Source: Streptomyces sp. NBC_01439 (lineage in GTDB: Bacteria; Actinomycetota; Actinomycetes; Streptomycetales; Streptomycetaceae). From it: DNA of 64,000 nucleotides. Position 1 is the first letter of the stretch. Each line of letters begins with the position of its first letter. The notes under the pieces were generated by a model. It worked only from the letters and a program-made list of their open reading frames with translations. It had not been told where the DNA came from and searched no databases. Position numbers and translations under genes: made by a program. The stretch is taken from assembly GCF_036227605.1 (NCBI RefSeq), contig NZ_CP109487.1, positions 7,923,001 through 7,987,000 on the forward strand, read 5' to 3'. Positions 1 through 64,000 of the stretch are shown here, piece after piece.

Positions 1-847
1 ACATGCTGCGCACCCCGAGGCGGTACAGCTCGTCCAGGCCGCGGTCGATGTCCGCCTTGCTGCACTGCGCGACGTCCAGGATCTGCTTGCAGCCGAAGGG
101 TTCGGAGGTCTCGACGCCGAGGACCACGGCCAGCTTGCCCTGCTGGACGACGTCACGGGCCTGCGCGGAGTCGGTGACGATCCGGAACCAGCCCTTGCCC
201 GGTCCGCCGTACATCTTGTCGATGTAGGCCTGCATGTCGTAGGTCTTCTGCGCTTCGAGCCGGATGGCGGTCATCTCGTCGCAGCCGCGGTCCTTGAAGA
301 AGTAGACCGAGCAGATGACGCCGTTGGTGACGAGGTCGTTCACGAGCACGCGCTGACCACCGCGCCAGGCCCGCTCGACCCAGGCGTAGTAGTTCTGCTG
401 GTGCGTCAGCGAGTCGTGGGCGGGCCAGTCCTTGAAGGTCGGCCAGCCGTTCGGGTCGTGCTTGCCGTCACCACCCTTGGTGATGAAGTCGAAGATCGCG
501 AGCGTGCCGTCGGGGTAGTGCTCGGGGCAGTCCTTGAGCGCGTCCGCTACCCCCGCCTCGGAGAACGGCTTGCCGCAGATGAGGCGGCCGCCGAAGCCCT
601 CGTTGGACATCAGGTGGTCGTGCGCGTCGACGAAGCCCCGGACCCGTCCCTGGGCGTCGGTCCCCTTGAAGGGTTCGCCCGTGACGTTGATGTCGGAGTC
701 GGGTGCGGGCCGCGCGACCGGGTTCCACCAGCCGGGATCGGCGGCGGAAGCGGGTACGGGGCCGAGCACCATGGCCACCACGGCGAGGAGCAATGACAGG
801 ACCGCCAGGGGCCTACGCCTGTGGTGCGTGTGTCGAGAAATGGTCAT
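1..847 (-). CDS. secreted amidohydrolase-like protein (partial, 3' end outside window)
   Basis: Read on the minus strand, an open frame starts at ATG 847 and runs off the left edge without a stop (282 codons visible). The N-terminus is a classic secretory signal: basic HTHHRRRPLAVLS, a hydrophobic core, and an AxA-type cleavage site (PASAADPG) near residue 36. The mature part has a V-D-A-H-D-H motif near residue 74, matching the HxH metal-binding motif of amidohydrolase TIM barrels, and a later VLGVETSE stretch that could supply an acidic ligand. This suits a secreted membrane-dipeptidase-like or phosphotriesterase-like hydrolase; similar Streptomyces proteins are often named after a C-terminal factor 5/8-type domain that would lie outside the window. 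A strong promoter-like pair lies about 115 bp upstream. The exact substrate cannot be inferred. Confidence 0.75.
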   Translation of the reverse strand, partial: MTISRHTHHRRRPLAVLSLLLAVVAMVLGPVPASAADPGWWNPVARPAPDSDINVTGEPFKGTDAQGRVRGFVDAHDHLMSNEGFGGRLICGKPFSEAGVADALKDCPEHYPDGTLAIFDFITKGGDGKHDPNGWPTFKDWPAHDSLTHQQNYYAWVERAWRGGQRVLVNDLVTNGVICSVYFFKDRGCDEMTAIRLEAQKTYDMQAYIDKMYGGPGKGWFRIVTDSAQARDVVQQGKLAVVLGVETSEPFGCKQILDVAQCSKADIDRGLDELYRLGVRSM

Positions 848-962
848 CACTCACGTCTTAAGGTCAGCCGGATGGCGCGGTCGTGGAGCCGGATCCGTTC
901 GGGGGCACGACGCGCCACGGCCACAGGCGTGCTTTGTCATGGACCCAACAAGCGGTGGGACG

Positions 963-991
963 AGAATCGCGACTGCCATCGACAGAGTCAA
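963..991 (-). promoter_or_regulatory. predicted housekeeping promoter for the secreted amidohydrolase gene
   Basis: On the minus strand there is TTGACT (991-986), a 17-bp spacer, and GATTCT (968-963). This is close to the HrdB/sigma-70 consensus with ideal spacing. It points at the gene starting at 847, leaving a leader of about 110 nt. Confidence 0.5.
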
Positions 992-1009
992 TAGTCCGGG
1001 ACGGTTGAC

Positions 1010-1024
1010 CTGATGATTCATCAG
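1010..1024. promoter_or_regulatory. 15-bp palindrome upstream of promoter (possible operator)
   Basis: CTGATGA-T-TCATCAG is a perfect 7-bp inverted repeat around one base. It lies about 19 bp upstream of the -35 box at 986-991, in an AT-richer patch. This fits a binding site for a dimeric regulator acting on the amidohydrolase gene; no cognate regulator is identified. Confidence 0.4.
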
Positions 1025-1055
1025 ATTCGCCGTTCCTTCACAAGGTCCACCCACC

Positions 1056-1110
1056 CGGGCGGCCCGGCTCGGCGCGGTACGCGAAAGCGCGCGCGAGCCG
1101 GGTCCGCCCC
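1056..1110 (-). terminator. GC-rich hairpin after the serine hydrolase gene
   Basis: Complementary arms CCCGGCTCG (1063-1071) and CGAGCCGGG (1094-1102) continue imperfectly outwards. The hairpin sits just past the stop of the minus-strand gene ending at 1135. There is no U-tract, as is common for Streptomyces terminators. Confidence 0.4.
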
Positions 1111-1134
1111 GCCCGGGGCGACGGCGCCGTGACG

Positions 1135-2595
<1,461 letters not shown>

Positions 2596-2596
2596 C

Positions 2597-2602
2597 TAGT
2601 CT
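2597..2602 (+). promoter_or_regulatory. -10 element for a probable leaderless mRNA
   Basis: TAGTCT ends 6 nt before the GTG at 2609. There is no Shine-Dalgarno sequence in front of that GTG. Together this indicates transcription starting at or next to the start codon. Confidence 0.5.
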
Positions 2603-2608
2603 GGATCC

Positions 2609-3436
2609 GTGACCAGCAGCGATCTCGGAGACTTCCTGCGTGCCCGGCGCGCACGCCTGCGGCCGAACGACGTGGGACTCGTTTCCTACGGGCACCGCCG
2701 CGTGGCAGGGCTGCGCCGCGAGGAGGTGGCGGTCCTGGCCGGAATGAACAGCGACTACTACGCCCGGTTGGAACAGGGGCGCGAACGCGGCCCTTCCCCG
2801 CAGGTCCTCGACGCGATCAGCGGCGCCCTGCGACTGGACGGAGCGGCACGGGAACACCTCTTCCGGTTGGCGGGCACGGCGCCGGACGGTGACCGGCCGC
2901 AGCCGAGGGAGTCGATCGGACTTCCCCTGCGCCAACTCCTGGACGGGTACCCGGGCGCCCCGGCGTTCGTCCTCAATCCCGCCACCGACGTGCTGGCGGC
3001 CAACGCGATGGCCGACGCGTTGTTCTCCCCGTTCGCGCAGCGGGACAACCTCGCGCGCATGACGTTCCTCGACCCCGCGGCCCGGCCGTTCTTCGTCCGC
3101 TGGGACCGTGCGGCCGAGGCGGTGGTGGCCGGCCTGCGCCACGCGGCCGGGCTCGATCCGCACTACCCGCGCCTTAGGGCGCTGATCCGTGAACTCGGCG
3201 AGGTCAGCGCGGAGTTCGCGGCACTCTGGGCCGCCCACACCGTCCGCGGCAAGACCCGCGACACCAAGGAGTTCGATCACCCCGACATCGGACCGCTCAC
3301 GCTCGGTTTTCAGTCCTTCGCCGTGCTCGGAGCGCCGGGTCAGCAACTGGTGATCTACCAGGCCGAACCGGACAGCCCCAGCGCCCGGGGCCTCGCGCTG
3401 CTCGGCAGCCTGCACGCCACCCGCCGCACGTCATGA
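2609..3436 (+). CDS. XRE-family transcriptional regulator with MmyB-like ligand domain
   Basis: This 275-residue DNA-binding protein has an N-terminal helix-turn-helix (about residues 5-70), seen in LRRARR-type [20 protein letters not shown] and [10 protein letters not shown]. The C-terminal region (about 95-270) matches the MmyB-like PAS-related ligand-binding domain: [15 protein letters not shown], a middle FLDP motif and a distal [13 protein letters not shown] segment. The family usually represses or activates an adjacent, divergently transcribed gene; here the neighbour is the serine hydrolase. GTG 2609 probably serves a leaderless transcript. A paralogue lies at 23141-24058. The ligand is unknown. 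Confidence 0.88.
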
Positions 3437-3585
3437 CCGCCTGGCGGCGGGGTCGCCGCGGCGTCGGGGAGGCGGCCGGCGCCATCCGCAGCACGCCGCC
3501 GTGCTGCCCACCCTCGCGGGTGGTGAGTTCCTGCAGGGGCTACGGGCCCTCGATCGGGCGCCGACCTGCGGTGATGGACCTGAAA

Positions 3586-3591
3586 TATACT
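3586..3591 (+). promoter_or_regulatory. -10 element, leaderless start of the phnA-like gene
   Basis: TATACT is a near-perfect -10 box ending 6 nt before the GTG at 3598. There is no ribosome-binding site before the GTG, so the transcript probably begins at the start codon. No clear -35 hexamer is seen. Confidence 0.6.
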
Positions 3592-3597
3592 GGCGGG

Positions 3598-3954
3598 GTG
3601 ACTGAGAACCCGCTGCCTCCCTGCCCCGAATGTGCGGGCGCGTACGCCTACGAGATGGGGGCGCTCCTGGTCTGCCCCGAGTGCGGGCACGAGTGGCCGC
3701 TCGCCCCCGGCGAGTCCGGCAGTGCCTCCGAGGAGCGGGTGATCAAGGACGCGGTCGGCAACGTACTGGCCGACGGGGACACCGTGACGGTGGTCAAGGG
3801 CCTGAAGGTCAAGGGCAGCCCGTCCGGGATCAAGGCGGGCACGAAGGTGCGCAACATCCGTCTGGTGGACGGCGTCGACGGTCATGACATCGACTGCAAG
3901 ATCGAGGGGTTCGGCCCGATGCAGCTGAAGTCCAGCGTGGTCAGGAAGGTCTGA
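3598..3954 (+). CDS. PhnA/YjdM-family zinc-ribbon protein
   Basis: The product is a 118-residue soluble protein. A zinc ribbon near the N-terminus has two C-x2-C pairs (CPEC at about residue 9 and CPEC-GHEW at about 26). It is followed by the PhnA/YjdM C-terminal SH3-like domain, with [23 protein letters not shown] and a closing [11 protein letters not shown]. Length and layout match full-length YjdM. The family was historically called an alkylphosphonate-uptake protein, but its real role is unclear and no phosphonate genes are nearby. GTG 3598 was chosen over an upstream in-frame ATG (3574) because the -10 box lies between them. Two hairpins follow the stop. Confidence 0.88.
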
Positions 3955-3957
3955 TCC

Positions 3958-3998
3958 GACCTGCCGGGTCCGCCCCCCGGGGGCCGGTCCGGCAGGTC
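3958..3998 (+). terminator. hairpin terminator after the phnA-like gene
   Basis: GACCTGCCGG (3958-3967) pairs perfectly with CCGGCAGGTC (3989-3998), and the loop itself contains a CCCCC/GGGGG run. It starts 3 nt after the stop codon. Confidence 0.7.
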
Positions 3999-4007
3999 GG
4001 CGGAGCA

Positions 4008-4048
4008 CGAAGGCGCCTGTTGGGCACGGTCCCGATCAGGCGCCTTCG
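4008..4048. terminator. second hairpin, probably bidirectional terminator
   Basis: CGAAGGCGCCTG (4008-4019) and CAGGCGCCTTCG (4037-4048) form a perfect 12-bp stem with a 17-nt loop, followed by T-rich sequence. It lies between convergent genes (plus gene ending 3954, minus gene ending 4153) and could serve both. Confidence 0.75.
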
Positions 4049-4152
4049 TCGTTCTTCCGCAGGGGTGGAGCCGATCCGGCGGGCGGCTCATGAGCCGGCG
4101 CGCTCATGGGCCGACGGGATCGCCGGAGGTCGCCCCGGCCGGGGCGGGCCGG

Positions 4153-5124
4153 TCAGCGCGCGGCGTACATGCGGAGCGGGACGGTCGTCGCGGTGGCGAT
4201 GGTCGCCGTGGCGGCGAAGATCACCTCGCCGTTCTGACGGGCGACGACGCGTACGGGATGGCGGTCCGGCGCGGTCGCTCCTTCGGTGTTCGGGAGCGTC
4301 TCGATCCAGCAGGCCGAGGTCAGCTCCGCGTAGCGGAAGAAACGAATCTCCATATCGGTCAGGACTCCCCGCCGGGGGTAGGCGGACCGGTACGCGGCCT
4401 GGCGCACGGCTTCTAGGAGCAGCATGCCCGGGGCGTGGTCGACGGGGTGGTCGAAGAGGATCGGGTGGTTGACGTCGGCCCGGAGCTGGGCGCGCCGCGT
4501 GGAGCTGGTGGGGGAGAGGACCACGTCGTGGAAGCGGTCGCGGCCCACGCGGCGGGGGGTCAGCGGTGGCGGAAGCGGGATCGTACGGGCGGCCACCTCG
4601 TCGAGGTCCGCGTTCTGGCCGCGCAGCCGCTGGTAGACGGCTTCGGGCTGATTGGTGAATCCGGCCTCGGCGGTGCCGAGGAACTCTCCGTCGCGGGTCG
4701 CGGTCACGTGCATGGTGAGACCCGCGAGTCTGCGGCCGCGGCGCGAGATGCCGGAGCAGCGGATGTGCAGCGAGATGTCGGCCGGGGTCGAACCGACGGC
4801 GAGGGCATCGGCGTTGGTCGAGTAGCTGAACGTGTCCCAGATCTGGCGGTGACCGAAGGGGACGTCGTACGCGACGTGGCTGAGGAGCGGTATGGCCTGG
4901 CGGACCGATTCGGCCAGGAGGAGGGGGTCGTGGTGACCGCCGTCCGGAGTGTAGAAGCTGTGGGTGCGGGGCCACTGGGCGGTGACGACGTACTCGTCCG
5001 GTGCGACGGTGCGCCATCCGGTGAGCAGGACTTCCGAGTGTGCGCTCTTGTGTACGTACTCCCGAGGTAAGGCGCTGCTGAGCGCGGCGACGGGTGAGGC
5101 GGAGTGATCAATGGACACAGTCAT
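4153..5124 (-). CDS. afsA: AfsA/ScbA-type gamma-butyrolactone synthase
   Basis: The family condenses a beta-ketoacyl chain from fatty-acid synthesis with dihydroxyacetone phosphate, the first committed step to A-factor-type signalling lactones. The 323-residue protein shows both AfsA hot-dog repeats: one around residues 24-160 (HKSAHSEVLLTGW, LLAESVRQ) and one around 195-320 (VGRDRFHDVVLS, NHPILFDHPVDHAPGMLL, LLEAVRQAA). Length is typical. It is divergent from a ScbR-type receptor gene across about 100 bp containing an ARE-like operator, the standard butyrolactone arrangement. Codon 19 is TTA (5070-5068), so translation should need the bldA tRNA. The lactone's side chain cannot be predicted. 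Confidence 0.93.
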   Translation of the reverse strand: MTVSIDHSASPVAALSSALPREYVHKSAHSEVLLTGWRTVAPDEYVVTAQWPRTHSFYTPDGGHHDPLLLAESVRQAIPLLSHVAYDVPFGHRQIWDTFSYSTNADALAVGSTPADISLHIRCSGISRRGRRLAGLTMHVTATRDGEFLGTAEAGFTNQPEAVYQRLRGQNADLDEVAARTIPLPPPLTPRRVGRDRFHDVVLSPTSSTRRAQLRADVNHPILFDHPVDHAPGMLLLEAVRQAAYRSAYPRRGVLTDMEIRFFRYAELTSACWIETLPNTEGATAPDRHPVRVVARQNGEVIFAATATIATATTVPLRMYAAR

Positions 5125-5181
5125 GGTTGAGCCCCCCTGGAACGTCGGACATGAGCTGGTGCTTGTTCGGCGCAGGTCCTA

Positions 5182-5205
5182 AAATAAAGGATGTTCGTTT
5201 TTTTT
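5182..5205. promoter_or_regulatory. ARE-like operator in the afsA-scbR divergent promoter
   Basis: A striking A/T block (AAATAAAGGATGTTCGTT followed by a T-run) sits between the divergent genes. It matches a second site at 9738-9760 at 19 of 22 aligned positions, with the shared core GTTCGTTTTTTT. Autoregulatory elements bound by ScbR-type receptors are imperfect palindromes of about this size and lie in just this position, so this is the probable receptor target. Confidence 0.65.
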
Positions 5206-5226
5206 GTCGAGATTAGTTAGGTGCCC

Positions 5227-5928
5227 ATGTCAGAACGAAAGCAGCAACGCGCCCCCCAACTCAGGGCAGTTCAGACCAAAGCGGCCATCCTGCGCGCCGC
5301 GGCCGAGGTGTTCGACGAGTTCGGCTTCAGCGGCGCCAGCATCAGCAAGATCATGAAGCGGGCAGACGTCACCCAGGGCGGGATGTACTTCCACTTCAGC
5401 TCCAAGGAGGAGCTCGCGTACGCCGTCATGGTCGGCCAGGGCGACGGCCTGGAGTTCCCCGCCGGGGAGGACGGCCTGCAGCACCTGGTGGACATCACGC
5501 TCTACCTCGCCGAGCAGCTCCGCCACAATCCGGTGCTCCGCGCCGGCGTCCGACTGGCCGTGGAGCAGGGCGAGTTCGGCCTGCGTGACGACGTCGCCTA
5601 CCAGGCCTGGGTGCTGGAGTTCCGTCAGCAACTGCGCTTCGCCCGGGCCAAGGGCGAACTCCAGCCGGACGTCGACGACCACGAACTGGCCTGGGTGCTG
5701 GTCAGCTCCTTCACCGGGGCGCAGCTCTTCTCCCAGGCGTCCACCGGCCGGGCCGACCTGCCGCGGCGGATCGCTTCCCTGTGGCGCTACCTGCTGCCCG
5801 CCGTGGCAGCCGACGACATCCGGGGCGGGCTGCGCCTGACGCTGCCGCCGAGCGAACCGAAGTCGGAGTCCGAGGTGGAGTCGGAGTCGGGGCCGGAAGC
5901 GAAGCCGGCATCGGGGAAGCGGGCGTGA
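5227..5928 (+). CDS. scbR: ScbR/ArpA-type gamma-butyrolactone receptor (TetR family)
   Basis: The family represses target promoters until a butyrolactone binds and releases it. The protein has 233 residues from ATG 5227; an in-frame GTG at 5221 is an alternative, but AGGTG sits better before the ATG. The TetR helix-turn-helix (about residues 15-60) reads QTKAAILRAAAEVFDEFGF, SISKIMKRADV and GGMYFHFSSKEELA, closely resembling butyrolactone receptors. The C-terminal ligand domain is followed by an unusual low-complexity Glu/Ser/Lys-rich tail (SESEVESESGPE). The stop overlaps the next gene by 4 nt, so the two are co-translated. Expected targets are its own promoter and the site at 9738-9760. Confidence 0.92.
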   Translation: MSERKQQRAPQLRAVQTKAAILRAAAEVFDEFGFSGASISKIMKRADVTQGGMYFHFSSKEELAYAVMVGQGDGLEFPAGEDGLQHLVDITLYLAEQLRHNPVLRAGVRLAVEQGEFGLRDDVAYQAWVLEFRQQLRFARAKGELQPDVDDHELAWVLVSSFTGAQLFSQASTGRADLPRRIASLWRYLLPAVAADDIRGGLRLTLPPSEPKSESEVESESGPEAKPASGKRA

Positions 5929-6881
5929 GTACCCCTCGAGTCGTCGTCACCGGTGCGACGGGCTTCGTGGGGTCGGCGGTGCTGCGCCGACTGACCGGGC
6001 GGGACCAGCAGGCCGAGGTCCGCACGGTGTCCCGCACGCAGGCCCGCACGGCCTTATCCGGAGCGCAGTGGGTGGGCGCGGACCTGACGAACGGACCGTC
6101 CCTGCGCGGGGTGTGCGACGGCTCGGACGTCCTGTTGTCCCTGGCCTCCTACGTCGGACCGGACGCAGAACGGTGCACTGCGGTCAACTTCGCCGGAACC
6201 GCGGCCCTGGTGGCCGAGGCCAGGCGGGCCGGAGTGGGGCGGATCATCCACCTGTCCACCTGCGCGGTCTACGGTCCGGGCCCCCATCGGGGGCGGGAAG
6301 CGGGCGAGTTGGTGCCCGCCCCGGTATCGGCGGCGAGCAGCAGCCGGCTGGCGGGGGAGGGGGCGGTGCTCGACGCGGGGGGACTGGTCCTGCGCGCGGG
6401 GCTCGTGCTGGGACGGGGCGACCGGTGGGCCGTACCGGCCCTCGTCGACTCCGTCCGGCGGGTACCGGCGCGGTGGGGCGCAGGAGCCGGGCTCGCCTCC
6501 TTCGTCGACGTCGACGACCTCGCGCGGCTCATCGTGGCGCTCGCGCTCGGCGCCGGCGCCGCGGCCGACGCAACGGGCGTCCTGCACGCCCACCACCCCG
6601 AGCCGGTGCGCAACAGGGACCTCATGGACGTTCTCGCCGAGCACCGCGTGTTGCCGGCGCGGCCCGACGTCGACTGGTCGTGGCGCAGGTGCCTGGACGC
6701 CCTGGCCGCGACTCCGGGATGGGTGAGCGAGCGTCAGTTCACGCTGCTGGCCGGTGACCACTGGTACCGCGCCGACGAGGCATGGGAGCGGGCCGGGATC
6801 GCACCGGGGCCCGGCCCGCTGAGCCGGATCGGCCCGGCGGCCCAGTGGTACCGGGAGAGGGGCGGGGCCGCCCCGGGGTGA
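5925..6881 (+). CDS. NAD(P)-dependent epimerase/reductase of the butyrolactone locus
   Basis: This is a 318-residue extended short-chain dehydrogenase. Its N-terminal Rossmann motif is VVVTGATGFVGSAVL (about residues 6-20), the catalytic region is STCAVYGP (about 110), and HAHHPEPV lies in the substrate half. The usual Y-x-x-x-K appears weakened: the Tyr in VYGP is present but the region four residues later reads PHRG. It starts at GTG 5925, overlapping the receptor stop (GTGA). Butyrolactone loci usually encode a reductase for the 6-keto intermediate, and this position suggests such a role (compare ScbB/JadW2), but that is inferred from context. Codon 44 is TTA (6054-6056), another bldA signature in the locus. 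Confidence 0.75.
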   Translation: MSTPRVVVTGATGFVGSAVLRRLTGRDQQAEVRTVSRTQARTALSGAQWVGADLTNGPSLRGVCDGSDVLLSLASYVGPDAERCTAVNFAGTAALVAEARRAGVGRIIHLSTCAVYGPGPHRGREAGELVPAPVSAASSSRLAGEGAVLDAGGLVLRAGLVLGRGDRWAVPALVDSVRRVPARWGAGAGLASFVDVDDLARLIVALALGAGAAADATGVLHAHHPEPVRNRDLMDVLAEHRVLPARPDVDWSWRRCLDALAATPGWVSERQFTLLAGDHWYRADEAWERAGIAPGPGPLSRIGPAAQWYRERGGAAPG

Positions 6882-6986
6882 TGGCGATCTGCCAAAGCCG
6901 CAGTGGGATGGGGCGTGGGCGGGCTGTGCCGAGCAGGGGGGCGGGTAGCGTCCGCAGCACAGCCGTTCACCCCTGAAGGAGTGGAA

Positions 6987-8360
6987 ATGTCCGACCTTTC
7001 GAACATCGTCAAGGCGTATGACGTGCGTGGCGTCGTGCCGGACGAGTGGGACGAGTCCCTGGCCGAGCTGTTCGGTGCCGCGTTCGTCGAGGTCGTGGGG
7101 GCGGCGGTGGGGGCGATCGTGATCGGTCATGACATGCGTCCGTCGTCGCCGGGTCTGTCGGCTGCGTTCGCGCGGGGTGCGGCGGCGCGGGGTGTGGACG
7201 TCACGTTGATCGGGTTGTGTTCGACGGATCAGCTGTACTACGCGTCGGGTTCGCTCGGTCTGCCGGGTGCGATGTTCACGGCGTCGCACAATCCGGCGCA
7301 GTACAACGGCATCAAGTTGTGTCGTGCGGGTGCGGCTCCGGTGGGTCAGGACACGGGTCTGTCGCAGATCCGTGCGTTGGTGGAGAAGTGGTCCGACGAG
7401 GGCGCGCCCGCGATCCCCGGGGGCACCGTCCCCGGCACGATCACGGAGCAGGACACCCTCACCGGTTATGCCGCGCACCTGAAGGGTCTGGTGGACCTGG
7501 GGTCGATCCGGCCGTTGAAGGTCGTGGTGGATGCGGGCAACGGCATGGGCGGCCACACGGTCCCGACGGTGTTCGAGGGTCTGCCGTTGGACGTGGTGCC
7601 GATGTACTTCGAGTTGGACGGGACGTTCCCGAACCACGAGGCCAACCCGTTGGACCCGAAGAACATCGTGGACTTGCAGGCCCGTGTTTTGGCGGAGGGT
7701 GCGGATCTGGGGATCGCGTTCGACGGTGATGCGGACCGTTGCTTCATCGTGGACGAGCGGGGTGTGGGTGTGTCGCCGTCGGCGATCACGGCGTTGGTCG
7801 CGGCGCGTGAGCTGGCCCGCAACGGCGGCACCGGCACGGTGATCCACAACCTGATCACTTCCTGGTCCGTCCCGGAGGTCGTCCGCGAGAACGGTGGCAC
7901 CCCCGTCCGTACCCGCGTCGGTCATTCCTTCATCAAGGAGGAGATGGCGAAGACGGGTGCGATCTTCGGTGGTGAGCATTCTGCGCACTACTACTTCAAG
8001 GACTTCTGGAACGCGGACACGGGCATGTTGGCGGCGTTGCACGTGCTGGCGGCGTTGGGTGGTCAGGACGGTCCGTTGTCGGAGCTGGTGGCCTCCTACG
8101 ACCGGTACGCGGGCTCGGGGGAGATCAACTCCACGGTCGCGGACCAGGCGGCCCGTCTGGCGGCGGTGAAGGAGACGTACGGCAACGTCGAGGGTGTCGA
8201 GCTGGACGAGCTCGATGGTCTGACGGTGACGGCGGAGGACTGGTGGTTCAACGTCCGTGCTTCCAACACCGAACCGTTGCTGCGGTTGAACGTGGAGGCC
8301 CGTGACGAGGCCACCCTGGCCAAGGTCCGCGACGAGGCCCTCGCCCTCATCCGCGCCTGA
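6987..8360 (+). CDS. manB: phosphomannomutase/phosphoglucomutase
   Basis: It interconverts hexose 6-phosphate and hexose 1-phosphate in the cytoplasm. The 457-residue protein has every alpha-D-phosphohexomutase signature: the phosphoserine loop TASHNPAQYNG (about residue 97), the metal loop DGDADRC (about 246), the sugar loop GEHSAHYYF (about 325; GEHSGH in most homologues) and the phosphate loop RASNTEP (about 420). An AAGGAG lies 5 nt before the ATG. With galU at 10652 it could supply UDP-glucose or GDP-mannose precursors for cell surface or product sugars. Housekeeping copies of this gene exist elsewhere in Streptomyces, so a specialised role here is only a suggestion. Confidence 0.93.
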   Translation: MSDLSNIVKAYDVRGVVPDEWDESLAELFGAAFVEVVGAAVGAIVIGHDMRPSSPGLSAAFARGAAARGVDVTLIGLCSTDQLYYASGSLGLPGAMFTASHNPAQYNGIKLCRAGAAPVGQDTGLSQIRALVEKWSDEGAPAIPGGTVPGTITEQDTLTGYAAHLKGLVDLGSIRPLKVVVDAGNGMGGHTVPTVFEGLPLDVVPMYFELDGTFPNHEANPLDPKNIVDLQARVLAEGADLGIAFDGDADRCFIVDERGVGVSPSAITALVAARELARNGGTGTVIHNLITSWSVPEVVRENGGTPVRTRVGHSFIKEEMAKTGAIFGGEHSAHYYFKDFWNADTGMLAALHVLAALGGQDGPLSELVASYDRYAGSGEINSTVADQAARLAAVKETYGNVEGVELDELDGLTVTAEDWWFNVRASNTEPLLRLNVEARDEATLAKVRDEALALIRA

Positions 8361-8370
8361 GCCGCCGCTT

Positions 8371-8470
8371 CAGGCCGGGCTCCGCCCCATCAAGCCCCGC
8401 CGGCGATTGAGCAGGGCCCCAGCGATAGCTGGGGGACGGTCCCGGCGGAGCCCGGAGCCCGGAGCCGCGG
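8371..8470. repeat. Streptomyces intergenic GC-rich repeat with hairpin
   Basis: The segment contains the phrase CCCCGCCGGCGATTGAG, a recurrent intergenic sequence in Streptomyces genomes, flanked by GGGCTCCGCC / GGCGGAGCCC complementary arms. Inside it CCCCAGC-GATA-GCTGGGG (8417-8434) forms a tight tetraloop hairpin. Lying between convergent genes, it probably acts as a bidirectional terminator. Confidence 0.6.
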
Positions 8471-8490
8471 GCCCGCCGGAGCCGCTTCGC

Positions 8491-9684
8491 TCAGGCGGAG
8501 CGCCGTCCCCGCTCCTCGCGCTCCCGCACTGCGTACGCGTACGCCGCTGACATCAGCGTCATGTGATGGTGCCAACCCGGGAAGGACCGCCCCTCGAAGT
8601 CGAGGAGCCCGAATTCGTCGGCCAGCGAGCCGAGCACCGCGCTGGACCGGGCCGATCGCCGTACCAGGTGCAGCAGGTCGTCCATCCGGTGGCGGTTCAT
8701 GTTGGTGAGCCAGACGGGCCCACCGCCCCGCCGGTCCGGCCGCCGTTCGCCGAACAGCCGGTAGATCTGCTGGGCACCGCGCCCTGCCGATTCCCCCTCC
8801 GGCAACCGGACCAGTGCCGAGTGGATGCGCTGCCGCTGCGGAAGCGCATCGGGGCCGGCGGACGGCGGGGTGTACGGGTGGCTGGTGTTGCCCAGCCGGG
8901 CGAAGTCGCCAGCGGTGGTCCCGCTGCGCCCGGGCGTGCGCGCGCGATCGCCGCCCTGCGCCAGGGCGGCCGTGCGGACCGTGAGGGTGGGCGGTACGGA
9001 CACCAGGAAGTCGTGCCCGCGGCGGCTGAGCACGCCGATGAGCGCGGCGGCGCCGCCGAGGCGGCTCAGGTCGGCGACCACGGGGGGATGCGCCGACGAG
9101 GTGCGGGCGGCTATCGAGTCGACGAGCTCCAGTACGAGGGCCTCCGGAGCCTGGTGGACGACCCCGGGGGAGATGCGTGCCCGGCGGCGCAGGACGGGAT
9201 CCGTCACCCAGGCCTCGGGAAGGGCCAGCCGCCAGTCGACGGGCACGTTCATGCCGTCCAGGGAGAGGAAGAGGCAGAAGCCCAACTGGCAGTTGACGAT
9301 GCGTCCGGCGGCCGGGTCGAAGCGGCGGTGCACGCCGACCGAGTGCTCACCGCGTTTGGGGAAGCACACCTGCTCGATCGCCCAGGCCCGCACGGGGTTC
9401 TGCTCCTCCACCCACCGGAGCAGTTCGGTGCGGGCCGGATTCCAGTCCCAGGGGCTCGCGTTGATGAACTGCTGGAGGGACTGGGAGGCGGTGGGGGACT
9501 CGGTGACGGACGCCGCGAGCCTGCGTACGGACTTCTTCCCCGGGGTGGTGAGCAGTCCCTGGAGGTAGACCCGGGCCCAGCGCCGCTGGTCGGCTCTCGG
9601 TAAGTGACCGAAGAGGCGTTCCGTGAAGTCGGCCAGGGCGGTGTCACCGGCTGCCAGGGCTCTGGTTCTTTCCCGTGTCGTCAT
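8491..9684 (-). CDS. IS701-family transposase-like protein, probably domesticated regulator
   Basis: The 397-residue protein has the IS701 framework: a FPKRGEHSVGVHRRF block, PVDWRLALPEAW, VVADLSRLGG, VWLTNMNR and a C-terminal LLDFEGRSFPGWHHHMTL. In active IS701 transposases the first block begins D-D-T-G-F-P-K; here the equivalent is E-Q-V-C-F-P-K, so the first catalytic Asp is gone. The Glu expected in the Y-x-E-L-K segment is also not recognisable (LGSLADEFGL). The VVAD Asp remains. There are no terminal inverted repeats or target duplications. ATG 9684 has a GGAG site; codon 28 is TTA (9603-9601). An ARE-like operator lies 54 bp upstream. A recruited DNA-binding regulator in the butyrolactone circuit is the best reading. 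Confidence 0.75.
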   Translation of the reverse strand: MTTRERTRALAAGDTALADFTERLFGHLPRADQRRWARVYLQGLLTTPGKKSVRRLAASVTESPTASQSLQQFINASPWDWNPARTELLRWVEEQNPVRAWAIEQVCFPKRGEHSVGVHRRFDPAAGRIVNCQLGFCLFLSLDGMNVPVDWRLALPEAWVTDPVLRRRARISPGVVHQAPEALVLELVDSIAARTSSAHPPVVADLSRLGGAAALIGVLSRRGHDFLVSVPPTLTVRTAALAQGGDRARTPGRSGTTAGDFARLGNTSHPYTPPSAGPDALPQRQRIHSALVRLPEGESAGRGAQQIYRLFGERRPDRRGGGPVWLTNMNRHRMDDLLHLVRRSARSSAVLGSLADEFGLLDFEGRSFPGWHHHMTLMSAAYAYAVREREERGRRSA

Positions 9685-9737
9685 CTGTCTCCGCCTCCAC
9701 TGCGGACGTCGGCGTGCACCGTCGGCACTCCCCATAG

Positions 9738-9760
9738 AATACAGAACGTTCGTTTTTTTC
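9738..9760. promoter_or_regulatory. second ARE-like operator, upstream of the IS701-like gene
   Basis: GAATACAGAACGTTCG followed by a T-run repeats the site at 5182-5205. Its centre GAACGTTC (9744-9751) is a perfect palindrome, and the flanks are imperfectly symmetric. It overlaps the likely -10 region (TATTCT on the minus strand) of the gene starting at 9684, so receptor binding should repress that gene, and possibly the TetR gene on the other side. Confidence 0.65.
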
Positions 9761-9771
9761 TAGCGAACCTA

Positions 9772-9981
9772 TGGCGCCCCGCCCACTACTTCGGCACGTT
9801 GGACCCGGAGGCCTGCGGCACCCCTGCCGCAGCCGTGCCGGGCCGCCCTCCGGGGGAGTCGGGGCACGGGCGCTTCTTCGTCAAGTCGGCGTTGTCGGCG
9901 GTCGCCGCCGGGGCGACGCTGGAGGTCGCCATCTCCGTGCGGGGCGGGGTGGTGTGTGAGGAACGACCTGGATGGCAGTGA
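9772..9981 (+). pseudogene. coding-like remnant without a credible start
   Basis: An open frame ending at 9981 shows about 95 percent G/C at codon third positions from 9772 to about 9957, which is a coding signature. The translated piece includes PAHYFGTLDPEACGT and GRFFVKSALSAVAAGATLEV. The bias starts abruptly next to the ARE and fades before the stop. The only in-frame starts are TTG 9799 and internal GTGs without ribosome sites. I do not recognise the family. It may be the 3' remnant of a gene cut during rearrangement, or a small TTG-start gene. Confidence 0.3.
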
Positions 9982-9991
9982 TAGCGCAGTG

Positions 9992-10594
9992 GTGAAGCAA
10001 GAGCGCGGCGTACGCACCCGAAACCATCTGATCTCGGTGGCAGCCGTTGAATTCGACCGCAATGGGTACGACGGGACCTCCCTTTCCCTGTTGAGCCGCT
10101 CCGCCGGAATTTCGATCGGAGCGCTCACCTTTCATTTCGCAGCGAAGGGGGAGTTGGCTTCCGCAGTCGAGGATTCGGGACGCGCGGCCACCCGCAGGGT
10201 GGTCGAGGGGGTGACGGCCCGTGGCGGCCCGGCGTTGGACACCGTTTCCGCGCTCGTCCTCGCTCTCGGCCGGCTGATCGAGACGGACGCGGCCGTGCGC
10301 GCCGCGGCGCGGCTGACCCAGGAGCGGGTGGGCGCCGGACCGGACTGGTGCGGCTGCTGGCTCCCTGACGTCAAGGAGCTGCTCGAGCAGGCCGCCGAGC
10401 AAGGTCAGTTGGACCCCGAGGTCGACCCGCGCCCGGTCACCCTCCTCACGGCGCACCTGGTGGGTGGCGTCGTCACCCGGGTGCGCCGGGGCCGGGGCGA
10501 GTGCCCCGGCGCGGTGACCGGTGAGCTCCGGGAGCTGTGGCGGCTCATCCGGCGGGGCATCGCGGCCGGCGCGGACCCGGAAATGCCCAAGTAG
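9992..10594 (+). CDS. TetR regulator resembling butyrolactone (pseudo)receptors
   Basis: The product is 200 residues if GTG 9992 is used; GTG 9956 or 9989 are in-frame alternatives and none has a good ribosome site. The N-terminal helix-turn-helix (GVRTRNHLISVAAVEFDRNGY, SLSLLSRSAGISIGAL, FHFAAKGELA) follows the ArpA/ScbR pattern including the conserved G-A-L-x-F-H-F step. The C-terminal half is shorter than in true receptors and contains WCGCW. Butyrolactone loci often carry a second receptor homologue that binds antibiotics or other signals instead of the lactone; that role is plausible here but rests on context. It is followed closely by galU. Confidence 0.78.
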   Translation: MKQERGVRTRNHLISVAAVEFDRNGYDGTSLSLLSRSAGISIGALTFHFAAKGELASAVEDSGRAATRRVVEGVTARGGPALDTVSALVLALGRLIETDAAVRAAARLTQERVGAGPDWCGCWLPDVKELLEQAAEQGQLDPEVDPRPVTLLTAHLVGGVVTRVRRGRGECPGAVTGELRELWRLIRRGIAAGADPEMPK

Positions 10595-10651
10595 GAGGAG
10601 AAGCAGGGTAATTCAAGCCAGTGGAGCGCGCTGCGCCCTAGCGTCGATGGC

Positions 10652-11557
10652 ATGAATTCCACACCTCACCGGATAACCAAAGCAGTCATCCCCGCCGCGG
10701 GACTCGGCACGCGATTCCTCCCGCTGACCAAGGCCACCCCGAAGGAAATGCTTCCGGTGGTCGACAAGCCGGCCATCCAGTACGTGGTGGAAGAGGCCGT
10801 GGCGGCGGGGATGTCCGACATCCTCATGGTCACCGGCCGCAACAAGCGGCCGCTGGAAGACCACTTCGACCGCAACTACGAGCTGGAGGAGTCCCTCCAG
10901 CGCCGGGGCGATCAGGACAAACTCAGGAGCGTCTGCGCCTCCACCGAACTCGCCGACATCCACTACGTGCGCCAGCGGGACCCCAAGGGCCTCGGGCACG
11001 CCGTCCTGTGCGCCGCGCCCCACGTCGGCCGGGAGCCCTTCGCCGTCCTCCTGGCCGACGACCTGATCGACCCCCGCGACCCCCTGCTCGCCCGCATGGC
11101 CGAGGTGCGGGAGCGGCTCGGCGGCAGTGTCGTGGCCCTCATGGAAGTGGATCCGCAGGCTATCCACCTGTACGGATGCGCCGCGGTGGACCGGCCGGCC
11201 GGTGGTGACGGCGTCCGCATCACCGAGCTGGTGGAGAAGCCGGAGCCCGGTACCGCGCCCAGCAACCTGGCCGTCATCGGCCGCTACCTCCTCGATCCCG
11301 AGATCTTCGAGGTCCTGCGGGACACCGCCCCGGGGCGCGGCGGCGAAATCCAGCTCACGGACGCGCTGCGCACGCTGGTCCATGCCGGACGCCCGGTGCA
11401 CGGCGTCGTCTTCTCCGGCCGGCGCTACGACACCGGGGACCGCGCGGAGTACCTGCGCGCGACGGTCAGGCTCGCGTGCGAGCGCCCCGACCTCGGACCT
11501 GAATTCCTCTCCTGGCTAAGGGAGTTCGTGCGGTCGGAGGAGCTCGTGGGGGTCTGA
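10652..11557 (+). CDS. galU: UTP-glucose-1-phosphate uridylyltransferase
   Basis: The enzyme makes UDP-glucose from UTP and glucose 1-phosphate. The 301-residue protein starts with the nucleotide-binding signature AVIPAAGLGTRFLPLT (about residues 11-26), then PKEMLPVVDKPAIQYVVEEA, and has VLLADDLID and ELVEKPEPG further on, all hallmarks of bacterial GalU. Length is normal. A TAGCGT hexamer ends 7 nt before the ATG and no ribosome site is visible, so the message may be leaderless. It stands between the butyrolactone locus and the StrR-like gene and could feed activated sugars to either cell surface or secondary metabolism. Confidence 0.94.
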   Translation: MNSTPHRITKAVIPAAGLGTRFLPLTKATPKEMLPVVDKPAIQYVVEEAVAAGMSDILMVTGRNKRPLEDHFDRNYELEESLQRRGDQDKLRSVCASTELADIHYVRQRDPKGLGHAVLCAAPHVGREPFAVLLADDLIDPRDPLLARMAEVRERLGGSVVALMEVDPQAIHLYGCAAVDRPAGGDGVRITELVEKPEPGTAPSNLAVIGRYLLDPEIFEVLRDTAPGRGGEIQLTDALRTLVHAGRPVHGVVFSGRRYDTGDRAEYLRATVRLACERPDLGPEFLSWLREFVRSEELVGV

Positions 11558-11568
11558 AGGGCCGCCCG

Positions 11569-11601
11569 GTGGGCGACCGGGGAACTTCCGCGGTCGCCCA
11601 C
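11569..11601 (+). terminator. hairpin terminator after galU
   Basis: GTGGGCGACC (11569-11578) pairs perfectly with GGTCGCCCAC (11592-11601) across a 13-nt loop. It begins 12 nt after the galU stop. Confidence 0.75.
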
Positions 11602-11662
11602 CCCACCCGGCACTCCCGCGCCAACTTGCCCAAATCTCAGCGGTGTTCGGCCTCCCAATTGG

Positions 11663-11686
11663 TTACCGAACGGTAATTACGTAATT
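11663..11686. promoter_or_regulatory. abutting palindromes in an AT-rich island upstream of the StrR-like gene
   Basis: TTACCG-AA-CGGTAA (11663-11676) is a perfect inverted repeat that runs directly into the perfect 12-bp palindrome AATTACGTAATT (11675-11686). The patch is exceptionally A/T-rich for this genome and lies 75-98 bp before the ATG at 11761. It is the natural place for the promoter and one or two operators of that regulator. Confidence 0.5.
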
Positions 11687-11760
11687 TCTTCTCCGGGGTC
11701 GCCGCCCCGCCCAACGGAGCGGCACCCGAAGCACCGAGTGCACGGAAGGAGGTGAACTTC

Positions 11761-12732
11761 ATGGACGAGCCGAACCCGCGGTACGCGACGCAACCCCCCG
11801 ACGTCGCGACCGAGGTACCGCTCGGCGCACTGCTCGCCGCGGATTCCCCCCGCACCCTCAAGGTGGACGAGAGCCATGCACAGGCCCTCGCCCACTCCGG
11901 CCGGACGCTGCCGCCGCTGCTCGTGCACCGCCCCACCATGCGGATCATCGACGGCACGCACCGGTTGCGGGCCGCCGTACTGCGCGGGCGGGACACGGTG
12001 CCGGTGACGTACTTCGATGGCAGCGCCGAGGACGCGTTCGTGCTCTCGGTCGAGGCCAACATCAGTCACGGGCTCCCGCTGACCCACGCGGAACGGACCG
12101 CTGCGGCGTTACGGATCCTGCGGTCCCACCCCGACTGGTCCGACCGCGGCATCGCGCGGCGGACCGGGCTGGCGGGCAAGACCGTCGGGGCACTACGACG
12201 CCGTGAGGTTCCGGGGCCCGCCCCGCCGGGCCGCGTCGGCCAGGACGGCCGCGTCCGGCCGGCCGACCCGGTCCGCGGCCGGGAGGCCGCGGCCCGGCTG
12301 CTGGCCGGCCGCCCCACGGCGTCGCTGCGACAGATCGCGCGGGAGGCGGGCATCGCGCCCTCGACCGTGCGGGACGTACGGCGCCGGATCGGGGCGGGCG
12401 CGGATCCCGTACCGGCGGCGCAGCGGCGCTCCGGCAACGCTCCGCCCCCCGCACCACCACCGGTCCCCGCGCGGGTCCGGGGGCAGCCACTGCCCGCACT
12501 GGTCACCAGCCTGTGCAAGGACCCCCTGCTCAGGCTGAGCGAGGCGGGCAGGCTCCTGCTCCGCATGCTCGACCTCCAGGTGAGCGGATTGCGCCAGTGG
12601 GAGCGGATCGTCGCCGCAATACCCCCGTACCGCGTGGAGACGGCGGCCGACGCGGCCGCCCAGTGCGCACGGGACTGGCAGGAACTGTCCGAAGAACTCC
12701 GGCGCCGTGCCTCGGCGCACACCCCTGCCTGA
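11761..12732 (+). CDS. StrR-like transcriptional activator with ParB N-terminal domain
   Basis: The family comprises pathway-specific activators of antibiotic clusters. The 323-residue protein opens with a ParB/Spo0J-like domain (about residues 20-110): SPRTLKVDESHAQALA, LPPLLVHRPTMRIIDGTHRLRA, and FVLSVEANISHGLPLTHAERTAA. A first helix-turn-helix follows (WSDRGIARRTGLAGKTVGAL), then a second (ASLRQIAREAGIAPSTVRDV), and a C-terminal LLRMLDLQ...WERIVAAIPPYR segment seen in many Streptomyces homologues. ATG 11761 is preceded by GGAAGGAGGT at 8 nt. Codon 117 is TTA (12109-12111), so it should be bldA-dependent. Its target genes may be the transporter/oxidase genes downstream. Confidence 0.82.
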   Translation: MDEPNPRYATQPPDVATEVPLGALLAADSPRTLKVDESHAQALAHSGRTLPPLLVHRPTMRIIDGTHRLRAAVLRGRDTVPVTYFDGSAEDAFVLSVEANISHGLPLTHAERTAAALRILRSHPDWSDRGIARRTGLAGKTVGALRRREVPGPAPPGRVGQDGRVRPADPVRGREAAARLLAGRPTASLRQIAREAGIAPSTVRDVRRRIGAGADPVPAAQRRSGNAPPPAPPPVPARVRGQPLPALVTSLCKDPLLRLSEAGRLLLRMLDLQVSGLRQWERIVAAIPPYRVETAADAAAQCARDWQELSEELRRRASAHTPA

Positions 12733-12754
12733 GCCGGCTTCCCCGGCGAGTACC

Positions 12755-12774
12755 GGCCTTCGCGTCGGAAGGCC
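12755..12774 (+). terminator. short hairpin between regulator and DHA2 pump
   Basis: GGCCTTC (12755-12761) and GAAGGCC (12768-12774) form a 7-bp stem with a 6-nt loop. It lies in the 70-bp gap before the efflux gene and is a weak terminator candidate. Confidence 0.45.
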
Positions 12775-12802
12775 CCAGTTGTGATCGAAAGGACGTATGG
12801 CG

Positions 12803-14248
12803 ATGTCGGTTGTCGAGGGAGCGCGTGTTGACGCGGGTTCAGGGGAGGGGGGAGGAGCCGAGGGGCCCGTTCGTTTGGACGGGCGTCTGAAGTTGGTGCT
12901 GGTGGTGCTGCTGGTGGCGCAGTTCATGCTGGCGGTTGATTTCTCGATTTTGAACGTGGCGTTGCCGGTGATCGGTGACGGGCTCGGTTTCTCGTTGTCA
13001 AACCTGCAGTGGATCGCGACGTCGTTCGCGTTGTGCGCCGCGGGCTTCACCCTGCTGTTCGGGCGGGTCGCGGACCTGTTCGGGCGGCGGCGGTTGTTCC
13101 TGGTGGGTCTGGCGGTGCTGGGCCTGTCCTCGCTCGTGGGCGGTCTGGCGACGTCGCCGGAGATGCTGATCGCCGCGCGGGTGTTCCAGGGTCTGGCGAC
13201 CGCCGCGGTGACGCCGGCCGGTCTGTCGCTGCTCACCACCTCGTTCCCCGAGGGTCCGCTCCGTGAGAAGGCCCTCGGCCTGAACGGTGCCCTGATGTCG
13301 GCTGGGTTCACGACGGGCGCGATCCTGGGTGGTGTCCTGACGGATCTGCTGTCGTGGCGGTGGGCGTTCTTCATCAACGTCCCCGTCGCCCTGGCGGTGT
13401 TGTTCATCGCTCCTACGGTGATCAAGGAGTCGCGTCCGTCGGTGCGTCCGAAGCTCGACCTGCCGGGCGCGACGGCCGTCACGCTGGGTCTGCTCGCGCT
13501 GATCTACGGGTTGACGCAGGCGGGCGAGCACGGTTGGGGTGCGCCTTCGGCGCTGGGCTGGCTGGCCGCGGGCGTGGTGCTGCTGGTCGTCTTCTACGCC
13601 ATCGAGTCGAAGAGCTCGGCCCCGCTGGTGCCGGTTTCGGTGTTGAAGAAGAAGACGGTCGCGTGGGGCAACATCGCGGGTCTGATCGCGTTCCTCACCG
13701 AGACCAGCCTGGTCTTCCTGATGACGCTCTACCTCCAGGAGGTGCTGGACTTCTCGCCGCTCACGGCGGGTCTGTCCTTCGGCGTCCTGGGCATCGGCAC
13801 CGTGATCGGTGGTTCGATCGCTCCGCGGGTGATCGGTGCGGTGGGAACGAGGTCGACGCTGATCATCGGTGGTGTGCTGCAGGCGGTGGCGACGCTGAGC
13901 CTGGTGGCGCTGGGCGAGACGTCGGCGTCGATGTGGCTGCTGCTGATCGCCACGTTCGCCGGTGGTGTCGGCAACATGCTGGTGATCGTCGGGTTTATGG
14001 TGACTGCGACGACGGGTCTGCCGGACCACGAGCAGGGCATGGCGACGGGTCTGGCGACGATGACGCAGCAGGTCGGCATCACGATGGGCACGCCGATCAT
14101 GTCGGCGATCGCCGCCGCCAACACGGACATCCATGCGGGGATCACGACCGCGGTCATCGTGAACACCGCGATCGTCGTGGTCGGCATCCTCACCACCGTC
14201 CTCTTCCTCCGGAACAAGGCCGCGAAGGACCTCGCCGCCGCCGGCTGA
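12803..14248 (+). CDS. DHA2-family drug:H+ antiporter (14-TMS MFS), copy 1
   Basis: The 481-residue integral membrane exporter has the usual 14 hydrophobic helices. MFS motifs are clear: LFGRVADLFGRRRLFLVG (loop 2-3), the early DFSILNVALPVIGDGL of the QacA/EmrB type, and a helix-5 motif-C segment GAILGGVLTDLLSWRWAFFINVP. ATG 12803 is preferred to 12797 because AAAGGA lies 9 nt upstream and the paralogue starts the same way (MSVVEG). Copy 2 at 24227-25636 is nearly identical in protein and mosaic in DNA. The substrate is unknown; the neighbouring SDR, second MFS pump and oxidase suggest export of a small metabolite. Confidence 0.9.
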   Translation: MSVVEGARVDAGSGEGGGAEGPVRLDGRLKLVLVVLLVAQFMLAVDFSILNVALPVIGDGLGFSLSNLQWIATSFALCAAGFTLLFGRVADLFGRRRLFLVGLAVLGLSSLVGGLATSPEMLIAARVFQGLATAAVTPAGLSLLTTSFPEGPLREKALGLNGALMSAGFTTGAILGGVLTDLLSWRWAFFINVPVALAVLFIAPTVIKESRPSVRPKLDLPGATAVTLGLLALIYGLTQAGEHGWGAPSALGWLAAGVVLLVVFYAIESKSSAPLVPVSVLKKKTVAWGNIAGLIAFLTETSLVFLMTLYLQEVLDFSPLTAGLSFGVLGIGTVIGGSIAPRVIGAVGTRSTLIIGGVLQAVATLSLVALGETSASMWLLLIATFAGGVGNMLVIVGFMVTATTGLPDHEQGMATGLATMTQQVGITMGTPIMSAIAAANTDIHAGITTAVIVNTAIVVVGILTTVLFLRNKAAKDLAAAG

Positions 14249-14282
14249 ACCCCCTGACCGACCCTCCCCTCCCAGAGGCGCT

Positions 14283-14316
14283 CCGGCACGGTCCCCCTTC
14301 CCCCCGACCGTGCCGG
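14283..14316 (+). terminator. perfect 11-bp hairpin after DHA2 copy 1
   Basis: CCGGCACGGTC (14283-14293) and GACCGTGCCGG (14306-14316) flank a 12-nt C-rich loop. It is followed by three degenerate CCCCAAGGCCTCC tandem repeats (about 14323-14365), then the ribosome site of the next gene. It may end or attenuate readthrough. Confidence 0.7.
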
Positions 14317-14382
14317 GGCGCCCCCCAAGGCCTCCCCCCCCAAGGCCTCCCTCCCCAAGGTCTCCTCTTCTCAAGGAACGTG

Positions 14383-15168
14383 ATGGACCTCCGCATCGAA
14401 GACCGCGTGTACCTCGTGACCGGCGCGTCGTCCGGAATCGGCGAGGCAGCCGTCCGCCTCCTGGCCGCCGAAGGCGCCACCGTCGTCGGCGTCGCCCGCA
14501 AGCCCTGGAACACCGAAGCCCTCGGCGACCGGGTCAGCACCGTCGCGGCCGACCTCACCGACCCCGACGCCGCCCGCCACGTGACCGACACCGTCATCGA
14601 ACGCCACGGCCGGCTCGACGGCCTCGTCAACAACGTCGGCGCGCTGGAGTCCCGTACCGGCTTCCTCGACGTCACCGACGAGCAGTGGAAGCGCACCTTC
14701 GAGGTCAACTTCCACTCCATGGTCCGCATGACCCGCGCGGCACTCCCCGCGCTCCTGGACACCGGAGCGGGTGCCCTCGTACACATCGCGAGCGAGGCCG
14801 CCCGCTTCCCCGATCCGGGCATCGTCGACTACGCCGCCACCAAGACGGCGCTGCTCTCCCTCTCCAAGTCCCTCGCCGCGGAGTTCGGGCCGCGCGGCGT
14901 GCGCTCCAACGTGGTATCGCCCGGTCCCACCCGGACCGCGCTCTTCGACGCTCCCGGCGGGTTCGCCGAGCAGCTCGGCGAGCGGTTCGGCCTCCCGGCC
15001 GACGAGGCCGTCGACCACTTCATCCGCGAGGTGCGCCGACTCCCCAGCGGCCGCATCGGCACCCCCGACGACGTCGCCGGCGTCATCGCGTACCTGCTCT
15101 CGCCCCTCGCGGGGCAGGTCACCGGCGCCGAGTGGAGCGTCGACGGCGGCGCCCTGCGACAGGTCTGA
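14383..15168 (+). CDS. SDR-family NAD(P)-dependent oxidoreductase
   Basis: This is a 261-residue classical short-chain dehydrogenase. The cofactor motif is VTGASSGIGEAAV (about residues 12-24), followed by NNVGAL (about 85), an IASEA catalytic serine region (about 135), and the active-site pair Y-x-x-x-K in DYAATKTALL (about 150). A canonical GRIGTPDDVAGVIAYLLSP and a closing GAEWSVDGGA complete the fold. It acts on a carbonyl or hydroxyl group of unknown substrate. AAGGAA precedes the ATG, and the MFS gene starts 8 nt after its stop, so the two are co-transcribed. Confidence 0.9.
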   Translation: MDLRIEDRVYLVTGASSGIGEAAVRLLAAEGATVVGVARKPWNTEALGDRVSTVAADLTDPDAARHVTDTVIERHGRLDGLVNNVGALESRTGFLDVTDEQWKRTFEVNFHSMVRMTRAALPALLDTGAGALVHIASEAARFPDPGIVDYAATKTALLSLSKSLAAEFGPRGVRSNVVSPGPTRTALFDAPGGFAEQLGERFGLPADEAVDHFIREVRRLPSGRIGTPDDVAGVIAYLLSPLAGQVTGAEWSVDGGALRQV

Positions 15169-15176
15169 CCGGGCCG

Positions 15177-16445
15177 ATGCGCGCTTCCCTCCTCGCCCTC
15201 GCCATAGGTGCCTTCGGCATCGGGACGACCGAGTTCGTCATCGTCGGTCTGCTCCCGGAAGTCGCCGACGACCTGTCCGTCTCCATCCCCTCCGCCGGCA
15301 TGCTCGTCACGGGCTACGCCCTCGGCGTGGTCGTCGGCGCACCGCTGATGACCGCGGCCGGCGCACGGCTGCCGCGCAAGACCATGCTCGTCGTGCTCAT
15401 GGCCATCTTCATCGCCGGCAACCTGCTCTGCGCCCTGGCCGGCGACTACACCGCCCTCATGGGCGGGCGGCTGGTCGCCGCCCTCACGCACGGCGCGTTC
15501 TTCGGGATCGGCTCCGTCGTGGCCGCCGACCTGGTGGCACCCGACCGGCGGGCCAGCGCCATCGCCCTGATGTTCACCGGCCTCACCCTGGCCAATGTGC
15601 TCGGCGTACCGCTGGGCACCTTCCTGGGCCAGGAGTTCGGCTGGCGTTCGACCTTCTGGGCGGTCACCGGCATCGGAGTCGTCGGACTGCTCGGTCTGAT
15701 CACCCTGGTGCCGGCCCAGCCCGCGCCGGAACGCGGAGCGCTGCGCGGTGAACTCGCCGTCTTCCGCAAGCCCCAGGTGTGGTTGGCACTGACGACCACG
15801 GTCCTCGGTTTCGGCGGGGTCTTCGCCTCCTTTACCTACCTCGCGCCGATGATGACGGAGCTGGCCGGCTTCTCCGACGGCGCGGTCGCCTGGCTCCTCG
15901 TCCTCTTCGGCGTCGGGCTGTGCGTGGGCAACGTGCTCGGCGGCCGGGCCGCCGACCGGGCCCTGATGCCCAGCCTGTACCTCATCCTCGGCGGCCTCTG
16001 CCTGGTACTGGTGGTCTTCACCTTCACCTCGCGCGCCGCCGTGCCCGCCGCGATCACCCTGGCCGCCTTCGGGGCCATCGGATTCGCGACGGTGCCGCCG
16101 CTGCAGGCCCGTGTGATGCAGCAGGCCGCCGGGGCCCCGGCCCTCGCCTCCGCGGCGAACATCGCGGCCTTCAACCTCGGTAACGCCCTCGGGGCCTGGC
16201 TCGGCGGCCTCGCCGTCGACCACGGCCTCGGGTGGACCTCGCCGACCTGGATCGGTGCCGGACTGGCCGCGGCCGGTCTGGGCACTGCGGCGCTCTCCGG
16301 CCGGCTCGACCGCCGCAGCCACGGCAGCCGGGGGAGCGGCGGACCGCATCCGCAGTCCGGCGCAGAGCTTTCCACCGCACCACGCACGAACGCACCGGGT
16401 GCCGGATCCGGCACCCGCTCCATCGTCGAACAGAAGTCGAGGTAG
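15177..16445 (+). CDS. MFS efflux transporter (DHA1, AraJ/CmlR-like)
   Basis: The 422-residue membrane protein has 12 predicted hydrophobic helices, from SLLALAIGAFGIGTTEFVIV through GLAAAGLGTAALSGRL. The opening GTTEFVIVGLLPEVADDL and the loop segment AAGARLPRKTMLV are characteristic of the DHA1 arabinose-efflux/chloramphenicol-efflux branch. A hydrophilic Ser/Gly-rich tail of about 45 residues ends the protein. It is tightly linked to the SDR (8 nt) and the oxidase (6 nt), so all three form an operon. It probably exports the product of, or a toxic intermediate made by, these enzymes. Confidence 0.9.
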   Translation: MRASLLALAIGAFGIGTTEFVIVGLLPEVADDLSVSIPSAGMLVTGYALGVVVGAPLMTAAGARLPRKTMLVVLMAIFIAGNLLCALAGDYTALMGGRLVAALTHGAFFGIGSVVAADLVAPDRRASAIALMFTGLTLANVLGVPLGTFLGQEFGWRSTFWAVTGIGVVGLLGLITLVPAQPAPERGALRGELAVFRKPQVWLALTTTVLGFGGVFASFTYLAPMMTELAGFSDGAVAWLLVLFGVGLCVGNVLGGRAADRALMPSLYLILGGLCLVLVVFTFTSRAAVPAAITLAAFGAIGFATVPPLQARVMQQAAGAPALASAANIAAFNLGNALGAWLGGLAVDHGLGWTSPTWIGAGLAAAGLGTAALSGRLDRRSHGSRGSGGPHPQSGAELSTAPRTNAPGAGSGTRSIVEQKSR

Positions 16446-16451
16446 ACGCAC

Positions 16452-18140
16452 ATGAACGGTGTCGATCGCCGGACCATGCTCACCCGCAGTGCGGCCGTCG
16501 TCGGAGGCGCAGCGGTGGCCGGCGCCCTGTCCGGCCCCGTGGCAGCCGCCGCCCCGAACGCCTCCGGCGACGCGGCCCGCGCCGCAGCCGCCGGGACCGG
16601 AGCCGTCGTCAGGCCGGGGGACCCGCGCTACGAAATGCTCACCACGGGCAACAACCAGCGCTTCGTGGCCCGCCCGGACTACATCAAGATGGTCCGCTCG
16701 ACCGCGGACGCCGAACGCGCACTGAGAGACGCGGTCCGGGCGGGCAAGCGGGTCTCGGTGCGCAGCGGCGGCCACTGCTTCGCCGACTTCGCCGCCCACT
16801 CCGGCACCCAGGTCATCATCGACTTCTCGGAGATGACGTACGTCGGCTACGACCCGAAGTTCCGCGCGTTCGTCGTCGAGGCGGGCGCCCGCCTGATCAA
16901 TGTGTACGAGGCCCTCTACAAGGGCTGGGGCGTCACCATCCCCGGCGGCATCTGCTACAGCGTGGGCGCCGGCGGGCACATAGCCGGCGGTGGCTACGGA
17001 CTGCTCTCCCGGGCCCACGGTCTGGTCGTCGACCACCTCTACGCCGTGGAGGTCGTGGTGACGGACGGGAAGGGCGGCGTGCGCACCGTCGTGGCCACCC
17101 GGGAGAAGAACGACCCGAACCGGGAACTGTGGTGGGCACACACCGGTGGGGGCGGCGGCAACTTCGGCCTGGTGACCCGCTACTGGTTCCGTTCCCCGGG
17201 CGCGAAGGGCTCCGAGCCCTCCGAACAGCTGATATCTCCGCCGTCGAAGGTCCTGGTGAGCGCCGTCGACTTCCCCTGGGAGCAGCTGACGGAGGCGAAG
17301 TTCACCCGGCTGTTGAAGAACTTCGGCGCGTGGCACGCCGCCAACAGCGCGCCCGACTCCCCGTACCGCAACCTCTCCAGCCTGTTCAACGTCAGCTCCA
17401 AGGCGCACGGCAGCCTGGGCATGTTCACCCAGGTCGACGCCACGGTGCCGAACGCGAGGAAGCTGCTCGACGACTACCTGGCGGCCATCACCGCCGGCAC
17501 GGGAGTCACGCCGAAGGCGCTCACCCGCCCCACCGGCGAGCTGCCCGCCATGCCACAGTTCGAAGAGCCCAGGACCCTGCCCTGGCTCCAGGCGACCAGG
17601 CTGGTCGGGACCAACAACCCAGTCATCACCAACCCCACCTCACGCGGCGCGCACAAGTCCGCGTACATGCGCAAGAACTTCACCGACCACCAGATCTCCG
17701 CGCTCTACCAGTACATGAGCCGGCCGGACTTCAAGAACCCCGACACCATGTTGGTGCTCTTCTCCTTCGGCGGGCAGGTCAACGCGATGGCACCCGACGC
17801 GACGGCCAACGCGCAGCGCTCGTCCATCTTCAAGATGTGCTTCCAGACCTTCTGGCAGGACGAGGGCGAGGACGAGTTCTACCTGGGCTGGCTGCGCGAC
17901 CTGTACGAGGACTTCTTCTCGGCGACCGGCGGCGTACCGCTGATCGACGACAGCACCGACGGCTGCTACATCAACTACCCCGACCGTGACGTCACCGATC
18001 CCCGCCGCAACAGGTCCGGTGTGCCGTGGCAGACGCTCTACTACAAGGACAACTACCCCCGCCTGCAGCAGGTGAAGAGGAAGTACGACCCGTCCGACTT
18101 CTTCCGTCACTCGATGTCGATCAAGCCTGCCCGAGGCTGA
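16452..18140 (+). CDS. exported FAD-linked oxidase (BBE family, probably bicovalent flavin)
   Basis: The product is 562 residues. The N-terminus DRRTMLTRSAAVVGGAA is a Tat-type signal ending near residue 35 (AAAAPNA), so the folded flavoprotein is expected outside the membrane. The PCMH FAD-binding domain shows RSGGHCFADF, whose His would carry the 8-alpha-histidyl link, and GICYSVGAGGHIAGGGYG, whose Cys would carry the 6-S-cysteinyl link; both together mark bicovalent BBE enzymes such as AknOx and TamL. The BBE C-terminal segment is at the end (DGCYINYPDRD, YKDNYPRLQQVKRKYDP). Such enzymes perform late oxidations of sugars or polyketides. It is the last gene of the SDR-MFS operon. Confidence 0.88.
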   Translation: MNGVDRRTMLTRSAAVVGGAAVAGALSGPVAAAAPNASGDAARAAAAGTGAVVRPGDPRYEMLTTGNNQRFVARPDYIKMVRSTADAERALRDAVRAGKRVSVRSGGHCFADFAAHSGTQVIIDFSEMTYVGYDPKFRAFVVEAGARLINVYEALYKGWGVTIPGGICYSVGAGGHIAGGGYGLLSRAHGLVVDHLYAVEVVVTDGKGGVRTVVATREKNDPNRELWWAHTGGGGGNFGLVTRYWFRSPGAKGSEPSEQLISPPSKVLVSAVDFPWEQLTEAKFTRLLKNFGAWHAANSAPDSPYRNLSSLFNVSSKAHGSLGMFTQVDATVPNARKLLDDYLAAITAGTGVTPKALTRPTGELPAMPQFEEPRTLPWLQATRLVGTNNPVITNPTSRGAHKSAYMRKNFTDHQISALYQYMSRPDFKNPDTMLVLFSFGGQVNAMAPDATANAQRSSIFKMCFQTFWQDEGEDEFYLGWLRDLYEDFFSATGGVPLIDDSTDGCYINYPDRDVTDPRRNRSGVPWQTLYYKDNYPRLQQVKRKYDPSDFFRHSMSIKPARG

Positions 18141-18168
18141 CCCCTCCCCACCCCTAACCCCAGGTCAA

Positions 18169-18203
18169 AAGCCCCGCGCTCCGGTCTCCGGAGTGCGGGG
18201 CTT
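18169..18203 (+). terminator. strong hairpin terminator after the oxidase gene
   Basis: A 16-bp stem with one G-U pair (arms 18169-18184 and 18188-18203, AAGCCCCG...CGGGGCTT) and a 3-nt loop lies 28 nt after the stop codon. This is the strongest intrinsic terminator in the first half of the window. Confidence 0.85.
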
Positions 18204-18445
18204 CTGTCGTTCCCGGCCAACCGTTCGAGTGGCCGGGGGTGTTCGTTGACTCCCCGGCCGGCTCCGGGAAAGCTGTGTCTTGGCCGGAAGAGGGCAGCTG
18301 AAAAGCCCCTCGCAGTGAGATCCGATCCCCTGGCCGCCACCTCCCGACAGGCCCGCGGTACATCGCCGTGCCGCGCCCTCGCACGCCCCGCCACGGCTCG
18401 ATTCCCCTCGCGTCAGCACGTACGCGTCAGAAAGTAGAGGAAGCC

Positions 18446-19642
18446 ATGCGTTCCGTCGCCGTAGTCCTCGGCACCCGGCCGGAGGCCATCAAGTTCGCAC
18501 CCGTCATCCGCGCCCTCCAGGACGACCCGCGCTTCGCACCCGTCGTGATCTCCACCGGGCAGCACCGCCAGATGCTGGACGAGACCCTTGACGCCTTCGG
18601 CCTCACCGCCGACGTCGACCTGAAAGTGATGGCCCCCAAGCAGACCCTCTCCCAGGTCACCTACCGCTCGCTGCGCGGCCTGGAGGACTACTTCGCCACC
18701 GCGCCCGCCGATGCGGTCCTGGTCCACGGCGACACCGCCACCACCCTCACCGGAGCCCTGGCCGGATTCCACCAGCGGATCCCCGTCGTCCACGTCGAGG
18801 CCGGACTGCGCAGCGGCCGGCTCGGCTCGCCCTTCCCCGAGGAGGGCAACAGACGGCTCGTCGCGCAGGTCGCCGCCCTCCACCTGGCCCCCACCCCCGG
18901 CAACCTGGCGAACCTGCTGCGCGAGGGCATCGCCGCCGACACCATCACCGTCACCGGCAACACCGTCATCGACGCCCTGCGCTGGGCCAGCGGCCGTGCC
19001 GAGAGCTACGGCGACCCGGCCCTGGCCGACCTCGACCGTGACCCGCGGCGCATCGTGCTGGCCTCCGCGCACCGTCGCGAAGCCTGGCCGCACCTGCCGC
19101 AGATCGGCCGGGCTCTGGCCCGCATCGCCGACGAGCCCGGTGTGCGCGTCGTCGTCCCGCTGCACCGCAACCCCGTCGTCCGCGAGGCACTCCTCCCGCA
19201 CATCGGCAGCCACCCGAGCATCACCGTCGTCGACCCGCTGCCCTACCTCAGCTTCTGCAAGCTCATGGGCCGTGCCGACATCATCGTCTCGGACAGCAGC
19301 GGCAGTCAGGAGGAAGGGCCCGCGCTCGGCAAGCCCACGCTGGTCCTCGGCGACGTCACCGAGCGGTCCGAGGCCATCGTCGCCGGCACCGCCTGCCTGG
19401 TCGGAACGGCCACCGAGGGCATCGTCACCCGCACCCTGGCCCTGCTGCGTGACCGCGCCGAGTACGACCGGATGGCCACCGCCGCCAACCCGTACGGCGA
19501 CGGGCAGGCCACCACCCGCACGGTCGCCGCGCTCGCCCACTTCTTCGGCCTGGGCCCCGCGCCCGAGCCCTTCGTCCCCGACGGCACCGTCGACGAGCTC
19601 AGCGTCGAGCTCGCCCGTACGGCCGACTTCGCCCGCACCTGA
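18446..19642 (+). CDS. wecB: non-hydrolysing UDP-N-acetylglucosamine 2-epimerase
   Basis: It equilibrates UDP-GlcNAc and UDP-ManNAc. The 398-residue protein carries the family signatures: GTRPEAIKFAPVI at the N-terminus, STGQHRQML, VHGDTATTL, VEAGLRSGR, PFPEEGNRRL, TGNTVIDAL, and the C-terminal UDP site SDSSGSQEEGP. ATG 18446 has GAGGAAG at about 5 nt. It heads a row of same-strand genes (cupin, propeller, acyltransferase) and so probably supplies or modifies a sugar for them instead of acting only in wall teichoic acid. A long leader (18204-18445) without a gene precedes it. Confidence 0.92.
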   Translation: MRSVAVVLGTRPEAIKFAPVIRALQDDPRFAPVVISTGQHRQMLDETLDAFGLTADVDLKVMAPKQTLSQVTYRSLRGLEDYFATAPADAVLVHGDTATTLTGALAGFHQRIPVVHVEAGLRSGRLGSPFPEEGNRRLVAQVAALHLAPTPGNLANLLREGIAADTITVTGNTVIDALRWASGRAESYGDPALADLDRDPRRIVLASAHRREAWPHLPQIGRALARIADEPGVRVVVPLHRNPVVREALLPHIGSHPSITVVDPLPYLSFCKLMGRADIIVSDSSGSQEEGPALGKPTLVLGDVTERSEAIVAGTACLVGTATEGIVTRTLALLRDRAEYDRMATAANPYGDGQATTRTVAALAHFFGLGPAPEPFVPDGTVDELSVELARTADFART

Positions 19643-19663
19643 ACCCCGGAGAGGAACCGCCGC

Positions 19664-20455
19664 ATGAGCGCCACCCCGTCCGCCGTCGAACGCCCGCTGA
19701 ACTTCAGCACCCCGTACCTGAGGGCCGCGCTCGTCCGCGACGCAGTGGACTACACCGTCGAGGGCCGCACCATCGTCGTCAACCCCGGCGTGACGCCCGT
19801 GACCATCGCGGAGACACCGCGCAAGACCATCCCCCCGCTCTCCTCGACCGTCCTCGCCGACACCCGCATCGAGAAGGCCGACGCGCTCCTCCTCCTGCGC
19901 ACCGCCCCCGACGGAACCGACGTCACCGGCATCACCGCGGAACCCGGCTGGTCCCACCTCGCCGACCTCCTCGGCCCCGGCGAGTTCCCCCGCGAGACCG
20001 CCCTCCACCGCAGCCCCCAGGACGACATCAACACCGTCCTGTTCGACCCGGCCCACGTACTCGGCGAGCGCGAGAGCGCCATGGACCTGCGCGAGTTCAA
20101 CGTCCGCGCCAACCTGTGGTTCTCGCCCGCCGGAACCGACTGCGCCGTCCACAACCAGCACGACTTCATCGAGGTCCACACCCAGGTCCACGGCCTGGGC
20201 CGGATGCAGCGCTTCCGGGACCGCGACCACGCCTCGCTCTACCAGGACGTCCTGATGAGCCCCGGCTACACCACCCCGGACCCCTTCTGCGCCACCGGCC
20301 CCCAGTGCACCTACCACTACCCCTGGCACCAGTACCGGGCCGACACCGACTGCATCTGGCTCGCCATCGAGTACCACCCCGTACCCCGCGCGCTGCGCAC
20401 CCTCCCCTCCGCGACCACCCTCACCACCCTCACCACCCTGGAGAACCACTCATGA
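19664..20455 (+). CDS. AUDH-like cupin protein (putative aldos-2-ulose dehydratase half)
   Basis: This is a 263-residue cytoplasmic protein with no signal. The second half looks like a metal cupin: FNVRANLWFSPAGTDCAVHN, QHDFIEVHTQVHG (His/Glu ligands) and a final YPWHQYRADTDCIWLAIEY. From memory, this run resembles the C-terminal cupin of fungal aldos-2-ulose dehydratase (AUDH), which has an H-N-H-x-E metal site and a Y-P-W-H-A-W segment followed by V-W-V-A-F-E. The next gene encodes a protein like AUDH's beta-propeller, and the two overlap by ATGA, so they may form one enzyme. Known AUDH substrates are 2-keto-glucose and 1,5-anhydrofructose. The tail is a Thr/Leu repeat (TTLTTLTTL). The assignment is a homology inference from motifs. 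Confidence 0.6.
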   Translation: MSATPSAVERPLNFSTPYLRAALVRDAVDYTVEGRTIVVNPGVTPVTIAETPRKTIPPLSSTVLADTRIEKADALLLLRTAPDGTDVTGITAEPGWSHLADLLGPGEFPRETALHRSPQDDINTVLFDPAHVLGERESAMDLREFNVRANLWFSPAGTDCAVHNQHDFIEVHTQVHGLGRMQRFRDRDHASLYQDVLMSPGYTTPDPFCATGPQCTYHYPWHQYRADTDCIWLAIEYHPVPRALRTLPSATTLTTLTTLENHS

Positions 20456-21705
20456 CCACCACCGGCACCGGCAAGCACTCCGAGCCCGTCCTGCGCACCC
20501 CGAAGTTCACCGCCGAGATCGTGGCCGACCAGCTCCGCGACGGCTACTGGCTGGAGGCGCCCGACATCAACGGCGACGGCAAGCCGGACCTGTTCGGATA
20601 CGGGCTGCGGCTCGGCGAGATCTACTGGTACGCCAACGACGGCGACTGGACCCGTCGACTGATAGCCGACCGCATCAAGATGCCCGTCGGCGCCGATTTC
20701 GCCGATGTCAGCGGCAACGGCCACCCCGACGTCATCGTCTGCTACGACCTCTACGGCCCGATCGGCACGATCCATGACGCCAACACCGAAGGCGGAAAGA
20801 TCGACTGGCTGGAGAACCCGGGCACCCCCGACAAGGACGAGTCGCGCTGGAAGCGCCACTACGTCGGCCGCGCCACCGGCATGCACCGCCTGCGCGCCGG
20901 CCACTTCACCCGCACCGACCGGCTCCAGATCATCGGCCTGCCGATCGTCGCCAAGGAGGACGTCCACGCCGTACTGCCCGTCGTGCTGTTCACCCAGCCC
21001 GACGACGTGCACACGGCGGAGGAGTGGCCGATGACCGTCATCGACGACAGCCACTTCCGGATGATCCACGGCGCCGAGAAGAAGCAGGGCCTGGTCCCCG
21101 GCTCCGATCTCGAGTCCCTCCTGCTGGCCTCCGACGAGGGCGTCACCTGGCTCTGGTTCGACGAAGCCCGCCAGGAGTGGATCCGCGAACTGATCGGTAC
21201 GGGCGAGCTCACCCAGTTCGAGCAGACCGGCTTCCGCGGCAGCGGCGACCTCAACGCCGGTCGGCTCGGCGACGACCCGATGGCGTACGTCGCCGCCATC
21301 GAGCCCTTCCACGGCAACACCGTGGCCGTCTACACCAAGGCCGAGGGCGACGAGGGCTGGAACCGCGTCCTGCTCGACGTGTACGGCGACCCCAACGAGA
21401 ACGGCGAGGGCCCCGGCCACCAGATCGTCTGCGCCGACTTCGACGGCGACGGCGACGAGGAGTTCCTCGTGGCCCTGCGCGGACCGTGGCCCTGGCAGGG
21501 CGTCATGTACTACAAGGCGATCGACGCGGCCAACGGCGTCTGGGCCAAGTGGCGGGTTTCCGAGGAGTCCGTCGCCCGCATCGCCACGGCCGACTTCAAC
21601 GGGGACGGCCGCCTCGACTTCGCCACCATCGCGTACTCCGTCCAGAACTACTACGTGGCCAAGGACGCCAAGCTCATGGTCTACCGCAACGAGATCGACC
21701 AGTAG
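20452..21705 (+). CDS. AUDH-like beta-propeller protein with FG-GAP/VCBS calcium loops
   Basis: This 417-residue protein has no signal peptide. It has propeller blades with calcium-type loops DINGDGKPDLF, DVSGNGHPDVI, DFDGDGDEEFL and DFNGDGRLDFA. Beyond generic FG-GAP repeats, it contains runs I recognise from fungal aldos-2-ulose dehydratase: DGYWLEA near residue 29, MHRLRAGHFTRTDRLQ near 144, EPFHGNTVAVYTK near 285, HQIVCADFDGDGDEEFLVA near 325, and a closing RIATADF...ATIAYSV. In fungal AUDH the propeller and cupins are one chain; here they are two coupled genes (overlap 20452-20455). The enzyme would dehydrate or isomerise a keto-sugar. Motif agreement is strong; substrate is unknown. Confidence 0.7.
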   Translation: MTTTGTGKHSEPVLRTPKFTAEIVADQLRDGYWLEAPDINGDGKPDLFGYGLRLGEIYWYANDGDWTRRLIADRIKMPVGADFADVSGNGHPDVIVCYDLYGPIGTIHDANTEGGKIDWLENPGTPDKDESRWKRHYVGRATGMHRLRAGHFTRTDRLQIIGLPIVAKEDVHAVLPVVLFTQPDDVHTAEEWPMTVIDDSHFRMIHGAEKKQGLVPGSDLESLLLASDEGVTWLWFDEARQEWIRELIGTGELTQFEQTGFRGSGDLNAGRLGDDPMAYVAAIEPFHGNTVAVYTKAEGDEGWNRVLLDVYGDPNENGEGPGHQIVCADFDGDGDEEFLVALRGPWPWQGVMYYKAIDAANGVWAKWRVSEESVARIATADFNGDGRLDFATIAYSVQNYYVAKDAKLMVYRNEIDQ

Positions 21706-21907
21706 CGGGTGTCCGCGCCGGGCCCGGCCCGACGCCGCCCCCGGCTCCGAGCCCCGAGCCCCGACGGTCAGTACCGCCCCTCGCGACGCCCCCGGGGGCG
21801 TCCAGCACGCCGCCCGGGACCGTGCTCCCACCGCACGGCGGACCACGGACCCGGGCGGCCGTCCTTCACGAACCTCTTCCGCACCTCTTCCGAAAGAGCG
21901 ATTCCCT

Positions 21908-23131
21908 GTGGCCTCCACGACGTCCCCCGACGCAGCGAAGCGGGCGAAGCTGCCCTCACTGACCGGCCTGCGGTTCTTCGCCGCGCTCTCCGTCTTCTTC
22001 TTCCACTCGTCCCTGACCGACTCCCCGATCCCGCCGAACGCCCCCATCAACCCCTTCGCCGACGCCACCGTCGCGGACGGGTTCTCCACCGCCTTCGGCA
22101 AGGCCGGCTACCTGGGAGTCTCCTTCTTCTTCGTCCTCTCGGGCTTCGTCCTCGCCTGGGCGGCCAAGCCCGGTGAGCGCGTCACCGCCTTCCTCCGCCG
22201 CCGGCTGCTGAAGATCTTCCCCAACCACGTCGTCGTCTTCGCCGCCGCGATGGTCCTCTTCGCCGGCTCGGCCGTCACCGGCGTCGCCGACTGGCTCCCG
22301 AACCTCTTCCTCATCCACACCTGGTGGCCGCAGCCCACCGTCAACCTCAGCGTCAACCCGCCCAGCTGGTCCCTCGGCAGCGAGTTGCTCTTCTACATGC
22401 TCTTCCCGGCCCTCATCGTCCCGATCCGCAGGCTCCGCGGCCGGACCGCCCTGTGGAGCTGGAGCGCCGCGATGATCGCCGGGATGGTCGCCCTCCAGCT
22501 GATCGCCACCTACTTCGTCCCCGACACCCCGAAGTCCACCATCACGCCGATCTCCGGGATGCAGTTCTGGTTCGGCTACCTGCTCCCGGCCGGCCGCCTC
22601 TTCGAGTTCGTCCTCGGCATCCTGCTCGCCCGGATCGTCCTCTCGGGACTGTGGCCGCGCCGCGTCGGCTTCGGCGTCTCCCTCGTACTCACGGTCCTCG
22701 GCTACGCCGCCGCGCTCGTCGCCCCGTTCCAGTACGGGTTCGTCGTCGCGACGATCATCCCGGTCGCCGCGCTCATCGGGGCCACCGCACAGGCCGACGT
22801 GGACGACCGGGCCACGTTCCTGCGCAGCCGACCCATGGTGTGGCTGGGCGAGGTGTCCTTCGGCTTCTACCTCGTCCAGGGCGTCACGATCTTCTATCTG
22901 CGCTCGCTGCTGGGCGAGCACACCTACGGCGTTCCCGTCGCCCTCCTGGTGATCGCCGGCTTCTTCGCCGCCTCGCTGCTGGGCGGCTGGCTCCTCTTCC
23001 GCTTCGTGGAGATGCCCGCCATGCGCCGCTTCGGCCGCGCCAGGCCCCGGACGCCGTCCGCCCAGGCCCCCGCCCCGGCCCGCGAGCCTTCCGGCGACCG
23101 GACCCCGGTCACCGCGGCCGCCCGGGACTGA
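21908..23131 (+). CDS. membrane acyltransferase (acyltransferase_3/OafA-like)
   Basis: The 407-residue integral membrane enzyme has about ten hydrophobic helices. The family signature is at the N-terminus: LTGLRFFAALSVFFFH with the catalytic-type His (about residue 32), then GYLGVSFFFVLSGFVLAW (about 70), RRRLLKIFPNHVV, and SWSLGSELLFYMLFP. These proteins transfer acetyl or longer acyl groups to sugars or secondary metabolites at the membrane. GTG 21908 follows GAAAGAG at 9 nt. It lies about 200 bp after the propeller gene with no hairpin in between, so it may belong to the wecB operon and acylate that pathway's sugar. The gap 21706-21907 holds nothing else I recognise. Confidence 0.88.
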   Translation: MASTTSPDAAKRAKLPSLTGLRFFAALSVFFFHSSLTDSPIPPNAPINPFADATVADGFSTAFGKAGYLGVSFFFVLSGFVLAWAAKPGERVTAFLRRRLLKIFPNHVVVFAAAMVLFAGSAVTGVADWLPNLFLIHTWWPQPTVNLSVNPPSWSLGSELLFYMLFPALIVPIRRLRGRTALWSWSAAMIAGMVALQLIATYFVPDTPKSTITPISGMQFWFGYLLPAGRLFEFVLGILLARIVLSGLWPRRVGFGVSLVLTVLGYAAALVAPFQYGFVVATIIPVAALIGATAQADVDDRATFLRSRPMVWLGEVSFGFYLVQGVTIFYLRSLLGEHTYGVPVALLVIAGFFAASLLGGWLLFRFVEMPAMRRFGRARPRTPSAQAPAPAREPSGDRTPVTAAARD

Positions 23132-23140
23132 CCCGCCGCC

Positions 23141-24058
23141 CTACCGCTCCCCGCCCGCGTCGGCATCCGCCGACGCGGGCTCCGCGCTTTCGTGGCCCGC
23201 CGCCGCAGCACCCGCGGTCAGGCTCGACAGCATGCCCAGGGCGGCGTCGGAGGGGGAGGACTCGGGGGCGCTGTAGAGCAGCATCCGGTGGTTGGTGCCG
23301 TCGGTGAGGTGCAGGTTCTCGAAATCGAGGGTCAGCGGGCCCACCACCGGGTGGTGCAGGGTCTTGGTACCGACCGTGCAGTCCCGCACCGGGTGCTTCG
23401 ACCACAGCGAGGCGAAGTCGGGGCTCTGCAGCATGAGCGCCCCGATGAGCTCGGCGAGCGCGCGGTCCTCCGGGTTGCGCCCGGCGACCAGGCGCAGGGC
23501 CGCCAGGGCGACCCGGGCCTCGCTCTTCCAATCCGTGTAGAGCTCCCGGGTGTGCGGATCCAGGAACAGCATCCGCGTGAGGTTCGGGCGTACGGCCGGG
23601 TCGTCGGGGCTCGCGATGTCGACGTGCCCTGCGAGCAGGGCGTGCCCCAGCGGATTCCAGGCGAGCACGTTGTTGCGGCCGTCCAGGACGACCGCCGGGA
23701 CCTGCGGCATCGCGGCGATCAGCCGGCGCGTGGTGTCGCGGGCGTACTCGGGACGCGGCGACTGGGCCCGCTTCGCGCGCGGCGGTCGGGCGAGGTTCAG
23801 CAGGTGCGCGTGCTCGTCCGGGGTCAGGCGCAGGGCGCTGGCCAGGGCGTCCAGGACGCTGTCCGAGGCGTTCGTGCTCTGCCCCTGCTCCAGGTGGGTG
23901 TAGTAGGTGATGCTCACACCGGCCAGGAGGGCCAGCTCCTCGCGCCGCAGCCCGGGCACGCGCCGGCGGGTGCCGTGGGAGGGGAGCCCGACGTCCTCGG
24001 GCTGGAGCTGGGCGCGACGAGTGCGGAGGAACTCGCCCAAGGCAGTCGGTGTGTCCAT
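23141..24058 (-). CDS. XRE-family regulator with MmyB-like domain, divergent from DHA2 copy 2
   Basis: The product is 305 residues from ATG 24058; a CACACT hexamer ends 7 nt before it, again suggesting a leaderless transcript. The N-terminal helix-turn-helix (LGEFLRTRRAQLQPEDVGLP, VPGLRREELALLAGVSITYY, LEQGQ) and the C-terminal MmyB-type domain (VPAVVLDGRNNVLAWNPLG, RMLFLDPHTRELY, HPVVGPLTLDFENL) are both complete. It is a paralogue of the 2609-3436 regulator. The shared upstream region with the pump gene contains a 13-bp inverted repeat, so it probably controls pump expression in response to a small molecule. Confidence 0.88.
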   Translation of the reverse strand: MDTPTALGEFLRTRRAQLQPEDVGLPSHGTRRRVPGLRREELALLAGVSITYYTHLEQGQSTNASDSVLDALASALRLTPDEHAHLLNLARPPRAKRAQSPRPEYARDTTRRLIAAMPQVPAVVLDGRNNVLAWNPLGHALLAGHVDIASPDDPAVRPNLTRMLFLDPHTRELYTDWKSEARVALAALRLVAGRNPEDRALAELIGALMLQSPDFASLWSKHPVRDCTVGTKTLHHPVVGPLTLDFENLHLTDGTNHRMLLYSAPESSPSDAALGMLSSLTAGAAAAGHESAEPASADADAGGER

Positions 24059-24179
24059 GCGTTCCAGTGTGCCGGGGGAGGGCACCGAACGGGGCCCGTG
24101 AAGGTGGCCCTGGGAGTGCTAGCTTGCCCGGCGCCAGCACAACCAGGGGGCTGGGTAACCCTCTCCGACCGGTCCAGAG

Positions 24180-24210
24180 TCGATGACGCAACAGCTCGTT
24201 GCGTCATCGA
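24180..24210. promoter_or_regulatory. perfect 13-bp inverted repeat before DHA2 copy 2 (operator or leader hairpin)
   Basis: TCGATGACGCAAC (24180-24192) and GTTGCGTCATCGA (24198-24210) are exact complements around AGCTC. The right arm ends immediately before the GAGGAAG ribosome site (24211-24217) of the gene at 24227. It can be an operator for the divergent XRE protein or a TetR-type protein, or an mRNA stem affecting translation. Copy 1 of the pump has no counterpart. Confidence 0.65.
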
Positions 24211-24226
24211 GAGGAAGTGTGGGGCG

Positions 24227-25636
24227 ATGTCGGTCGTCGAGGGTGTGCGGGTCGATTCGGGAACGGAGGGGCCCGTTCGTTTGGACGGGCGTCTGAAGTT
24301 GGTGCTGGTGGTGCTGCTGGTGGCGCAGTTCATGCTGGCGGTTGATTTCTCGATTTTGAACGTGGCGTTGCCGGTGATCGGTGACGGGCTCGGTTTCTCG
24401 TTGTCGAACCTGCAGTGGATCGCGACGTCGTTCGCGTTGTGCGCCGCGGGCTTCACCCTGCTGTTCGGCAGGGTGGCCGATCTGTTCGGGCGTCGCAGGC
24501 TGTTCCTCGTCGGATTGGCGGTGCTGGGTCTTTCCTCCCTGGCGGGTGGTTTGGCGACCAGCCCGGAGATGCTGTTGGTGGCGCGGGTGTTCCAGGGGCT
24601 TGCGACGGCGGCGGTGACGCCGGCCGGTCTGTCGCTGCTGACGACGTCGTTCCCCGAGGGGCCGCTGCGTCAGAAGGCGCTCGGTCTCAACGGTGCCCTG
24701 ATGTCGGCTGGGTTCACGACGGGCGCGATCCTGGGTGGTGTCCTGACGGATCTGCTGTCGTGGCGGTGGGCGTTCTTCATCAACGTCCCCGTCGCCCTGG
24801 CGGTGTTGTTCATCGCTCCTGCGGTGATCAAGGAGTCGCGTCCGTCGGTGCGTCCGAAGCTCGACCTGCCGGGCGCGACGGCCGTCACGCTGGGTCTGCT
24901 GGCACTGATCTACGGGTTGACGCAGGCGGGCGAGCACGGTTGGGGTTCGGGCAGTGCGCTGGTGTGGTTGGCGGCGGGTGCGGTGCTGCTGGTGGTGTTC
25001 TATGCGATCGAGTCGAAGAGCGCCGCGCCCCTCGTCCCGGTGTCGGTGCTGAAGAAGAAGACGGTGGCGTGGGGCAACATCGCGGGTCTGATCGCGTTCC
25101 TCACCGAGACCAGCCTGGTCTTCCTGATGACGCTCTACCTCCAGGAAGTGCTGGACTTCTCGCCGCTCACGGCGGGTCTGTCCTTCGGCGTCCTGGGCAT
25201 CGGCACCGTGATCGGTGGTTCGATCGCTCCGCGGGTGATCGGTGCGGTGGGAACGAGGTCGACGCTGATCATCGGTGGTGTGCTGCAGGCGGTCGCGACG
25301 GTGAGCCTGATCGCGCTGGGCGAGACCTCGTCGAGCATGTGGCTCCTCCTCGTCGCGACGTTCGCGGGTGGTGTCGGCAACATGCTGGTGATCGTCGGGT
25401 TCATGGTGACGGCGACGACGGGTCTGCCGGACCACGAGCAGGGCATGGCGACGGGTCTGGCGACGATGACGCAGCAGGTCGGCATCACGATGGGCACGCC
25501 GATCATGTCGGCGATCGCCGCCGCCAACACGGACATCCATGCGGGGATCACGACCGCGGTCATCGTGAACACCGCGATCGTCCTGGTCGGCACGCTCACC
25601 ACCGTCCTCTTCCTCCGCACCAAGCAGCCCAGCTGA
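24227..25636 (+). CDS. DHA2-family drug:H+ antiporter, copy 2
   Basis: This 469-residue 14-helix MFS exporter is almost the same protein as copy 1 (12803-14248): identical DFSILNVALPVIGDGL, GAILGGVLTDLLSWRWAFF and most of the C-terminal half. Differences are a shorter N-terminus (VDSGTEGP against VDAGSGEGGGAEGP) and a shorter tail ending TKQPS. DNA identity is patchy, with blocks of near-perfect match separated by blocks with many synonymous changes. Unlike copy 1 it has its own divergent regulator and an inverted repeat ahead of the ribosome site, so the two pumps are likely induced by different signals. Confidence 0.9.
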   Translation: MSVVEGVRVDSGTEGPVRLDGRLKLVLVVLLVAQFMLAVDFSILNVALPVIGDGLGFSLSNLQWIATSFALCAAGFTLLFGRVADLFGRRRLFLVGLAVLGLSSLAGGLATSPEMLLVARVFQGLATAAVTPAGLSLLTTSFPEGPLRQKALGLNGALMSAGFTTGAILGGVLTDLLSWRWAFFINVPVALAVLFIAPAVIKESRPSVRPKLDLPGATAVTLGLLALIYGLTQAGEHGWGSGSALVWLAAGAVLLVVFYAIESKSAAPLVPVSVLKKKTVAWGNIAGLIAFLTETSLVFLMTLYLQEVLDFSPLTAGLSFGVLGIGTVIGGSIAPRVIGAVGTRSTLIIGGVLQAVATVSLIALGETSSSMWLLLVATFAGGVGNMLVIVGFMVTATTGLPDHEQGMATGLATMTQQVGITMGTPIMSAIAAANTDIHAGITTAVIVNTAIVLVGTLTTVLFLRTKQPS

Positions 25637-25748
25637 CGAAGTGCGCGCCTCCACTAAGGCAACTCCGCCTTGTGACAGCCCTGCCCCGGACGCGAACGTT
25701 GGCCCCGGGCCCGGCGCGAGCGCCGGCTACCGATGGAAAGGAACCCCG

Positions 25749-26654
25749 ATGGCCACACCCACCGTCGTCAGCTGGGAACAGGTGTCCGTGCCCACCGCGT
25801 CCGGGCCCCTTCCCGCCCGGGCGTACCGGCCCGGTACCACCTCGCCGCAGGGCTGGCTGGTGTGGGCCCACGGGGGCAGCTGGCGTGCCGGATCCGCCCA
25901 GGACTGGCACGGCGCCACCGCCGAACTCGCACGCCACTCCGGCTTCGGCGTGGTGAGCGTGGACTACCGGCTGGCCCCCGAGGTACGCCACCCGGCCATG
26001 GTCGAGGACATCCTGTCCGCCCTGACCTGGGCCGGGGAGCAGCCGGACGGGCCCGCCGGAGCCCGATCCGGCCCGTCCGGCCCGTCCGGCCCGTCCGCCC
26101 CGCCCGTCCTGGCCGTCGGCGGGGACAGCGCCGGCGGCACCCTCGCCGCCTCGGCCGCCCTCGTCTGCCGCGACCGCGGGGTGCCACTGGCCGCACAGGT
26201 ACTGGCCTACCCGCCGCTGGACCCCGGCTGCGCGGCGGCCTCGTACCACCGCTTCCCGGACATGTTCCCCACGGCCTCCTACCTGAGGGCGGCCTGGCAG
26301 GACTACCGGCACCCGGGCCGGCCGGTCGCCGCGGACGGCACCCGGCTCCACAGCACCCCCTTCGAAGCCGCCGACCTGCGCGGACTCGCGCCGGCCGTGA
26401 TGGCCACCGGCGACCTCGACCCCGTCAGCGACGACGTGCACCACTACGGGCGCCGGCTACGGGCGGCCGGGGTGGAGGTCGACCTGCGGGAGTTCCGACA
26501 GACGGGTCACGGGGCGTTCCTGCAACCCGGCCGCGGTCCGGGCGGGCACCCGACGGCGTCGATGCGCGGCTGGCTCGGGCTGGCCCTGCGCCGCCTCACC
26601 GCACCGAACGACCCCGAAACCCTCCCCCCCTTCCCCTCCACGGAGCTGACATGA
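25749..26654 (+). CDS. alpha/beta hydrolase (HSL-type esterase)
   Basis: This 301-residue cytoplasmic esterase or lipase has hormone-sensitive-lipase features: WAHGGSW (oxyanion hole; HGGG/HGGSW class, about residue 42), GGDSAGGTLAA (nucleophile Ser, about 125), ATGDLDPVSDD (Asp) and QTGHGAF (His, about 253). A short Gly-Pro-Ser repeat (SGPSGPSGPSA) lies before the nucleophile strand. ATG 25749 follows AAGGAA. Its stop overlaps the next start by ATGA, and the flavin monooxygenase follows, so the three genes form an operon after pump copy 2, perhaps for degrading or modifying the pump's substrate. Confidence 0.87.
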   Translation: MATPTVVSWEQVSVPTASGPLPARAYRPGTTSPQGWLVWAHGGSWRAGSAQDWHGATAELARHSGFGVVSVDYRLAPEVRHPAMVEDILSALTWAGEQPDGPAGARSGPSGPSGPSAPPVLAVGGDSAGGTLAASAALVCRDRGVPLAAQVLAYPPLDPGCAAASYHRFPDMFPTASYLRAAWQDYRHPGRPVAADGTRLHSTPFEAADLRGLAPAVMATGDLDPVSDDVHHYGRRLRAAGVEVDLREFRQTGHGAFLQPGRGPGGHPTASMRGWLGLALRRLTAPNDPETLPPFPSTELT

Positions 26655-27172
26655 CCACCTCTGACGTCCCCAACCTCGACGCCCTGCTGCGCCACTTCGC
26701 CGACCTGCGCGACGGCATCCACGGCGGCTCCGTCTCCCGCCCCGACAAGGAGGAGCACTTCCGAACCGCCGCGCGCCTGCTGGACCCGTACGCACGCCAG
26801 GCGCTCGGCGAGCTCAACGACGAACTGCTCCTCGGACAGGGCGTGATCGACGCCAGCGGCGTCCAACGGGCCGACGACCGGAGCCTCTTCCACGCCTGGA
26901 CCCTCTGGTGGGACGAGCAGTCGGCCGCCGACATCCCGCCCGTGACGCTGTACGCGCACTACGGAGCCTCCTTCCACCACCCACACCTGCGCGGCGCGAC
27001 GGTCTCCGAATGGCCGCTGAACGTCTTCGACGACGCACAGGCCGCCGCCGAACTGCCCACCCTGCGCGCGATCGCCGCCGCGGACCTGCACAACCTGGTC
27101 TTCGAACGGGACTTCAGGATCGTGCCCGCGACCATGGCGGGCGCCACCGGACTCCCCGCCCACCAGCACTGA
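26651..27172 (+). CDS. conserved protein of unknown function
   Basis: The product is 173 residues, acidic and soluble, with no signal peptide or membrane segment. I do not recognise a family. Visible features are an N-terminal helical part (LDALLRHFADLRDGIHG, HFRTAARLLDPYARQALGELN), a W/H-rich centre (HAWTLWWDEQ, YAHYGASFHHPHLRG) and a C-terminal LPTLRAIAAADLHNLVFERDF. It is translationally coupled to the esterase upstream and 13 nt from the monooxygenase downstream, so it probably works on the same compound. The clustered His residues could bind a metal. Confidence 0.75.
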   Translation: MTTSDVPNLDALLRHFADLRDGIHGGSVSRPDKEEHFRTAARLLDPYARQALGELNDELLLGQGVIDASGVQRADDRSLFHAWTLWWDEQSAADIPPVTLYAHYGASFHHPHLRGATVSEWPLNVFDDAQAAAELPTLRAIAAADLHNLVFERDFRIVPATMAGATGLPAHQH

Positions 27173-27185
27173 AAGGCGGCCCGTC

Positions 27186-28172
27186 ATGACGAAGCTGCGA
27201 CTGTCCGTACTCGACCAGACCCCGGTCGGCGAGGACCACACCCCGGACCGGGCACTGCGCGCTTCCGTGGATCTCGCCCGCGCCGCCGAACGCCTCGGCT
27301 ACACCCGTTACTGGGTCGCCGAACACCACGACTCTCCCGGCTTCGCGAGCAGCGCGCCGGAGATCCTCGCGGGCACCCTGCTCGCCCGCACCTCGCGGAT
27401 GCGGATCGGGACCGGCGGAGTGCTGCTGCCCCGCTACGACCCGGCGAAGGTGGCCGAGGTGTTCGGCGTACTGGCCTCCCTCCACCCGGGACGGGTCGAC
27501 CTCGGCATCGGCCGGGCCGGCGGCCCCGCCCGCGACTTCCCGCAGCGGCTGGCCCGGCTGCGCGCACTACTGGGCGAGGGCGGAGTCGTCCCGCACGCAC
27601 CGGTCCCGCCGCAGATGTGGCTCCTGGGCGCCGGACGCGAGTCGGCGCGGCTGGCCGGGCTGCTGGGCACCGAGTTCGCGTTCGGGCACTTCTTCTCCCC
27701 GGCGGGCGGCCAGGAGGCCTTCGAGGACTACCGCGCCCAGTTCCGCACCTCCACGGGAGACCGGCCGGGCGGCGCGCTCGCGGTACGCGTGGTGACCGCG
27801 GACAGCGCCGGCCGCGCCGAGGAACTGGCCCAGAGCCTGCTGCTGTGGCGCGCCCGCAAGGACCTCGGCGAGGACGGCCCGCTGCCCTCCTACGAGACCA
27901 CGCGCCGCCACCGCTGGACGGGCGCGGAACTGGAACGGGCCAAGGTGCACCGCACGGCCCTCGTCTCCGGGGCGCCGGAGCAGGTGTCCGCGGCACTGAC
28001 GGCCCTCGCCGGGAGCCACGGCGTGGACGAGCTGATCGTCAACACCCTGACCTGCGACCCGGCGGACCGCCAACGCTCGTACGAGCTGCTGTCCGAGACC
28101 TTCGCCCTCCCGGCCCCCGAGGCGCAGCCAGTGGCCCCGGTGGGAGCCGCCGGCCTGTCCCTGCGGGGTTAG
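27186..28172 (+). CDS. LLM-class flavin-dependent monooxygenase
   Basis: This 328-residue enzyme is of the luciferase-like TIM-barrel family using reduced FMN or F420. Typical segments are RLSVLDQTPVGE at the N-terminus, YTRYWVAEHHDSPGFASSAPEI (about residues 41-62), MRIGTGGVLLPRYDPAKVAE, HPGRVDLGIGRAGG (about 100), and a C-terminal VSAALTALAGSHGVDELIVNT. This matches the MsnO8-type subgroup common in actinobacteria. It probably hydroxylates or oxidises a small organic molecule with the esterase and unknown protein of the same operon. Its TAG stop overlaps the TAA stop of the convergent GNAT gene. Confidence 0.88.
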   Translation: MTKLRLSVLDQTPVGEDHTPDRALRASVDLARAAERLGYTRYWVAEHHDSPGFASSAPEILAGTLLARTSRMRIGTGGVLLPRYDPAKVAEVFGVLASLHPGRVDLGIGRAGGPARDFPQRLARLRALLGEGGVVPHAPVPPQMWLLGAGRESARLAGLLGTEFAFGHFFSPAGGQEAFEDYRAQFRTSTGDRPGGALAVRVVTADSAGRAEELAQSLLLWRARKDLGEDGPLPSYETTRRHRWTGAELERAKVHRTALVSGAPEQVSAALTALAGSHGVDELIVNTLTCDPADRQRSYELLSETFALPAPEAQPVAPVGAAGLSLRG

Positions 28173-28720
28173 GCCGACCCGGGGCGGTCGAGGCCCCAGG
28201 TCTGGAGCACGTAGGGCCGGCCCTTCTCCTCGCCCGTGATGGGCGGCACGTCGAGGAGTCGGAAACCGGCCCGGGTGGCCACGCCGACGCTGGAGGCGTT
28301 CTCGGCCTCCAGCTCCAGGATCACCCGCTCCACCCCCAACTGCTCGAAGGCGTACGCGGCCATCACCCGCACGGCTCGGGCGGCCAGCCCCCGGCCTCGG
28401 TGCGCCGGACCGAGCGCGTATCCGAGCTCCGTCCCCTCGGGTGCGCGCTTGAGCATCACCTCGCCGAGCGGGGCGCCGCCGTCGACGGTGATGGCCAGCA
28501 GGAGGGCGGTGCCCTGCGTGCGCAGTTCCCTCGCCCGGTTCAGGCGGTTGCGGGCGGCCTCGTCGTCGAAGGGGGAGACGATCGGCGTCCAGTACGCGAT
28601 GTCGGGGTGGTCGAAGAGCTCGGGCATCGACGCCAGGTCCGCCGCCGTCCAGTCGCGCAGGACCAGGCCCTCGCCCGTCAGCTCCATCCGGTCGGGAAAG
28701 GACGGCGTCGTGCTGCTCAT
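28169..28720 (-). CDS. GNAT-family N-acetyltransferase (RimJ/RimL type)
   Basis: This is a 183-residue acyl-CoA-dependent acetyltransferase. ATG 28720 is chosen because GGAGG lies 9 nt upstream; a longer open frame (to 28777) has no site. The fold is visible as GLVLRDWTAADLASM at the start, LGEVMLKR...ELGYALGPAHRGRGLAARAV (the acetyl-CoA motif R-G-x-G-x-A, about residues 113-122), and NASSVGVATRAGFRLLDV near the end. Such enzymes acetylate protein N-termini or small amines; nothing here fixes the substrate. It converges on the monooxygenase gene with overlapping stop codons. Confidence 0.88.
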   Translation of the reverse strand: MSSTTPSFPDRMELTGEGLVLRDWTAADLASMPELFDHPDIAYWTPIVSPFDDEAARNRLNRARELRTQGTALLLAITVDGGAPLGEVMLKRAPEGTELGYALGPAHRGRGLAARAVRVMAAYAFEQLGVERVILELEAENASSVGVATRAGFRLLDVPPITGEEKGRPYVLQTWGLDRPGSA

Positions 28721-28833
28721 GCTGGAGGACCTCCGTAGCCGTTGCGGGACCAGCCAAGATATCCGGTATCCGGTCATCGGTTCACCGGCTTATCCGGCCG
28801 ATGGCGCCCCTGGGCCGCTCGTGATCGATGCTC

Positions 28834-29829
28834 CTAGACCGCGTAGCGGTCCGGGGCGAAGAGGGAGGGGTTCGCCGCGATCCACTCCGAGGTGCGGCGC
28901 AGGCCCTCCGCCAGGCCGACCCGGGGCCGCCAGCCGGCCCAGTCGCGGGCCCGGGAGTTGTCCGAGAGCAGGCGCTGGACCTCGCTGCCCGACGGGCGCA
29001 GCCGGGTCGGGTCCACCACCACCTCCGCGTCCCGGCCGGAAGCCACGATCAGGGCCTCGGCCAGGGCGCCGACGGAGATCTCCTCACCGGTTCCGAGGTT
29101 GACCACCTCGCCCAGTGCCCGGTCGCACTCCGCCACCGCCAGGAAGCCCTCCGCCGTGTCCGTCACGTACGTGAAGTCCCGGGTCGGCGCGAGCGAGCCG
29201 AGGCGGATCTCCTGGGACCCCGCGTGCAGTTGCGCCAGGATCGTCGGGATGACCGCGCGCGCCGACTGGCGCGGCCCGAACGTGTTGAACGGGCGCACCA
29301 CCGTCACCGGGAGTTCGAAGGCGTGGTGGAAGGAGAGCGCCATCATGTCCGCGCCGATCTTCGAGGCGGAGTACGGGGACTGCGGTTGCAGCGGGTGGCT
29401 CTCGGAGATCGGGGCGGTCAGCGCCGTCCCGTAGACCTCACTGGTCGACGTGTGCACGAGGCGGCGTACGCCGTGCCGCCGGCAGGCCTCCGCCACGTTC
29501 TGCGTGCCCGTGACGTTCGTCTGCACGTACGCGCCCGGCGAGGCGTAGCTGTACGGAATCCCGATCAGCGCCGCCAGGTGGAAGACGGTGTCGCAGCCCG
29601 CCACCGCGTCGCTGACCCGGCCCGCGTCACGGACGTCGCCCGCCCACATCTCCACCGGACCGCCCGGGTCGGCGAGGTAGCGCGCCAGGTGGCCCTTCTC
29701 GGCGTACGGCTTGTAGTGGACGAAGGCGCGCACCCGCGCACCCCGCGACACCAACAGGTCCACCAACGTCGAGCCGATGAAGCCCTCCGCGCCGGTGACG
29801 AGGACGGTGCGGTCGGTCCAGCTGTTCAT
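28834..29829 (-). CDS. legB: NAD-dependent 4,6-dehydratase (LegB-like UDP-sugar dehydratase)
   Basis: This is a 331-residue extended SDR. The cofactor motif is VLVTGAEGFIGSTLVD (about residues 9-24). The dehydratase signature is STSEVYGTALTAPI (about 123) with the Y-x-x-x-K in SPYSASKIGADMMALS (about 152), and RPFNTFGPRQSARAVIPT follows. This S-T-S-E-V-Y-G / S-K-I-G-A-D pattern is typical of LegB-type UDP-GlcNAc 4,6-dehydratases of the legionaminic or related amino-sugar pathways. Its ATG overlaps the true end of the MurG-like gene (ATGA at 29829-29826), so the two are one operon. No aminotransferase or synthase follows, so the full sugar pathway is not here. Confidence 0.82.
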   Translation of the reverse strand: MNSWTDRTVLVTGAEGFIGSTLVDLLVSRGARVRAFVHYKPYAEKGHLARYLADPGGPVEMWAGDVRDAGRVSDAVAGCDTVFHLAALIGIPYSYASPGAYVQTNVTGTQNVAEACRRHGVRRLVHTSTSEVYGTALTAPISESHPLQPQSPYSASKIGADMMALSFHHAFELPVTVVRPFNTFGPRQSARAVIPTILAQLHAGSQEIRLGSLAPTRDFTYVTDTAEGFLAVAECDRALGEVVNLGTGEEISVGALAEALIVASGRDAEVVVDPTRLRPSGSEVQRLLSDNSRARDWAGWRPRVGLAEGLRRTSEWIAANPSLFAPDRYAV

Positions 29830-31024
29830 ATGCGCTCCAGATCAGAGATGACGGGGGTGGGGGCGAGGCCGGCGACGCGGAGGACTTCCGCGGCCAGCAG
29901 TTCGGCGGCCCGCGCGTGCGGGCCGGGGTCGGCGGCGCCGGCCATCGCCGTCAGCGCGCCGGGTCGGCCAGCAGGGGCCCGAGGAGGCCGGCGAGACGGT
30001 CGGCGGTGGTTTCGGCATCGGGCAGGAGCAGTCCCGCTCCCGCGTCCGACAGCACCCGCGCGTTGTGGGTCTGGTGGTCGCCGGGCGCGTGCGGGTAGGG
30101 CACCAGGACCGACGGGACCCCGGTCGCCGCGAGCTCGGCGACCGTCGCGGATCCCGCCCGGCACACCACCAGGTCGGCGGCCGCGTAGACGAGGTCCATC
30201 CGGTCCAGGTACGGCACGACCCGGGCGATCCGCTGCCCGCCGGATGCCGCCAGCTCGGCCACCGCGTCCGCCAGCGCGGCCGGACCGGTCTTGACCAGCA
30301 GCTGTACGTCGTCCCGGTGCTGCCAGAGGTCGGCCAGCGCGGTCGCCGCCCGCGTGAGGCGGACCGCGCCCAGGCTGCCGCCGTTGAAGACGACCAGCCG
30401 GCGCCCCGCGGGCACCCCGAGGGCGCGCCGGGCCTCGGCGCGCAGCGCCACCCGGTCCGGTCCGGGCAGCTCCGCGAGGCCGGACAGGGCCGCCGCGATC
30501 GGCATCCCGGTGGTCAGCGCCCGGTCACCGCCCGAGAGGTGGCTCCGGCTGCGGTCGAAGGCCACCGCGACGTGCGGGGTGAGCCGGGCCGCGAACTGGT
30601 TGGCACGGCCGGGTACCGCATTCGACTCGTGGATCACGGCCGGCAGCCCCGCCAGACGGGCACCGAGCACGGCGGGGGCGCTCGGATATCCGCCCATGCC
30701 CACGACGACGTGGGCACCCTGCGCCCGGATCACCGCACGCGCCTGGTGCGCCGAGCGCAGCAGCGCCGCGGGGAGCAGGTACCGCTTCGCGCCCAGCGCG
30801 GGATCGAAGGGGATCATGTCGACGGTGTGCAGGCGGTAGCCGGCGCCGGGGACCAACTCGGTCTCCAGGCCCCGCTCGGTCCCGATGAACGAGATCACGG
30901 CTCCGGGCACGGCGGCGCGCAGCGCCTCCGCGAGGGCGAGACCGGGATAGATGTGCCCGCCGGTGCCGCCCGCGCCGATCACGACGGAGAGCGCCGCGGA
31001 TGTGTGGGGTGAGGTGGTGGTCAT
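29826..31024 (-). pseudogene. MurG-like UDP-GlcNAc glycosyltransferase with a 3'-terminal frameshift
   Basis: This GT28-family protein has IGAGGTGGHIYPGLALAEAL at the N-terminus, GMGGYPSAPAVLGA, VIHESNAVPGRANQ, FNGGSLGA, and the UDP-GlcNAc site CRAGSATVAELAATGVPSVLVPYPHAPGDHQ. The frame read from ATG 31024 stops at 29951 (357 residues). The family's normal end, ADPARLTAMAGAAD...ELLAAEVLRVAG, is fully present but in the next frame, down to a stop at 29826 that overlaps the legB ATG. One missing base (a G on the plus strand near 29953-29956) explains this. It is either a real recent mutation, with about 41 residues lost, or a sequence error. This is probably a second MurG besides the cell-division copy. 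Confidence 0.72.
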
Positions 31025-31054
31025 GTGCGCACACTCCCGGTGCGCCTTAAGAAC

Positions 31055-31069
31055 GTTCTAAGAGGTTCT
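31055..31069 (+). promoter_or_regulatory. 10-bp-spaced direct repeat upstream of the response regulator gene
   Basis: GTTCT occurs at 31055-31059 and again at 31065-31069, exactly one helical turn apart, as GTTCTAAGAGGTTCTCTCAG. OmpR-type regulators bind such tandem repeats. The site lies 29 bp before the regulator's ATG and inside the promoter shared with the divergent MurG-like gene, so autoregulation is likely. Confidence 0.4.
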
Positions 31070-31097
31070 CTCAGAAGCCCTTGGCAGGCTTTGCCCC

Positions 31098-31841
31098 ATG
31101 AGCTCCACGGACAACACAGGTAGCACAGGCGGCACGCACCACACGGGCGGTACGGGCAGGCAGCGCATCCTCGTCGTCGACGACGAGCCCGAGGTGCGGG
31201 CAGCCGTCGAGGACGGGCTCGCGGTCGAGGGGTACGAGGTGCGGGGCGCCCCGGACGGGCTCGCGGCCCTCTCGCAGGTCGCGGCCTGGGAGCCCGACGC
31301 GGTCGTCCTCGACGTGATGATGCCCGTACTCGACGGCCTCGCCGTCTGCCGGCAGCTGCGGGCACTGGACGACCGCACCCCCGTCCTCGTCCTGACCGCG
31401 CTCGACTCCGTCAGCGAGCGCGTCGACGGACTGGAGGCGGGCGCCGACGACTACCTCGTGAAGCCCTTCGCCCTGGACGAGCTGGTCGCCCGGGTCCGCG
31501 CGCTCCTGCGACGGGCCGCGCCCGGACCCGCCGGCACCGCCGCCCCGCTCGGCTTCGCCGACCTCGCCTTCGACCCCGCGACCCGGACCGGACGCCGGGG
31601 CGGCCGTCCGCTGGAATTCAGCCGCACCGAAGCGGCCCTGCTCGAACTGCTCCTGCGCCACCCCGGCCAGGTCCTCCCGCGCGAGCTGATCCTCGAGGTG
31701 GTGTGGGGACGGGACTTCGGGCCGGACTCAAACTCCCTCGCCGTCTACGTCGGCTACCTGCGCCGGAAACTGGAGGCAGCGGGCGAGCCCCGACTGGTGC
31801 ACACCGTCCACGGGGTCGGCTACCGGTTGGACGCGGCGTGA
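31098..31841 (+). CDS. OmpR-family response regulator
   Basis: The product is 247 residues. The receiver domain (about 22-135) has the acidic pair VVDDEP, the phospho-acceptor Asp in VVLDVMMPVLDGL (about residue 74), the Thr in VLVLTALD and the Lys in YLVKPFALDEL. The winged-helix DNA-binding domain (about 150-245) shows LEFSRTEAALLELLLRHPGQVLPRELILE, YVGYLRRKLE and VHTVHGVGYRL. A 20-residue Gly/Thr-rich N-terminal extension precedes the receiver. It is translationally coupled (GTGA) to the kinase downstream. The arrangement resembles MprA/MprB, an envelope stress system, but the signal is not known. Confidence 0.93.
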   Translation: MSSTDNTGSTGGTHHTGGTGRQRILVVDDEPEVRAAVEDGLAVEGYEVRGAPDGLAALSQVAAWEPDAVVLDVMMPVLDGLAVCRQLRALDDRTPVLVLTALDSVSERVDGLEAGADDYLVKPFALDELVARVRALLRRAAPGPAGTAAPLGFADLAFDPATRTGRRGGRPLEFSRTEAALLELLLRHPGQVLPRELILEVVWGRDFGPDSNSLAVYVGYLRRKLEAAGEPRLVHTVHGVGYRLDAA

Positions 31842-33223
31842 GCGGCGGCCGCCGGCGGCTCGGCCGGGTCTGGCGCAGGCGCGGCCCCCTGCGCACCCGG
31901 CTGGCGCTGTCGGTCACCGCCGCCGTGGCCCTCGTGGCCGTCGGGGTGTGCGCGGCGGCGTTCCTGGTGGTCCGGTCCGCGCTCTACGAGCAGCTCGACC
32001 TCAGCCTCACCCAGTCCGCGCGGCTGGCCGCCCAGCGCAACCCGGGGGCCGCGCCGGGCACCCTGGCCGGGGAATGCCGGTTCCTGGCGGCCCCCGCCTG
32101 CGCGGAGGTGGTGGCGGCCGACCCGGCCGAGGATCCCGCGACCCGGGGACTGCTGCCCGTGGACCCGGCCGCGCGGGAGGTCGCCGCGGGCCGGAAGGCC
32201 CCCTACTACACCAACATCACGGTGGCCGGACATCCCGCCCGGATGCTCACCACCGACTACGCCAAGGGGCGCGCCCTCCAGGTGGCCCTGCGGGCCGACA
32301 CCGTCGAGGACGGCATCGAGGAGGCAGCCCAATGGCTGGTGCTGACGGCGGTGATCGGCGTGGTGCTGGCCGCCCTCCTGGGGTCCTGGGTCTCGCGGAC
32401 CGGCCTGGCCCCGGTCACCCGGCTCACCGCGACGGCCGAGCGGATCGCCGCCACCCGCGACGCACGGCACCGGATCGAACTGCCGCCACCGGGGCGGGAG
32501 GACGAGATCACCCGGCTGGCCACGAGCTTCAACACCATGCTGGGGGAGCTCGAACAGTCGATCGCCGCACAGCGCCAACTGGTCGCGGACGCCTCCCACG
32601 AGCTGCGCACCCCGCTGACGGCGCTGCGGACCAATGCCGAACTGCTGGCCCGGGCCGATCGGCTCACCCCCGACCAGCGCGACCGCGCCTCGGCCGCGCT
32701 GGGGCGGCAGCTGCGGGAAGTGACGGGGCTCGTGGGAGACCTGATCGAGCTGGCACGCGACGAAGAGCCGCAGCCGCTGGTGGAACAGGTCCGGTTGGGT
32801 GCGCTGGTGGAGCACTGCGCGCAGGCGGCGCGCACGCACTGGCCGGCCGTTCCCTTCCACGTACGCGTGCCGGACGGGCCCGTCGTGGTGCCCGGGGTAC
32901 CCGCGCGACTCAGCCGACTGCTGGGGAACCTGCTCGACAACGCGGCCAAGTTCAGCGGGAACGGGCTGCCCGTCGAGGTGGAGCTGGTGGCGGGCTCCCC
33001 CGGCCGGGGACCGCAGCTGACGGTCCGTGACCACGGGCCGGGGATCTCGCCGGACGACCTGCCGCACGTCTTCGACCGCTTCAACCGGGCCGGAGCGGCC
33101 CGCGCCCTGCCGGGGTCGGGACTCGGCCTCGCCATGGCCCGGCAGATCGCGCGGGCGCACTCCGCCGAGCTGACGGCGGAGGCCGCGCCGGGCGGGGGCG
33201 CGTTGTTCCGACTGGTGTTCTGA
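31838..33223 (+). CDS. sensor histidine kinase, partner of the OmpR regulator
   Basis: This is a 461-residue membrane kinase. Two transmembrane helices (about residues 22-45, LALSVTAAVALVAVGVCAAAF, and about 168-188, LVLTAVIGVVLAALLGSWV) bracket an extracytoplasmic sensor domain of about 120 residues with two Cys (GECRFLAAPACAE) that could form a disulfide. A HAMP linker (TGLAPVTRLTATAERI) leads to the HisKA site ADASHELRTPLTALRTN (His about 254). The ATPase domain has N-box NLLDNAAKFS, G1 DHGPGIS, F-box FDRFNR and G2 GSGLGLAMARQI. It shares an operon with the regulator by a 4-nt overlap. Confidence 0.93.
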   Translation: MSGGRRRLGRVWRRRGPLRTRLALSVTAAVALVAVGVCAAAFLVVRSALYEQLDLSLTQSARLAAQRNPGAAPGTLAGECRFLAAPACAEVVAADPAEDPATRGLLPVDPAAREVAAGRKAPYYTNITVAGHPARMLTTDYAKGRALQVALRADTVEDGIEEAAQWLVLTAVIGVVLAALLGSWVSRTGLAPVTRLTATAERIAATRDARHRIELPPPGREDEITRLATSFNTMLGELEQSIAAQRQLVADASHELRTPLTALRTNAELLARADRLTPDQRDRASAALGRQLREVTGLVGDLIELARDEEPQPLVEQVRLGALVEHCAQAARTHWPAVPFHVRVPDGPVVVPGVPARLSRLLGNLLDNAAKFSGNGLPVEVELVAGSPGRGPQLTVRDHGPGISPDDLPHVFDRFNRAGAARALPGSGLGLAMARQIARAHSAELTAEAAPGGGALFRLVF

Positions 33224-33358
33224 ACGGGGCCGGCCGGGACCGGAGCATTCGGTCCGGCTCGTCCCTCGCGTCCCGGTCGGGTGGGACGCAGGAGGCCGCC
33301 GCGCTCCCTGTGGCAGCTTTCCGATGCCATCAGGTCACCAGCGAAAGGCCGTCTCGGC

Positions 33359-33523
33359 ATGCGCATCTCCCGCCCCGGGAAGGGCGTTGCCCCGCTCCTC
33401 CTCGCCGCGTCCGCCGTCGGCGCGCTGCTGGTCACCGCCCCGCGACGGCTCGTTCGGCCCCAAGACCGAGGCGGCCGTGCAATCAAGACCCGGGGCTACC
33501 TCCTCCCTGCCGCGGAGGGCTAG
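33359..33523 (+). pseudogene. decayed secreted peptidoglycan-binding-domain gene
   Basis: ATG 33359 has a GAAAGG site and begins a good signal peptide (MRISRPGKGVAPLLLAASAV...LLVTAP). After about 28 codons the sense switches frame: from 33444, in the +1 frame, comes DGSFGPKTEAAVQS, the unmistakable repeat of the peptidoglycan-binding domain 1 family. The stretch that should join signal peptide and repeat is deleted, and a second indel follows the repeat. The remaining sequence 33224-33358 and 33524-33675 shows no other gene. It would originally have encoded a small wall-binding secreted protein. Confidence 0.65.
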
Positions 33524-33675
33524 GTCGTCTTCTTCAGATCATCCGGTCGACCGTCGACGTGTGTCGTTGGCTGACGCTTGTGATCTTCGGCCCAGTCTCC
33601 AGTAGCACCCTCCGTCGGGCGGCCGACCTGAGGCAAGGTGACCGGTGAGGAGTCCGCAGACGGGGGAGAGATCTG

Positions 33676-34476
33676 ATGGAGCGGCACGTCGAGTTCGAAC
33701 GTCTGCACAACTTCCGGGACCTGGGCGGCTACCGGTCCGCCGACGGTCGCACCGTGCGGTGGGGGACCGTGTACCGGGCCGACTCGCTCGGCAAGCTGGC
33801 GGGCGGCGACTGGGAGCGGTTCCTGGAGCTCGGGATCGGGACCGTGATCGACCTGCGGTATCCGTGGGAGATCGAGGCCAAGGGGCGGGTGCCCGAGGCG
33901 GAGCGCTTCCGCTACGTCAACCTGAGCATCGAGCACCGGCCGTACGACCAGGCCGAGATCGATCCGGACATCGACCCCTGGCGGTACCTCGCGGACCGGT
34001 TCGCCGAGGTCACCGAGGACGGGGCCGAGGAGATACGGCAGGTGCTGGAGGAGCTGGCGCAGGCCCCCGGCCCCCTGGTGTTCCACTGCACCTCGGGCAA
34101 GGACCGGACCGGGCTCATCGGGGTCTTCCTGCTGACCCTGCTCGGGGTGGACCGGGCGGACGTCCTCGCGGACTTCGCGCTCACCGAGCTGGCCACCGAG
34201 CGGCTCGCCGCCGACTGGCGGGCCGCCAACTCGGGGCGGGTGATGAAGTGGCCGAGCTACGGCCGTGCCCCCGCAGTGATCATGGAGTTGGTGCTCGCGG
34301 ACCTGGAAGCCCGGTACGGATCCGTGCACGGGTACCTCACCGACCGGGTCGGGCTGTCGGAGGGGACCGCGCAGCGGTTGCGTTCCCGCCTGCTGACCGG
34401 CACCGGCACCGGCACCGGCACCGGCGACGACGGGGGCACCGGCCACGACGGGGGCGAGGGCCACCGCGCGACGTGA
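33676..34476 (+). CDS. tyrosine-protein phosphatase (PTP/DSP-like lipid-tyrosine phosphatase)
   Basis: The product is 266 residues. It has the bacterial PTP signature: N-terminal LHNFRDLGGYRSADGRTVRWG with an FRADSL-like YRADSLGKL, an IDLRYPWE strand, and the P-loop HCTSGKDRTG (C-x5-R, about residues 136-145). The K-D next to the Cys resembles the MptpB/LipA subgroup, which can also act on phosphoinositides. The C-terminus ends in a low-complexity GT/GD tail encoded by a GGCACC hexamer repeat (about 34398-34425). No partner kinase is adjacent. The monocistronic location gives no clue to substrate. Confidence 0.88.
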   Translation: MERHVEFERLHNFRDLGGYRSADGRTVRWGTVYRADSLGKLAGGDWERFLELGIGTVIDLRYPWEIEAKGRVPEAERFRYVNLSIEHRPYDQAEIDPDIDPWRYLADRFAEVTEDGAEEIRQVLEELAQAPGPLVFHCTSGKDRTGLIGVFLLTLLGVDRADVLADFALTELATERLAADWRAANSGRVMKWPSYGRAPAVIMELVLADLEARYGSVHGYLTDRVGLSEGTAQRLRSRLLTGTGTGTGTGDDGGTGHDGGEGHRAT

Positions 34477-34545
34477 AGTCGCTCTAGTGGCGCCACGGCG
34501 CGTCTCCTACCATCGGAGCACGGGGTGGGGGAGGGGGGTGCGTTC

Positions 34546-35490
34546 GTGGCAGCGCACGTAGGGCGGCTGGAACGCTTCGTGGCCTGGGTGCTGCGGAACG
34601 TCGACGTCGTGGTCGCCCTGGGCATCGCGATGGCGGTCGGACTCCTCGACATCTTCGGAGACGTCATCAGTGACGACGTCTCCTCCGGTGCCACCCTCGT
34701 CGTGCTCGGCCTCCTCGCGACCGGGTCGATCGTGGAGCGGGTGCGCCGGCCCGCGAGCATCCAGGAGGCGATGAGCGGGACCCGGCAGGCCCTGGAAGAC
34801 CTGGCGATGGTGCGCTCGCTCTCCGGCAACGAGGTCGGCGAGGCACTGCGCAAGGCCCGTCAGCACACCAATCTCTGGTACTTCAAGGGCGGTACGGGCA
34901 CCTACCTGCGGGCGGTCACGCTGCCCCTGTGCGTGGCCGCCGCGAAGGAACAGCGCTCGCAGCTCAACGTGAAGATCGACATCGTCAATCCGGCCGACGA
35001 GCGGGCCTGCGCCGCGTACGCCCGGTTCCGGCAGATGTTCGGCGGGCAGCGTCGCGGCGACGACGTGTGGACCACCGACCGGGTCCGTCGGGAGTCGTAC
35101 GCGACCGTCCTCGCCGCCTGCTGGTACCAGCGGCAGTTGACCACGCTGGAGATCAGCGTGCACTTGTCGGCCGCCGTGCCGACGCTGCGCTTCGACCTGT
35201 CCGAGACCTGCCTCGTCATCACCCAGGACGACCAGTCCCGGGTGAACCTGCTGGTGGAGCGCGGGCAGCCGCTCTACGACTACTACGTGACCGAGTTGCA
35301 CCAGAGCCGCGAGCAGGCCACCGTGCTCGATCTGCGCGTCGCCTCCCCGCTCGGCCAGGAGCCCACCGTCGACGAGGTGCGGACGCTCTTCGACGACCTA
35401 CGGCTGCCCTTGCCGCGCGTCTTCACCGACAGCGACATCGGCAAGATCATCGAAAAGGCCCTGCACGCGGAGGACCCCTACAGGAGGTGA
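34546..35490 (+). CDS. two-TM membrane protein of unknown function (first gene of a three-gene cassette)
   Basis: The product is 314 residues from GTG 34546, chosen because GGAGGGG lies 9 nt upstream; GTG 34525 is an alternative. Two N-terminal hydrophobic helices (VVVALGIAMAVGLLDIF and GATLVVLGLLATGSIV) precede a cytoplasmic domain that starts TNLWYFKGGTGTYLRAVTLP (about residue 105) and ends with VYTDSDIGKIIEKAL-like FTDSDIGKIIEKAL. I do not recognise the domain. The arrangement of a 2-TM anchor and a compact domain resembles effector proteins of bacterial conflict systems, but that is analogy only. The cupin-like gene starts 20 nt downstream and the phosphatase gene follows. Confidence 0.75.
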   Translation: MAAHVGRLERFVAWVLRNVDVVVALGIAMAVGLLDIFGDVISDDVSSGATLVVLGLLATGSIVERVRRPASIQEAMSGTRQALEDLAMVRSLSGNEVGEALRKARQHTNLWYFKGGTGTYLRAVTLPLCVAAAKEQRSQLNVKIDIVNPADERACAAYARFRQMFGGQRRGDDVWTTDRVRRESYATVLAACWYQRQLTTLEISVHLSAAVPTLRFDLSETCLVITQDDQSRVNLLVERGQPLYDYYVTELHQSREQATVLDLRVASPLGQEPTVDEVRTLFDDLRLPLPRVFTDSDIGKIIEKALHAEDPYRR

Positions 35491-35509
35491 TGCGCTCCGG
35501 CGCGTGCCC

Positions 35510-36133
35510 ATGGACCGCGAGCTCGAAACCACCCTCGTCACCCTGGAGGAAATCGCCTCCGGGGCAAGGGAGTTACATGCTGTCCGTCATCCGCTCGGAT
35601 TCCTCTGCCTGCCACTGCTGAGAGAGGGGCCGCGCGGAATCTGCGTGCATCTCTTCGAGATCGGCAACCGTGCCGATCCGGAGGCGTCACCGATGCACGC
35701 CCACAGTTGGGAACTGCGCAGCCGCGTGCTGTACGGGCGGGTGGCGAACCTCCCCGTACGGACGAGCGCGGTGCGGGACGGCGAGGAGGGCGCCACTCAC
35801 CGGGTCTTCGAGGTGTTCAGCGGGAGCGACGGCGTGGACGAGATCCGGCCGACCCCCCTCCTGGTGCGGAGCGAGCCCGGCCCCGCCCACGTCAGCGCGG
35901 GCGGCCAGAGGTACACCCTGGCGGCCGGCGAGTTCCACGCCACCGCGCTGGAGGGCGTGGAGCCCGCGGCCACCCTGGTGCACGGCACGTCGATCCCCGG
36001 GCAGCTCGACCTCTCGCTCGGCCCGCTCGACGGCCGGCCGCGCCGCACGACCCGCCGGCTGTGCGACACCGCGCAGACCGTGCGCAGCGTCCACACCGTC
36101 CTCAGGAGGATCGATGCCGAGCAGCGGGCCTGA
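35510..36133 (+). CDS. cupin-like protein of unknown function
   Basis: The product is 207 residues from ATG 35510; an in-frame GTG at 35504 is possible. The AGGAGG at 35482-35487 is rather far, so the start is uncertain. The sequence PMHAHSWELRSRVLYGRVAN, GQRYTLAAGEFHAT and ATLVHGTSIPGQ suggests a double-stranded beta-helix (cupin or cysteine-dioxygenase-like) with His residues placed for a metal. Codon 22 is TTA (35573-35575), implying bldA dependence. It overlaps the phosphatase-like gene by 20 nt. Function is unknown; the conserved coupling suggests it acts with its neighbours. Confidence 0.72.
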   Translation: MDRELETTLVTLEEIASGARELHAVRHPLGFLCLPLLREGPRGICVHLFEIGNRADPEASPMHAHSWELRSRVLYGRVANLPVRTSAVRDGEEGATHRVFEVFSGSDGVDEIRPTPLLVRSEPGPAHVSAGGQRYTLAAGEFHATALEGVEPAATLVHGTSIPGQLDLSLGPLDGRPRRTTRRLCDTAQTVRSVHTVLRRIDAEQRA

Positions 36134-36944
36134 TTTCGACCACGAGAGGCGGGTCGCCGTCGCCGCGGCGGAGGAGGCGGGCGGCCTGCTGCGCACGCGT
36201 TTCGGCACGGCGCGGTGCGTGCGGACGAAGGGCGGGTCCGGGGACGTGCAGGTGGACCTCGACCTCGCCGCCGAGGAGCTCGTGCTCGGCCGGATACGGC
36301 GCCACTTCCCGCACGACCGGATCCTGTCCGAGGAAGCCGGGCTGCTCGAGGCTGCGGGCGAACGGACCTGGCTGGTCGACCCGTTGGACGGCAGCAACAA
36401 CGTCGTGATCGGGCTGCCCACCTACGCCGTCGGGATCGGATTGTGCCTGGGTGGCAACCCCGTGATGGGAGTGGTGCACGAGCCGGTCACCGGGGAGACC
36501 TGGCACGCGGTCAGGGGGTACGGGGCCCAGGGGCCGTCCGGCGCGCTGCCCGGCCCCGACCCCGCCCTGCCGCGCCCCGGCCCCGTCGTCGCCTGGACCC
36601 AGGGGTACGCCGTGGAACGGGGCGACGTGACGGCGGTGGCCCTGCGCGCGGTGCTGGAGCTGCGCTGCCGGCGCGTCCTGCAACTGTGGGCGCCGCTGCT
36701 CGGCTGGAGCCTGCTGGCGCGCGGCACCATCGACGCCTTCGTCGGCTACCGCGCCGAGGGCGTGGACCTGCCGACCGGGGCGCTGCTCGCGGCCGAGGCG
36801 GGCGTGGAGCTGCGCACGCTGTCCGGGACGACCTTCAGACCCGGCTTCGCCGGGGCCGACACCGGGCGCAGCTTCGTGGCGGCGCGCGGCGAGACCCTCG
36901 CGTACCTGCTGGGGGAGGTGGGGGCCGTCACCCCGGGAGCCTAG
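36114..36944 (+). CDS. inositol monophosphatase-family phosphatase
   Basis: The product is 276 residues from ATG 36114, with CAGGAGG at 5 nt. Mg-dependent IMPase motifs are present: SEEAGLLE (about residue 70), WLVDPLDGSNNVVIGLPTYAV (motif A; about 86, usual form W-x-x-D-P-x-D-G-T-x-N), and YRAEGVDLPTGALLAAEAGVEL (motif B variant, with Asp kept; about 213-234). Substrates in this family include inositol phosphates, 3'-phosphoadenosine 5'-phosphate and fructose 1,6-bisphosphate, so a nucleotide or signalling phosphate is possible. It closes a three-gene cassette with the 2-TM and cupin-like proteins. Its TAG stop shares CTAG with the convergent permease gene. Confidence 0.82.
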   Translation: MPSSGPDFDHERRVAVAAAEEAGGLLRTRFGTARCVRTKGGSGDVQVDLDLAAEELVLGRIRRHFPHDRILSEEAGLLEAAGERTWLVDPLDGSNNVVIGLPTYAVGIGLCLGGNPVMGVVHEPVTGETWHAVRGYGAQGPSGALPGPDPALPRPGPVVAWTQGYAVERGDVTAVALRAVLELRCRRVLQLWAPLLGWSLLARGTIDAFVGYRAEGVDLPTGALLAAEAGVELRTLSGTTFRPGFAGADTGRSFVAARGETLAYLLGEVGAVTPGA

Positions 36945-38152
36945 GTCGTGGCCGCCAGCGCCAGCGTCGCCGCCAGGGTGCCCGCCACCGCCAGCACGAG
37001 GCCCGTACCGAAGAAGCGGCCCAGGTCGATCCGGGTGCCGTGCCAGCGGCAGCGCTCGAACCACAGGAGGGTGGCCAGCGAGGCCCACGGCGTGATGACC
37101 GGTCCCACGTTGACGCCGATCAGCTGGGCGAGCAGCTGCTCGTGGTTGGCCACCGGGATCGCCGCCTCGCCCGCCAGGTAGGCCGGGAGGTTGTTCAGCA
37201 CGTTCGAGAAGCCCGCGCCGACCGCCGCCGACCGCAGCATTCCGACGACGTCGTTGTCCGAGCCCATCGCCGCCGCGAGGATCTCGTGCAGTCCGTGGGC
37301 GTTGACCGTCTCCACGACCAGGAACATTCCCGGGACCAGGACGAGGAGCCGCCAGGGGATCAGGGACAGGCGCAGCGCCTCGCGGCCCCGCACCCAGAAG
37401 GCCACGACCACGATCAGCGCGGCCGCCATCGACGCCGACCACAGCGGCACGTCGGCGAGCAGGATCGCCAGCAGGAACCCGGCGCACGCCACCGCGCTCA
37501 CCCGGAACAGGACCGGATCCGCGGGGCGCGGCAGGGGCGGAGGGACGTACCGGGTCTCGGCGCGGCGCCCGGGGCGCCAGTAGAAGACCCACAGGCAGGC
37601 CATCGTGACCGCGATGGCGGCCAACTGCGGCGCCCACATGGTGGCGGCCATCTCCGACGGGGTCAGCGCGATGCGGTCCGCGGCCAGCAGGTTCGTCAGG
37701 TTCGATACGGGAAGCAGCAGGCTGGCCGTGTTCGCGAGCCACACCGTGGTCATCGCCAGCGGTACGGGTGCGATGCCGACCCGGGTCGCCAGCGCCAACA
37801 TCACCGGGGTGAGCAGGACCGCCGTCGTGTCCAGGTTGAGGGTGATGGTGGTGACGGAGGCGAACAGCACGCAGAGGCAGAAGAGGAGCGGGTACCTGCC
37901 GCGCCCCGCCCGGGCCACCCAGGTGGCGACGACGTCGAAGACCTCCGCCTTGCCGGTCAGCTCGGCGAGGACGATGACGGTCGCGAGGAACACCACCAGC
38001 GGACCGATGCGCTCCAACACGTCCGCGGCGGGTCCTGTGGGCAGCAGGCCCGTGGCGACGCACAGCGCACCGAGTGCGAGCAGGCCGCCGGCCAGCCAGT
38101 CCAGTGGATGCAGACGCCTGAGGAGGGACACGGCGAACAGGTTCGCACACAC
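36941..38152 (-). CDS. SLC13/ArsB-type permease
   Basis: This 403-residue membrane protein has about 11 hydrophobic segments, starting LDWLAGGLLALGALCVATGL. Family traits include LVVFLATVIVLAELTGKAEVFD, the segment TITLNLDTTAVLLTPVMLAL, and the repeat-related SNVLNNLPAYLAG, both of which carry the N-x-x-x-T/P hairpin motif of ion-transporter superfamily members such as ArsB and citrate or dicarboxylate permeases. Start is GTG 38152; GTG 38131 is possible and neither has a strong ribosome site. No ArsR or ArsC gene is near, so an arsenite role is not supported; an organic-anion substrate is equally likely. Confidence 0.82.
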   Translation of the reverse strand: MCANLFAVSLLRRLHPLDWLAGGLLALGALCVATGLLPTGPAADVLERIGPLVVFLATVIVLAELTGKAEVFDVVATWVARAGRGRYPLLFCLCVLFASVTTITLNLDTTAVLLTPVMLALATRVGIAPVPLAMTTVWLANTASLLLPVSNLTNLLAADRIALTPSEMAATMWAPQLAAIAVTMACLWVFYWRPGRRAETRYVPPPLPRPADPVLFRVSAVACAGFLLAILLADVPLWSASMAAALIVVVAFWVRGREALRLSLIPWRLLVLVPGMFLVVETVNAHGLHEILAAAMGSDNDVVGMLRSAAVGAGFSNVLNNLPAYLAGEAAIPVANHEQLLAQLIGVNVGPVITPWASLATLLWFERCRWHGTRIDLGRFFGTGLVLAVAGTLAATLALAATT

Positions 38153-38250
38153 GCACGCCCCGACATCAGACGGGGCGGAAGGAATCGGACAGGTCCGCCC
38201 GGGCGGGGTGTCCGACGCCCCGCGGGAGACCGTCCCGTCCTTGCCGGGAC

Positions 38251-38281
38251 AAACCCGCCGCCGGGGGTGCGGCCCTACGAT
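38251..38281 (+). promoter_or_regulatory. predicted promoter of the TIR-NACHT-WD40 gene
   Basis: TTGCCG (38251-38256), a 19-bp spacer and TACGAT (38276-38281) lie upstream, the -10 ending 6 nt before ATG 38288. This fits a leaderless mRNA. A GGAG at 38282-38285 could instead serve ATG 38291. Confidence 0.4.
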
Positions 38282-38287
38282 GGAGTC

Positions 38288-41200
38288 ATGATGACGGACG
38301 GGCAATTCGGCGCTCCCGCAAGAGAGTTCGACTTCTTCATCAGTTACTCCCCGGCAGACGAGCAATGGGCCGCCTGGATCGCCTGGACCCTGGAGGAAGC
38401 CGGTTACCGCACGGTGGTGCAGGCCTGGGACTTCGTACCGGGAACCAACTTCATAGACTTCATGGACCGGGGGGTCAGCGAGTCCCTGGCGGTCATCGCC
38501 GTACTGTCCCGCCACTACGAGCGTTCCACCTACGGTCGCATGGAATGGCAGGCCGCGCTCCGGGCCTCGCCCGAGTCGCCCGAACGGAGGTTGCTGACCG
38601 TCCGGGTGGACGAGATCCCGATCGAGGGACTCCTCGCCACGATCACCTACGTCGACCTCGTCGGCGTGGCGGACATCGATGCGGCCCGCTCCCTGCTGCT
38701 CAACCGGGTCGGGCAGGCCGTCGACGGCCACGCCCGACCGGGTCGCCGTCCCGGCTTCCCGGGAACCGGGAGCGGGAGCGGGCCGGGACCCGTCCGGCAC
38801 CCGGAGCAGCCCAATCCGGGGCAGCCGCAGCCGAGCGCGCTCGCCGGCCCCGGCTGGTCGGGACGCCGGCGGCCCGCCAGGGCGCCGCTCTACCCGCAGG
38901 CCGCCGCGGCCGGCCACCGGGCCCGGGACACGGTGACCGTCCTGCACCTGGCCGGCCCCGACTTCGGGCGCGGCCGCGAACCCGACTCGCTCAGCCGGCA
39001 GATCCGCGGCGACCTCATCATGCTCAGGGACGCCGGGGCACCCGCCCCCGACCTGATGGTGGTCACCGGTGACCTCACCGCCTCCGGCAGCCCGCGCGAA
39101 TGCGATCAGGCCCTCACCTTCCTCACCGCCCTGCGCTCCCAGCTCGACCTGTCCCCCCAGCGGGTGATGGTGGTACCGGGCGCACAGGACGTGAACCGGG
39201 CCGCGTCCCAGGCCTACTTCCACACCTGCGAGGCCGACGAGGTGGCACCCCAGCCGCCGTACTGGCCCAAATGGCGCCACTACACCCGGCTGTTCCGCGG
39301 CCTCTACCAGGGCCTGGACACGGTCTTCGACAGCGACCAGCCCTGGACCCTCTTCCCGGTGCCCGAACTGAGCACGGTCGTGGCGGGATTCAACTCCTCC
39401 ATGGCCTACAGCCACCGCGCCGAGGAGCAGTACGGCTTCATCGGCCGCGACCAGGCCGCCTGGTTCGCCGAGGCCATGCGCCGGTACGAGGAGGAGGGCT
39501 GGCTGCGCATCGGCGCGCTCCGCCACCCGCTCACCGACGGCCGCCGCCCCGGCGACGCGGTCGGCGGCCCCGGCGGGCTGCGGGACGTCGACACCTTCGC
39601 CCGACTGGCCGCCCCGCGGCTCCACCTGCTGCTCCACGGGCCGACCGGCGGCCCGCGCACCACCACCTCGGCCCCCAGCCGCACCCAGCTCGCCGGGGCT
39701 CCAGGGGCCACAGGGTCTCCAGGTGCCACAGGGGGTCCAGGAGCGCCAGGGCCTTCCCCGACGTCCGGGGGCGCCGGTGAGCTGCCCCTGTTCGGCTCGG
39801 CGGCCCCCGCCAGGTTCCAGTTGCTCCAGGTCGGTGCCGAGGGCGTGACCCGCTGGGACGACCGGATCACCTCCGTGTCCGAGAGCTTCCCCGCCACCTG
39901 GCGGCAGACCCGCCGGGTCTTCCCCGTACCGGAACTCCCCGCCGTCATCAACGTCGAGCGGGCCGGCGGCCGGGCTCCCCTGGACGACCCGGCCGCCTCG
40001 CTCGCCGAACGGGTGAAGGAGATCTGCCGCGTGCGCCGGGAGGGCGTACGGCTGCGCGACGTCCCGCGCCGCGAACCCGGCGACATGGTGCAGATCATGG
40101 CCACCTGGCGGGAACAGGAGGACGGCGTCGTCCAACAACAGCGCATAGCCGTCCACCCCGGGAGCCCCACCGAGGAGGAAGTCGACCGCTTCATCGCCCA
40201 GGTGCACGCGACCGACACCGGCTCCGAAGCCGTCCTGGTGTACGCGGGCGACGCACCGGCCGGCGGCCTGCGCCGCCGGGCCGCCGCCCACGGCGTCCGG
40301 GTCCGGGTCCGCAGCTTCATCGAGTTCCAGGGCCTGCTCGACCTCCGGGGCTACGTCGCCGCGCAGACGGCCCGGCTGAGCAGCAGCGAGCAGTACGCCC
40401 CCGGCCTCTACCTGCCCCAGCGCTACCGCGACGCCGACCGCCCCGACGGCCAGGACGGTGCCGTCCAAGAACGCGACGGACTCGTCGAGGAACTGCTGGA
40501 GCTCCTGGAGTCCGACCACGGCCGGTTCGTCCTGCTCCTCGGCGACTTCGGACACGGCAAGACCTTCGCGCTGCGCGAGCTCGCCCGGCGCATCTCCGAA
40601 CAGCTCCCGCACCTGACCCCGCTGCTGATCCCGCTCAACTCCCTCGACCGGGCGCACAGCCTCGAAGGCCTGGTCGCCGCGCACCTGGCCGGCCACGACG
40701 TCGACACCATCGACCTGCGGGCCCTGCGCTACATGCTCGCCCAGGGCCGCGTCGTCCTGCTCTTCGACGGCTTCGACGAACTGGTCAACCGGGTCAGCTA
40801 CGACCGGGCCGCCGACCACCTCCAGGTCCTCCTCGACGCGGCCGTCGACCACGCCAAGATCGTCGTCAGCAGCCGCACCCAGCACTTCAAGTCGCACGCC
40901 CAGGTCCTCACCGCACTCGGCGAGCGCGTCGGCCTGCTCCCGCAACGCAGGATCCTGGCCGTCGAGGGGTTCACCCCCGCCCAGATCCGCTCCTACCTCG
41001 TACGCAGCTACGGCGACGAGCGCGCCGCCGACCGCCGCTACCAGCTCCTGCGCAACATCCCCGACCTGTTGATGCTGTGCCGCAATCCCCGGCTGCTCTC
41101 CTTCGTCGCCGATCTGAGCCAGGACCAGCTGCGCGCGGTCGCCGGAGCGGGCCGGGCGCTCAGCCCCGCCCGGCTGTACGAGGACGTGTTCACCTCCTGG

Positions 41201-44200
41201 CTCGACCACGAGGAACGGCGCGGCCAGGGCGGGCCCGGCGCGCCGCCCGGGCTCACCATCGACCAGCTGTGGGCCGCGGTCACCGCACTGGCTTGGCGGC
41301 TGTGGGAGAGCGGCCGCAGCGCCCTGCGGCTCGACGAGCTCACCGAGACCGTGGCCGGCACCCTCAGCGAACTCACCGAGTCCCCGCTCACCCCCTCCGA
41401 GCGCGCCCAGGCGGTCGGTGCGGGCAGCCTGCTGGTCCGCAGCGACGACGGGGTCTTCCAGTTCATCCACGGTTCCGTCATCGAATGGCTGGTGGCGCGC
41501 GAGGCCGCCCGCCAGCTCGCCCGCGGACAGCACACCCTGCTCCTCGCGCGCCCGCTCAGCCAACTCGCCGTCGAGTTCTTCTGCGACCTCGCCGACCACG
41601 AGCAGTGCGCCCGCTGGGTGCGCGACGTCCTCGACGCCCCGGGGCGGGCGGTCAGCGAGGCCGCCCGAGCCAACGCCGTCCGGATCTCCGACCGGCTGCG
41701 GGTGCCGGCCAACGCCGACCTGCGCGGCGCCCGGCTGGCCGGTGAGGACCTCTCGCACCGCGACTTCTCCGGGGTCGACCTCTCCGACGCCGATCTGACG
41801 GACGCCCGGCTGATCGGCGCCAACCTCTCCGGCGCGCTGCTGCGGGGCACCCGGCTGATCGGCTCCCGCTTGGACGGGGCCGACCTGAGCGGGGCCGACC
41901 TGACCGGCGCGAACCTCAGCCGGTCCCGGCTGACCCGGACCGATCTGCGGGGCGCCCTGCTGACCGGAAGCCGCTGGCACCGGGCCGCGCTCATCGACAC
42001 GACGATGGATGACGCGGTGCGGTCGGCCCCCGAGCTCGGGACCGCCGCGATCGCCCCCGGGATGCCCGTGGACGCCGGGTTCCGGCCCTCCGCCGTCGGG
42101 GTCCCGTACGGCTTCGGCATGCGCACCAGCCGCCTGCCCGAACCCATCGCTTACAGCAGCGACGGCGAACTCCTCGCGGTGGGCAGCGAGGACGGCTCCG
42201 TCCTGGTCTGCGGCGCCGACGACGGCCGCGCCGTGCGCACCCTCCAGGGGCACGAAGGGCGCGTGTACGCGGTGAAGTTCCGGCCGGACGTCATCGCCAC
42301 CGGTGGCTCCGACGGCGCGGTGCGGCTCTGGGACCCCGTGACCGGGGCGTGCCGGCACCACCTGCGGGTCCATCCCGACGGCGTGTGGCCGGTCTCCTTC
42401 GACGCGGACGGCACGCTGCTCGCCACCGGCGACAGCGAGGGCCTGGTCACGGTCTGGGACACGGCCACCGGCCAGCCCGTGCACCGGCTGCCGGGCCACA
42501 CCGCGCCCGTCTACACCGCGGTCCACGGACCGGACGGGCTGCTGCTCACCGGGGACGCGGGCGCCAAGGTACGGCTCTGGGACCTGAACACCGGGCACTG
42601 CGTCCGGGAGGTGGACGGCCACCAGGGGGCCGTCTACCGGGCCCGGTTCAGCCCCGACGGGACCCTCTTCGCCACCGCCGACCGGGGCGCGCCCGGGCAG
42701 GGCGGCACCGTGCGGATCTGGCGGACGGCCGACGCGCAGCTGCTGCACGAGTTCACCGGACACACCGGCCGCGTCTACGTCCTCGACTTCCACCCCGAGG
42801 GCAACCTCCTCGCCAGTGGCGACACCGACGGTCAGGTGCGGCTCTGGGACCCGGTGGTCGGCACCCCCGCCGGAATCCTCGAACGGGGTACCGGAGCCGT
42901 CTACCAGGTGCTCTTCGGCGACGACGGGAAGCTCCTCGCGGCTTGCGACAGCAACGGTGCGGTCCGGCTGTGGACGGTCACCGGCCGCCCCCACGGGTAC
43001 ACGATCGCCCTCCACCCCCAGCAGCCGACCGAGCACCGCGGCACGGCCTGGGCGTGCGCCTTCCGGCCCGGCGACAGCCAATTGCTCACCGTCGGCAACG
43101 ACGGCGGCGCGCAGATCTGGGACGCGGCCACCGGCCAGGGCAAGCGCATCCTGCGCGGCCACGGCCGCCGGATCAGCGGTGTCGCCTTCAGCTCGGACGG
43201 CACGCAGCTGGCCACGGCCGGGAACGACGGGGTCGTGCGGCTGTGGGAGACGCGCACGGGCCGGCGTACGGAAGAGCTCACCGGGCGCGGCGACCGGTTG
43301 GTCTCGGCGGCCTTCAGCCCCCTCGAAGCCCTCCTGGCCACGGCCAGCAACGACGGCGACATGTACCTCTGGGACCCGGTGGGCGGCGAGTACTTGAGGG
43401 AGCTCGACGCCGAGACCGAACACGTCTGGGCGGAGGCCTTCAACGCCGACGGGGCCCTGCTCGCCACCGCCAACGACGACGATTCCGTACGCGTCTGGTT
43501 CCGCCCCACGGGTTCCCCCGTGTCGACGCTGACCGAGCACCGGGGCCGGGTCCGTTCGATCGCCTTCCGCTCGGACGCCGACGTACTGGCCACCGGCTGC
43601 GACGACAGTTTCGTACGGGTGTGGGACGCCAGGAGCGGAGCCCTCGTGGAGCAACTCGGCGGGCACGCCGACCGGGTGTACGGCGTCGCGTACGGACCGG
43701 GGAGCGCCTGGCTCGCCAGCGCGAGCTGGGACGGTACGGCCGTCGTCTGGCGGGACGGGCGGGCGGACCTGCGCCTGCGCGGACGCGGCGGCAGGCTGTG
43801 GGCGGTGGCCGCCCACCCTGGCCGCCCGCTGCTGGCCACCGGCGGCGACGACCGGGCCGTCGGCCTGTGGGACGCCGAGACGGGCGAGCACCTCACCGAC
43901 CTCGTCGGTCACACCGGCCGGGTGCTCTCGCTCGCCTTCTCCCCGGACGGCACGACCCTGGCGAGCGGGGCCGAGGACGGCACCGTACGGCTGTGGAACG
44001 TCCCGGCGGACGGGGAACCGCCCTCCCTGCGCGCGACGCTGATGGGCATGGCGGGCGGCTGGGCGGCCCTCACACCGGCCGGCGGATACAAGTACGAGGG
44101 TGACGTGGCCGGCGAGTTCTGGCACGTCGTGGGCATGTCCCGGTTCACCCCGGGGGAGCTCGACGAGCACCTGCCGGGCATCCACCGACTGCCGCTCGGC

Positions 44201-44212
44201 GAGGAACTCTGA
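38288..44212 (+). CDS. TIR / degenerate phosphoesterase / NACHT NTPase / pentapeptide / WD40 protein (NLR-like)
   Basis: The product is 1,974 residues. In order: a TIR domain (about 13-140: FDFFISYSPADEQW, VVQAWDFVPGTNF, then STYGRMEW whose Glu fits the NADase catalytic site); a calcineurin-like phosphoesterase fold (about 215-420) with VVTGDLTASG kept but D-x-H and G-N-H-D replaced (HLAGPDFG, VPGAQDVN); a linker region (about 600-700) that looks nuclease- or receptor-like but is not identified; a NACHT ATPase (Walker A GDFGHGKTF about 752, Walker B VVLLFDGFDEL about 821); winged-helix-type segments; pentapeptide repeats (about 1140-1242, ADLRGA, ADLSGADLTGANL); about 15 WD40 repeats (about 1288-1914, two propellers); and a C-terminal GGYKYEGDVAGEFWHVVGMSRF module. 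The likely role is ligand sensing by WD40, oligomerisation by NACHT, and NAD depletion by TIR, in the manner of bacterial anti-phage NLRs. Confidence 0.88.
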   Translation: MMTDGQFGAPAREFDFFISYSPADEQWAAWIAWTLEEAGYRTVVQAWDFVPGTNFIDFMDRGVSESLAVIAVLSRHYERSTYGRMEWQAALRASPESPERRLLTVRVDEIPIEGLLATITYVDLVGVADIDAARSLLLNRVGQAVDGHARPGRRPGFPGTGSGSGPGPVRHPEQPNPGQPQPSALAGPGWSGRRRPARAPLYPQAAAAGHRARDTVTVLHLAGPDFGRGREPDSLSRQIRGDLIMLRDAGAPAPDLMVVTGDLTASGSPRECDQALTFLTALRSQLDLSPQRVMVVPGAQDVNRAASQAYFHTCEADEVAPQPPYWPKWRHYTRLFRGLYQGLDTVFDSDQPWTLFPVPELSTVVAGFNSSMAYSHRAEEQYGFIGRDQAAWFAEAMRRYEEEGWLRIGALRHPLTDGRRPGDAVGGPGGLRDVDTFARLAAPRLHLLLHGPTGGPRTTTSAPSRTQLAGAPGATGSPGATGGPGAPGPSPTSGGAGELPLFGSAAPARFQLLQVGAEGVTRWDDRITSVSESFPATWRQTRRVFPVPELPAVINVERAGGRAPLDDPAASLAERVKEICRVRREGVRLRDVPRREPGDMVQIMATWREQEDGVVQQQRIAVHPGSPTEEEVDRFIAQVHATDTGSEAVLVYAGDAPAGGLRRRAAAHGVRVRVRSFIEFQGLLDLRGYVAAQTARLSSSEQYAPGLYLPQRYRDADRPDGQDGAVQERDGLVEELLELLESDHGRFVLLLGDFGHGKTFALRELARRISEQLPHLTPLLIPLNSLDRAHSLEGLVAAHLAGHDVDTIDLRALRYMLAQGRVVLLFDGFDELVNRVSYDRAADHLQVLLDAAVDHAKIVVSSRTQHFKSHAQVLTALGERVGLLPQRRILAVEGFTPAQIRSYLVRSYGDERAADRRYQLLRNIPDLLMLCRNPRLLSFVADLSQDQLRAVAGAGRALSPARLYEDVFTSWLDHEERRGQGGPGAPPGLTIDQLWAAVTALAWRLWESGRSALRLDELTETVAGTLSELTESPLTPSERAQAVGAGSLLVRSDDGVFQFIHGSVIEWLVAREAARQLARGQHTLLLARPLSQLAVEFFCDLADHEQCARWVRDVLDAPGRAVSEAARANAVRISDRLRVPANADLRGARLAGEDLSHRDFSGVDLSDADLTDARLIGANLSGALLRGTRLIGSRLDGADLSGADLTGANLSRSRLTRTDLRGALLTGSRWHRAALIDTTMDDAVRSAPELGTAAIAPGMPVDAGFRPSAVGVPYGFGMRTSRLPEPIAYSSDGELLAVGSEDGSVLVCGADDGRAVRTLQGHEGRVYAVKFRPDVIATGGSDGAVRLWDPVTGACRHHLRVHPDGVWPVSFDADGTLLATGDSEGLVTVWDTATGQPVHRLPGHTAPVYTAVHGPDGLLLTGDAGAKVRLWDLNTGHCVREVDGHQGAVYRARFSPDGTLFATADRGAPGQGGTVRIWRTADAQLLHEFTGHTGRVYVLDFHPEGNLLASGDTDGQVRLWDPVVGTPAGILERGTGAVYQVLFGDDGKLLAACDSNGAVRLWTVTGRPHGYTIALHPQQPTEHRGTAWACAFRPGDSQLLTVGNDGGAQIWDAATGQGKRILRGHGRRISGVAFSSDGTQLATAGNDGVVRLWETRTGRRTEELTGRGDRLVSAAFSPLEALLATASNDGDMYLWDPVGGEYLRELDAETEHVWAEAFNADGALLATANDDDSVRVWFRPTGSPVSTLTEHRGRVRSIAFRSDADVLATGCDDSFVRVWDARSGALVEQLGGHADRVYGVAYGPGSAWLASASWDGTAVVWRDGRADLRLRGRGGRLWAVAAHPGRPLLATGGDDRAVGLWDAETGEHLTDLVGHTGRVLSLAFSPDGTTLASGAEDGTVRLWNVPADGEPPSLRATLMGMAGGWAALTPAGGYKYEGDVAGEFWHVVGMSRFTPGELDEHLPGIHRLPLGEEL

Positions 44213-44258
44213 CGCCCCGAACGCTTGGCGGAGGTGGTCCCGGCTACGGTTGGTCCGC

Positions 44259-45176
44259 ATGACGCACACCGAAACAGAGGTCACCGCGGAGCTGGTCCGG
44301 GACCTGTTAAGCGACCAGCACCCCGACCTGGCGGACCGCCCCGTACGGTTCGGCGCCCGTGGCTGGGACAACCAGCTGTGGCGGCTCGGGGACGACCTCG
44401 CCGTCCGGCTGCCCTGGGCGACCCCGTCCGCGGACGCGCTGCTGCGCAAGGAGCACGCCTGGCTGCCCGCGCTCGCCCCGACCCTTCCCCTGCCCGTTCC
44501 CGTCCCGCAGCGCATCGGCGAACCCTCCGAGAGGTTCCCGCGCCCCTGGATCGTCACCACCTGGGTGCCCGGCGAGCCCGCCGACCGCGCCCCTGCCACG
44601 AAGGCCGGCGACGCGGCCGAAGCGCTGGCCGCCTTCCTGACGGCCCTCCACCGACCCGCTCCCGACGGGGCACCCGTCGGGAACCACGGTCGCGGGGGGC
44701 CGCTGGCGGACCTCGCCGACGGGTTCGCCGAGGGGCTCGCCTCGGCCACCGGGATGGGGCTGATCCCCGACCCGGACGCCGTCCGCGCGGTCTGGGAGGA
44801 CGCGGTCGCCGCACCCGTCTGGGAGGGTCCTGCGATGTGGCTCCACGGTGACCTCCATCCGGCCAACGTCCTCACCGCGGGCGGCACCTTCTGCGGCGTG
44901 ATCGACTTCGGTGACCTCTGCGCGGGCGATCCGGCCTGCGACCTCGCCGCCCCCTGGATCCTGCTGCCGGACGGCGCCGCCGACCGCTTCCACGCCGTCT
45001 ACCGGCCGACCCCGGACGAGGCCACGCTGCGCCGTGCCCGCGGCTGGGCCGTGCAGCGCGCCCTCGGCGGCATCCTCATCGGCGAGGCCGGCGTCCGCGG
45101 CCGACCGGGCGGCAAGCCCACCTGGGGCCCGCCCGCCCAGGCCACACTGCGCCGCCTCGTGGCGACGGCCGGCTGA
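44259..45176 (+). CDS. aminoglycoside phosphotransferase-family kinase (APH)
   Basis: This 305-residue kinase-like protein transfers phosphate to a small hydroxylated substrate. The motifs are RPWIVTTWVPGEPA (hinge), MWLHGDLHPANVL (catalytic loop H-G-D-x-x-x-x-N, about residue 196) and CGVIDFGDLCAGDPACDLA (metal-binding D-F-G equivalent, about 214). N-terminal ARGWDNQLWRLGDDLAVRLP carries the Lys-equivalent strand, here with Arg. Codon 17 is TTA (44307-44309), pointing to bldA-dependent translation and a developmental or secondary-metabolism role. A TACGGT hexamer ends 8 nt before the ATG and no ribosome site is present. Resistance function is possible but cannot be read from sequence. Confidence 0.86.
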   Translation: MTHTETEVTAELVRDLLSDQHPDLADRPVRFGARGWDNQLWRLGDDLAVRLPWATPSADALLRKEHAWLPALAPTLPLPVPVPQRIGEPSERFPRPWIVTTWVPGEPADRAPATKAGDAAEALAAFLTALHRPAPDGAPVGNHGRGGPLADLADGFAEGLASATGMGLIPDPDAVRAVWEDAVAAPVWEGPAMWLHGDLHPANVLTAGGTFCGVIDFGDLCAGDPACDLAAPWILLPDGAADRFHAVYRPTPDEATLRRARGWAVQRALGGILIGEAGVRGRPGGKPTWGPPAQATLRRLVATAG

Positions 45177-45188
45177 CCGGCGCCCGGA

Positions 45189-45944
45189 TCAGGCCTTCGG
45201 GAAGGCCAGCAGGGCCACCGGAGCCGAGGTCGGCTGCGGGGAGCCGCCGGCCGGTTCGACGGTGACGCCCATCCCCGAGGCCGTGTTGACCGGGCCGTCG
45301 AGGAGGGTGGCCGTCGCCGGGGCACCGCTGTCCATCAGCCCCGCCGAACGCATCTTCCCGCCGTCGTCGTACCAGAGCTGGTACACCTTCCCGCTGGGCG
45401 GCGCCGGCAGGCCGGAGGCAGCGAAGACCGCCTGGTTGCGGGCGGCCGACACGACCACCGTGCCCACCGCTCCGCCCCGCAGCGGCGCCGTGGTCACCCG
45501 GGCGTCGGCGGCCGCGAGGACCGAGCCGACGGCATCGTTCGTGAGTCGGGCCTGCTGCGCCTGCTGCCGGGCGTCCTCGGCCTGTTCGTACTGCGCCACC
45601 GCGACACCGCCGAGCGCCACGGCCCCCGCGATGCAGGCCGCCAGGGCCCAGCTCGGCACCGGCCGCCAGCGGGGTCGTACGTGGCCGCCGCGCGCGGCCC
45701 TGACCGTCGTGGGCCCCTCCTGGCGCACCGTCGCGATCCGGCGCATCACCTCGTCCCGCAGCGTGGCACTCGGCGGCGCCGCCACGGCGAGCCCGAGGCG
45801 CGTGACGGTCTCGGAGAACTCCCGGACCTCCTGCGTGCAGGACACGCAGTCGGCGAGGTGCCGCTCGACGGCGGCCCGCTCCTCCGGTTCCAGGGCGTCG
45901 AGCGCGTACGCGCCCGTCAACGTGTGCGGATCCGCGGCGTTCAC
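45189..45944 (-). CDS. rskA: anti-sigma-K factor RskA
   Basis: This 251-residue single-pass membrane protein holds an ECF sigma factor inactive. The N-terminal cytoplasmic zinc-type anti-sigma domain reads LTGAYALDALEPEERAAVERHLADCVSC (H-x-x-x-C-x-x-C). One helix spans the membrane (WALAACIAGAVALGGVAVA, about residues 99-117), then a short coiled stretch (EQAEDARQQAQQAR) and the RskA extracytoplasmic domain (AVFAASGLPAPPSGKVYQLWY). GTG 45944 overlaps the sigK stop (45943-45941), which fits stoichiometric co-expression. Release presumably needs regulated proteolysis as in mycobacteria. Confidence 0.92.
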   Translation of the reverse strand: MNAADPHTLTGAYALDALEPEERAAVERHLADCVSCTQEVREFSETVTRLGLAVAAPPSATLRDEVMRRIATVRQEGPTTVRAARGGHVRPRWRPVPSWALAACIAGAVALGGVAVAQYEQAEDARQQAQQARLTNDAVGSVLAAADARVTTAPLRGGAVGTVVVSAARNQAVFAASGLPAPPSGKVYQLWYDDGGKMRSAGLMDSGAPATATLLDGPVNTASGMGVTVEPAGGSPQPTSAPVALLAFPKA

Positions 45945-46525
45945 ACGCCCACCCCCAGACAGTCACGGAGCCGGATGAGCCCGTCGCGCAACCGTGTCTT
46001 CACGGTACCCAACGGTAGGGACAGCAACTCCGCGACCTCCCGGTGGGTCAGGCCGCGGTAGTACGCCAGGGTGACCGACTGGCGCTGCAGTTCGCTGAGT
46101 CCGTTCAGACAGCGCCGCACCTGTTCGCGTTCCAGCCGGGTCTCCACCTGCTCCACCACCTCGTCGTAGGCCGTGGTGTGGTCCAGCAGCGCCGCCCGCT
46201 TCTCGCGGTTGGTCGACGCCTGCGCGGAGCGCACCCGGTCGACGGCCCGGCGGTGGGCCAGGGTCAGCACCCAGTTCATCACCGAGCCCCGCGCGGGCTG
46301 GTAGCGGGCGGCGGTCCGCCAGAGCTCGACCAGTACTTCCTGGGCGACCTCCTCGGACTGGGCCGGGTCCCGCAGCACGGTCCGCACGAGGCCCAGCACC
46401 GGGCCCGACACCGCCTCGAAGACGGCCGTGAACGCCTGCTGATCACCGCGGGCCACTCGGCCCATCAGTTCCGGCAGGTCGGGAGCGGCCGACGGATGCC
46501 GGCCTATGCGCACGTTCTCTCTCAC
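45941..46525 (-). CDS. sigK: ECF sigma factor SigK
   Basis: The product is 194 residues from GTG 46525, with GGAGG at 9 nt. Region 2 (about 20-90) has AFTAVFEAVSGPVLGLVRTVL, EEVAQEVLVELWRTAARYQP and GSVMNWVLTLAHRRAVDRVRS. Region 4 (about 135-190) has LSELQRQSVTLAYYRGLTHREVAELLSLPLGTVKTRLRDGL, the ECF helix-turn-helix. It is in an operon with rskA, and the fasciclin lipoprotein gene is divergent, as in the mycobacterial sigK region. Its own promoter appears to share a palindromic -35 with the fasciclin promoter (46669-46680), so it should activate itself. Confidence 0.92.
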   Translation of the reverse strand: MRENVRIGRHPSAAPDLPELMGRVARGDQQAFTAVFEAVSGPVLGLVRTVLRDPAQSEEVAQEVLVELWRTAARYQPARGSVMNWVLTLAHRRAVDRVRSAQASTNREKRAALLDHTTAYDEVVEQVETRLEREQVRRCLNGLSELQRQSVTLAYYRGLTHREVAELLSLPLGTVKTRLRDGLIRLRDCLGVGV

Positions 46526-46653
46526 CGGGGAGGTCCTCCAGGAGTACTCGGTTGCACAGCTCATTCGGAGCCGCGGGGCAGGGGGATCGGTCGCGGCGGA
46601 CATTTCCTTCAGCCCGCGCGGCGATATTCGACAATCTGCGCTGATTGCCACTC

Positions 46654-46680
46654 TTTCGGGTGATACGGCCATCCGGATGG
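46654..46680 (-). promoter_or_regulatory. predicted SigK-type promoter of sigK-rskA
   Basis: Minus strand: CCATCC (46680-46675), 15-bp spacer, CCGAAA (46659-46654). It uses the other strand of the same palindrome CCATCCGGATGG that forms the -35 of the fasciclin promoter. The mycobacterial SigK consensus, as I recall it, is CCATCC and CCGAAT, so this -10 differs at one base. Confidence 0.55.
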
Positions 46681-46696
46681 GGGGCGGGGCCGAATA
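46669..46696 (+). promoter_or_regulatory. predicted SigK-type promoter of the fasciclin lipoprotein gene
   Basis: CCATCC (46669-46674), a 15-bp spacer and CCGAATA (46690-46696) match the mycobacterial SigK promoter elements as I recall them. The site lies about 50 bp before the ATG at 46745. Confidence 0.65.
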
Positions 46697-46704
46697 GGCG
46701 GCGT

Positions 46705-46724
46705 GACTCACCGGTGGGTGAGTC
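46705..46724 (+). promoter_or_regulatory. perfect inverted repeat in the fasciclin leader
   Basis: GACTCACC-GGTG-GGTGAGTC has 8-bp arms and a 4-nt loop. It lies between the SigK-type -10 and the CAGGAG ribosome site, so it is in the 5' leader as a stable hairpin or is an operator at the transcription start. Confidence 0.5.
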
Positions 46725-46744
46725 CCGTAGACGCAGGAGAGACC

Positions 46745-47383
46745 ATGAGCATTCACACCTTCCGTCGTACCGCCCTCGTAGTGACCGCCGCAGTGCTGCT
46801 TCCGCTGGCACTGTCCGCCTGTTCGGAGGAGAGTACGAGCAATCAGGGTGCCGCCGCGCCCGACGCGGTCTCCTCACCCCAGCCGATCGGCGACACCGAC
46901 ACCGGTGCGGGCGGTCCGTTCGGTCCGGCGTGCGCCTCGGTGCCCAAGAGCGGCGCGGGCTCCTTCGACGGCATGGCGATGGACCCGGTCGCCACCGCCG
47001 CCTCGAACAACCCGGCGCTGTCGACCCTGGTCGCGGCCGTGAAGAAGGCCGGCTTGGTGGACACGTTGAACAACGCCCAGAACATCACGGTGTTCGCGCC
47101 GACCAACGACGCGTTCGCGAAGATCCCGAAGGCGGACCTGGACAAGGTCCTGGCCGACAAGGAGACCCTGACCAAGATCCTCACGTATCACGTGGTCGGC
47201 GAGAAGCTCACCCCGCAGCAACTGGGCAGCGGCTCCTTCCAGACCCTTCAGAAGGGCATGATCACCACCAAGGGCTCGGGCACCGCCTACCAGGTGAACG
47301 ATTCCTCCAAGGTGGTCTGCGGCAACGTTCCCACCGCCAACGCCACCGTCTACATCGTCGACACGGTCCTCATGCCGAAGTAG
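46745..47383 (+). CDS. fasciclin-domain lipoprotein (MPT83/MPT70-like)
   Basis: The product is 212 residues. The signal peptide ends in a lipobox (LALSAC, Cys about residue 25), so it is anchored outside the membrane. After a low-complexity linker comes one FAS1 domain (about 80-210): NPALSTLVAAVKKAGLVDTLN, ITVFAPTNDAFAKIP, LTYHVVGEKL and a closing ATVYIVDTVLMPK. The extra Cys pair (GPACASVP and SKVVCGNVP) matches mycobacterial MPT70/MPT83. ATG 46745 has CAGGAG at about 6 nt. It lies divergent to sigK-rskA with a matching promoter, so it is the expected SigK target. The role is probably adhesion or envelope maintenance. Confidence 0.93.
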   Translation: MSIHTFRRTALVVTAAVLLPLALSACSEESTSNQGAAAPDAVSSPQPIGDTDTGAGGPFGPACASVPKSGAGSFDGMAMDPVATAASNNPALSTLVAAVKKAGLVDTLNNAQNITVFAPTNDAFAKIPKADLDKVLADKETLTKILTYHVVGEKLTPQQLGSGSFQTLQKGMITTKGSGTAYQVNDSSKVVCGNVPTANATVYIVDTVLMPK

Positions 47384-47439
47384 GCACGCTCCGGACGATC
47401 AGCTCGTGGGCGGCGGTCCGTGCATCCAGCCGGGCCGTG

Positions 47440-47460
47440 CCCCCGGAAGAGCTCCGGGGG
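47440..47460 (+). terminator. hairpin after the fasciclin gene
   Basis: CCCCCGGA (47440-47447) and TCCGGGGG (47453-47460) form an 8-bp stem with a 5-nt loop. It lies 57 nt after the stop codon and 32 nt before the next start. Confidence 0.65.
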
Positions 47461-47491
47461 AACACCCGCGATACCCGATCGGAGCAACTCC

Positions 47492-49069
47492 ATGACGGAC
47501 GCACAAGGACCCTCGGTCCCGGGGACCCGGTGCCTGGTCACCGGAGCCACCGGCTACATCGGCGGCCGGCTCGTGCCCGAGCTCATCACCGCGGGCCACC
47601 GGGTGCGCTGCCTCGCCCGCACCCCGGAGAAACTGCGCGACCACCCCTGGGCGGGGCAGGCGGAGATCGTCCGCGGTGACGTCACCGACGCCGCGTCGCT
47701 CGCCCCCGCCCTGCAGGACGTGGACGTCGCCTACTACCTCGTGCACGCCCTCGGCACCGGGCGGGACTTCGAGCACACCGACCGCCTGGCCGCCCGGAAC
47801 TTCGCCGAGCAGGCCCGCGCCGCCGGCGTCCGCCGCATCGTCTACCTGGGCGGACTCACCCCGAGCGGCGTTCCCGACCGGGACCTCTCGCCCCATCTGC
47901 GCTCCCGCGCCGAGGTCGGACGCATCCTCCTGGACTCCGGCGTCCCCACCACGGTGCTCCGCGCCGCCGTCATCATCGGCTCCGGCTCGGCCTCCTTCGA
48001 GATGCTCCGCTACCTGACCGAACGACTGCCCGTGATGGTCACCCCCAGCTGGGTGCGCACCCGGATCCAGCCCATCGCCGTCCGCGACGTACTGCGCTAC
48101 CTGGTCGGCAGCGCCGGCATGCCCGCCGAGGTCAGCCGCGCCTTCGACATCGGCGGCCCCGACGTCCTCACCTACCTCGACATGATGCGCCGCTACGCCC
48201 GCGTCGACGGGCTGCCCCAGCGGCTCATCCTGCCCGTCCCCGTCCTCACCCCGCGGCTCTCCAGCCACTGGGTCGGCCTGGTCACCCCGGTGCCCCGCGC
48301 CATCGCCCGCCCCCTCGCGGAGTCCCTCAAGTACGAGGTCGTCTGCGACGAGCACGACATCGCCACCTGGGTGCCCGACCCGCCCGGCACCCCCCTCGAC
48401 TTCGACACGGCCCTCACCTACGCCCTCAAGAAGGTCCGCGAAGCCCAGGTCCTCACCCGCTGGTCCTCCGCCTCCGTGCCCGGCGCGCCGAGCGACCCGC
48501 TGCCCACCGACCCGGACTGGGCCGGCGGCAGCCTCTACACCGACGTGCGCGAACGCATCGTCGAGGCCTCGCCGCAGGCCCTGTGGCGGGTCGTGGAGGG
48601 GATCGGCGGGGAGAACGGCTGGTACTCCTTCCCGCTCGCCTGGGCCGTCCGCGGCCGGTTCGACCGGCTCGTCGGCGGCGTCGGACTGCGCCGGGGCCGC
48701 CGTGACGCCGCGCACCTGCGGGTCGGCGACTCCCTGGACTTCTGGCGGGTCGAGGAGATCGAACGGGGCCGCCTGCTCAGGCTCCGCGCCGAGATGCGGC
48801 TGCCCGGGCTCGCCTGGCTCGAGATGTACGTCGAGCACGACGGGGACGGCCGCACCCGGTACCGGCAGCGGGCGCTCTTCCACCCGCGCGGCCTGGCCGG
48901 TCACCTGTACTGGTGGAGCGTTTCGCCGTTCCACGCGGTGGTCTTCGGGGGCATGGCCCGCAACATCGCGCGCACGGCGGCGGATGACGACCGCGGCCCG
49001 GCCGCACTCCCGGGATCCGCCGCGCCCCCCGCATCCGCTGCATCCGCCGCAGCCGCCCGCGCCGAATGA
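47492..49069 (+). CDS. NAD(P)-binding SDR fused to a DUF2867/SRPBCC domain
   Basis: This is a 525-residue two-domain protein. The N-terminal atypical SDR (about 10-290) has CLVTGATGYIGGRLVPEL, VAYYLVHALG, YLGGLTPSG and RAAVIIGSGSASFEMLRYL, a pattern of YfcH/complex-I-assembly-like SDRs with no classic Y-x-x-x-K. The C-terminal part (about 340-500) contains SLYTDVRERIVEASPQALWRVVEGIGGENGW and GDSLDFWRVEEIERGRLLRLRAEMRLPG, typical of DUF2867, followed by an Ala/Pro-rich tail. Similar proteins accompany photolyase and light-response genes in other bacteria. The photolyase begins 76 bp downstream on the same strand, so they are probably co-regulated. Confidence 0.85.
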   Translation: MTDAQGPSVPGTRCLVTGATGYIGGRLVPELITAGHRVRCLARTPEKLRDHPWAGQAEIVRGDVTDAASLAPALQDVDVAYYLVHALGTGRDFEHTDRLAARNFAEQARAAGVRRIVYLGGLTPSGVPDRDLSPHLRSRAEVGRILLDSGVPTTVLRAAVIIGSGSASFEMLRYLTERLPVMVTPSWVRTRIQPIAVRDVLRYLVGSAGMPAEVSRAFDIGGPDVLTYLDMMRRYARVDGLPQRLILPVPVLTPRLSSHWVGLVTPVPRAIARPLAESLKYEVVCDEHDIATWVPDPPGTPLDFDTALTYALKKVREAQVLTRWSSASVPGAPSDPLPTDPDWAGGSLYTDVRERIVEASPQALWRVVEGIGGENGWYSFPLAWAVRGRFDRLVGGVGLRRGRRDAAHLRVGDSLDFWRVEEIERGRLLRLRAEMRLPGLAWLEMYVEHDGDGRTRYRQRALFHPRGLAGHLYWWSVSPFHAVVFGGMARNIARTAADDDRGPAALPGSAAPPASAASAAAARAE

Positions 49070-49145
49070 CGGGCAAGGCCAGCCCAGCGACCACCGCGCG
49101 GCACCTCCGGGGCCCGCCCGGTGGCCCGATGCCAGGAGCAGCACC

Positions 49146-50525
49146 ATGAACGTCTCGGTCGTCCTGTTCACCTCGGACCTCCGCGTCCACGACCATCCGC
49201 CGCTGCGCGCCGCGCTGGGCCCGGGGAACGAGACCGTTCCGCTCTTCGTCCGGGACCCGGCGGTCGACCGCGCCGGCTTCGCGGCGCCCAACCGGCTCGC
49301 CTTCCTCGCGGACTGCCTGGCCGGACTCGACTCCGAGCTGCGCGAGCGCGGCGGCCGGCTCGTGGTGCGCTCGGGGGACCCCGTCGCCGAGGTGTGCGCC
49401 GTCGTACGGCAGGCCGACGCCGACGAGGTGCACATGGCGGCCGGGTGCAGCGCCTTCGCCCTGCGCCGCGAGCAGCGGCTGCGCAGCGCACTGGAGGCCG
49501 ACGGGCGGCGCCTGTACGTCCATGACGGCGTGGTCACCGCCCTGCCCGCCGGCGCCGTGACACCGAGCGGATCCGATCACTTCGCCGTCTTCACCCCGTA
49601 CTTCAGGCGCTGGTCGGGCGAGCGGTTGCGCGAGCCGCTCGCGCCGCCGCGCGAGGTACGGGTGCCCGGAGCGATCCGCTCCGAGGCGCTCCCGTCCCGC
49701 GCCGCGGTCGCGGCCGTCTCGGCGGGCCTGGCCACCGGAGGCGAGCCGGAAGGCAGACAGCGGCTCGTGGACTGGCTGGGGAAGTACGCCGACGGGTACG
49801 AGGAGGGCCACGACGACCTTCCCGGCGACGCCACCTCCCGCCTCTCCCCGTACATCCACTTCGGTGCGGTCTCGGCGGCCGAGGCCGTGCACCGGGCGCG
49901 GTCCCGGGGCGGGGCGGGCGCCGAGGCCTTCGTACGGCAGCTCTGCTGGCGCGACTTCCAGTACCAACTCCTCGCCGCCCGCCCCGGCGCCGCGGCCCGC
50001 GACTACCGCACCCGGGCCGACCGCTGGCGGCGCGGCAAGGCGGCCGAGGCCGACCTGCTCGCCTGGAAGGAGGGCCGCACCGGTTACCCCGTGGTGGACG
50101 CGGCCATGCGGCAACTCGCGCACGAGGGCTGGATGCCGGGCCGGGGCCGGCTGCTCGCCGCGTCCTTCCTGACCAAGACGCTCTACATCGACTGGCGCGC
50201 CGGAGCCCGCCACTTCCTCGACCTGCTGGTCGACGGCGACGTGGCCAACAACCAGCTCAACTGGCAGTGGGTGGCCGGTACCGGTACCGACAGCCGCCCC
50301 AACCGGGTGCTCAACCCGGTGATCCAGGGCAAGCGGTACGACCCCGACGGCGCGTACGTACGGCGCTGGATTCCGGAACTCGCCGGACTGTCGGGCCCTT
50401 CGGTCCACGAGCCCTGGCGGCTGGCCGGCCCCGAACGGGCCCGGTACGACTACCCGCACCCGCTGGTCGGGCTCCCGGAGGGGCTCGCCCGCTTCCGGCA
50501 GGCGCGGGGCAAGGACGGCCCGTGA
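49146..50525 (+). CDS. phr: deoxyribodipyrimidine photolyase
   Basis: This 459-residue flavoprotein splits UV-induced cyclobutane dimers using blue light. The N-terminal alpha/beta antenna domain (VVLFTSDLRVHDHPPLRAA, FVRDPAVD) binds the second chromophore. The FAD-binding helical domain (about 200-450) has YEEGHDDLPGDATSRLSPYIHFGAVS, LCWRDFQYQLL, GRTGYPVVDAAMRQL and NNQLNWQWVAGTGTDSRPN, all diagnostic for class I enzymes. ATG 49146 has AGGAGC at about 6 nt. In Streptomyces and Pseudomonas, photolyase is a known light-induced target of LitR-type photoreceptors, and one is encoded 2 kb away here. Confidence 0.93.
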   Translation: MNVSVVLFTSDLRVHDHPPLRAALGPGNETVPLFVRDPAVDRAGFAAPNRLAFLADCLAGLDSELRERGGRLVVRSGDPVAEVCAVVRQADADEVHMAAGCSAFALRREQRLRSALEADGRRLYVHDGVVTALPAGAVTPSGSDHFAVFTPYFRRWSGERLREPLAPPREVRVPGAIRSEALPSRAAVAAVSAGLATGGEPEGRQRLVDWLGKYADGYEEGHDDLPGDATSRLSPYIHFGAVSAAEAVHRARSRGGAGAEAFVRQLCWRDFQYQLLAARPGAAARDYRTRADRWRRGKAAEADLLAWKEGRTGYPVVDAAMRQLAHEGWMPGRGRLLAASFLTKTLYIDWRAGARHFLDLLVDGDVANNQLNWQWVAGTGTDSRPNRVLNPVIQGKRYDPDGAYVRRWIPELAGLSGPSVHEPWRLAGPERARYDYPHPLVGLPEGLARFRQARGKDGP

Positions 50526-50570
50526 CACCACCGGCTGTCGGGGGCCACCGCCGGGTGCCAGACTGGACGG

Positions 50571-51509
50571 GTGTTCGCAAGACGCCCGGTCCGGGCCCGT
50601 CACGTGTCCGCCGCCGCTGTCACCCTCGCCGTCTCGCTCGCGCTGTGCGCGGGGGCGGCGCCCGGGGCGGCCCGGGACGACGGGGACGATCGGGCCCGCC
50701 CGGTGGACATCGGTGGCGGTCGCCGCGTGCTGCTGGACTGCCGCGGATCCGGATCCCCCACGGTCGTGCTCGTGTCCGGTGCCAGGGGCGCGTCCGACGA
50801 GTGGACGCACATCGCGGACGCCGCGCGTCCGGGGGCCGAGCCGAAGCCCGATCCGTCGGCGGTGCTCCCGGAGGTCGCCCGGTTCACGCGGGTGTGCGCC
50901 TACGACCGTCCCGGCACGACCCGGCTGGACGGTACGCCGAACCGTTCGACTCCGGTCACCCAGCCCACCACGGCGGCGGCGGGCGTCGGGGACCTGCGGG
51001 CGGTGCTCGACGCCGCCGGTGAGCAGCCGCCGTACGTACTGGTCGGTGCCTCGTGGGGAGCGATGATTGCCTCGCTGTTCGCGCGCACCGAACCGGCGCG
51101 GACCGCCGGGGTGGTGACCGTCGACGGCGCCTCCCCGTTCCTCCAGGACACCCTGACACCGGCCCAATGGTCGGCCTGGATGGACAAGGTCCGGGCCATG
51201 GACACCGGGAAGGGCCTCGAAACACCGGACTACCCCGGCGCCGTGCGGGAGCTGCGCGGGGCGCCGGCCCTGCCCCGGGGCCTGCCCGCCGTCGTGCTCA
51301 CCTCCGACCACCCCTGGGACCTGTCGGTCGGAGGCGGATCGACCTGGCCGGCCTGGCTGGCCGCCCAGCGGCGCCTGGCGGAGGACCTGCGGGCCCGGCA
51401 CGTCACCGACACCGACAGCGGCCACGGCATCGCCGTCGAGCAGCCGCGGCTCGTCGCACGGGCGATCCGTGACGTGGTCGAGCAGGCCCGCGCCGGTCAG
51501 GAGCGGTGA
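50571..51509 (+). CDS. secreted alpha/beta hydrolase
   Basis: This 312-residue protein has a signal peptide (ARHVSAAAVTLAVSLALCAGAAPGAA). The alpha/beta hydrolase core has VVLVSGARGASDEW (oxyanion region), CAYDRPGTTRLD (a segment seen in many secreted actinobacterial hydrolases), the nucleophile elbow VGASWGAMIAS (about residue 162), and DSGHGIAVEQP with the catalytic His near 285. GTG 50571 follows a CAGACT hexamer by 6 nt and lacks a ribosome site, so it is probably leaderless. Its 3' end overlaps the convergent litR-like gene by 13 nt. Substrate is unknown. Confidence 0.87.
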   Translation: MFARRPVRARHVSAAAVTLAVSLALCAGAAPGAARDDGDDRARPVDIGGGRRVLLDCRGSGSPTVVLVSGARGASDEWTHIADAARPGAEPKPDPSAVLPEVARFTRVCAYDRPGTTRLDGTPNRSTPVTQPTTAAAGVGDLRAVLDAAGEQPPYVLVGASWGAMIASLFARTEPARTAGVVTVDGASPFLQDTLTPAQWSAWMDKVRAMDTGKGLETPDYPGAVRELRGAPALPRGLPAVVLTSDHPWDLSVGGGSTWPAWLAAQRRLAEDLRARHVTDTDSGHGIAVEQPRLVARAIRDVVEQARAGQER

Positions 51510-52564
51510 GGGGCCGCTCCGGCGCCTCCCCGTCCCACCGCGGTCGTGGTGGTCGTCGCCGCCTCGCACAGTCCGCGCAGCAGGCCCAGGGCCTCCCGCA
51601 GTCCGCCGGGGCGGAGCATGCCCGGGGCGGGTACGGGTCCCGCCCAGCCGGGGCCCGCCAGGAGGACCGTGGTCCGGGCCCGGGCGCCCTTGACGCCCCA
51701 GGTGGTGTCGGCGACGTGCCGGGCCAGAGCGTGGTGCGCGGTGGAGCGGGCCTGGGCCCACAGCACGACCGCGACCGGTCCCGTCCGGCGCACGGCCTGG
51801 TCGAGCGCCTCGGGCGGCACCGCTGCCCCGAACATCCGGGCGGGCAGTCCCAGTTCGGCGAGACCGGCGGCGAGCGCCTCCAGCGGGAGCGTGTGCTGCT
51901 CGCCCGGTACGCACGCCAGCAGGATCGGGGGAGCGCTCGCCCGGTGTCCGGACGGCGCCCCGATGCCCACGCGGCGCAGCGCGGTCGAGACGTGCCAGGA
52001 GAGCAGGTGTTCGACCTCGACGTACTGGTCGCCCGAGGTCTCCCACTTGCGCCCCACGGCGTGCAGGGTCGGCACCATCACCTCCTCCCACGTGGCGACC
52101 AGGCCGTACTCGCCGATCAGGGAGCCGAGCATCTCGTCCATGGTCGGTGAATCGAGGCGGACGGCGGCCCGGCCCAGACCCCGGCACTCCTGGCGCACGT
52201 CGCCGAGCGGCAGGCCGTTGCCCGAACCCGGCTGACGGGCCGGTGTGGCGGCAGCGGGCGCCGAGGGCGCGGGCGCGGCGGGCTCGGCGGGTTCGGCGGG
52301 CGCCGTCCCGGCCAGGGCGGCGCGCGCGGCTTCAGCGGGCGGTACCCCCGACGCGGTCAGACGGCACATCTCCTGCAGGACGGCGATGTCCCCGGAGGTC
52401 CACCGCCGGTGCCTGCCGTCCTGGCGGGCGGCCGGCCCGATGCCGTACCGCCGGTCCCAGGACCGCAGTGTCGTGGGGGCGACTCCCAGCCGGCGCGCCA
52501 CGGCTCCGGTGGTGATGCCGTGCGGGGGCCGCGCCAGCTCGGCGGGGTGTGCGGGCTCGTTCAT
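51497..52564 (-). CDS. litR: LitR/CarH-type B12-dependent MerR photoreceptor regulator
   Basis: The product is 355 residues from ATG 52564. The N-terminal MerR helix-turn-helix is ITTGAVARRLGVAPTTLRSW with DRRYGIGP. After an Ala/Pro linker comes the B12 module: the cap segment KWETSGDQYVEVEHLLSWHV, holding the Trp and Glu-His pair that cover adenosylcobalamin, and the Rossmann part ILLACVPGEQHTLPLEALAA, in which E-x-H supplies the lower cobalt ligand. CarH and LitR proteins repress in the dark as tetramers and fall apart on illumination. It is divergent from an ECF sigma gene, as in the S. coelicolor lit system. Confidence 0.87.
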   Translation of the reverse strand: MNEPAHPAELARPPHGITTGAVARRLGVAPTTLRSWDRRYGIGPAARQDGRHRRWTSGDIAVLQEMCRLTASGVPPAEAARAALAGTAPAEPAEPAAPAPSAPAAATPARQPGSGNGLPLGDVRQECRGLGRAAVRLDSPTMDEMLGSLIGEYGLVATWEEVMVPTLHAVGRKWETSGDQYVEVEHLLSWHVSTALRRVGIGAPSGHRASAPPILLACVPGEQHTLPLEALAAGLAELGLPARMFGAAVPPEALDQAVRRTGPVAVVLWAQARSTAHHALARHVADTTWGVKGARARTTVLLAGPGWAGPVPAPGMLRPGGLREALGLLRGLCEAATTTTTAVGRGGAGAAPHRS

Positions 52565-52573
52565 CTCTCCATC

Positions 52574-52610
52574 ATGCGACGCACAACCGATGCGAGTGGA
52601 ATCGATGCGC
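52574..52610. promoter_or_regulatory. repeated ATGCG motifs in the litR-sigma divergent promoter
   Basis: ATGCGA (52574-52579), ATGCGA (52590-52595) and ATGCGC (52605-52610) recur at 15-16 bp spacing within the 100-bp gap between the divergent genes. Three or more evenly spaced half-sites would suit a tetrameric CarH/LitR protein. This is a pattern observation without a known consensus to support it. Confidence 0.4.
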
Positions 52611-52664
52611 GGACGGGTCGGAATCTGGACGGGAACCGGCCCCGGCCCCCGAGGAGCAGTCGCC

Positions 52665-53360
52665 ATGACCGCACAGAGCGTCACCGCCCGGCCGTCCCCC
52701 GTGCCCGCGGCCCGGGAGCAGCTTCTCGACCACGAGGTCGCGATGGGTTTTGTACACGGCGACGAGCGGTGCCTGAGCGCCGCCTACCGGCGCTGGGGCG
52801 GACTCGTCCTCGCCCTGGCGGCCCGCACCCTCGGCGATTCCAGGGAGGCCGAGGACGTCAGCCAGCAGGTCTTCCTGGCCGCCTGGCAGGGCCGCGCCAA
52901 CTACCGGCCGGAGCGCGGCCCGTTCCCCGGCTGGCTGGTGGGCATCACTCGGCGGAAGATCGCCGACGCGCTCGCGGCGCGTACCCGCAGGCTCGATCTG
53001 GTGTCCGCGGCCGGCGCCGCCCTGCCGCCCCCGGGTGAGCCGCCGGCGGGTCCGGAAACCGTCCTGGACCGGCTGCTCGTCACCGGCGAACTGGCGAAAC
53101 TGCCCCGCGCGCAGCGGGAGGTGCTGGCCATGGCGTTCTACGCGGACCTCACCCAGGCCCAGATCGCCGAGCGCACCGGACTGCCGCTGGGCACCGTCAA
53201 GAGCCACGCCCGGCGGGGGCTGCACCGGATGCGCCACTGCCTCGGCGGCGAGGCGCGCGGGGGCGGCGGCGGGGGTGGAGCGGGGGAGTCGGCCGGTCGC
53301 GGGCGCACCCGCCGGAACAAGATCCCATCCGCGGGCCGTCCTGCACCGAAGTACCCGTGA
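52665..53360 (+). CDS. litS: ECF sigma factor (LitS-like)
   Basis: This is a 231-residue ECF sigma. Region 2 (about 28-100) is GDERCLSAAYRRWGGLVLALAARTLG, EAEDVSQQVFLAAWQGRANYRP, FPGWLVGITRRKIADAL. Region 4 (about 140-195) is LPRAQREVLAMAFYADLTQAQIAERTGLPLGTVKSHARRGL. A Gly-run and a basic C-terminal tail of about 35 residues are unusual additions. ATG 52665 has GAGGAG at about 6 nt. By analogy with S. coelicolor LitS, the divergent LitR-type photoreceptor should repress it in the dark, and it should drive the coupled operon downstream and perhaps photolyase. No anti-sigma gene is adjacent. Confidence 0.85.
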   Translation: MTAQSVTARPSPVPAAREQLLDHEVAMGFVHGDERCLSAAYRRWGGLVLALAARTLGDSREAEDVSQQVFLAAWQGRANYRPERGPFPGWLVGITRRKIADALAARTRRLDLVSAAGAALPPPGEPPAGPETVLDRLLVTGELAKLPRAQREVLAMAFYADLTQAQIAERTGLPLGTVKSHARRGLHRMRHCLGGEARGGGGGGGAGESAGRGRTRRNKIPSAGRPAPKYP

Positions 53361-53404
53361 AACGCCCGGCACCGGCCGTGCGGGCAGGCGAGCGCGAGGG
53401 GTTG

Positions 53405-54667
53405 ATGGACGTGGACCGGCAGAGAGTCGCTGTGGTGGGCGGGGGCGTGGCCGGGTTGACGGCCGCCCACGTCCTGCAACGCACCTACGACGTGGTGCTG
53501 TACGAGGCGGACGATCGCCTCGGGGGCCACGCCCACACCCATGAACTGCCCACCGAGGACGCGGGAACGGTCCACGTGGACAGCGGATTCATCGTGCACA
53601 ACGAGCGCACCTACCCGCACCTGCTGCGGCTGTTCCGCGAACTCGGCGTCACCACCCAGGAATCCGAGATGAGCATGTCGGTACGGTGCGACGGCTGCGG
53701 CCTGGAGTACGCGGGCGCCCGGGGCGCGGCCGGACTGCTCGGCGGGGGCAACCTGCTGCGCGGTCGCCACCTGCGCATGCTCGCCGAGGTGCCGCGCTTC
53801 CACCGCGCCGCCCGCCGGACGCTCGCCTCCCCCGACACCGGGGAGACCCTGGGCGAGTTCCTCGACCGGCGCGGCTTCTCCCCCTACTTCGTGGGCCACT
53901 TCGCCATCCCGCTCGTCGCGGCCGTCTGGTCCTGCGCACCGGACACCGCCCTCCAGTACCCCGCCCGCTACCTCTTCCGCTTCCTGGACCACCACGGACT
54001 GCTCACCGTCAAGGGGTCCCCGCAGTGGCGTACGGTCACGGGCGGTTCGGCGAGCTACGTGGCCAAGGCCGCCAAGCACCTGACCTCCGTCCGCACCTCG
54101 ACCCCGGTCCGGGCCGTCGTGCGCGCCGCCGACCACGCGCGCGTGCTCACCCCCGACGGCGACTCGACCCCGTACGCGGCCGTGGTCATCGCCGTCCACC
54201 CCGACCAGGCGCTGCGCCTGCTGGCCGATCCGACCGAGGACGAGGTCCGGATCCTCGGCGCGTTCACGTACTCCCGCAACCCCACCGTGCTGCACCGCGA
54301 CACCTCGCTGCTGCCCCGCTCCGCGCACGCGCGCGCCTCCTGGAACTACTGGCTCCCCTCCTGCTCCGCCCGCCCCGAGAGCGTGCAGGTCAGCTACGAC
54401 ATGAACCGGCTCCAGCAGCTACCGACCGCCGAGCCGCACATCGTCACCCTCAACGCCCGCGGCCGGGTCCACCCCTTCGACGTGATCGCCCGCATGGTGT
54501 ACGAACACCCGGTCTACACCCCCCGGTCCGTCGCGGCGCAGGAAGAACTGCCCCGGCTGAACACGTCCGTGACCGCCTTCGCCGGCGCCTACCACGGTTG
54601 GGGCTTCCACGAGGACGGCTGCCGCTCCGGCGTCGCCGCGGCCGAAGCCCTGGGGGTGCGGTGGTGA
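53405..54667 (+). CDS. FAD/NAD(P)-dependent amine-oxidase-like oxidoreductase (COG2907 type)
   Basis: The product is 420 residues from ATG 53405. GTG 53357, which overlaps the sigma stop, is an in-frame alternative with 16 more residues. The dinucleotide motif is VAVVGGGVAGLTAAHVLQ with YEADDRLGGHAHTH, and further family blocks are VDSGFIVHNERTYPHLLRLF, SWNYWLPSC and GAYHGWGFHEDGCRSGV. This family recurrently precedes DUF1365 and CFA-synthase-like genes in light- and singlet-oxygen-induced operons, where it is thought to help build cyclised or furan fatty acids. Here the next gene overlaps by 4 nt, supporting that role. Confidence 0.85.
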   Translation: MDVDRQRVAVVGGGVAGLTAAHVLQRTYDVVLYEADDRLGGHAHTHELPTEDAGTVHVDSGFIVHNERTYPHLLRLFRELGVTTQESEMSMSVRCDGCGLEYAGARGAAGLLGGGNLLRGRHLRMLAEVPRFHRAARRTLASPDTGETLGEFLDRRGFSPYFVGHFAIPLVAAVWSCAPDTALQYPARYLFRFLDHHGLLTVKGSPQWRTVTGGSASYVAKAAKHLTSVRTSTPVRAVVRAADHARVLTPDGDSTPYAAVVIAVHPDQALRLLADPTEDEVRILGAFTYSRNPTVLHRDTSLLPRSAHARASWNYWLPSCSARPESVQVSYDMNRLQQLPTAEPHIVTLNARGRVHPFDVIARMVYEHPVYTPRSVAAQEELPRLNTSVTAFAGAYHGWGFHEDGCRSGVAAAEALGVRW

Positions 54668-55425
54668 ACGGCACCCCCGTGCGGCAGACCCCGCCCCGCG
54701 TACCGGCCCTGTACGAGTGCACCGTGGCCCACGCCCGCACCACCCCCGTCCGCCACGCCTTCCGCCAGCGCACCTACTTGTGGCTCATCGACATCGACGA
54801 CCCACCCCGCATACCCCGGGCGCTGCGCCCGCTGGCCCGGTTCGACCCCCGCGACCACTTCGGCGGCCGGGCGCCCACCCTGCGCGCGGGCCTGCAGGCC
54901 CAACTCGCCGCCCACGGAGTGGAGAACGCCGACGGACGCGTCCTGATGCTCGCCCACGCTCGGGTCCTCGGCCACGTCTTCAACCCGCTGACCCTCTACT
55001 GGTGCCACGACATCGCGGGCACTCCGGTCTGCGTCGTCGCCGAGGTCCACAACACCTACGGCGAGCGTCACTGCTACGTGCTGCGCCCCGGCATCGACGG
55101 GCTGACCGACGTCCCCAAGGACTTCTACGTCTCGCCGTTCTTCGCCGTCGAGGGCTTCTACCGGATGCGGCTGCCCGTCCCCGGCGACCGCCTCGACCTG
55201 ACCGTGCAGCTGCGCCACGACGACGGGACCTGCCCCTTCACCGCGACGGTGCGGGGCACGCACCGGCCCGCCGGTGCCCGCGCCCTGTTCGGCACCGCCC
55301 TGCGCCACCCGTGGTCCACGGCCCGGGTCTCCGCCGGCATCCGCTTCCACGGCATCCGCCTCTTCCTCCGCGGCCTTCCGGTCCGCCCCCGTCCCGTTCG
55401 TTCCCCGCAGGAAGGCACCCTGTGA
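54664..55425 (+). CDS. DUF1365 protein
   Basis: This 253-residue cytoplasmic protein covers the full DUF1365 domain: ALYECTVAHARTTPVRHAFRQRTYLWLIDID, HARVLGHVFNPLTLYWCHD, VVAEVHNTYGERHCYVL, KDFYVSPFFAVEGFYRMRL. No enzymatic residues are established for the family. The almost invariant linkage with an FAD oxidoreductase and a CFA-like methyltransferase implies a part in modifying membrane acyl chains. GTG 54664 overlaps the upstream stop and its own stop overlaps the next GTG (both GTGA), so four consecutive proteins are made in fixed ratio. Confidence 0.88.
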   Translation: MNGTPVRQTPPRVPALYECTVAHARTTPVRHAFRQRTYLWLIDIDDPPRIPRALRPLARFDPRDHFGGRAPTLRAGLQAQLAAHGVENADGRVLMLAHARVLGHVFNPLTLYWCHDIAGTPVCVVAEVHNTYGERHCYVLRPGIDGLTDVPKDFYVSPFFAVEGFYRMRLPVPGDRLDLTVQLRHDDGTCPFTATVRGTHRPAGARALFGTALRHPWSTARVSAGIRFHGIRLFLRGLPVRPRPVRSPQEGTL

Positions 55426-56720
55426 CCGTCTCGTACATCCCGGCCCGCGAGAGCGCGTTCGCCCCCGTCGACCTGGCGCGCTGGCCCGACGTGGCCCGGC
55501 CGCCCCGCGCCTCGGCCCTGCGCACGGCCGTCGCCGAGCGGATCCTCGGCCGTGCCCTCGACCGGCTCCCGCTGCGGGTCCGGCACGGGGACGGGGAGCC
55601 GTCCGCGTACCGTGTTCCCCGGCAGGAGGGCGCGCTGCCCACCCTCACCCTCCACGACCCCGGGGCCTTCCACCGCCGGATCGGCGCGGACGGCCTGATC
55701 GGCTTCGGCGAGTCGTACATGGCCGGGGAATGGGACAGCGACGACCTGGTCGACGTGCTGACCGTGCTCGCCACCCACGTCGACGACCTGGTGCCGGCGC
55801 CGCTGCGCCGACTGCGCGAAGCCTGGGTGCGCAGGCGCCCGGAGCAGCAGCGCAACACCCCCGAGGGGGCGCGGGAGAACATCCACCGCCACTACGACCT
55901 GTCCAACGAACTGTTCACCCTGTTCCTCGACCGGAGCATGAGCTACTCCTCGGCGGTGTTCGCCGCCTTCCCCGCCTCACCCAGCACCTTCACCGCCGCC
56001 CAGCACCGCAAGATCGACCGGCTCCTCGACCTGGCGGACGTCGGCCCGGGCTCGCGGGTGTTGGAGATCGGCACCGGGTGGGGCGAGCTGGCGATCAGAG
56101 CAGCCTCCCGGGGCGCCGACGTACTGAGCGTGACGCTCTCCGCCGAGCAGCGCGACCTGGCCCGGGAGCGCATCGCCGCGGCCGGCCTCCGAGACCGGGT
56201 CACCGTCGAACTGCGCGACTACCGGCACGTCGAAGGCTCCTTCGACGCCGTCGTCAGCGTCGAGATGATCGAAGCGGTCGGCGCCGAGTACTGGGCCACC
56301 TACTTCGCCGCCCTGCGCCGGCTCCTCGCCCCCGGCGGTCGCGTCGCCCTCCAGGCCATCACCATGCCGCACGAGCGCATGCTCCTCACCGCCCGCACGC
56401 ACACCTGGATCAGCAAGTACATCTTCCCCGGCGGGGTCATCCCCTCCCGTGAGGCGATCGCCGGTGCGAGCGCCGCCGCCGGGCTCAGCACCGTGGCGGA
56501 CGACGGCTTCGGCGACCACTACGCGGAGACGCTGCGGCTGTGGCGCGAGGAGTTCGACCGCCGGGCCGACTCCGTCGCCGCCCTCGGCTTCGACCGCACC
56601 TTCCACCGCATGTGGGAGCTCTACCTCGCCTACTCCGAGGCCGGTTTCCGCTCGCGCTACCTGGACGTGCGCCAACTCCTGCTCACCGCCGACCACGACG
56701 GGCCACGGGAGCCCCGATGA
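55422..56720 (+). CDS. cyclopropane-fatty-acid synthase-like SAM methyltransferase
   Basis: This 432-residue enzyme adds a one-carbon unit from SAM to an unsaturated acyl chain of a phospholipid. The CFA-family N-terminal part includes GFGESYMAGEWDSDDLVDVL (about residue 95) and NIHRHYDLSNELFTLFLDRSMSYSSAVF (about 155). The SAM motif is SRVLEIGTGWGELAIRAA (about 210), then SVTLSAEQRDLARERI and VSVEMIEAVGAEYWATYF. A C-terminal WISKYIFPGGVIPS segment also fits. In this operon, with FAD oxidoreductase and DUF1365, the product may be a methylated precursor of a furan or related oxidant-scavenging fatty acid instead of a cyclopropane. Confidence 0.88.
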   Translation: MTVSYIPARESAFAPVDLARWPDVARPPRASALRTAVAERILGRALDRLPLRVRHGDGEPSAYRVPRQEGALPTLTLHDPGAFHRRIGADGLIGFGESYMAGEWDSDDLVDVLTVLATHVDDLVPAPLRRLREAWVRRRPEQQRNTPEGARENIHRHYDLSNELFTLFLDRSMSYSSAVFAAFPASPSTFTAAQHRKIDRLLDLADVGPGSRVLEIGTGWGELAIRAASRGADVLSVTLSAEQRDLARERIAAAGLRDRVTVELRDYRHVEGSFDAVVSVEMIEAVGAEYWATYFAALRRLLAPGGRVALQAITMPHERMLLTARTHTWISKYIFPGGVIPSREAIAGASAAAGLSTVADDGFGDHYAETLRLWREEFDRRADSVAALGFDRTFHRMWELYLAYSEAGFRSRYLDVRQLLLTADHDGPREPR

Positions 56721-57577
56721 CCGCCGGAGCCCAGGTCCAGGTCCAGGCCCAGGCGCTGTCCGCCGGCGTCGAGTGGGGCGCGCTGTCCGTGAACCTGGCC
56801 GTCGCGGCGGGCGCCGCGTTCGCCGTCATGCTGGTCACCTTCGCCGTGGCCGTCGTCAAGGGACTGCACCGGATCGTCGACATCGCCTGGGGAGTCGCCT
56901 TCGCCGCGGTGGCGCTCACCAGCTGGCTGCTGTCGGCCGGGTACGGCGACGACGGCCGCCGTCTGGCGGTCGCCGCGGCGACCACCGTGTGGGGGCTGCG
57001 CCTGGCCCTGCACATCGCCGGGCGCGGCCGGGGGCACGGCGAGGACCCGCGCTACGCCCGCATGCTCGCCCGGGCGCCGGGCAGCCCCCGGCTCTACGCC
57101 CTGCGCAAGGTCTACCTCCTCCAGGGTGCGCTGGTCTGGCTCGTGTCGCTGCCCGTGCAGGCGGCGTCGTACGTGCCCGTTCCCCTCGGGCCGCTCGCCG
57201 CCGTCGGCCTGCTGCTCTGGGTGACCGGACTGCTCTTCGAGGCGGTCGGCGACTTCCAGCTGGCCCGCTTCAAGGAACGCCCCGAGCACCGTGGAACGAT
57301 CATGGACCGCGGCCTGTGGAGCTGGACCCGGCACCCCAACTACTTCGGTGACTTCCTCGTGTGGTGGGGTCTTTACCTGCTGGCCTGCGCGACCTGGCAG
57401 ACTGCGGCACTCACGCTGGTCTCACCCCTGGTGATGAGCGCGCTGCTGATCTGGGGCAGCGGCAAGAGACTGTTGGAGGCGCACATGGCGGACCGGCCCG
57501 GATACGCCGCCTATGCCGCCCGCACCAGCGGGTTCTTCCCGCGCCCGCCGCGCCGCACGCACGGGGAGGCGGGGTGA
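56717..57577 (+). CDS. DUF1295 membrane protein (steroid 5-alpha-reductase-like)
   Basis: The product is 286 residues with about seven hydrophobic helices. The DUF1295 core is LHRIVDIAWGVAFAAVALTSWLL, the central KVYLLQGALVWLVSLPVQAA, FEAVGDFQLARFK (about residue 180), and the NADPH-site-like GLWSWTRHPNYFGDFLVWWG (about 200). The fold matches isoprenylcysteine methyltransferases and steroid reductases, so it may reduce a double bond in the modified acyl chain. ATGA overlaps tie it to the methyltransferase before it, and its stop overlaps the hydrolase GTG after it. Confidence 0.88.
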   Translation: MTAGAQVQVQAQALSAGVEWGALSVNLAVAAGAAFAVMLVTFAVAVVKGLHRIVDIAWGVAFAAVALTSWLLSAGYGDDGRRLAVAAATTVWGLRLALHIAGRGRGHGEDPRYARMLARAPGSPRLYALRKVYLLQGALVWLVSLPVQAASYVPVPLGPLAAVGLLLWVTGLLFEAVGDFQLARFKERPEHRGTIMDRGLWSWTRHPNYFGDFLVWWGLYLLACATWQTAALTLVSPLVMSALLIWGSGKRLLEAHMADRPGYAAYAARTSGFFPRPPRRTHGEAG

Positions 57578-58233
57578 GCGCCGGAACCGAGCGGAACACG
57601 GAGGCCACCGGCGAGGGCCGCGCCCTCGTGCTCCGTACGTCCCCCGCGATACCAGCGGCCGCGGTCCTGCTGCTGCACGGCGGGCGCGAGGAGGGGCCGG
57701 AGCCGCCGCCCCTGGTCAACCTGCCCGCGCTGCGGATGCGGCCCTTCGCGGCCGCCGTCGTCCGGGCGACGCGCGGACGCGACGTCCTCGTGGCGGAGGT
57801 GCGCTACCGGCACCGCGGCTGGAACGGCTCCCGCTGCGACGCCGCCCGGGACGCGGAGGCGGCCCTCGTGCGGCTGCGCGAGCTCGCCGGGGACGTACCG
57901 GTGGTCCTGGTGGGCCATTCGATGGGCGGCCGGGCAGCGCTGCGGGCGGCCGGCGCACCCCTGGTCCACGGCGTGGTGGCCCTCGCCCCCTGGTGCCCAC
58001 CGGGCGAACCGGTGGACCACCTCGCGGGCCGGCGCCTCTACCTGCTGCACGACGAGGAGGACCGGGTCACCTCGGCCGCCGGGTCCTGGGAGTTCGTCCG
58101 CCGGTCCCGGCTCGCGGGCGCCGACGCCACCGCCATCCCGATGTTCACCGGCGGCCATGCGATGCTCCGCGGCGCGGGCGCCTGGCACCGACGTACCGCA
58201 GCGCTCGTCACCAGCCTGGTCACACGGGACTGA
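57574..58233 (+). CDS. alpha/beta hydrolase, last gene of the light-response operon
   Basis: This 219-residue compact hydrolase has VLLLHGGREEGPE (oxyanion), VVLVGHSMGGRAALRAA (nucleophile Ser, about residue 117), LLHDEEDRVTS (Asp) and FTGGHAMLRGAG (His, about 195). It lacks a lid domain and a signal peptide. GTG 57574 overlaps the DUF1295 stop. Its place in the operon suggests release or turnover of a modified acyl product, but the small size and generic fold allow many substrates. Confidence 0.83.
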   Translation: MSAGTERNTEATGEGRALVLRTSPAIPAAAVLLLHGGREEGPEPPPLVNLPALRMRPFAAAVVRATRGRDVLVAEVRYRHRGWNGSRCDAARDAEAALVRLRELAGDVPVVLVGHSMGGRAALRAAGAPLVHGVVALAPWCPPGEPVDHLAGRRLYLLHDEEDRVTSAAGSWEFVRRSRLAGADATAIPMFTGGHAMLRGAGAWHRRTAALVTSLVTRD

Positions 58234-58735
58234 GCCCGCCCCAGGAGCCCTGTCCTCCGTCACACCGACCGCGATCCGGCTCCGGCCGGTGCCGTCCGTG
58301 GCAACCGTCCAGTCGTCGATGCCCTCCACCGGCTGCTCCAGCAGGGCCCGGGCCAGCGGTTGCGGACAGCCCGCCGCCCGGTACCCAACCGCCGAGCATT
58401 TCCGTCGCGGGGACGGTGGCCCGAGCGCCCCGGATCCAGTACCGCGGCATCGACCGCGTCCGGATCCAGGTCGCCGACGGACCGCAGGAGGGGAGCGATC
58501 TCGCCACCGAGGACCCGCGCGAGACCCTCCGCCGGTGGCCGGCACGGCGTCTTCGCCCTGGCCGATGGGCGCCGGACACGTGTCGGACCGGTGCCGGACG
58601 GGGCCGGAAACACCTTTCCGGCCGACCTGGGGTGGCACCTCGGCCAAGCCCGTGAGCAGGCCGGTACCCGCCTATTTGACGTGCACCTGCTGGGGCAAAA
58701 TGGCAGATGTCACCGGCACATCGGTAAGGGAAGGT
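58234..58735. other. 500-bp stretch without an intact gene; coding-like fragments
   Basis: No complete gene is supported. On the minus strand protein-like pieces appear in successive frames: LARVLGGEIAPLLRSVGDLD (about 58535-58440) and EQPVEGIDDWTVATDGTGRS (about 58345-58280). On the plus strand, about 58545-58670, a piece reads GPVPDGAGNTFPADLGW. Their mixed frames suggest either decayed gene remnants or chance in very GC-rich DNA. No hairpin terminator was noticed. Confidence 0.35.
58676..58681 (+). promoter_or_regulatory. -35-like TTGACG before the NarL-type kinase gene
   Basis: TTGACG is a consensus-like -35 in a locally AT-richer patch. A matching -10 about 17-18 bp on would fall at CAAAATGGC-type sequence around 58699-58704 and is poor. 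It supports transcription starting near 58710 and therefore a start codon downstream of ATG 58700. Confidence 0.3.
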
Positions 58736-59926
58736 GTGGTCTTGGCGTTGCTGTCCTTACCGGTACGGCGCATACGGGCACTGCAGGGGACGAGGGGGGT
58801 GGCGTCGGGCCTGCAACGCGCCCAGTCCTTCCTGATCGTCGCCACCCTGCTGTACCGGGCGAGCCATCTCACGGTGGGCGCCCTCGCCGTCGCCCAGCGT
58901 CGGTCAGAACTCCCCCTCCAGTACGCGGGATTCGCCGTCGCCCTGGGGCTGAGCGCGCTGACCTACGGAGCCGCCCTGCGGCGCGGCTGGTTCGACCGGC
59001 GGCACATCTGGGCGGACGCCCTGGTCACCGGCTGCGCACTGCCCCTGGCCCTCTGGGCCTGGGGCGGCCTGCGCGAACCGCCCGCGATCGCCTGGGCCAT
59101 GCTGCTCGGCGGCTCGGCGAGCGCCGTCGTCGCCATCTCCCTCCGACGGCTCCACGCCCTGATCGTGATCGGCCTCCTCATCGGCACCCACTTCATCGGC
59201 TACCACGCGGTCGGCGCGAGCCCCGCCGTGATCCTCGGCCACACCAACTCGCTGGTGTCCTCGGCCGTGATGACCTGGCTCTTCCGGTGGTACCTGCTCC
59301 GCCAGGGCCGCCTGCTCGACGAGGCCAACGCCCGCGCGGTGGCCGCCGAGGCCCACAAGGCGCGCTACGCCGAGCGGCTGGAACACCACCGGGCGCTCCA
59401 CGACACCGTCCTCGCCACCCTGACCACCCTGGCCTCCGGCGCGGTCGACGCCAATGCCCCCGAGGTGCGCCAGCGCTGCGCCCGCGAGGCCGCGTACCTG
59501 CGCCGCCTGATCCAGCAGACCGCCGAAGAGGTCCACCACCGGGAGATCGGCACGGCCCTGGAAGAGGCGGTCGGACACGTCGAGAGCCTCCAACTGCGGG
59601 TCACCGCCCAGTACCACGACCTTCCGCAGGTGCCCCCCGCGGTCGCCGCCGCGCTGGGGGACGCCGTCCGTGAGGCGCTGAACAACGTACGGCGCCACGC
59701 GGGCACCGGACACGCCTACCTCACCGCCACCAGGGACCCGGACGGACGCGGGGGAGCCGTCGTCACCGTGGTCGACCGGGGGCCCGGATTCGACCCCGCG
59801 CGGTGCGAGCCCGGCCTCGGCCTGCGCGGTTCGGTCCACGGCCGGATGACGGAGGTGGGCGGCCGGGCGACCGTGGACACCGCCCCCGGCGAGGGCGTGA
59901 GGGTGGAGCTGAGATGGCCCGGGTGA
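58736..59926 (+). CDS. NarL-type sensor histidine kinase
   Basis: The product is 396 residues from GTG 58736, chosen because AAGGGAAGG precedes it and the promoter-like TTGACG lies upstream; ATG 58700 is an in-frame alternative. The N-terminal half has about six hydrophobic segments (FLIVATLLYRASHLTVGAL through SLVSSAVMTWLFRWYLL). The cytoplasmic part has the phospho-His region LEHHRALHDTVLATLTTLASG (about residue 224) and an ATPase domain with EALNNVRRHAGTGHAYLT, VVDRGPGFD and GLGLRGSVHGRMTEVGG. This matches the HPK7/NarX class. It overlaps the response regulator gene by 13 nt. Confidence 0.87.
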   Translation: MVLALLSLPVRRIRALQGTRGVASGLQRAQSFLIVATLLYRASHLTVGALAVAQRRSELPLQYAGFAVALGLSALTYGAALRRGWFDRRHIWADALVTGCALPLALWAWGGLREPPAIAWAMLLGGSASAVVAISLRRLHALIVIGLLIGTHFIGYHAVGASPAVILGHTNSLVSSAVMTWLFRWYLLRQGRLLDEANARAVAAEAHKARYAERLEHHRALHDTVLATLTTLASGAVDANAPEVRQRCAREAAYLRRLIQQTAEEVHHREIGTALEEAVGHVESLQLRVTAQYHDLPQVPPAVAAALGDAVREALNNVRRHAGTGHAYLTATRDPDGRGGAVVTVVDRGPGFDPARCEPGLGLRGSVHGRMTEVGGRATVDTAPGEGVRVELRWPG

Positions 59927-60588
59927 TCACCGTTTCGGTGGTGGACGACGACCGGATGCTCCTCGACGGCCTGCGGGCCTGGCTCGGCGGCGTGCCGGAG
60001 CTGCGGCTCGTGGCGACCGCCGCCACCGTCGGGGAGCTCCTCGGCGCACCTGACGCGCAACTGCCGTACGGCTTCGGGGCGACGGGCTACTCCCCGCCCG
60101 ACATCGTCCTCCTCGATCTCGTCCTGCGCGACGGCTCCGCTCCCGCCGACAACATCCGGCGGCTGCTGCGGACCGGCAGCCGCGTCCTGATGATCAGCAC
60201 GGTGCCCGACCGCTCCCGGATCATCGAAGCCATCCGGGCGGGCGCCGACGGCTACCTGACCAAGGACCACGACCTGCCCACCCTGGTCGCCGCGATCAAG
60301 GACCTCGCCTCGGGCCAGGGCGCCCTCTCCGCGGAACTCGCCTTCGCCTGCGCCTACGACGACAGCCCCGCACGCCCCCGCCTCTCGCCCCGGGAACGAC
60401 AGATCCTCCTCGACTACGCCTCCGGACTGACCCTGAAGTCCGCCGCCCGGCGCGCCGGCATCACCGTCCACACCGCCAAGGACTACCTGGACCGGGTCAA
60501 GGCCAAGTACCAGCAGGCGGGCCGCCCCACCTACACCAAGCTCGACCTGGCCCAGCGGGTCCGGGAGGACAGTCTCGACGCGGGCTGA
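59914..60588 (+). CDS. NarL/LuxR-type response regulator
   Basis: The product is 224 residues. The receiver domain starts VITVSVVDDDRMLLDGLRAWL; the phospho-acceptor Asp is in DIVLLDLVLRDGS (about residue 68); the Ser/Thr and Lys equivalents are MISTVPD and YLTKDHDLP. The C-terminal LuxR-like helix-turn-helix (about 155-215) reads LSPRERQILLDYASGLTLKSAARRAGITVHTAKDYLDRVKAKY, which departs somewhat from the usual V-x-x-H pattern. It is translationally coupled to the kinase, forming a complete two-component pair. The large LuxR-type ATPase gene follows after 106 bp and could be a target. Confidence 0.9.
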   Translation: MARVITVSVVDDDRMLLDGLRAWLGGVPELRLVATAATVGELLGAPDAQLPYGFGATGYSPPDIVLLDLVLRDGSAPADNIRRLLRTGSRVLMISTVPDRSRIIEAIRAGADGYLTKDHDLPTLVAAIKDLASGQGALSAELAFACAYDDSPARPRLSPRERQILLDYASGLTLKSAARRAGITVHTAKDYLDRVKAKYQQAGRPTYTKLDLAQRVREDSLDAG

Positions 60589-60694
60589 CCACCCCCACAA
60601 GCCCCCCAAACGGACGGCTACAGGGGGCACGCCACCGTCCATACCGTCATCCCCGGCGGCGCCTCGGACGGCCCGCCGGAAAGGGGACGAGCCG

Positions 60695-63649
60695 GTGTCC
60701 ATTTTCTGGCCGGCGCTGCCGGAGGACTGTACCGCCGCGGGCCCGGGCGGCGATCCGCACCCGAGGCGGGGGGAACTCATCGGCCGCGGCCCCGAGATGG
60801 GGCAGATCATGCTCGCCCTGGCGGCCGCCCGGTCCGGGCGCGGCACGGCGCTCTTCGTCACCGGCGAGTCCGGCGTCGGCAAGACCCGGCTCGCCACCGA
60901 GGCCCTCGCCGTGGCCGCAGAGACCAACATGGTCACCGTACGGGGACGGGCCAGCGCCGTCGGCTCACCCGTCCCGTACCGGCCGTTGGTCGAGGCGCTC
61001 CTCCTGCTGTCCCGGGCGGGCCTGCTGCCCGCCCCGGAGGAACTCGGCCGCTACGGGCCGGTCATGGCCCGGCTGCTGACCGGCGCCCGGGACGCGGACG
61101 CCGACGCCGCGTCGCACCTCGTGGTCGCCGAAACGATGCTGCGCCTGCTCACCGTCGTCGGGGAACGGCAGGGCTGCCTGCTCGTCCTCGACGACCTGCA
61201 CGACGCCGACGCCGGAACACTGGCGGTCGTCGAATACCTCCTCGACAACATCGGGCACCAGCCGGCCGTCCTCCTCCTCGTCACCGGATGCGCTCCCGAC
61301 GCGGCGGCCGAACTCGCCACGCGGGCCCGCCAGCGCGGGGCCGCCGCGGTGCTCGACCTCGCACCCCTCAGCCGACCCGACGTGCACCTCCTCGTCGCGG
61401 CCGAGCTGCGCGTCCCCCCGACCGAGGTCTGTCCCGACCTCGTCCACCGGGCGGTCGACAGCAGCGCCGGAATCCCCTTCGTCGTCAAGGAGCTCGTCCA
61501 CGACTTCACCGGCCGCCCCGCCCGCCACGTCCAGGGGGCGCCGTCCGTCCCGCCCACCGTCGCGGAGAACGTCAGGCGCCAGGTCGAGCGGCTCGGCCCG
61601 CTCGGCGCGGAACTCCTCGGCATGGCGGCCCTGTTCGGCCGGCGTTTCGCACTGCCCGTACTGGAGCGCGCCATCGGCCGCGACCACGCGGAACTCTCCG
61701 CCGCCCTGCGCGCCGCGGTCGCCTCGTGCCTGATCACGCCGGACGGGCCGGGCGCCCAGTGGTACACCTTCCGCTACCCGCTGGCGGCCGAGGCCCTGCT
61801 GGACGACCTCGGCCCGGGCGAGCGGGCCCGGTACGTACGACGGGCCGCGCGCGCCCTCACCGAACTCCACCCCGGACTGCCGGGAACGTGGTGCGAGCAC
61901 GCCGCCCAGCTGCACGAGCACGCCGGCGAAACCCCCGAGGCCATCCGCCTGTACGTCGAGGCGGCCGGGCGGGCGACGGGCGAGGGCGCGGTGGACCGGG
62001 CCGTGGAGCTGCTCACCCGGGCCCACCGGCTCGTCGAACCGGGCACCGCGCCCGAACTGCACGCCACGGTGCTGGAGTGCCTGCTGGACGCCGTCGCCCG
62101 CTCGGCCCGCTTCGACCGCCTGCCCGCGCCCGCCGCCGTCGTGGACACCCTCGGCGGCGACGGCGGCGAGCACGGCATACCCGCCCAGCGGCGCGCCGGA
62201 CTCCACGCCCGGCTGAGCGACATCGCCACCCTGACGGGCCGGCCCGCAGAAGCCCTGTGGCACCTCGACATCGCCCGCGCACTGCTCGGGAGCCACCCAG
62301 CCGACGAGCACGCCGCCCTCGTGGACCTCTGCGCCGTGCACGTGGAGCTGAGCAGGCTCGCCCCCGACCGGCTGCGCACCGCCACCCGGTACGCCCTCAG
62401 GGCACTGCACGCCGCCCAGCGCGTCGACCTGCCCGACGTGACCTGCAGGGCCCTGCTGCTGCTCGGGCAGCTGGCCCGGGAACAGGACGAGCCGACGGCC
62501 GCGGCCCACTTCCGGCGGGCGCGCGCCATCGCCCTCGCCCGCCGGCTGCCCGTCCCGCGCGTGGCCGCTGACGTCCACCTGGCCATCGTTGCCGCGGGCC
62601 ATGACGGCCGGCCCACCGGGATCGAAGGGGCCCGGCGGGAGGCACTGGGCATGGGCCTGCTGCCCCTGGTCCACGACACCGGTTTCGTCCTCGCGCTGGA
62701 CCGGATCCAGCACGGCCGGTTCGAGGAGGCCCGGGACCGGATCCGGGAAGCCGCCGCCGATGCCTCGCGCCTCGGACTGGGCCGCCCGCTGGCCATGCTG
62801 CGGCTCGCCGAAGCCGTACGGTACGCCCACCAGGGTCGCCGCGCCGAGATGCGCGGAGCACTGGAGCGACTGGCCCCGCTGTTGGACGCGGCACCCGGCG
62901 TGCGCGCGATGTCGTACGGGCTGGCCCGCGCGTTCTGCTCGCTGCTGGAGGAACGGCACGAGGCCGCCGGGCAGGAGTTCGCGCAGGCACTCGCCTACGA
63001 CGCGGAGAACCCCGCGATGGGAGGGTTCGGCAAGCACGGCATCATCCTGCTGCTCGGGGTACTGGAGGGCCGCATGGGCCGGCGCCACCACGCCGAGGTC
63101 ACCCTGGCGAGCGCCGGTGCCACCCGCTGGAACCACCAGTTCACCGGCCTCGCACACGCCGTGCTGCTCGGCCGCGAGGGCCGCCCCGACGAGGCGACGG
63201 CCGCCGCGGTCAAGGCACTCGAAGCGGCCGAACCCTTCCCCGTGGCGCGCAGGCTGTGCTTGCGCCTCGTCGCGCAGTCGGCGTACGACGACGGCTGGGG
63301 CACGCCGGTCGAGTGGCTGCGCGAAGCGGAGGAGTACTTCCACGAGGCCGGCCTCCAGGCGGTCGCCGGAGCCAGCCGGGCGCTGCTGCGCGGGATGGGC
63401 GCGTCGGTCCGGCAACGGCGCACGGGCACCGAGCGGGTGCCGCCGGACCTGCGCCGCTGCGGGATCACCGTCCGCGAGTTCGAGGTGGCCCGGCTGGTCG
63501 CCGAGCGCATCAGCAACAAGGACATCGCCGGCCGTCTGCACATCTCGCTGCGCACCGTCGAGAAGCACGTCGCGAGCCTCCTGCAGAAGACCGGCCACCC
63601 GAACCGAACGGCCTTCGCCACCGCCACCCGCGACCTGGTGGCCTCGTAG
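60695..63649 (+). CDS. LAL-family LuxR regulator with AAA ATPase domain
   Basis: This is a 984-residue large ATP-binding LuxR regulator. An N-terminal AAA module has LIGRGPEMGQIMLAL, Walker A VTGESGVGKTRLATEA (about residue 56) and Walker B CLLVLDDLHDADAGTL (about 165). A long helical TPR-like middle (about 400-900) would bind the signal. The C-terminal LuxR helix-turn-helix is ITVREFEVARLVAERISNKDIAGRLHISLRTVEKHVASLLQK (about residues 925-966). Start is GTG 60695 with AAAGGGG at about 8 nt. Such proteins are often pathway activators in Streptomyces; no biosynthetic cluster is visible in this part of the window. Confidence 0.92.
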   Translation: MSIFWPALPEDCTAAGPGGDPHPRRGELIGRGPEMGQIMLALAAARSGRGTALFVTGESGVGKTRLATEALAVAAETNMVTVRGRASAVGSPVPYRPLVEALLLLSRAGLLPAPEELGRYGPVMARLLTGARDADADAASHLVVAETMLRLLTVVGERQGCLLVLDDLHDADAGTLAVVEYLLDNIGHQPAVLLLVTGCAPDAAAELATRARQRGAAAVLDLAPLSRPDVHLLVAAELRVPPTEVCPDLVHRAVDSSAGIPFVVKELVHDFTGRPARHVQGAPSVPPTVAENVRRQVERLGPLGAELLGMAALFGRRFALPVLERAIGRDHAELSAALRAAVASCLITPDGPGAQWYTFRYPLAAEALLDDLGPGERARYVRRAARALTELHPGLPGTWCEHAAQLHEHAGETPEAIRLYVEAAGRATGEGAVDRAVELLTRAHRLVEPGTAPELHATVLECLLDAVARSARFDRLPAPAAVVDTLGGDGGEHGIPAQRRAGLHARLSDIATLTGRPAEALWHLDIARALLGSHPADEHAALVDLCAVHVELSRLAPDRLRTATRYALRALHAAQRVDLPDVTCRALLLLGQLAREQDEPTAAAHFRRARAIALARRLPVPRVAADVHLAIVAAGHDGRPTGIEGARREALGMGLLPLVHDTGFVLALDRIQHGRFEEARDRIREAAADASRLGLGRPLAMLRLAEAVRYAHQGRRAEMRGALERLAPLLDAAPGVRAMSYGLARAFCSLLEERHEAAGQEFAQALAYDAENPAMGGFGKHGIILLLGVLEGRMGRRHHAEVTLASAGATRWNHQFTGLAHAVLLGREGRPDEATAAAVKALEAAEPFPVARRLCLRLVAQSAYDDGWGTPVEWLREAEEYFHEAGLQAVAGASRALLRGMGASVRQRRTGTERVPPDLRRCGITVREFEVARLVAERISNKDIAGRLHISLRTVEKHVASLLQKTGHPNRTAFATATRDLVAS

Positions 63650-63663
63650 GCCGTGGGCCCGGT

Positions 63664-64000
63664 TCACGAGAGGCGGGCCAGCGGGTGTCCGGCCGCCAGG
63701 GTCACCACGCGGTCGAAGCGGCCGTCGAGGTCCTCGTCCCCGTGGTGCACGACGAGCAGCGCCCGCCCGGCGGTCCGCTCGCGCAGCAGCCGGAACACCA
63801 GTTCCCTGCCGCGGTCGTCGAGGTTCGCGAACGGCTCGTCGGCGAGGTAGACGTCCGCGTCCTCGCACAGCAGCGCGGCGACCCCGACGCGTTGGCGTTG
63901 ACCCGAGGACAGTTCCGAGGGCAGCTGGTCGGCCGACGCGTCCAGGTCGAGCGCGGCGCGCAGCCGCTCGTCCGGGACGAGGTCGCGCACCGGCAGCGGG
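63664..64000 (-). CDS. ABC transporter ATP-binding protein (partial, 5' end outside window)
   Basis: The 112 C-terminal codons are visible, ending at TGA 63666-63664. The signature LSSGQRQRVGVAALL, Walker B DVYLADEPFANLD (about 45 residues later than usual D-loop spacing allows for a complete NBD) and the switch His region LLVVHHGDEDLDG are all in place, so this is the second half of a nucleotide-binding domain. The Walker A and the start lie beyond 64000. The cognate permease is not in the window. It is convergent with the LuxR-type regulator, 14 bp between stops. Confidence 0.9.
   Translation of the reverse strand, partial: PLPVRDLVPDERLRAALDLDASADQLPSELSSGQRQRVGVAALLCEDADVYLADEPFANLDDRGRELVFRLLRERTAGRALLVVHHGDEDLDGRFDRVVTLAAGHPLARLS

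Follow-up and report, generated by a model that had tools for sequence, protein, structure and literature searches.

Bacterial NACHT antiphage proteins form the class known as bNACHT/Avs. The giant protein analyzed here is encoded in a 64,000-nucleotide stretch of DNA (the window) from a soil bacterium and has the architecture of plant and animal immune sensors. It resembles the NACHT antiphage proteins EruA and HyoA in its order of effector, NACHT and putative sensor and in its intact Walker motifs. Unlike them, it has a pseudophosphoesterase and an NA-iREase domain between TIR and NACHT, and its gene has constant partners. The NCBIfam models of EruA (24.5 of a required 1000 bits) and HyoA (10.6 of 1200) match it far below their cut-offs.

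Sections of PMC7159879 and PMC8195603 describe conflict systems in which TIR, calcineurin and inactive enzyme domains serve as effectors or make signals, together with STAND NTPases and with 2TM membrane effectors found beside nucleotide-related effectors. Trypsin-like peptidases also appear there as conflict-system components (PMC7159879); the word cupin is absent from the main text of that paper. The MoxR-vWA and iSTAND ternary systems are like the present locus in their use of TIR, calcineurin, a STAND NTPase and a membrane protein, but in the text of these sources we did not find a description of TIR and calcineurin joined in one NACHT-WD40 chain, or of the gene cassette presented below. 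In Thoeris with TM-macro ThsA, a TIR gene is accompanied by a membrane protein whose soluble domain possibly binds a ligand (a section of PMC11204291). The present locus shares the pairing of TIR with such a membrane protein, and differs in the PLD-like fold modeled for that protein (u34525) and in having its TIR inside a giant STAND protein.

A preliminary description of the locus noted a domain layout that is not known to have been described. The literature searched, including PMC7159879 and PMC8195603, yielded no description in its text, although figures, tables or supplements may show one. The layout is nevertheless not rare, as 468 homologues of the middle part of the giant were counted among 7,986 candidates scored. 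The best 120 of them are mostly near 1,950 aa long, and many are named 'TIR domain-containing protein'.

Gene and domain architecture of the giant protein

The giant gene is a single open frame (38288-44212, + strand) of 1,974 codons and a stop. The frame is open further 5', giving a 2,665-aa ORF from 36215; however, the start at 38288 is supported both by relatives that start at the same residues and by a conserved upstream element. This CCTACNATGG-like element (38274..38290, + strand) was identified in an alignment of 10 upstream regions, all of which have a hexamer of the form TANNNT (mostly TACNAT) 6-7 nt upstream of the ATG. The hexamer would fit a -10 element of a leaderless mRNA. The preliminary description had ascribed to the gene a promoter of its own; a scan against the sigma-70 consensus found no sigma-70-type site in 34400-44400. 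A terminator scan of the cassette region found nothing, and Rfam gave no match at gathering scores in 33000-46000.

The TIR domain (residues 14-145; 38327..38722, + strand) matches Pfam TIR_2 over residues 16-135 (E 2.8e-34, over cut-off) and carries Glu86 within the motif STYGRMEW, which begins at residue 80. It is followed by a calcineurin-like pseudophosphoesterase (residues about 216-470; 38933..39697, + strand), mapped by Pfam, NCBIfam, a family profile and the alignment. Between this part and NACHT lies NA-iREase3 (PF22739, E 1.1e-33; residues 571-686; 39998..40345, + strand), which the Pfam description presents as inactive and restriction-endonuclease-like. The NACHT NTPase (E 1.2e-11, over cut-off; residues about 746-906; 40523..41005, + strand) has its Walker A motif at residues 752-760 (GDFGHGKTF, from residue 752) and Walker B at 822-832 (VVLLFDGFDEL, from residue 822). 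Pentapeptide repeats span residues about 1158-1245 (41759..42022, + strand; Pfam and NCBIfam searches), with the Pfam match at about 1168-1242 (E 1.3e-25). WD40 propellers complete the chain (residues about 1287-1904; 42146..43999, + strand); Pfam maps 15 WD40 stretches, the best of which ends at residue 1904 (E 1.6e-109). The effector is thus N-terminal and the repeats C-terminal in the same chain, and we infer a sensing role for the latter.

The preliminary description had named TIR, calcineurin-like, NACHT, pentapeptide and WD40 parts in a 1,974-residue chain, with some 15 WD40 repeats, intact Walker motifs and a plausible catalytic Glu. The open frame and Pfam agree with it on all five parts, including the repeat number, and the Glu is of the catalytic type; only NA-iREase3 had been overlooked. 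In the profile searches that it proposed, TIR_2, NACHT, pentapeptide and WD40 all matched, with Metallophos below cut-off.

Conservation among relatives was assessed in an alignment of 138 rows: the window, 120 of the 468 homologues and 17 of the 19 loci from a genome scan, two loci (L005 and L019) being excluded for frame breaks. Because of the way its rows were drawn, the alignment leans to close relatives. Three rows (P0036, P0044 and P0070) lack the N-terminus. Glu86 is present in all 135 rows that reach its column, and the Walker A and B residues in 138 of 138. The WD40 part has a median identity of 0.65 compared to 0.80 for NACHT, so that its variability is not exceptional, and its length is nearly constant (618-675 aa, median 629). 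This pattern is unlike that of a diversifying recognizer, and a hypervariable recognition propeller was rejected on both counts.

The calcineurin-like part as a pseudoenzyme

Taken alone, the match to Pfam Metallophos is weak (15.6 bits where 21.5 are required; E 0.022). When residues 216-705 were searched as a family profile, two phosphoesterases of solved structure were matched, Rv0805 at E 0.001 and Lmo2642 at E 0.0021. The NCBIfam model DS9_1, an 'anti-phage phosphoesterase', matches residues 234-453 with E 3.2e-14 but with only 52.7 bits against a cut-off of 420. The resemblance to class III phosphodiesterases such as Rv0805 and Lmo2642 is one of profile similarity; unlike them, the giant family keeps just one to three of the eight metal ligands in every one of the 138 rows. 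Judged by these residues, the calcineurin-like part is a fixed pseudoenzyme, and an active phosphoesterase is ruled out for the cassette clade. The same count bears out the degenerate calcineurin-like insert between effector and NTPase that had been proposed earlier.

Partner genes

Four genes lie upstream of the giant. The first, u34525 (34525..35490, + strand), encodes a protein with hydrophobic N-terminal helices followed by a pseudo-PLD domain, as judged from sequence and a structure model, both of which predict two membrane helices. Its homologues are 314-316 aa long, so the start may lie about 7 codons further in. Pfam, PADLOC and PHROG assigned it to no family, nor did NCBIfam above chance, and the best solved relative by sequence has E 0.82. 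In a fold comparison of the model, the folds listed are PLD and TrmB. It differs from the TrmB sugar-binding domain and from the PLD-fold nucleases SauUSI and NucT in its hydrophobic N-terminal helices and in the HxK catalytic motif of PLD enzymes, which is absent from all 42 sequences.

The second gene (35510..36133, + strand) encodes a protein with a conserved HxH...H...H pattern. It has no Pfam family and no solved relative at E <= 1; PHROG gave a single match, a weak one to a family of unknown function (E 4.6e-4). Some sources name its relatives cupin or cysteine dioxygenase, and from the histidines and these names we call it cupin-like. Its gene contains one TTA codon, at codon 22; this codon is linked to bldA and developmental control. 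The third gene, which overlaps the second by 20 bp, encodes an inositol-monophosphatase-family phosphatase (IMPase; 36114..36944, + strand), for which HisN, IMPase and CysQ are the best NCBIfam models, all below cut-off. The fourth, divergent from the giant gene, encodes an ArsB/CitMHS (SLC13-like) permease identified by family search (36941..38131, - strand; alternative start 38152). PADLOC gave no match to any of the four at E <= 0.1.

A conserved five-gene cassette

The giant gene had been thought to stand alone, with no obvious partner. On the contrary, it ends a conserved cassette in the order pseudo-PLD membrane protein, cupin-like protein, IMPase, divergent permease and giant. All four partners were present at 19 of 19 loci of a genome scan keyed on the giant, and the cassette measured 9.4-10.9 kb at 31 loci, which were chosen as cassette loci rather than as a test set and include one duplicate (L007 and L073 are the same contig, judged by length). 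A stand-alone gene is ruled out by these two sets of loci. The 31-locus set excludes G010, G126, G056, the divergent relatives and the loci with only the u34525-cupin pair. The cassette occurs in many actinobacteria and is kept across orders, also in Nonomuraea. Two genomes (G350 and G472) have it rearranged, with the permease moved downstream, and in G039 one deletion removes the entire unit.

Of 394 genomes of the class, a scan that started from the partner found 21 with a u34525-like gene (G000 taken from the window). In 15 of these the giant, whole or its start only, is adjacent to that gene, and 20 have a cupin gene there. Among 199 genomes of the same genus as the window (Streptomyces, going by its nearest named relatives), the window being one of them, 14 have the giant, 14 have u34525 (E < 1e-50) and 13 have both (Fisher p 2.4e-18, uncorrected for relatedness); for one of the 14 giant genomes, G259, the presence of both genes on one contig is taken from the scan tables alone. 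Since a limited number of candidates was scored per genome, presence counts are lower bounds. In G010 (L054) the giant occurs without u34525 and cupin matches, but 1,645 bases of this stretch are masked and the absence is therefore not counted.

The membrane protein and its cupin-like companion also occur as a pair without the giant (G340, G447, G536 and G195), and on the Rhodococcus plasmid pCP135 the pair lies behind a trypsin-like protease. The companions in G161 are of nucleotide type (a 2H-phosphoesterase-like protein, a weak Macro match and NUDIX); the 2H phosphoesterase companion is also found in G350 and G472. Overall, the cassette points to an uncharacterized multi-gene system, possibly an immune one.

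Genomic context

The preliminary description proposed a search for defence islands. We collected 133 flank ORFs (100-900 aa) from 25 of the 31 loci, using a GC3-based script that is possibly imprecise, and compared them with PADLOC-DB 2.0.0 (2023). Matches to 24 models were obtained at E <= 1e-20 (among them PD-T4-6, mad6, mad3, MkoA, C3a189 kinase and BrxHI), each on at most two ORFs. At this strict threshold and with no control set, there is no clear enrichment of defence genes, which is weak evidence. Against the giant itself, PADLOC gave partial matches only, the best being HEAT-ARM_XIII, which covers WD40 repeats, and bSEFIR, which covers residues 16-78. The same flanking genes recur almost only within clades (31 loci). 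One flank cluster spans Streptomyces L078 and non-Streptomyces loci.

A search of phage records with the first 1,140 residues of the giant gave no relative. Viral contigs gave no close relative of the giant or u34525, and plasmid records only partial matches in addition to an 11.85-Mb Nonomuraea record. On these records, phage or plasmid cargo was rejected as a general rule.

Possible function of the cassette

The reading that we prefer, with slightly less than even confidence, is that the five genes form an NLR-like conflict module of actinobacteria, in which the TIR would make an NAD-derived output and the membrane protein would be its receptor or effector. The giant would be the sensor-switch. 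Its WD40/pentapeptide half would bind a danger signal, either endogenous or derived from an invader, NACHT assembly driven by ATP would bring the TIR domains together, and the clustered TIRs would cleave NAD, causing depletion and/or producing an ADP-ribose-type signal. The pseudophosphoesterase and the inactive nuclease-like domain would be ligand-binding, decoy or regulatory pieces rather than enzymes. By analogy, we infer that the receptor or effector for the TIR signal could be the membrane pseudo-PLD protein, which the cupin-like protein accompanies almost constantly. The IMPase (in one family also the 2H phosphoesterase) might mature or remove phosphorylated signals, and the permease might move the product or restore ions. 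A conflict module is favored by the layout and motifs of the giant, the conservation of the cassette through rearrangements, the co-occurrence of its genes, their patchy presence and joint loss, the clade-bound flanking genes, the nucleotide-type companions, the trypsin-like protease beside the pair and the several paralogues in single genomes. Against it count the metabolic-looking IMPase and permease, the pair without the giant, the flanks without clear defence-gene enrichment, the lack of a full-length PADLOC match, the results from phage, viral and plasmid records, and the modest variability and near-constant length of the WD40 part.

It is also conceivable, though we are doubtful, that the cassette is an undescribed immune system kept and lost as a unit. 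The NAD-derived signal of the giant would be read by the pseudo-PLD receptor and edited by the cupin and phosphatases, the receptor-cupin pair could be reused by other sensors (as with the trypsin-like protease of the Rhodococcus plasmid), and the pseudophosphoesterase would be a captured enzyme, now bait or signal sensor.

If the conflict module is real, PADLOC-DB 2.0.0 fails to recognize a multi-gene NLR-like system carried by actinobacteria. Its candidate membrane receptor, hydrophobic helices joined to a pseudo-PLD, would be of a new kind, and a former enzyme, now a pseudoenzyme, would lie between effector and switch. Related genomes without the cassette are natural controls.

The cassette might instead be a stress, nutrient or developmental module that fights no invaders, the giant being a STAND signaling hub that responds to some endogenous state and thereby controls phosphatase, cupin and permease. 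We give this a rather low probability. The metabolic look of the IMPase and the ArsB/CitMHS permease, the ordinary pace at which the propellers evolve and the flanks without clear defence-gene enrichment (no control set) are all consistent with it, and developmental control would be in keeping with the TTA codon in the cupin gene. However, a giant present in just 14 of 199 genus genomes, the deletion in G039, the invariant TIR Glu and NACHT motifs and the paralogue expansions in other genomes (several giants within single genomes) argue against it. Even so, a module of this kind would connect an NLR architecture with a constant group of genes that look metabolic.

An unlikely alternative is a signalosome, in which the TIR is a scaffold rather than an enzyme and the giant, once assembled, would draw in the membrane pseudo-PLD protein, leading to cell arrest or death at the membrane. 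In the PDB, the TIR profile indeed matches TLR and MyD88 chains best, the membrane protein is a near-constant partner, the phosphoesterase ligands are lost and the family of the nuclease-like domain is described as inactive. The TIR Glu aligns with that of the TLR15/TLR2 chain 7ylf, whose TLR-type TIR is a scaffold; it is therefore no proof of NADase activity. Yet scaffold TIRs need not keep this residue, since MyD88 alignments show a different one in the column, and the invariance of the Glu in the giant family speaks against a scaffold. Finally, a self-contained sensor-effector with bystander neighbors is highly improbable: seven divergent relatives lack the four partners within 13-20 kb (G057, G139, G171, G150, G077, G095 and the second G161 copy; tblastn E <= 1e-4), but the partners recur at all 19 loci that the genome scan found with the giant alone, and the association survives rearrangement and ends in common loss in G039.

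Relatives of the giant and the phosphoesterase part

In the tree of the giant, the root was placed on two rows by choice and the divergent rows show long branches meeting; a six-row group of phosphoesterase-bearing relatives has a support of only 88/88. One distant relative retains seven of the eight phosphoesterase metal ligands, and the relatives in G057 retain the motif series. Relatives without a phosphoesterase, with a near-intact one and with a degenerate one offer a natural record of possible domain recruitment.

Gene neighborhood of the giant protein

The gene for the giant TIR-NACHT-WD40 protein (38288–44212, + strand, at 7.96 Mb of the single 9.58-Mb contig) had been described preliminarily as standing alone. 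Instead, four partner genes lie upstream, and the linkage of all five as a cassette is the main result of our analysis. In the window, u34525, encoding a membrane protein with a pseudo-PLD domain (34525–35490, + strand), is followed after 19 bp by a cupin-like gene (35510–36133, + strand), which an IMPase-family gene (+ strand) overlaps by 20 bp; an ArsB/CitMHS permease gene (− strand) is divergent from the giant. The partners adjoin the giant, with order and orientation unchanged, at all 19 loci of a genome scan keyed on the giant. The distance from u34525 to the last propeller is 9.4–10.9 kb across 31 cassette loci, of which 30 are distinct, since L007 and L073 are one contig. Clusters of flanking genes are almost all confined to single clades: of 168 flank ORFs, 88 are singletons, and the one clade-crossing cluster is small. 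Codon 22 of the cupin gene in the window is TTA, which is rare in Streptomyces and often tied to developmental (bldA) control.

In a set of 199 genomes from the window's genus, with the window among them, 14 gave a match to the giant's NA-iREase and 14 a match to u34525 (E < 1e-50); 13 gave both (Fisher p 2.4e-18, ignoring the kinship of genomes). The mismatches are G010, where a stretch holding masked bases has the giant and no u34525 match, and G195, where a 37% u34525 relative and a cupin are present and the giant was not found in the stretch read. All five genes occur in 12 of the 13 giant-bearing genomes read (the 14 minus G259), G010 being the exception. A partner-side search identified u34525-like genes in 21 of 394 genomes of the class; a complete giant gene, or a piece with at least the TIR end, lies nearby in 15 and a cupin in 20. 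Among the six with no giant nearby, one locus stops at a contig edge (G463) and one is broken (G527). G421 has u34525, cupin and IMPase, the giant not being found in roughly 14 kb read beyond, while G340, G447 and G536 have the u34525–cupin pair only. Pairs with no giant in the stretch read occur at L100 (G340), L104 (G447), L115 (G536) and L072 (G195), the last adjoining a lower-G+C region that also carries a SIR2 gene. On Rhodococcus opacus plasmid pCP135 (L083, 6001–8306), a trypsin-like protease gene precedes u34525-like and cupin-like genes; the pair may have a different partner here.

Rearrangement and loss of the cassette

Gene order in G350 and G472 is u34525-cupin-IMPase-giant-permease; the permease has moved after the giant, and the link between giant and partners therefore survives rearrangement. 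A 2H-phosphoesterase-like gene (Pfam match under the cut-off) follows the permease in both genomes and in G161, where giant, permease and cupin are present but the stretch read showed neither u34525 nor IMPase. The permease and this gene lie 3' of the giant at 14172–19347 of L066 (G161), where Macro-like and NUDIX genes adjoin the cupin, and at 10668–15118 of L099 (G350), where another TIR gene comes next. About 5–12 kb of other sequence separates IMPase and permease in G126, G056, G349, G487 and G384; in one genus (G126, G349) this sequence holds transporter- and biosynthesis-like genes (L059, 1798–7114; L097, 9087–13021).

The five genes are also lost in common. Genome G039 shares 86–89% DNA identity with the window over the cassette flanks; homology extends to 34597 and resumes at 44012, and in G039 these two stretches come together to within some 5 bp. 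The missing 9.4 kb or so begin near codon 24 of u34525 and stop roughly 67 codons before the end of the giant. Since a single span is missing, one natural deletion disables or removes all five genes, sparing the two outer ends. At the scar (L071, contig 3, 3378–3520 and 3516–4095) the first codons of u34525 are joined to the giant's last part, the rest of the cassette being absent between PTP and APH genes.

Domain architecture and conservation

The giant gene is real and encodes 1,974 residues. Domain scans revealed TIR_2 (E 2.8e-34), NA-iREase3 (PF22739, E 1.1e-33), NACHT (E 1.2e-11), pentapeptide repeats (E 1.3e-25) and 15 WD40 stretches. The calcineurin-like part (residues about 216–470) alone falls under the Pfam cut-off; a profile of its family picks up Rv0805 (E 0.001) and Lmo2642 (E 0.0021), both solved calcineurin-like phosphoesterases. 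The domains listed in the preliminary description were correct, but the inactive-nuclease-like NA-iREase3 had been overlooked. At L005, L019, L052 and L054 the frame is broken by at least one frame change, reflecting decay or sequencing error.

Residues 200–720 as query retrieved 468 proteins at E ≤ 0.001 among 7,986 scored candidates. The best 120 of these are usually about 1,950 aa long and, where a source is named, come from Streptomyces, Kitasatospora and Embleya; the 19 genome-scan loci include Sphaerisporangium, other Streptosporangiaceae, Amycolatopsis and Actinocorallia. In an alignment of 138 rows (window, the 120 homologues and 17 loci), every row has intact Walker A and B motifs, and the column of the TIR Glu (residue 86) holds Glu in each of the 135 rows that extend to it. 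The phosphoesterase, its ligands assigned by us on the presumption that the motifs follow the order usual for such enzymes, keeps 1–3 of eight canonical metal ligands per row. No row retains the motif-1 Asp or His or either motif-5 His; the motif-2 Asp persists in 136 rows, and all 138 have the motif-4 His. Because so few ligands are kept, the domain is a fixed pseudoenzyme in the aligned clade. Compared with the window, 117 relatives have a median identity of 0.82 in TIR, 0.80 in NACHT, 0.72 in the phosphoesterase, 0.65 in WD40 and 0.56 in the iREase.

Origin of the phosphoesterase domain

Of 148 genomes in the class, 10 gave matches to the NA-iREase3 family, with five matches in G057 and three in G150, a paralogue pattern. 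A tree of 45 NACHT rows, which we rooted on two rows without the phosphoesterase, groups cassette-type proteins and G161a in one clade of 34 (support 100/100). Six phosphoesterase-bearing relatives adjoin it (group support only 88/88), and five rows without the domain branch outside both phosphoesterase-bearing groups. Among the six, G057a keeps seven of eight ligands, G057b five (the G057 loci are L069 and L070) and the other four one or two. The simplest reading of these sequences is that a phosphoesterase, active or nearly so, was acquired once and then decayed; the branching order is provisional because long branches meet in that region.

Possible function

NLR-like TIR-STAND proteins as a kind, and NA-iREase3 as a curated Pfam family, are already known. 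The TIR-pseudophosphoesterase-iREase-NACHT chain with its constant four-gene entourage would be a new form of these, neither chain nor cassette being described in the literature passages searched. The sequence analysis establishes the anatomy of the giant, its conservation, the linkage of the five genes and their joint loss. The best-supported reading, held at somewhat short of even confidence, is an NLR-like conflict module with TIR-generated, NAD-derived output. The giant would sense a ligand, its TIR would cleave NAD, and the membrane pseudo-PLD protein would receive the signal as receptor, or be the effector; any roles of the cupin, IMPase and permease in it are putative. Such a module is plausible because TIR, calcineurin, inactive enzymes and 2TM membrane proteins recur in conflict systems, many of them actinobacterial, in the portions of PMC7159879 and PMC8195603 consulted. 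TM-macro Thoeris, as excerpted from PMC11204291, parallels the TIR giant plus membrane protein.

Several results lead us to retain two alternatives to the conflict module. No PADLOC model matched the four partners. Among 133 flank ORFs of 25 loci, taken with no control set, each PADLOC model (E ≤ 1e-20) matched at most two ORFs, the models including PD-T4-6, mad6, mad3, MkoA, a kinase and BrxHI; such a count is compatible with a defence island as well as with none. Phage records yielded no relative of giant residues 1–1140, and viral contigs no close relative of these residues or of u34525. The WD40 propellers have not evolved fast. On these grounds a stress or metabolic role of the cassette is kept as an unlikely explanation. 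The TIR acting as a scaffold is somewhat more doubtful still: TLR and MyD88 chains are the best solved matches of the TIR profile, and the top one, 7ylf, likewise carries the Glu.
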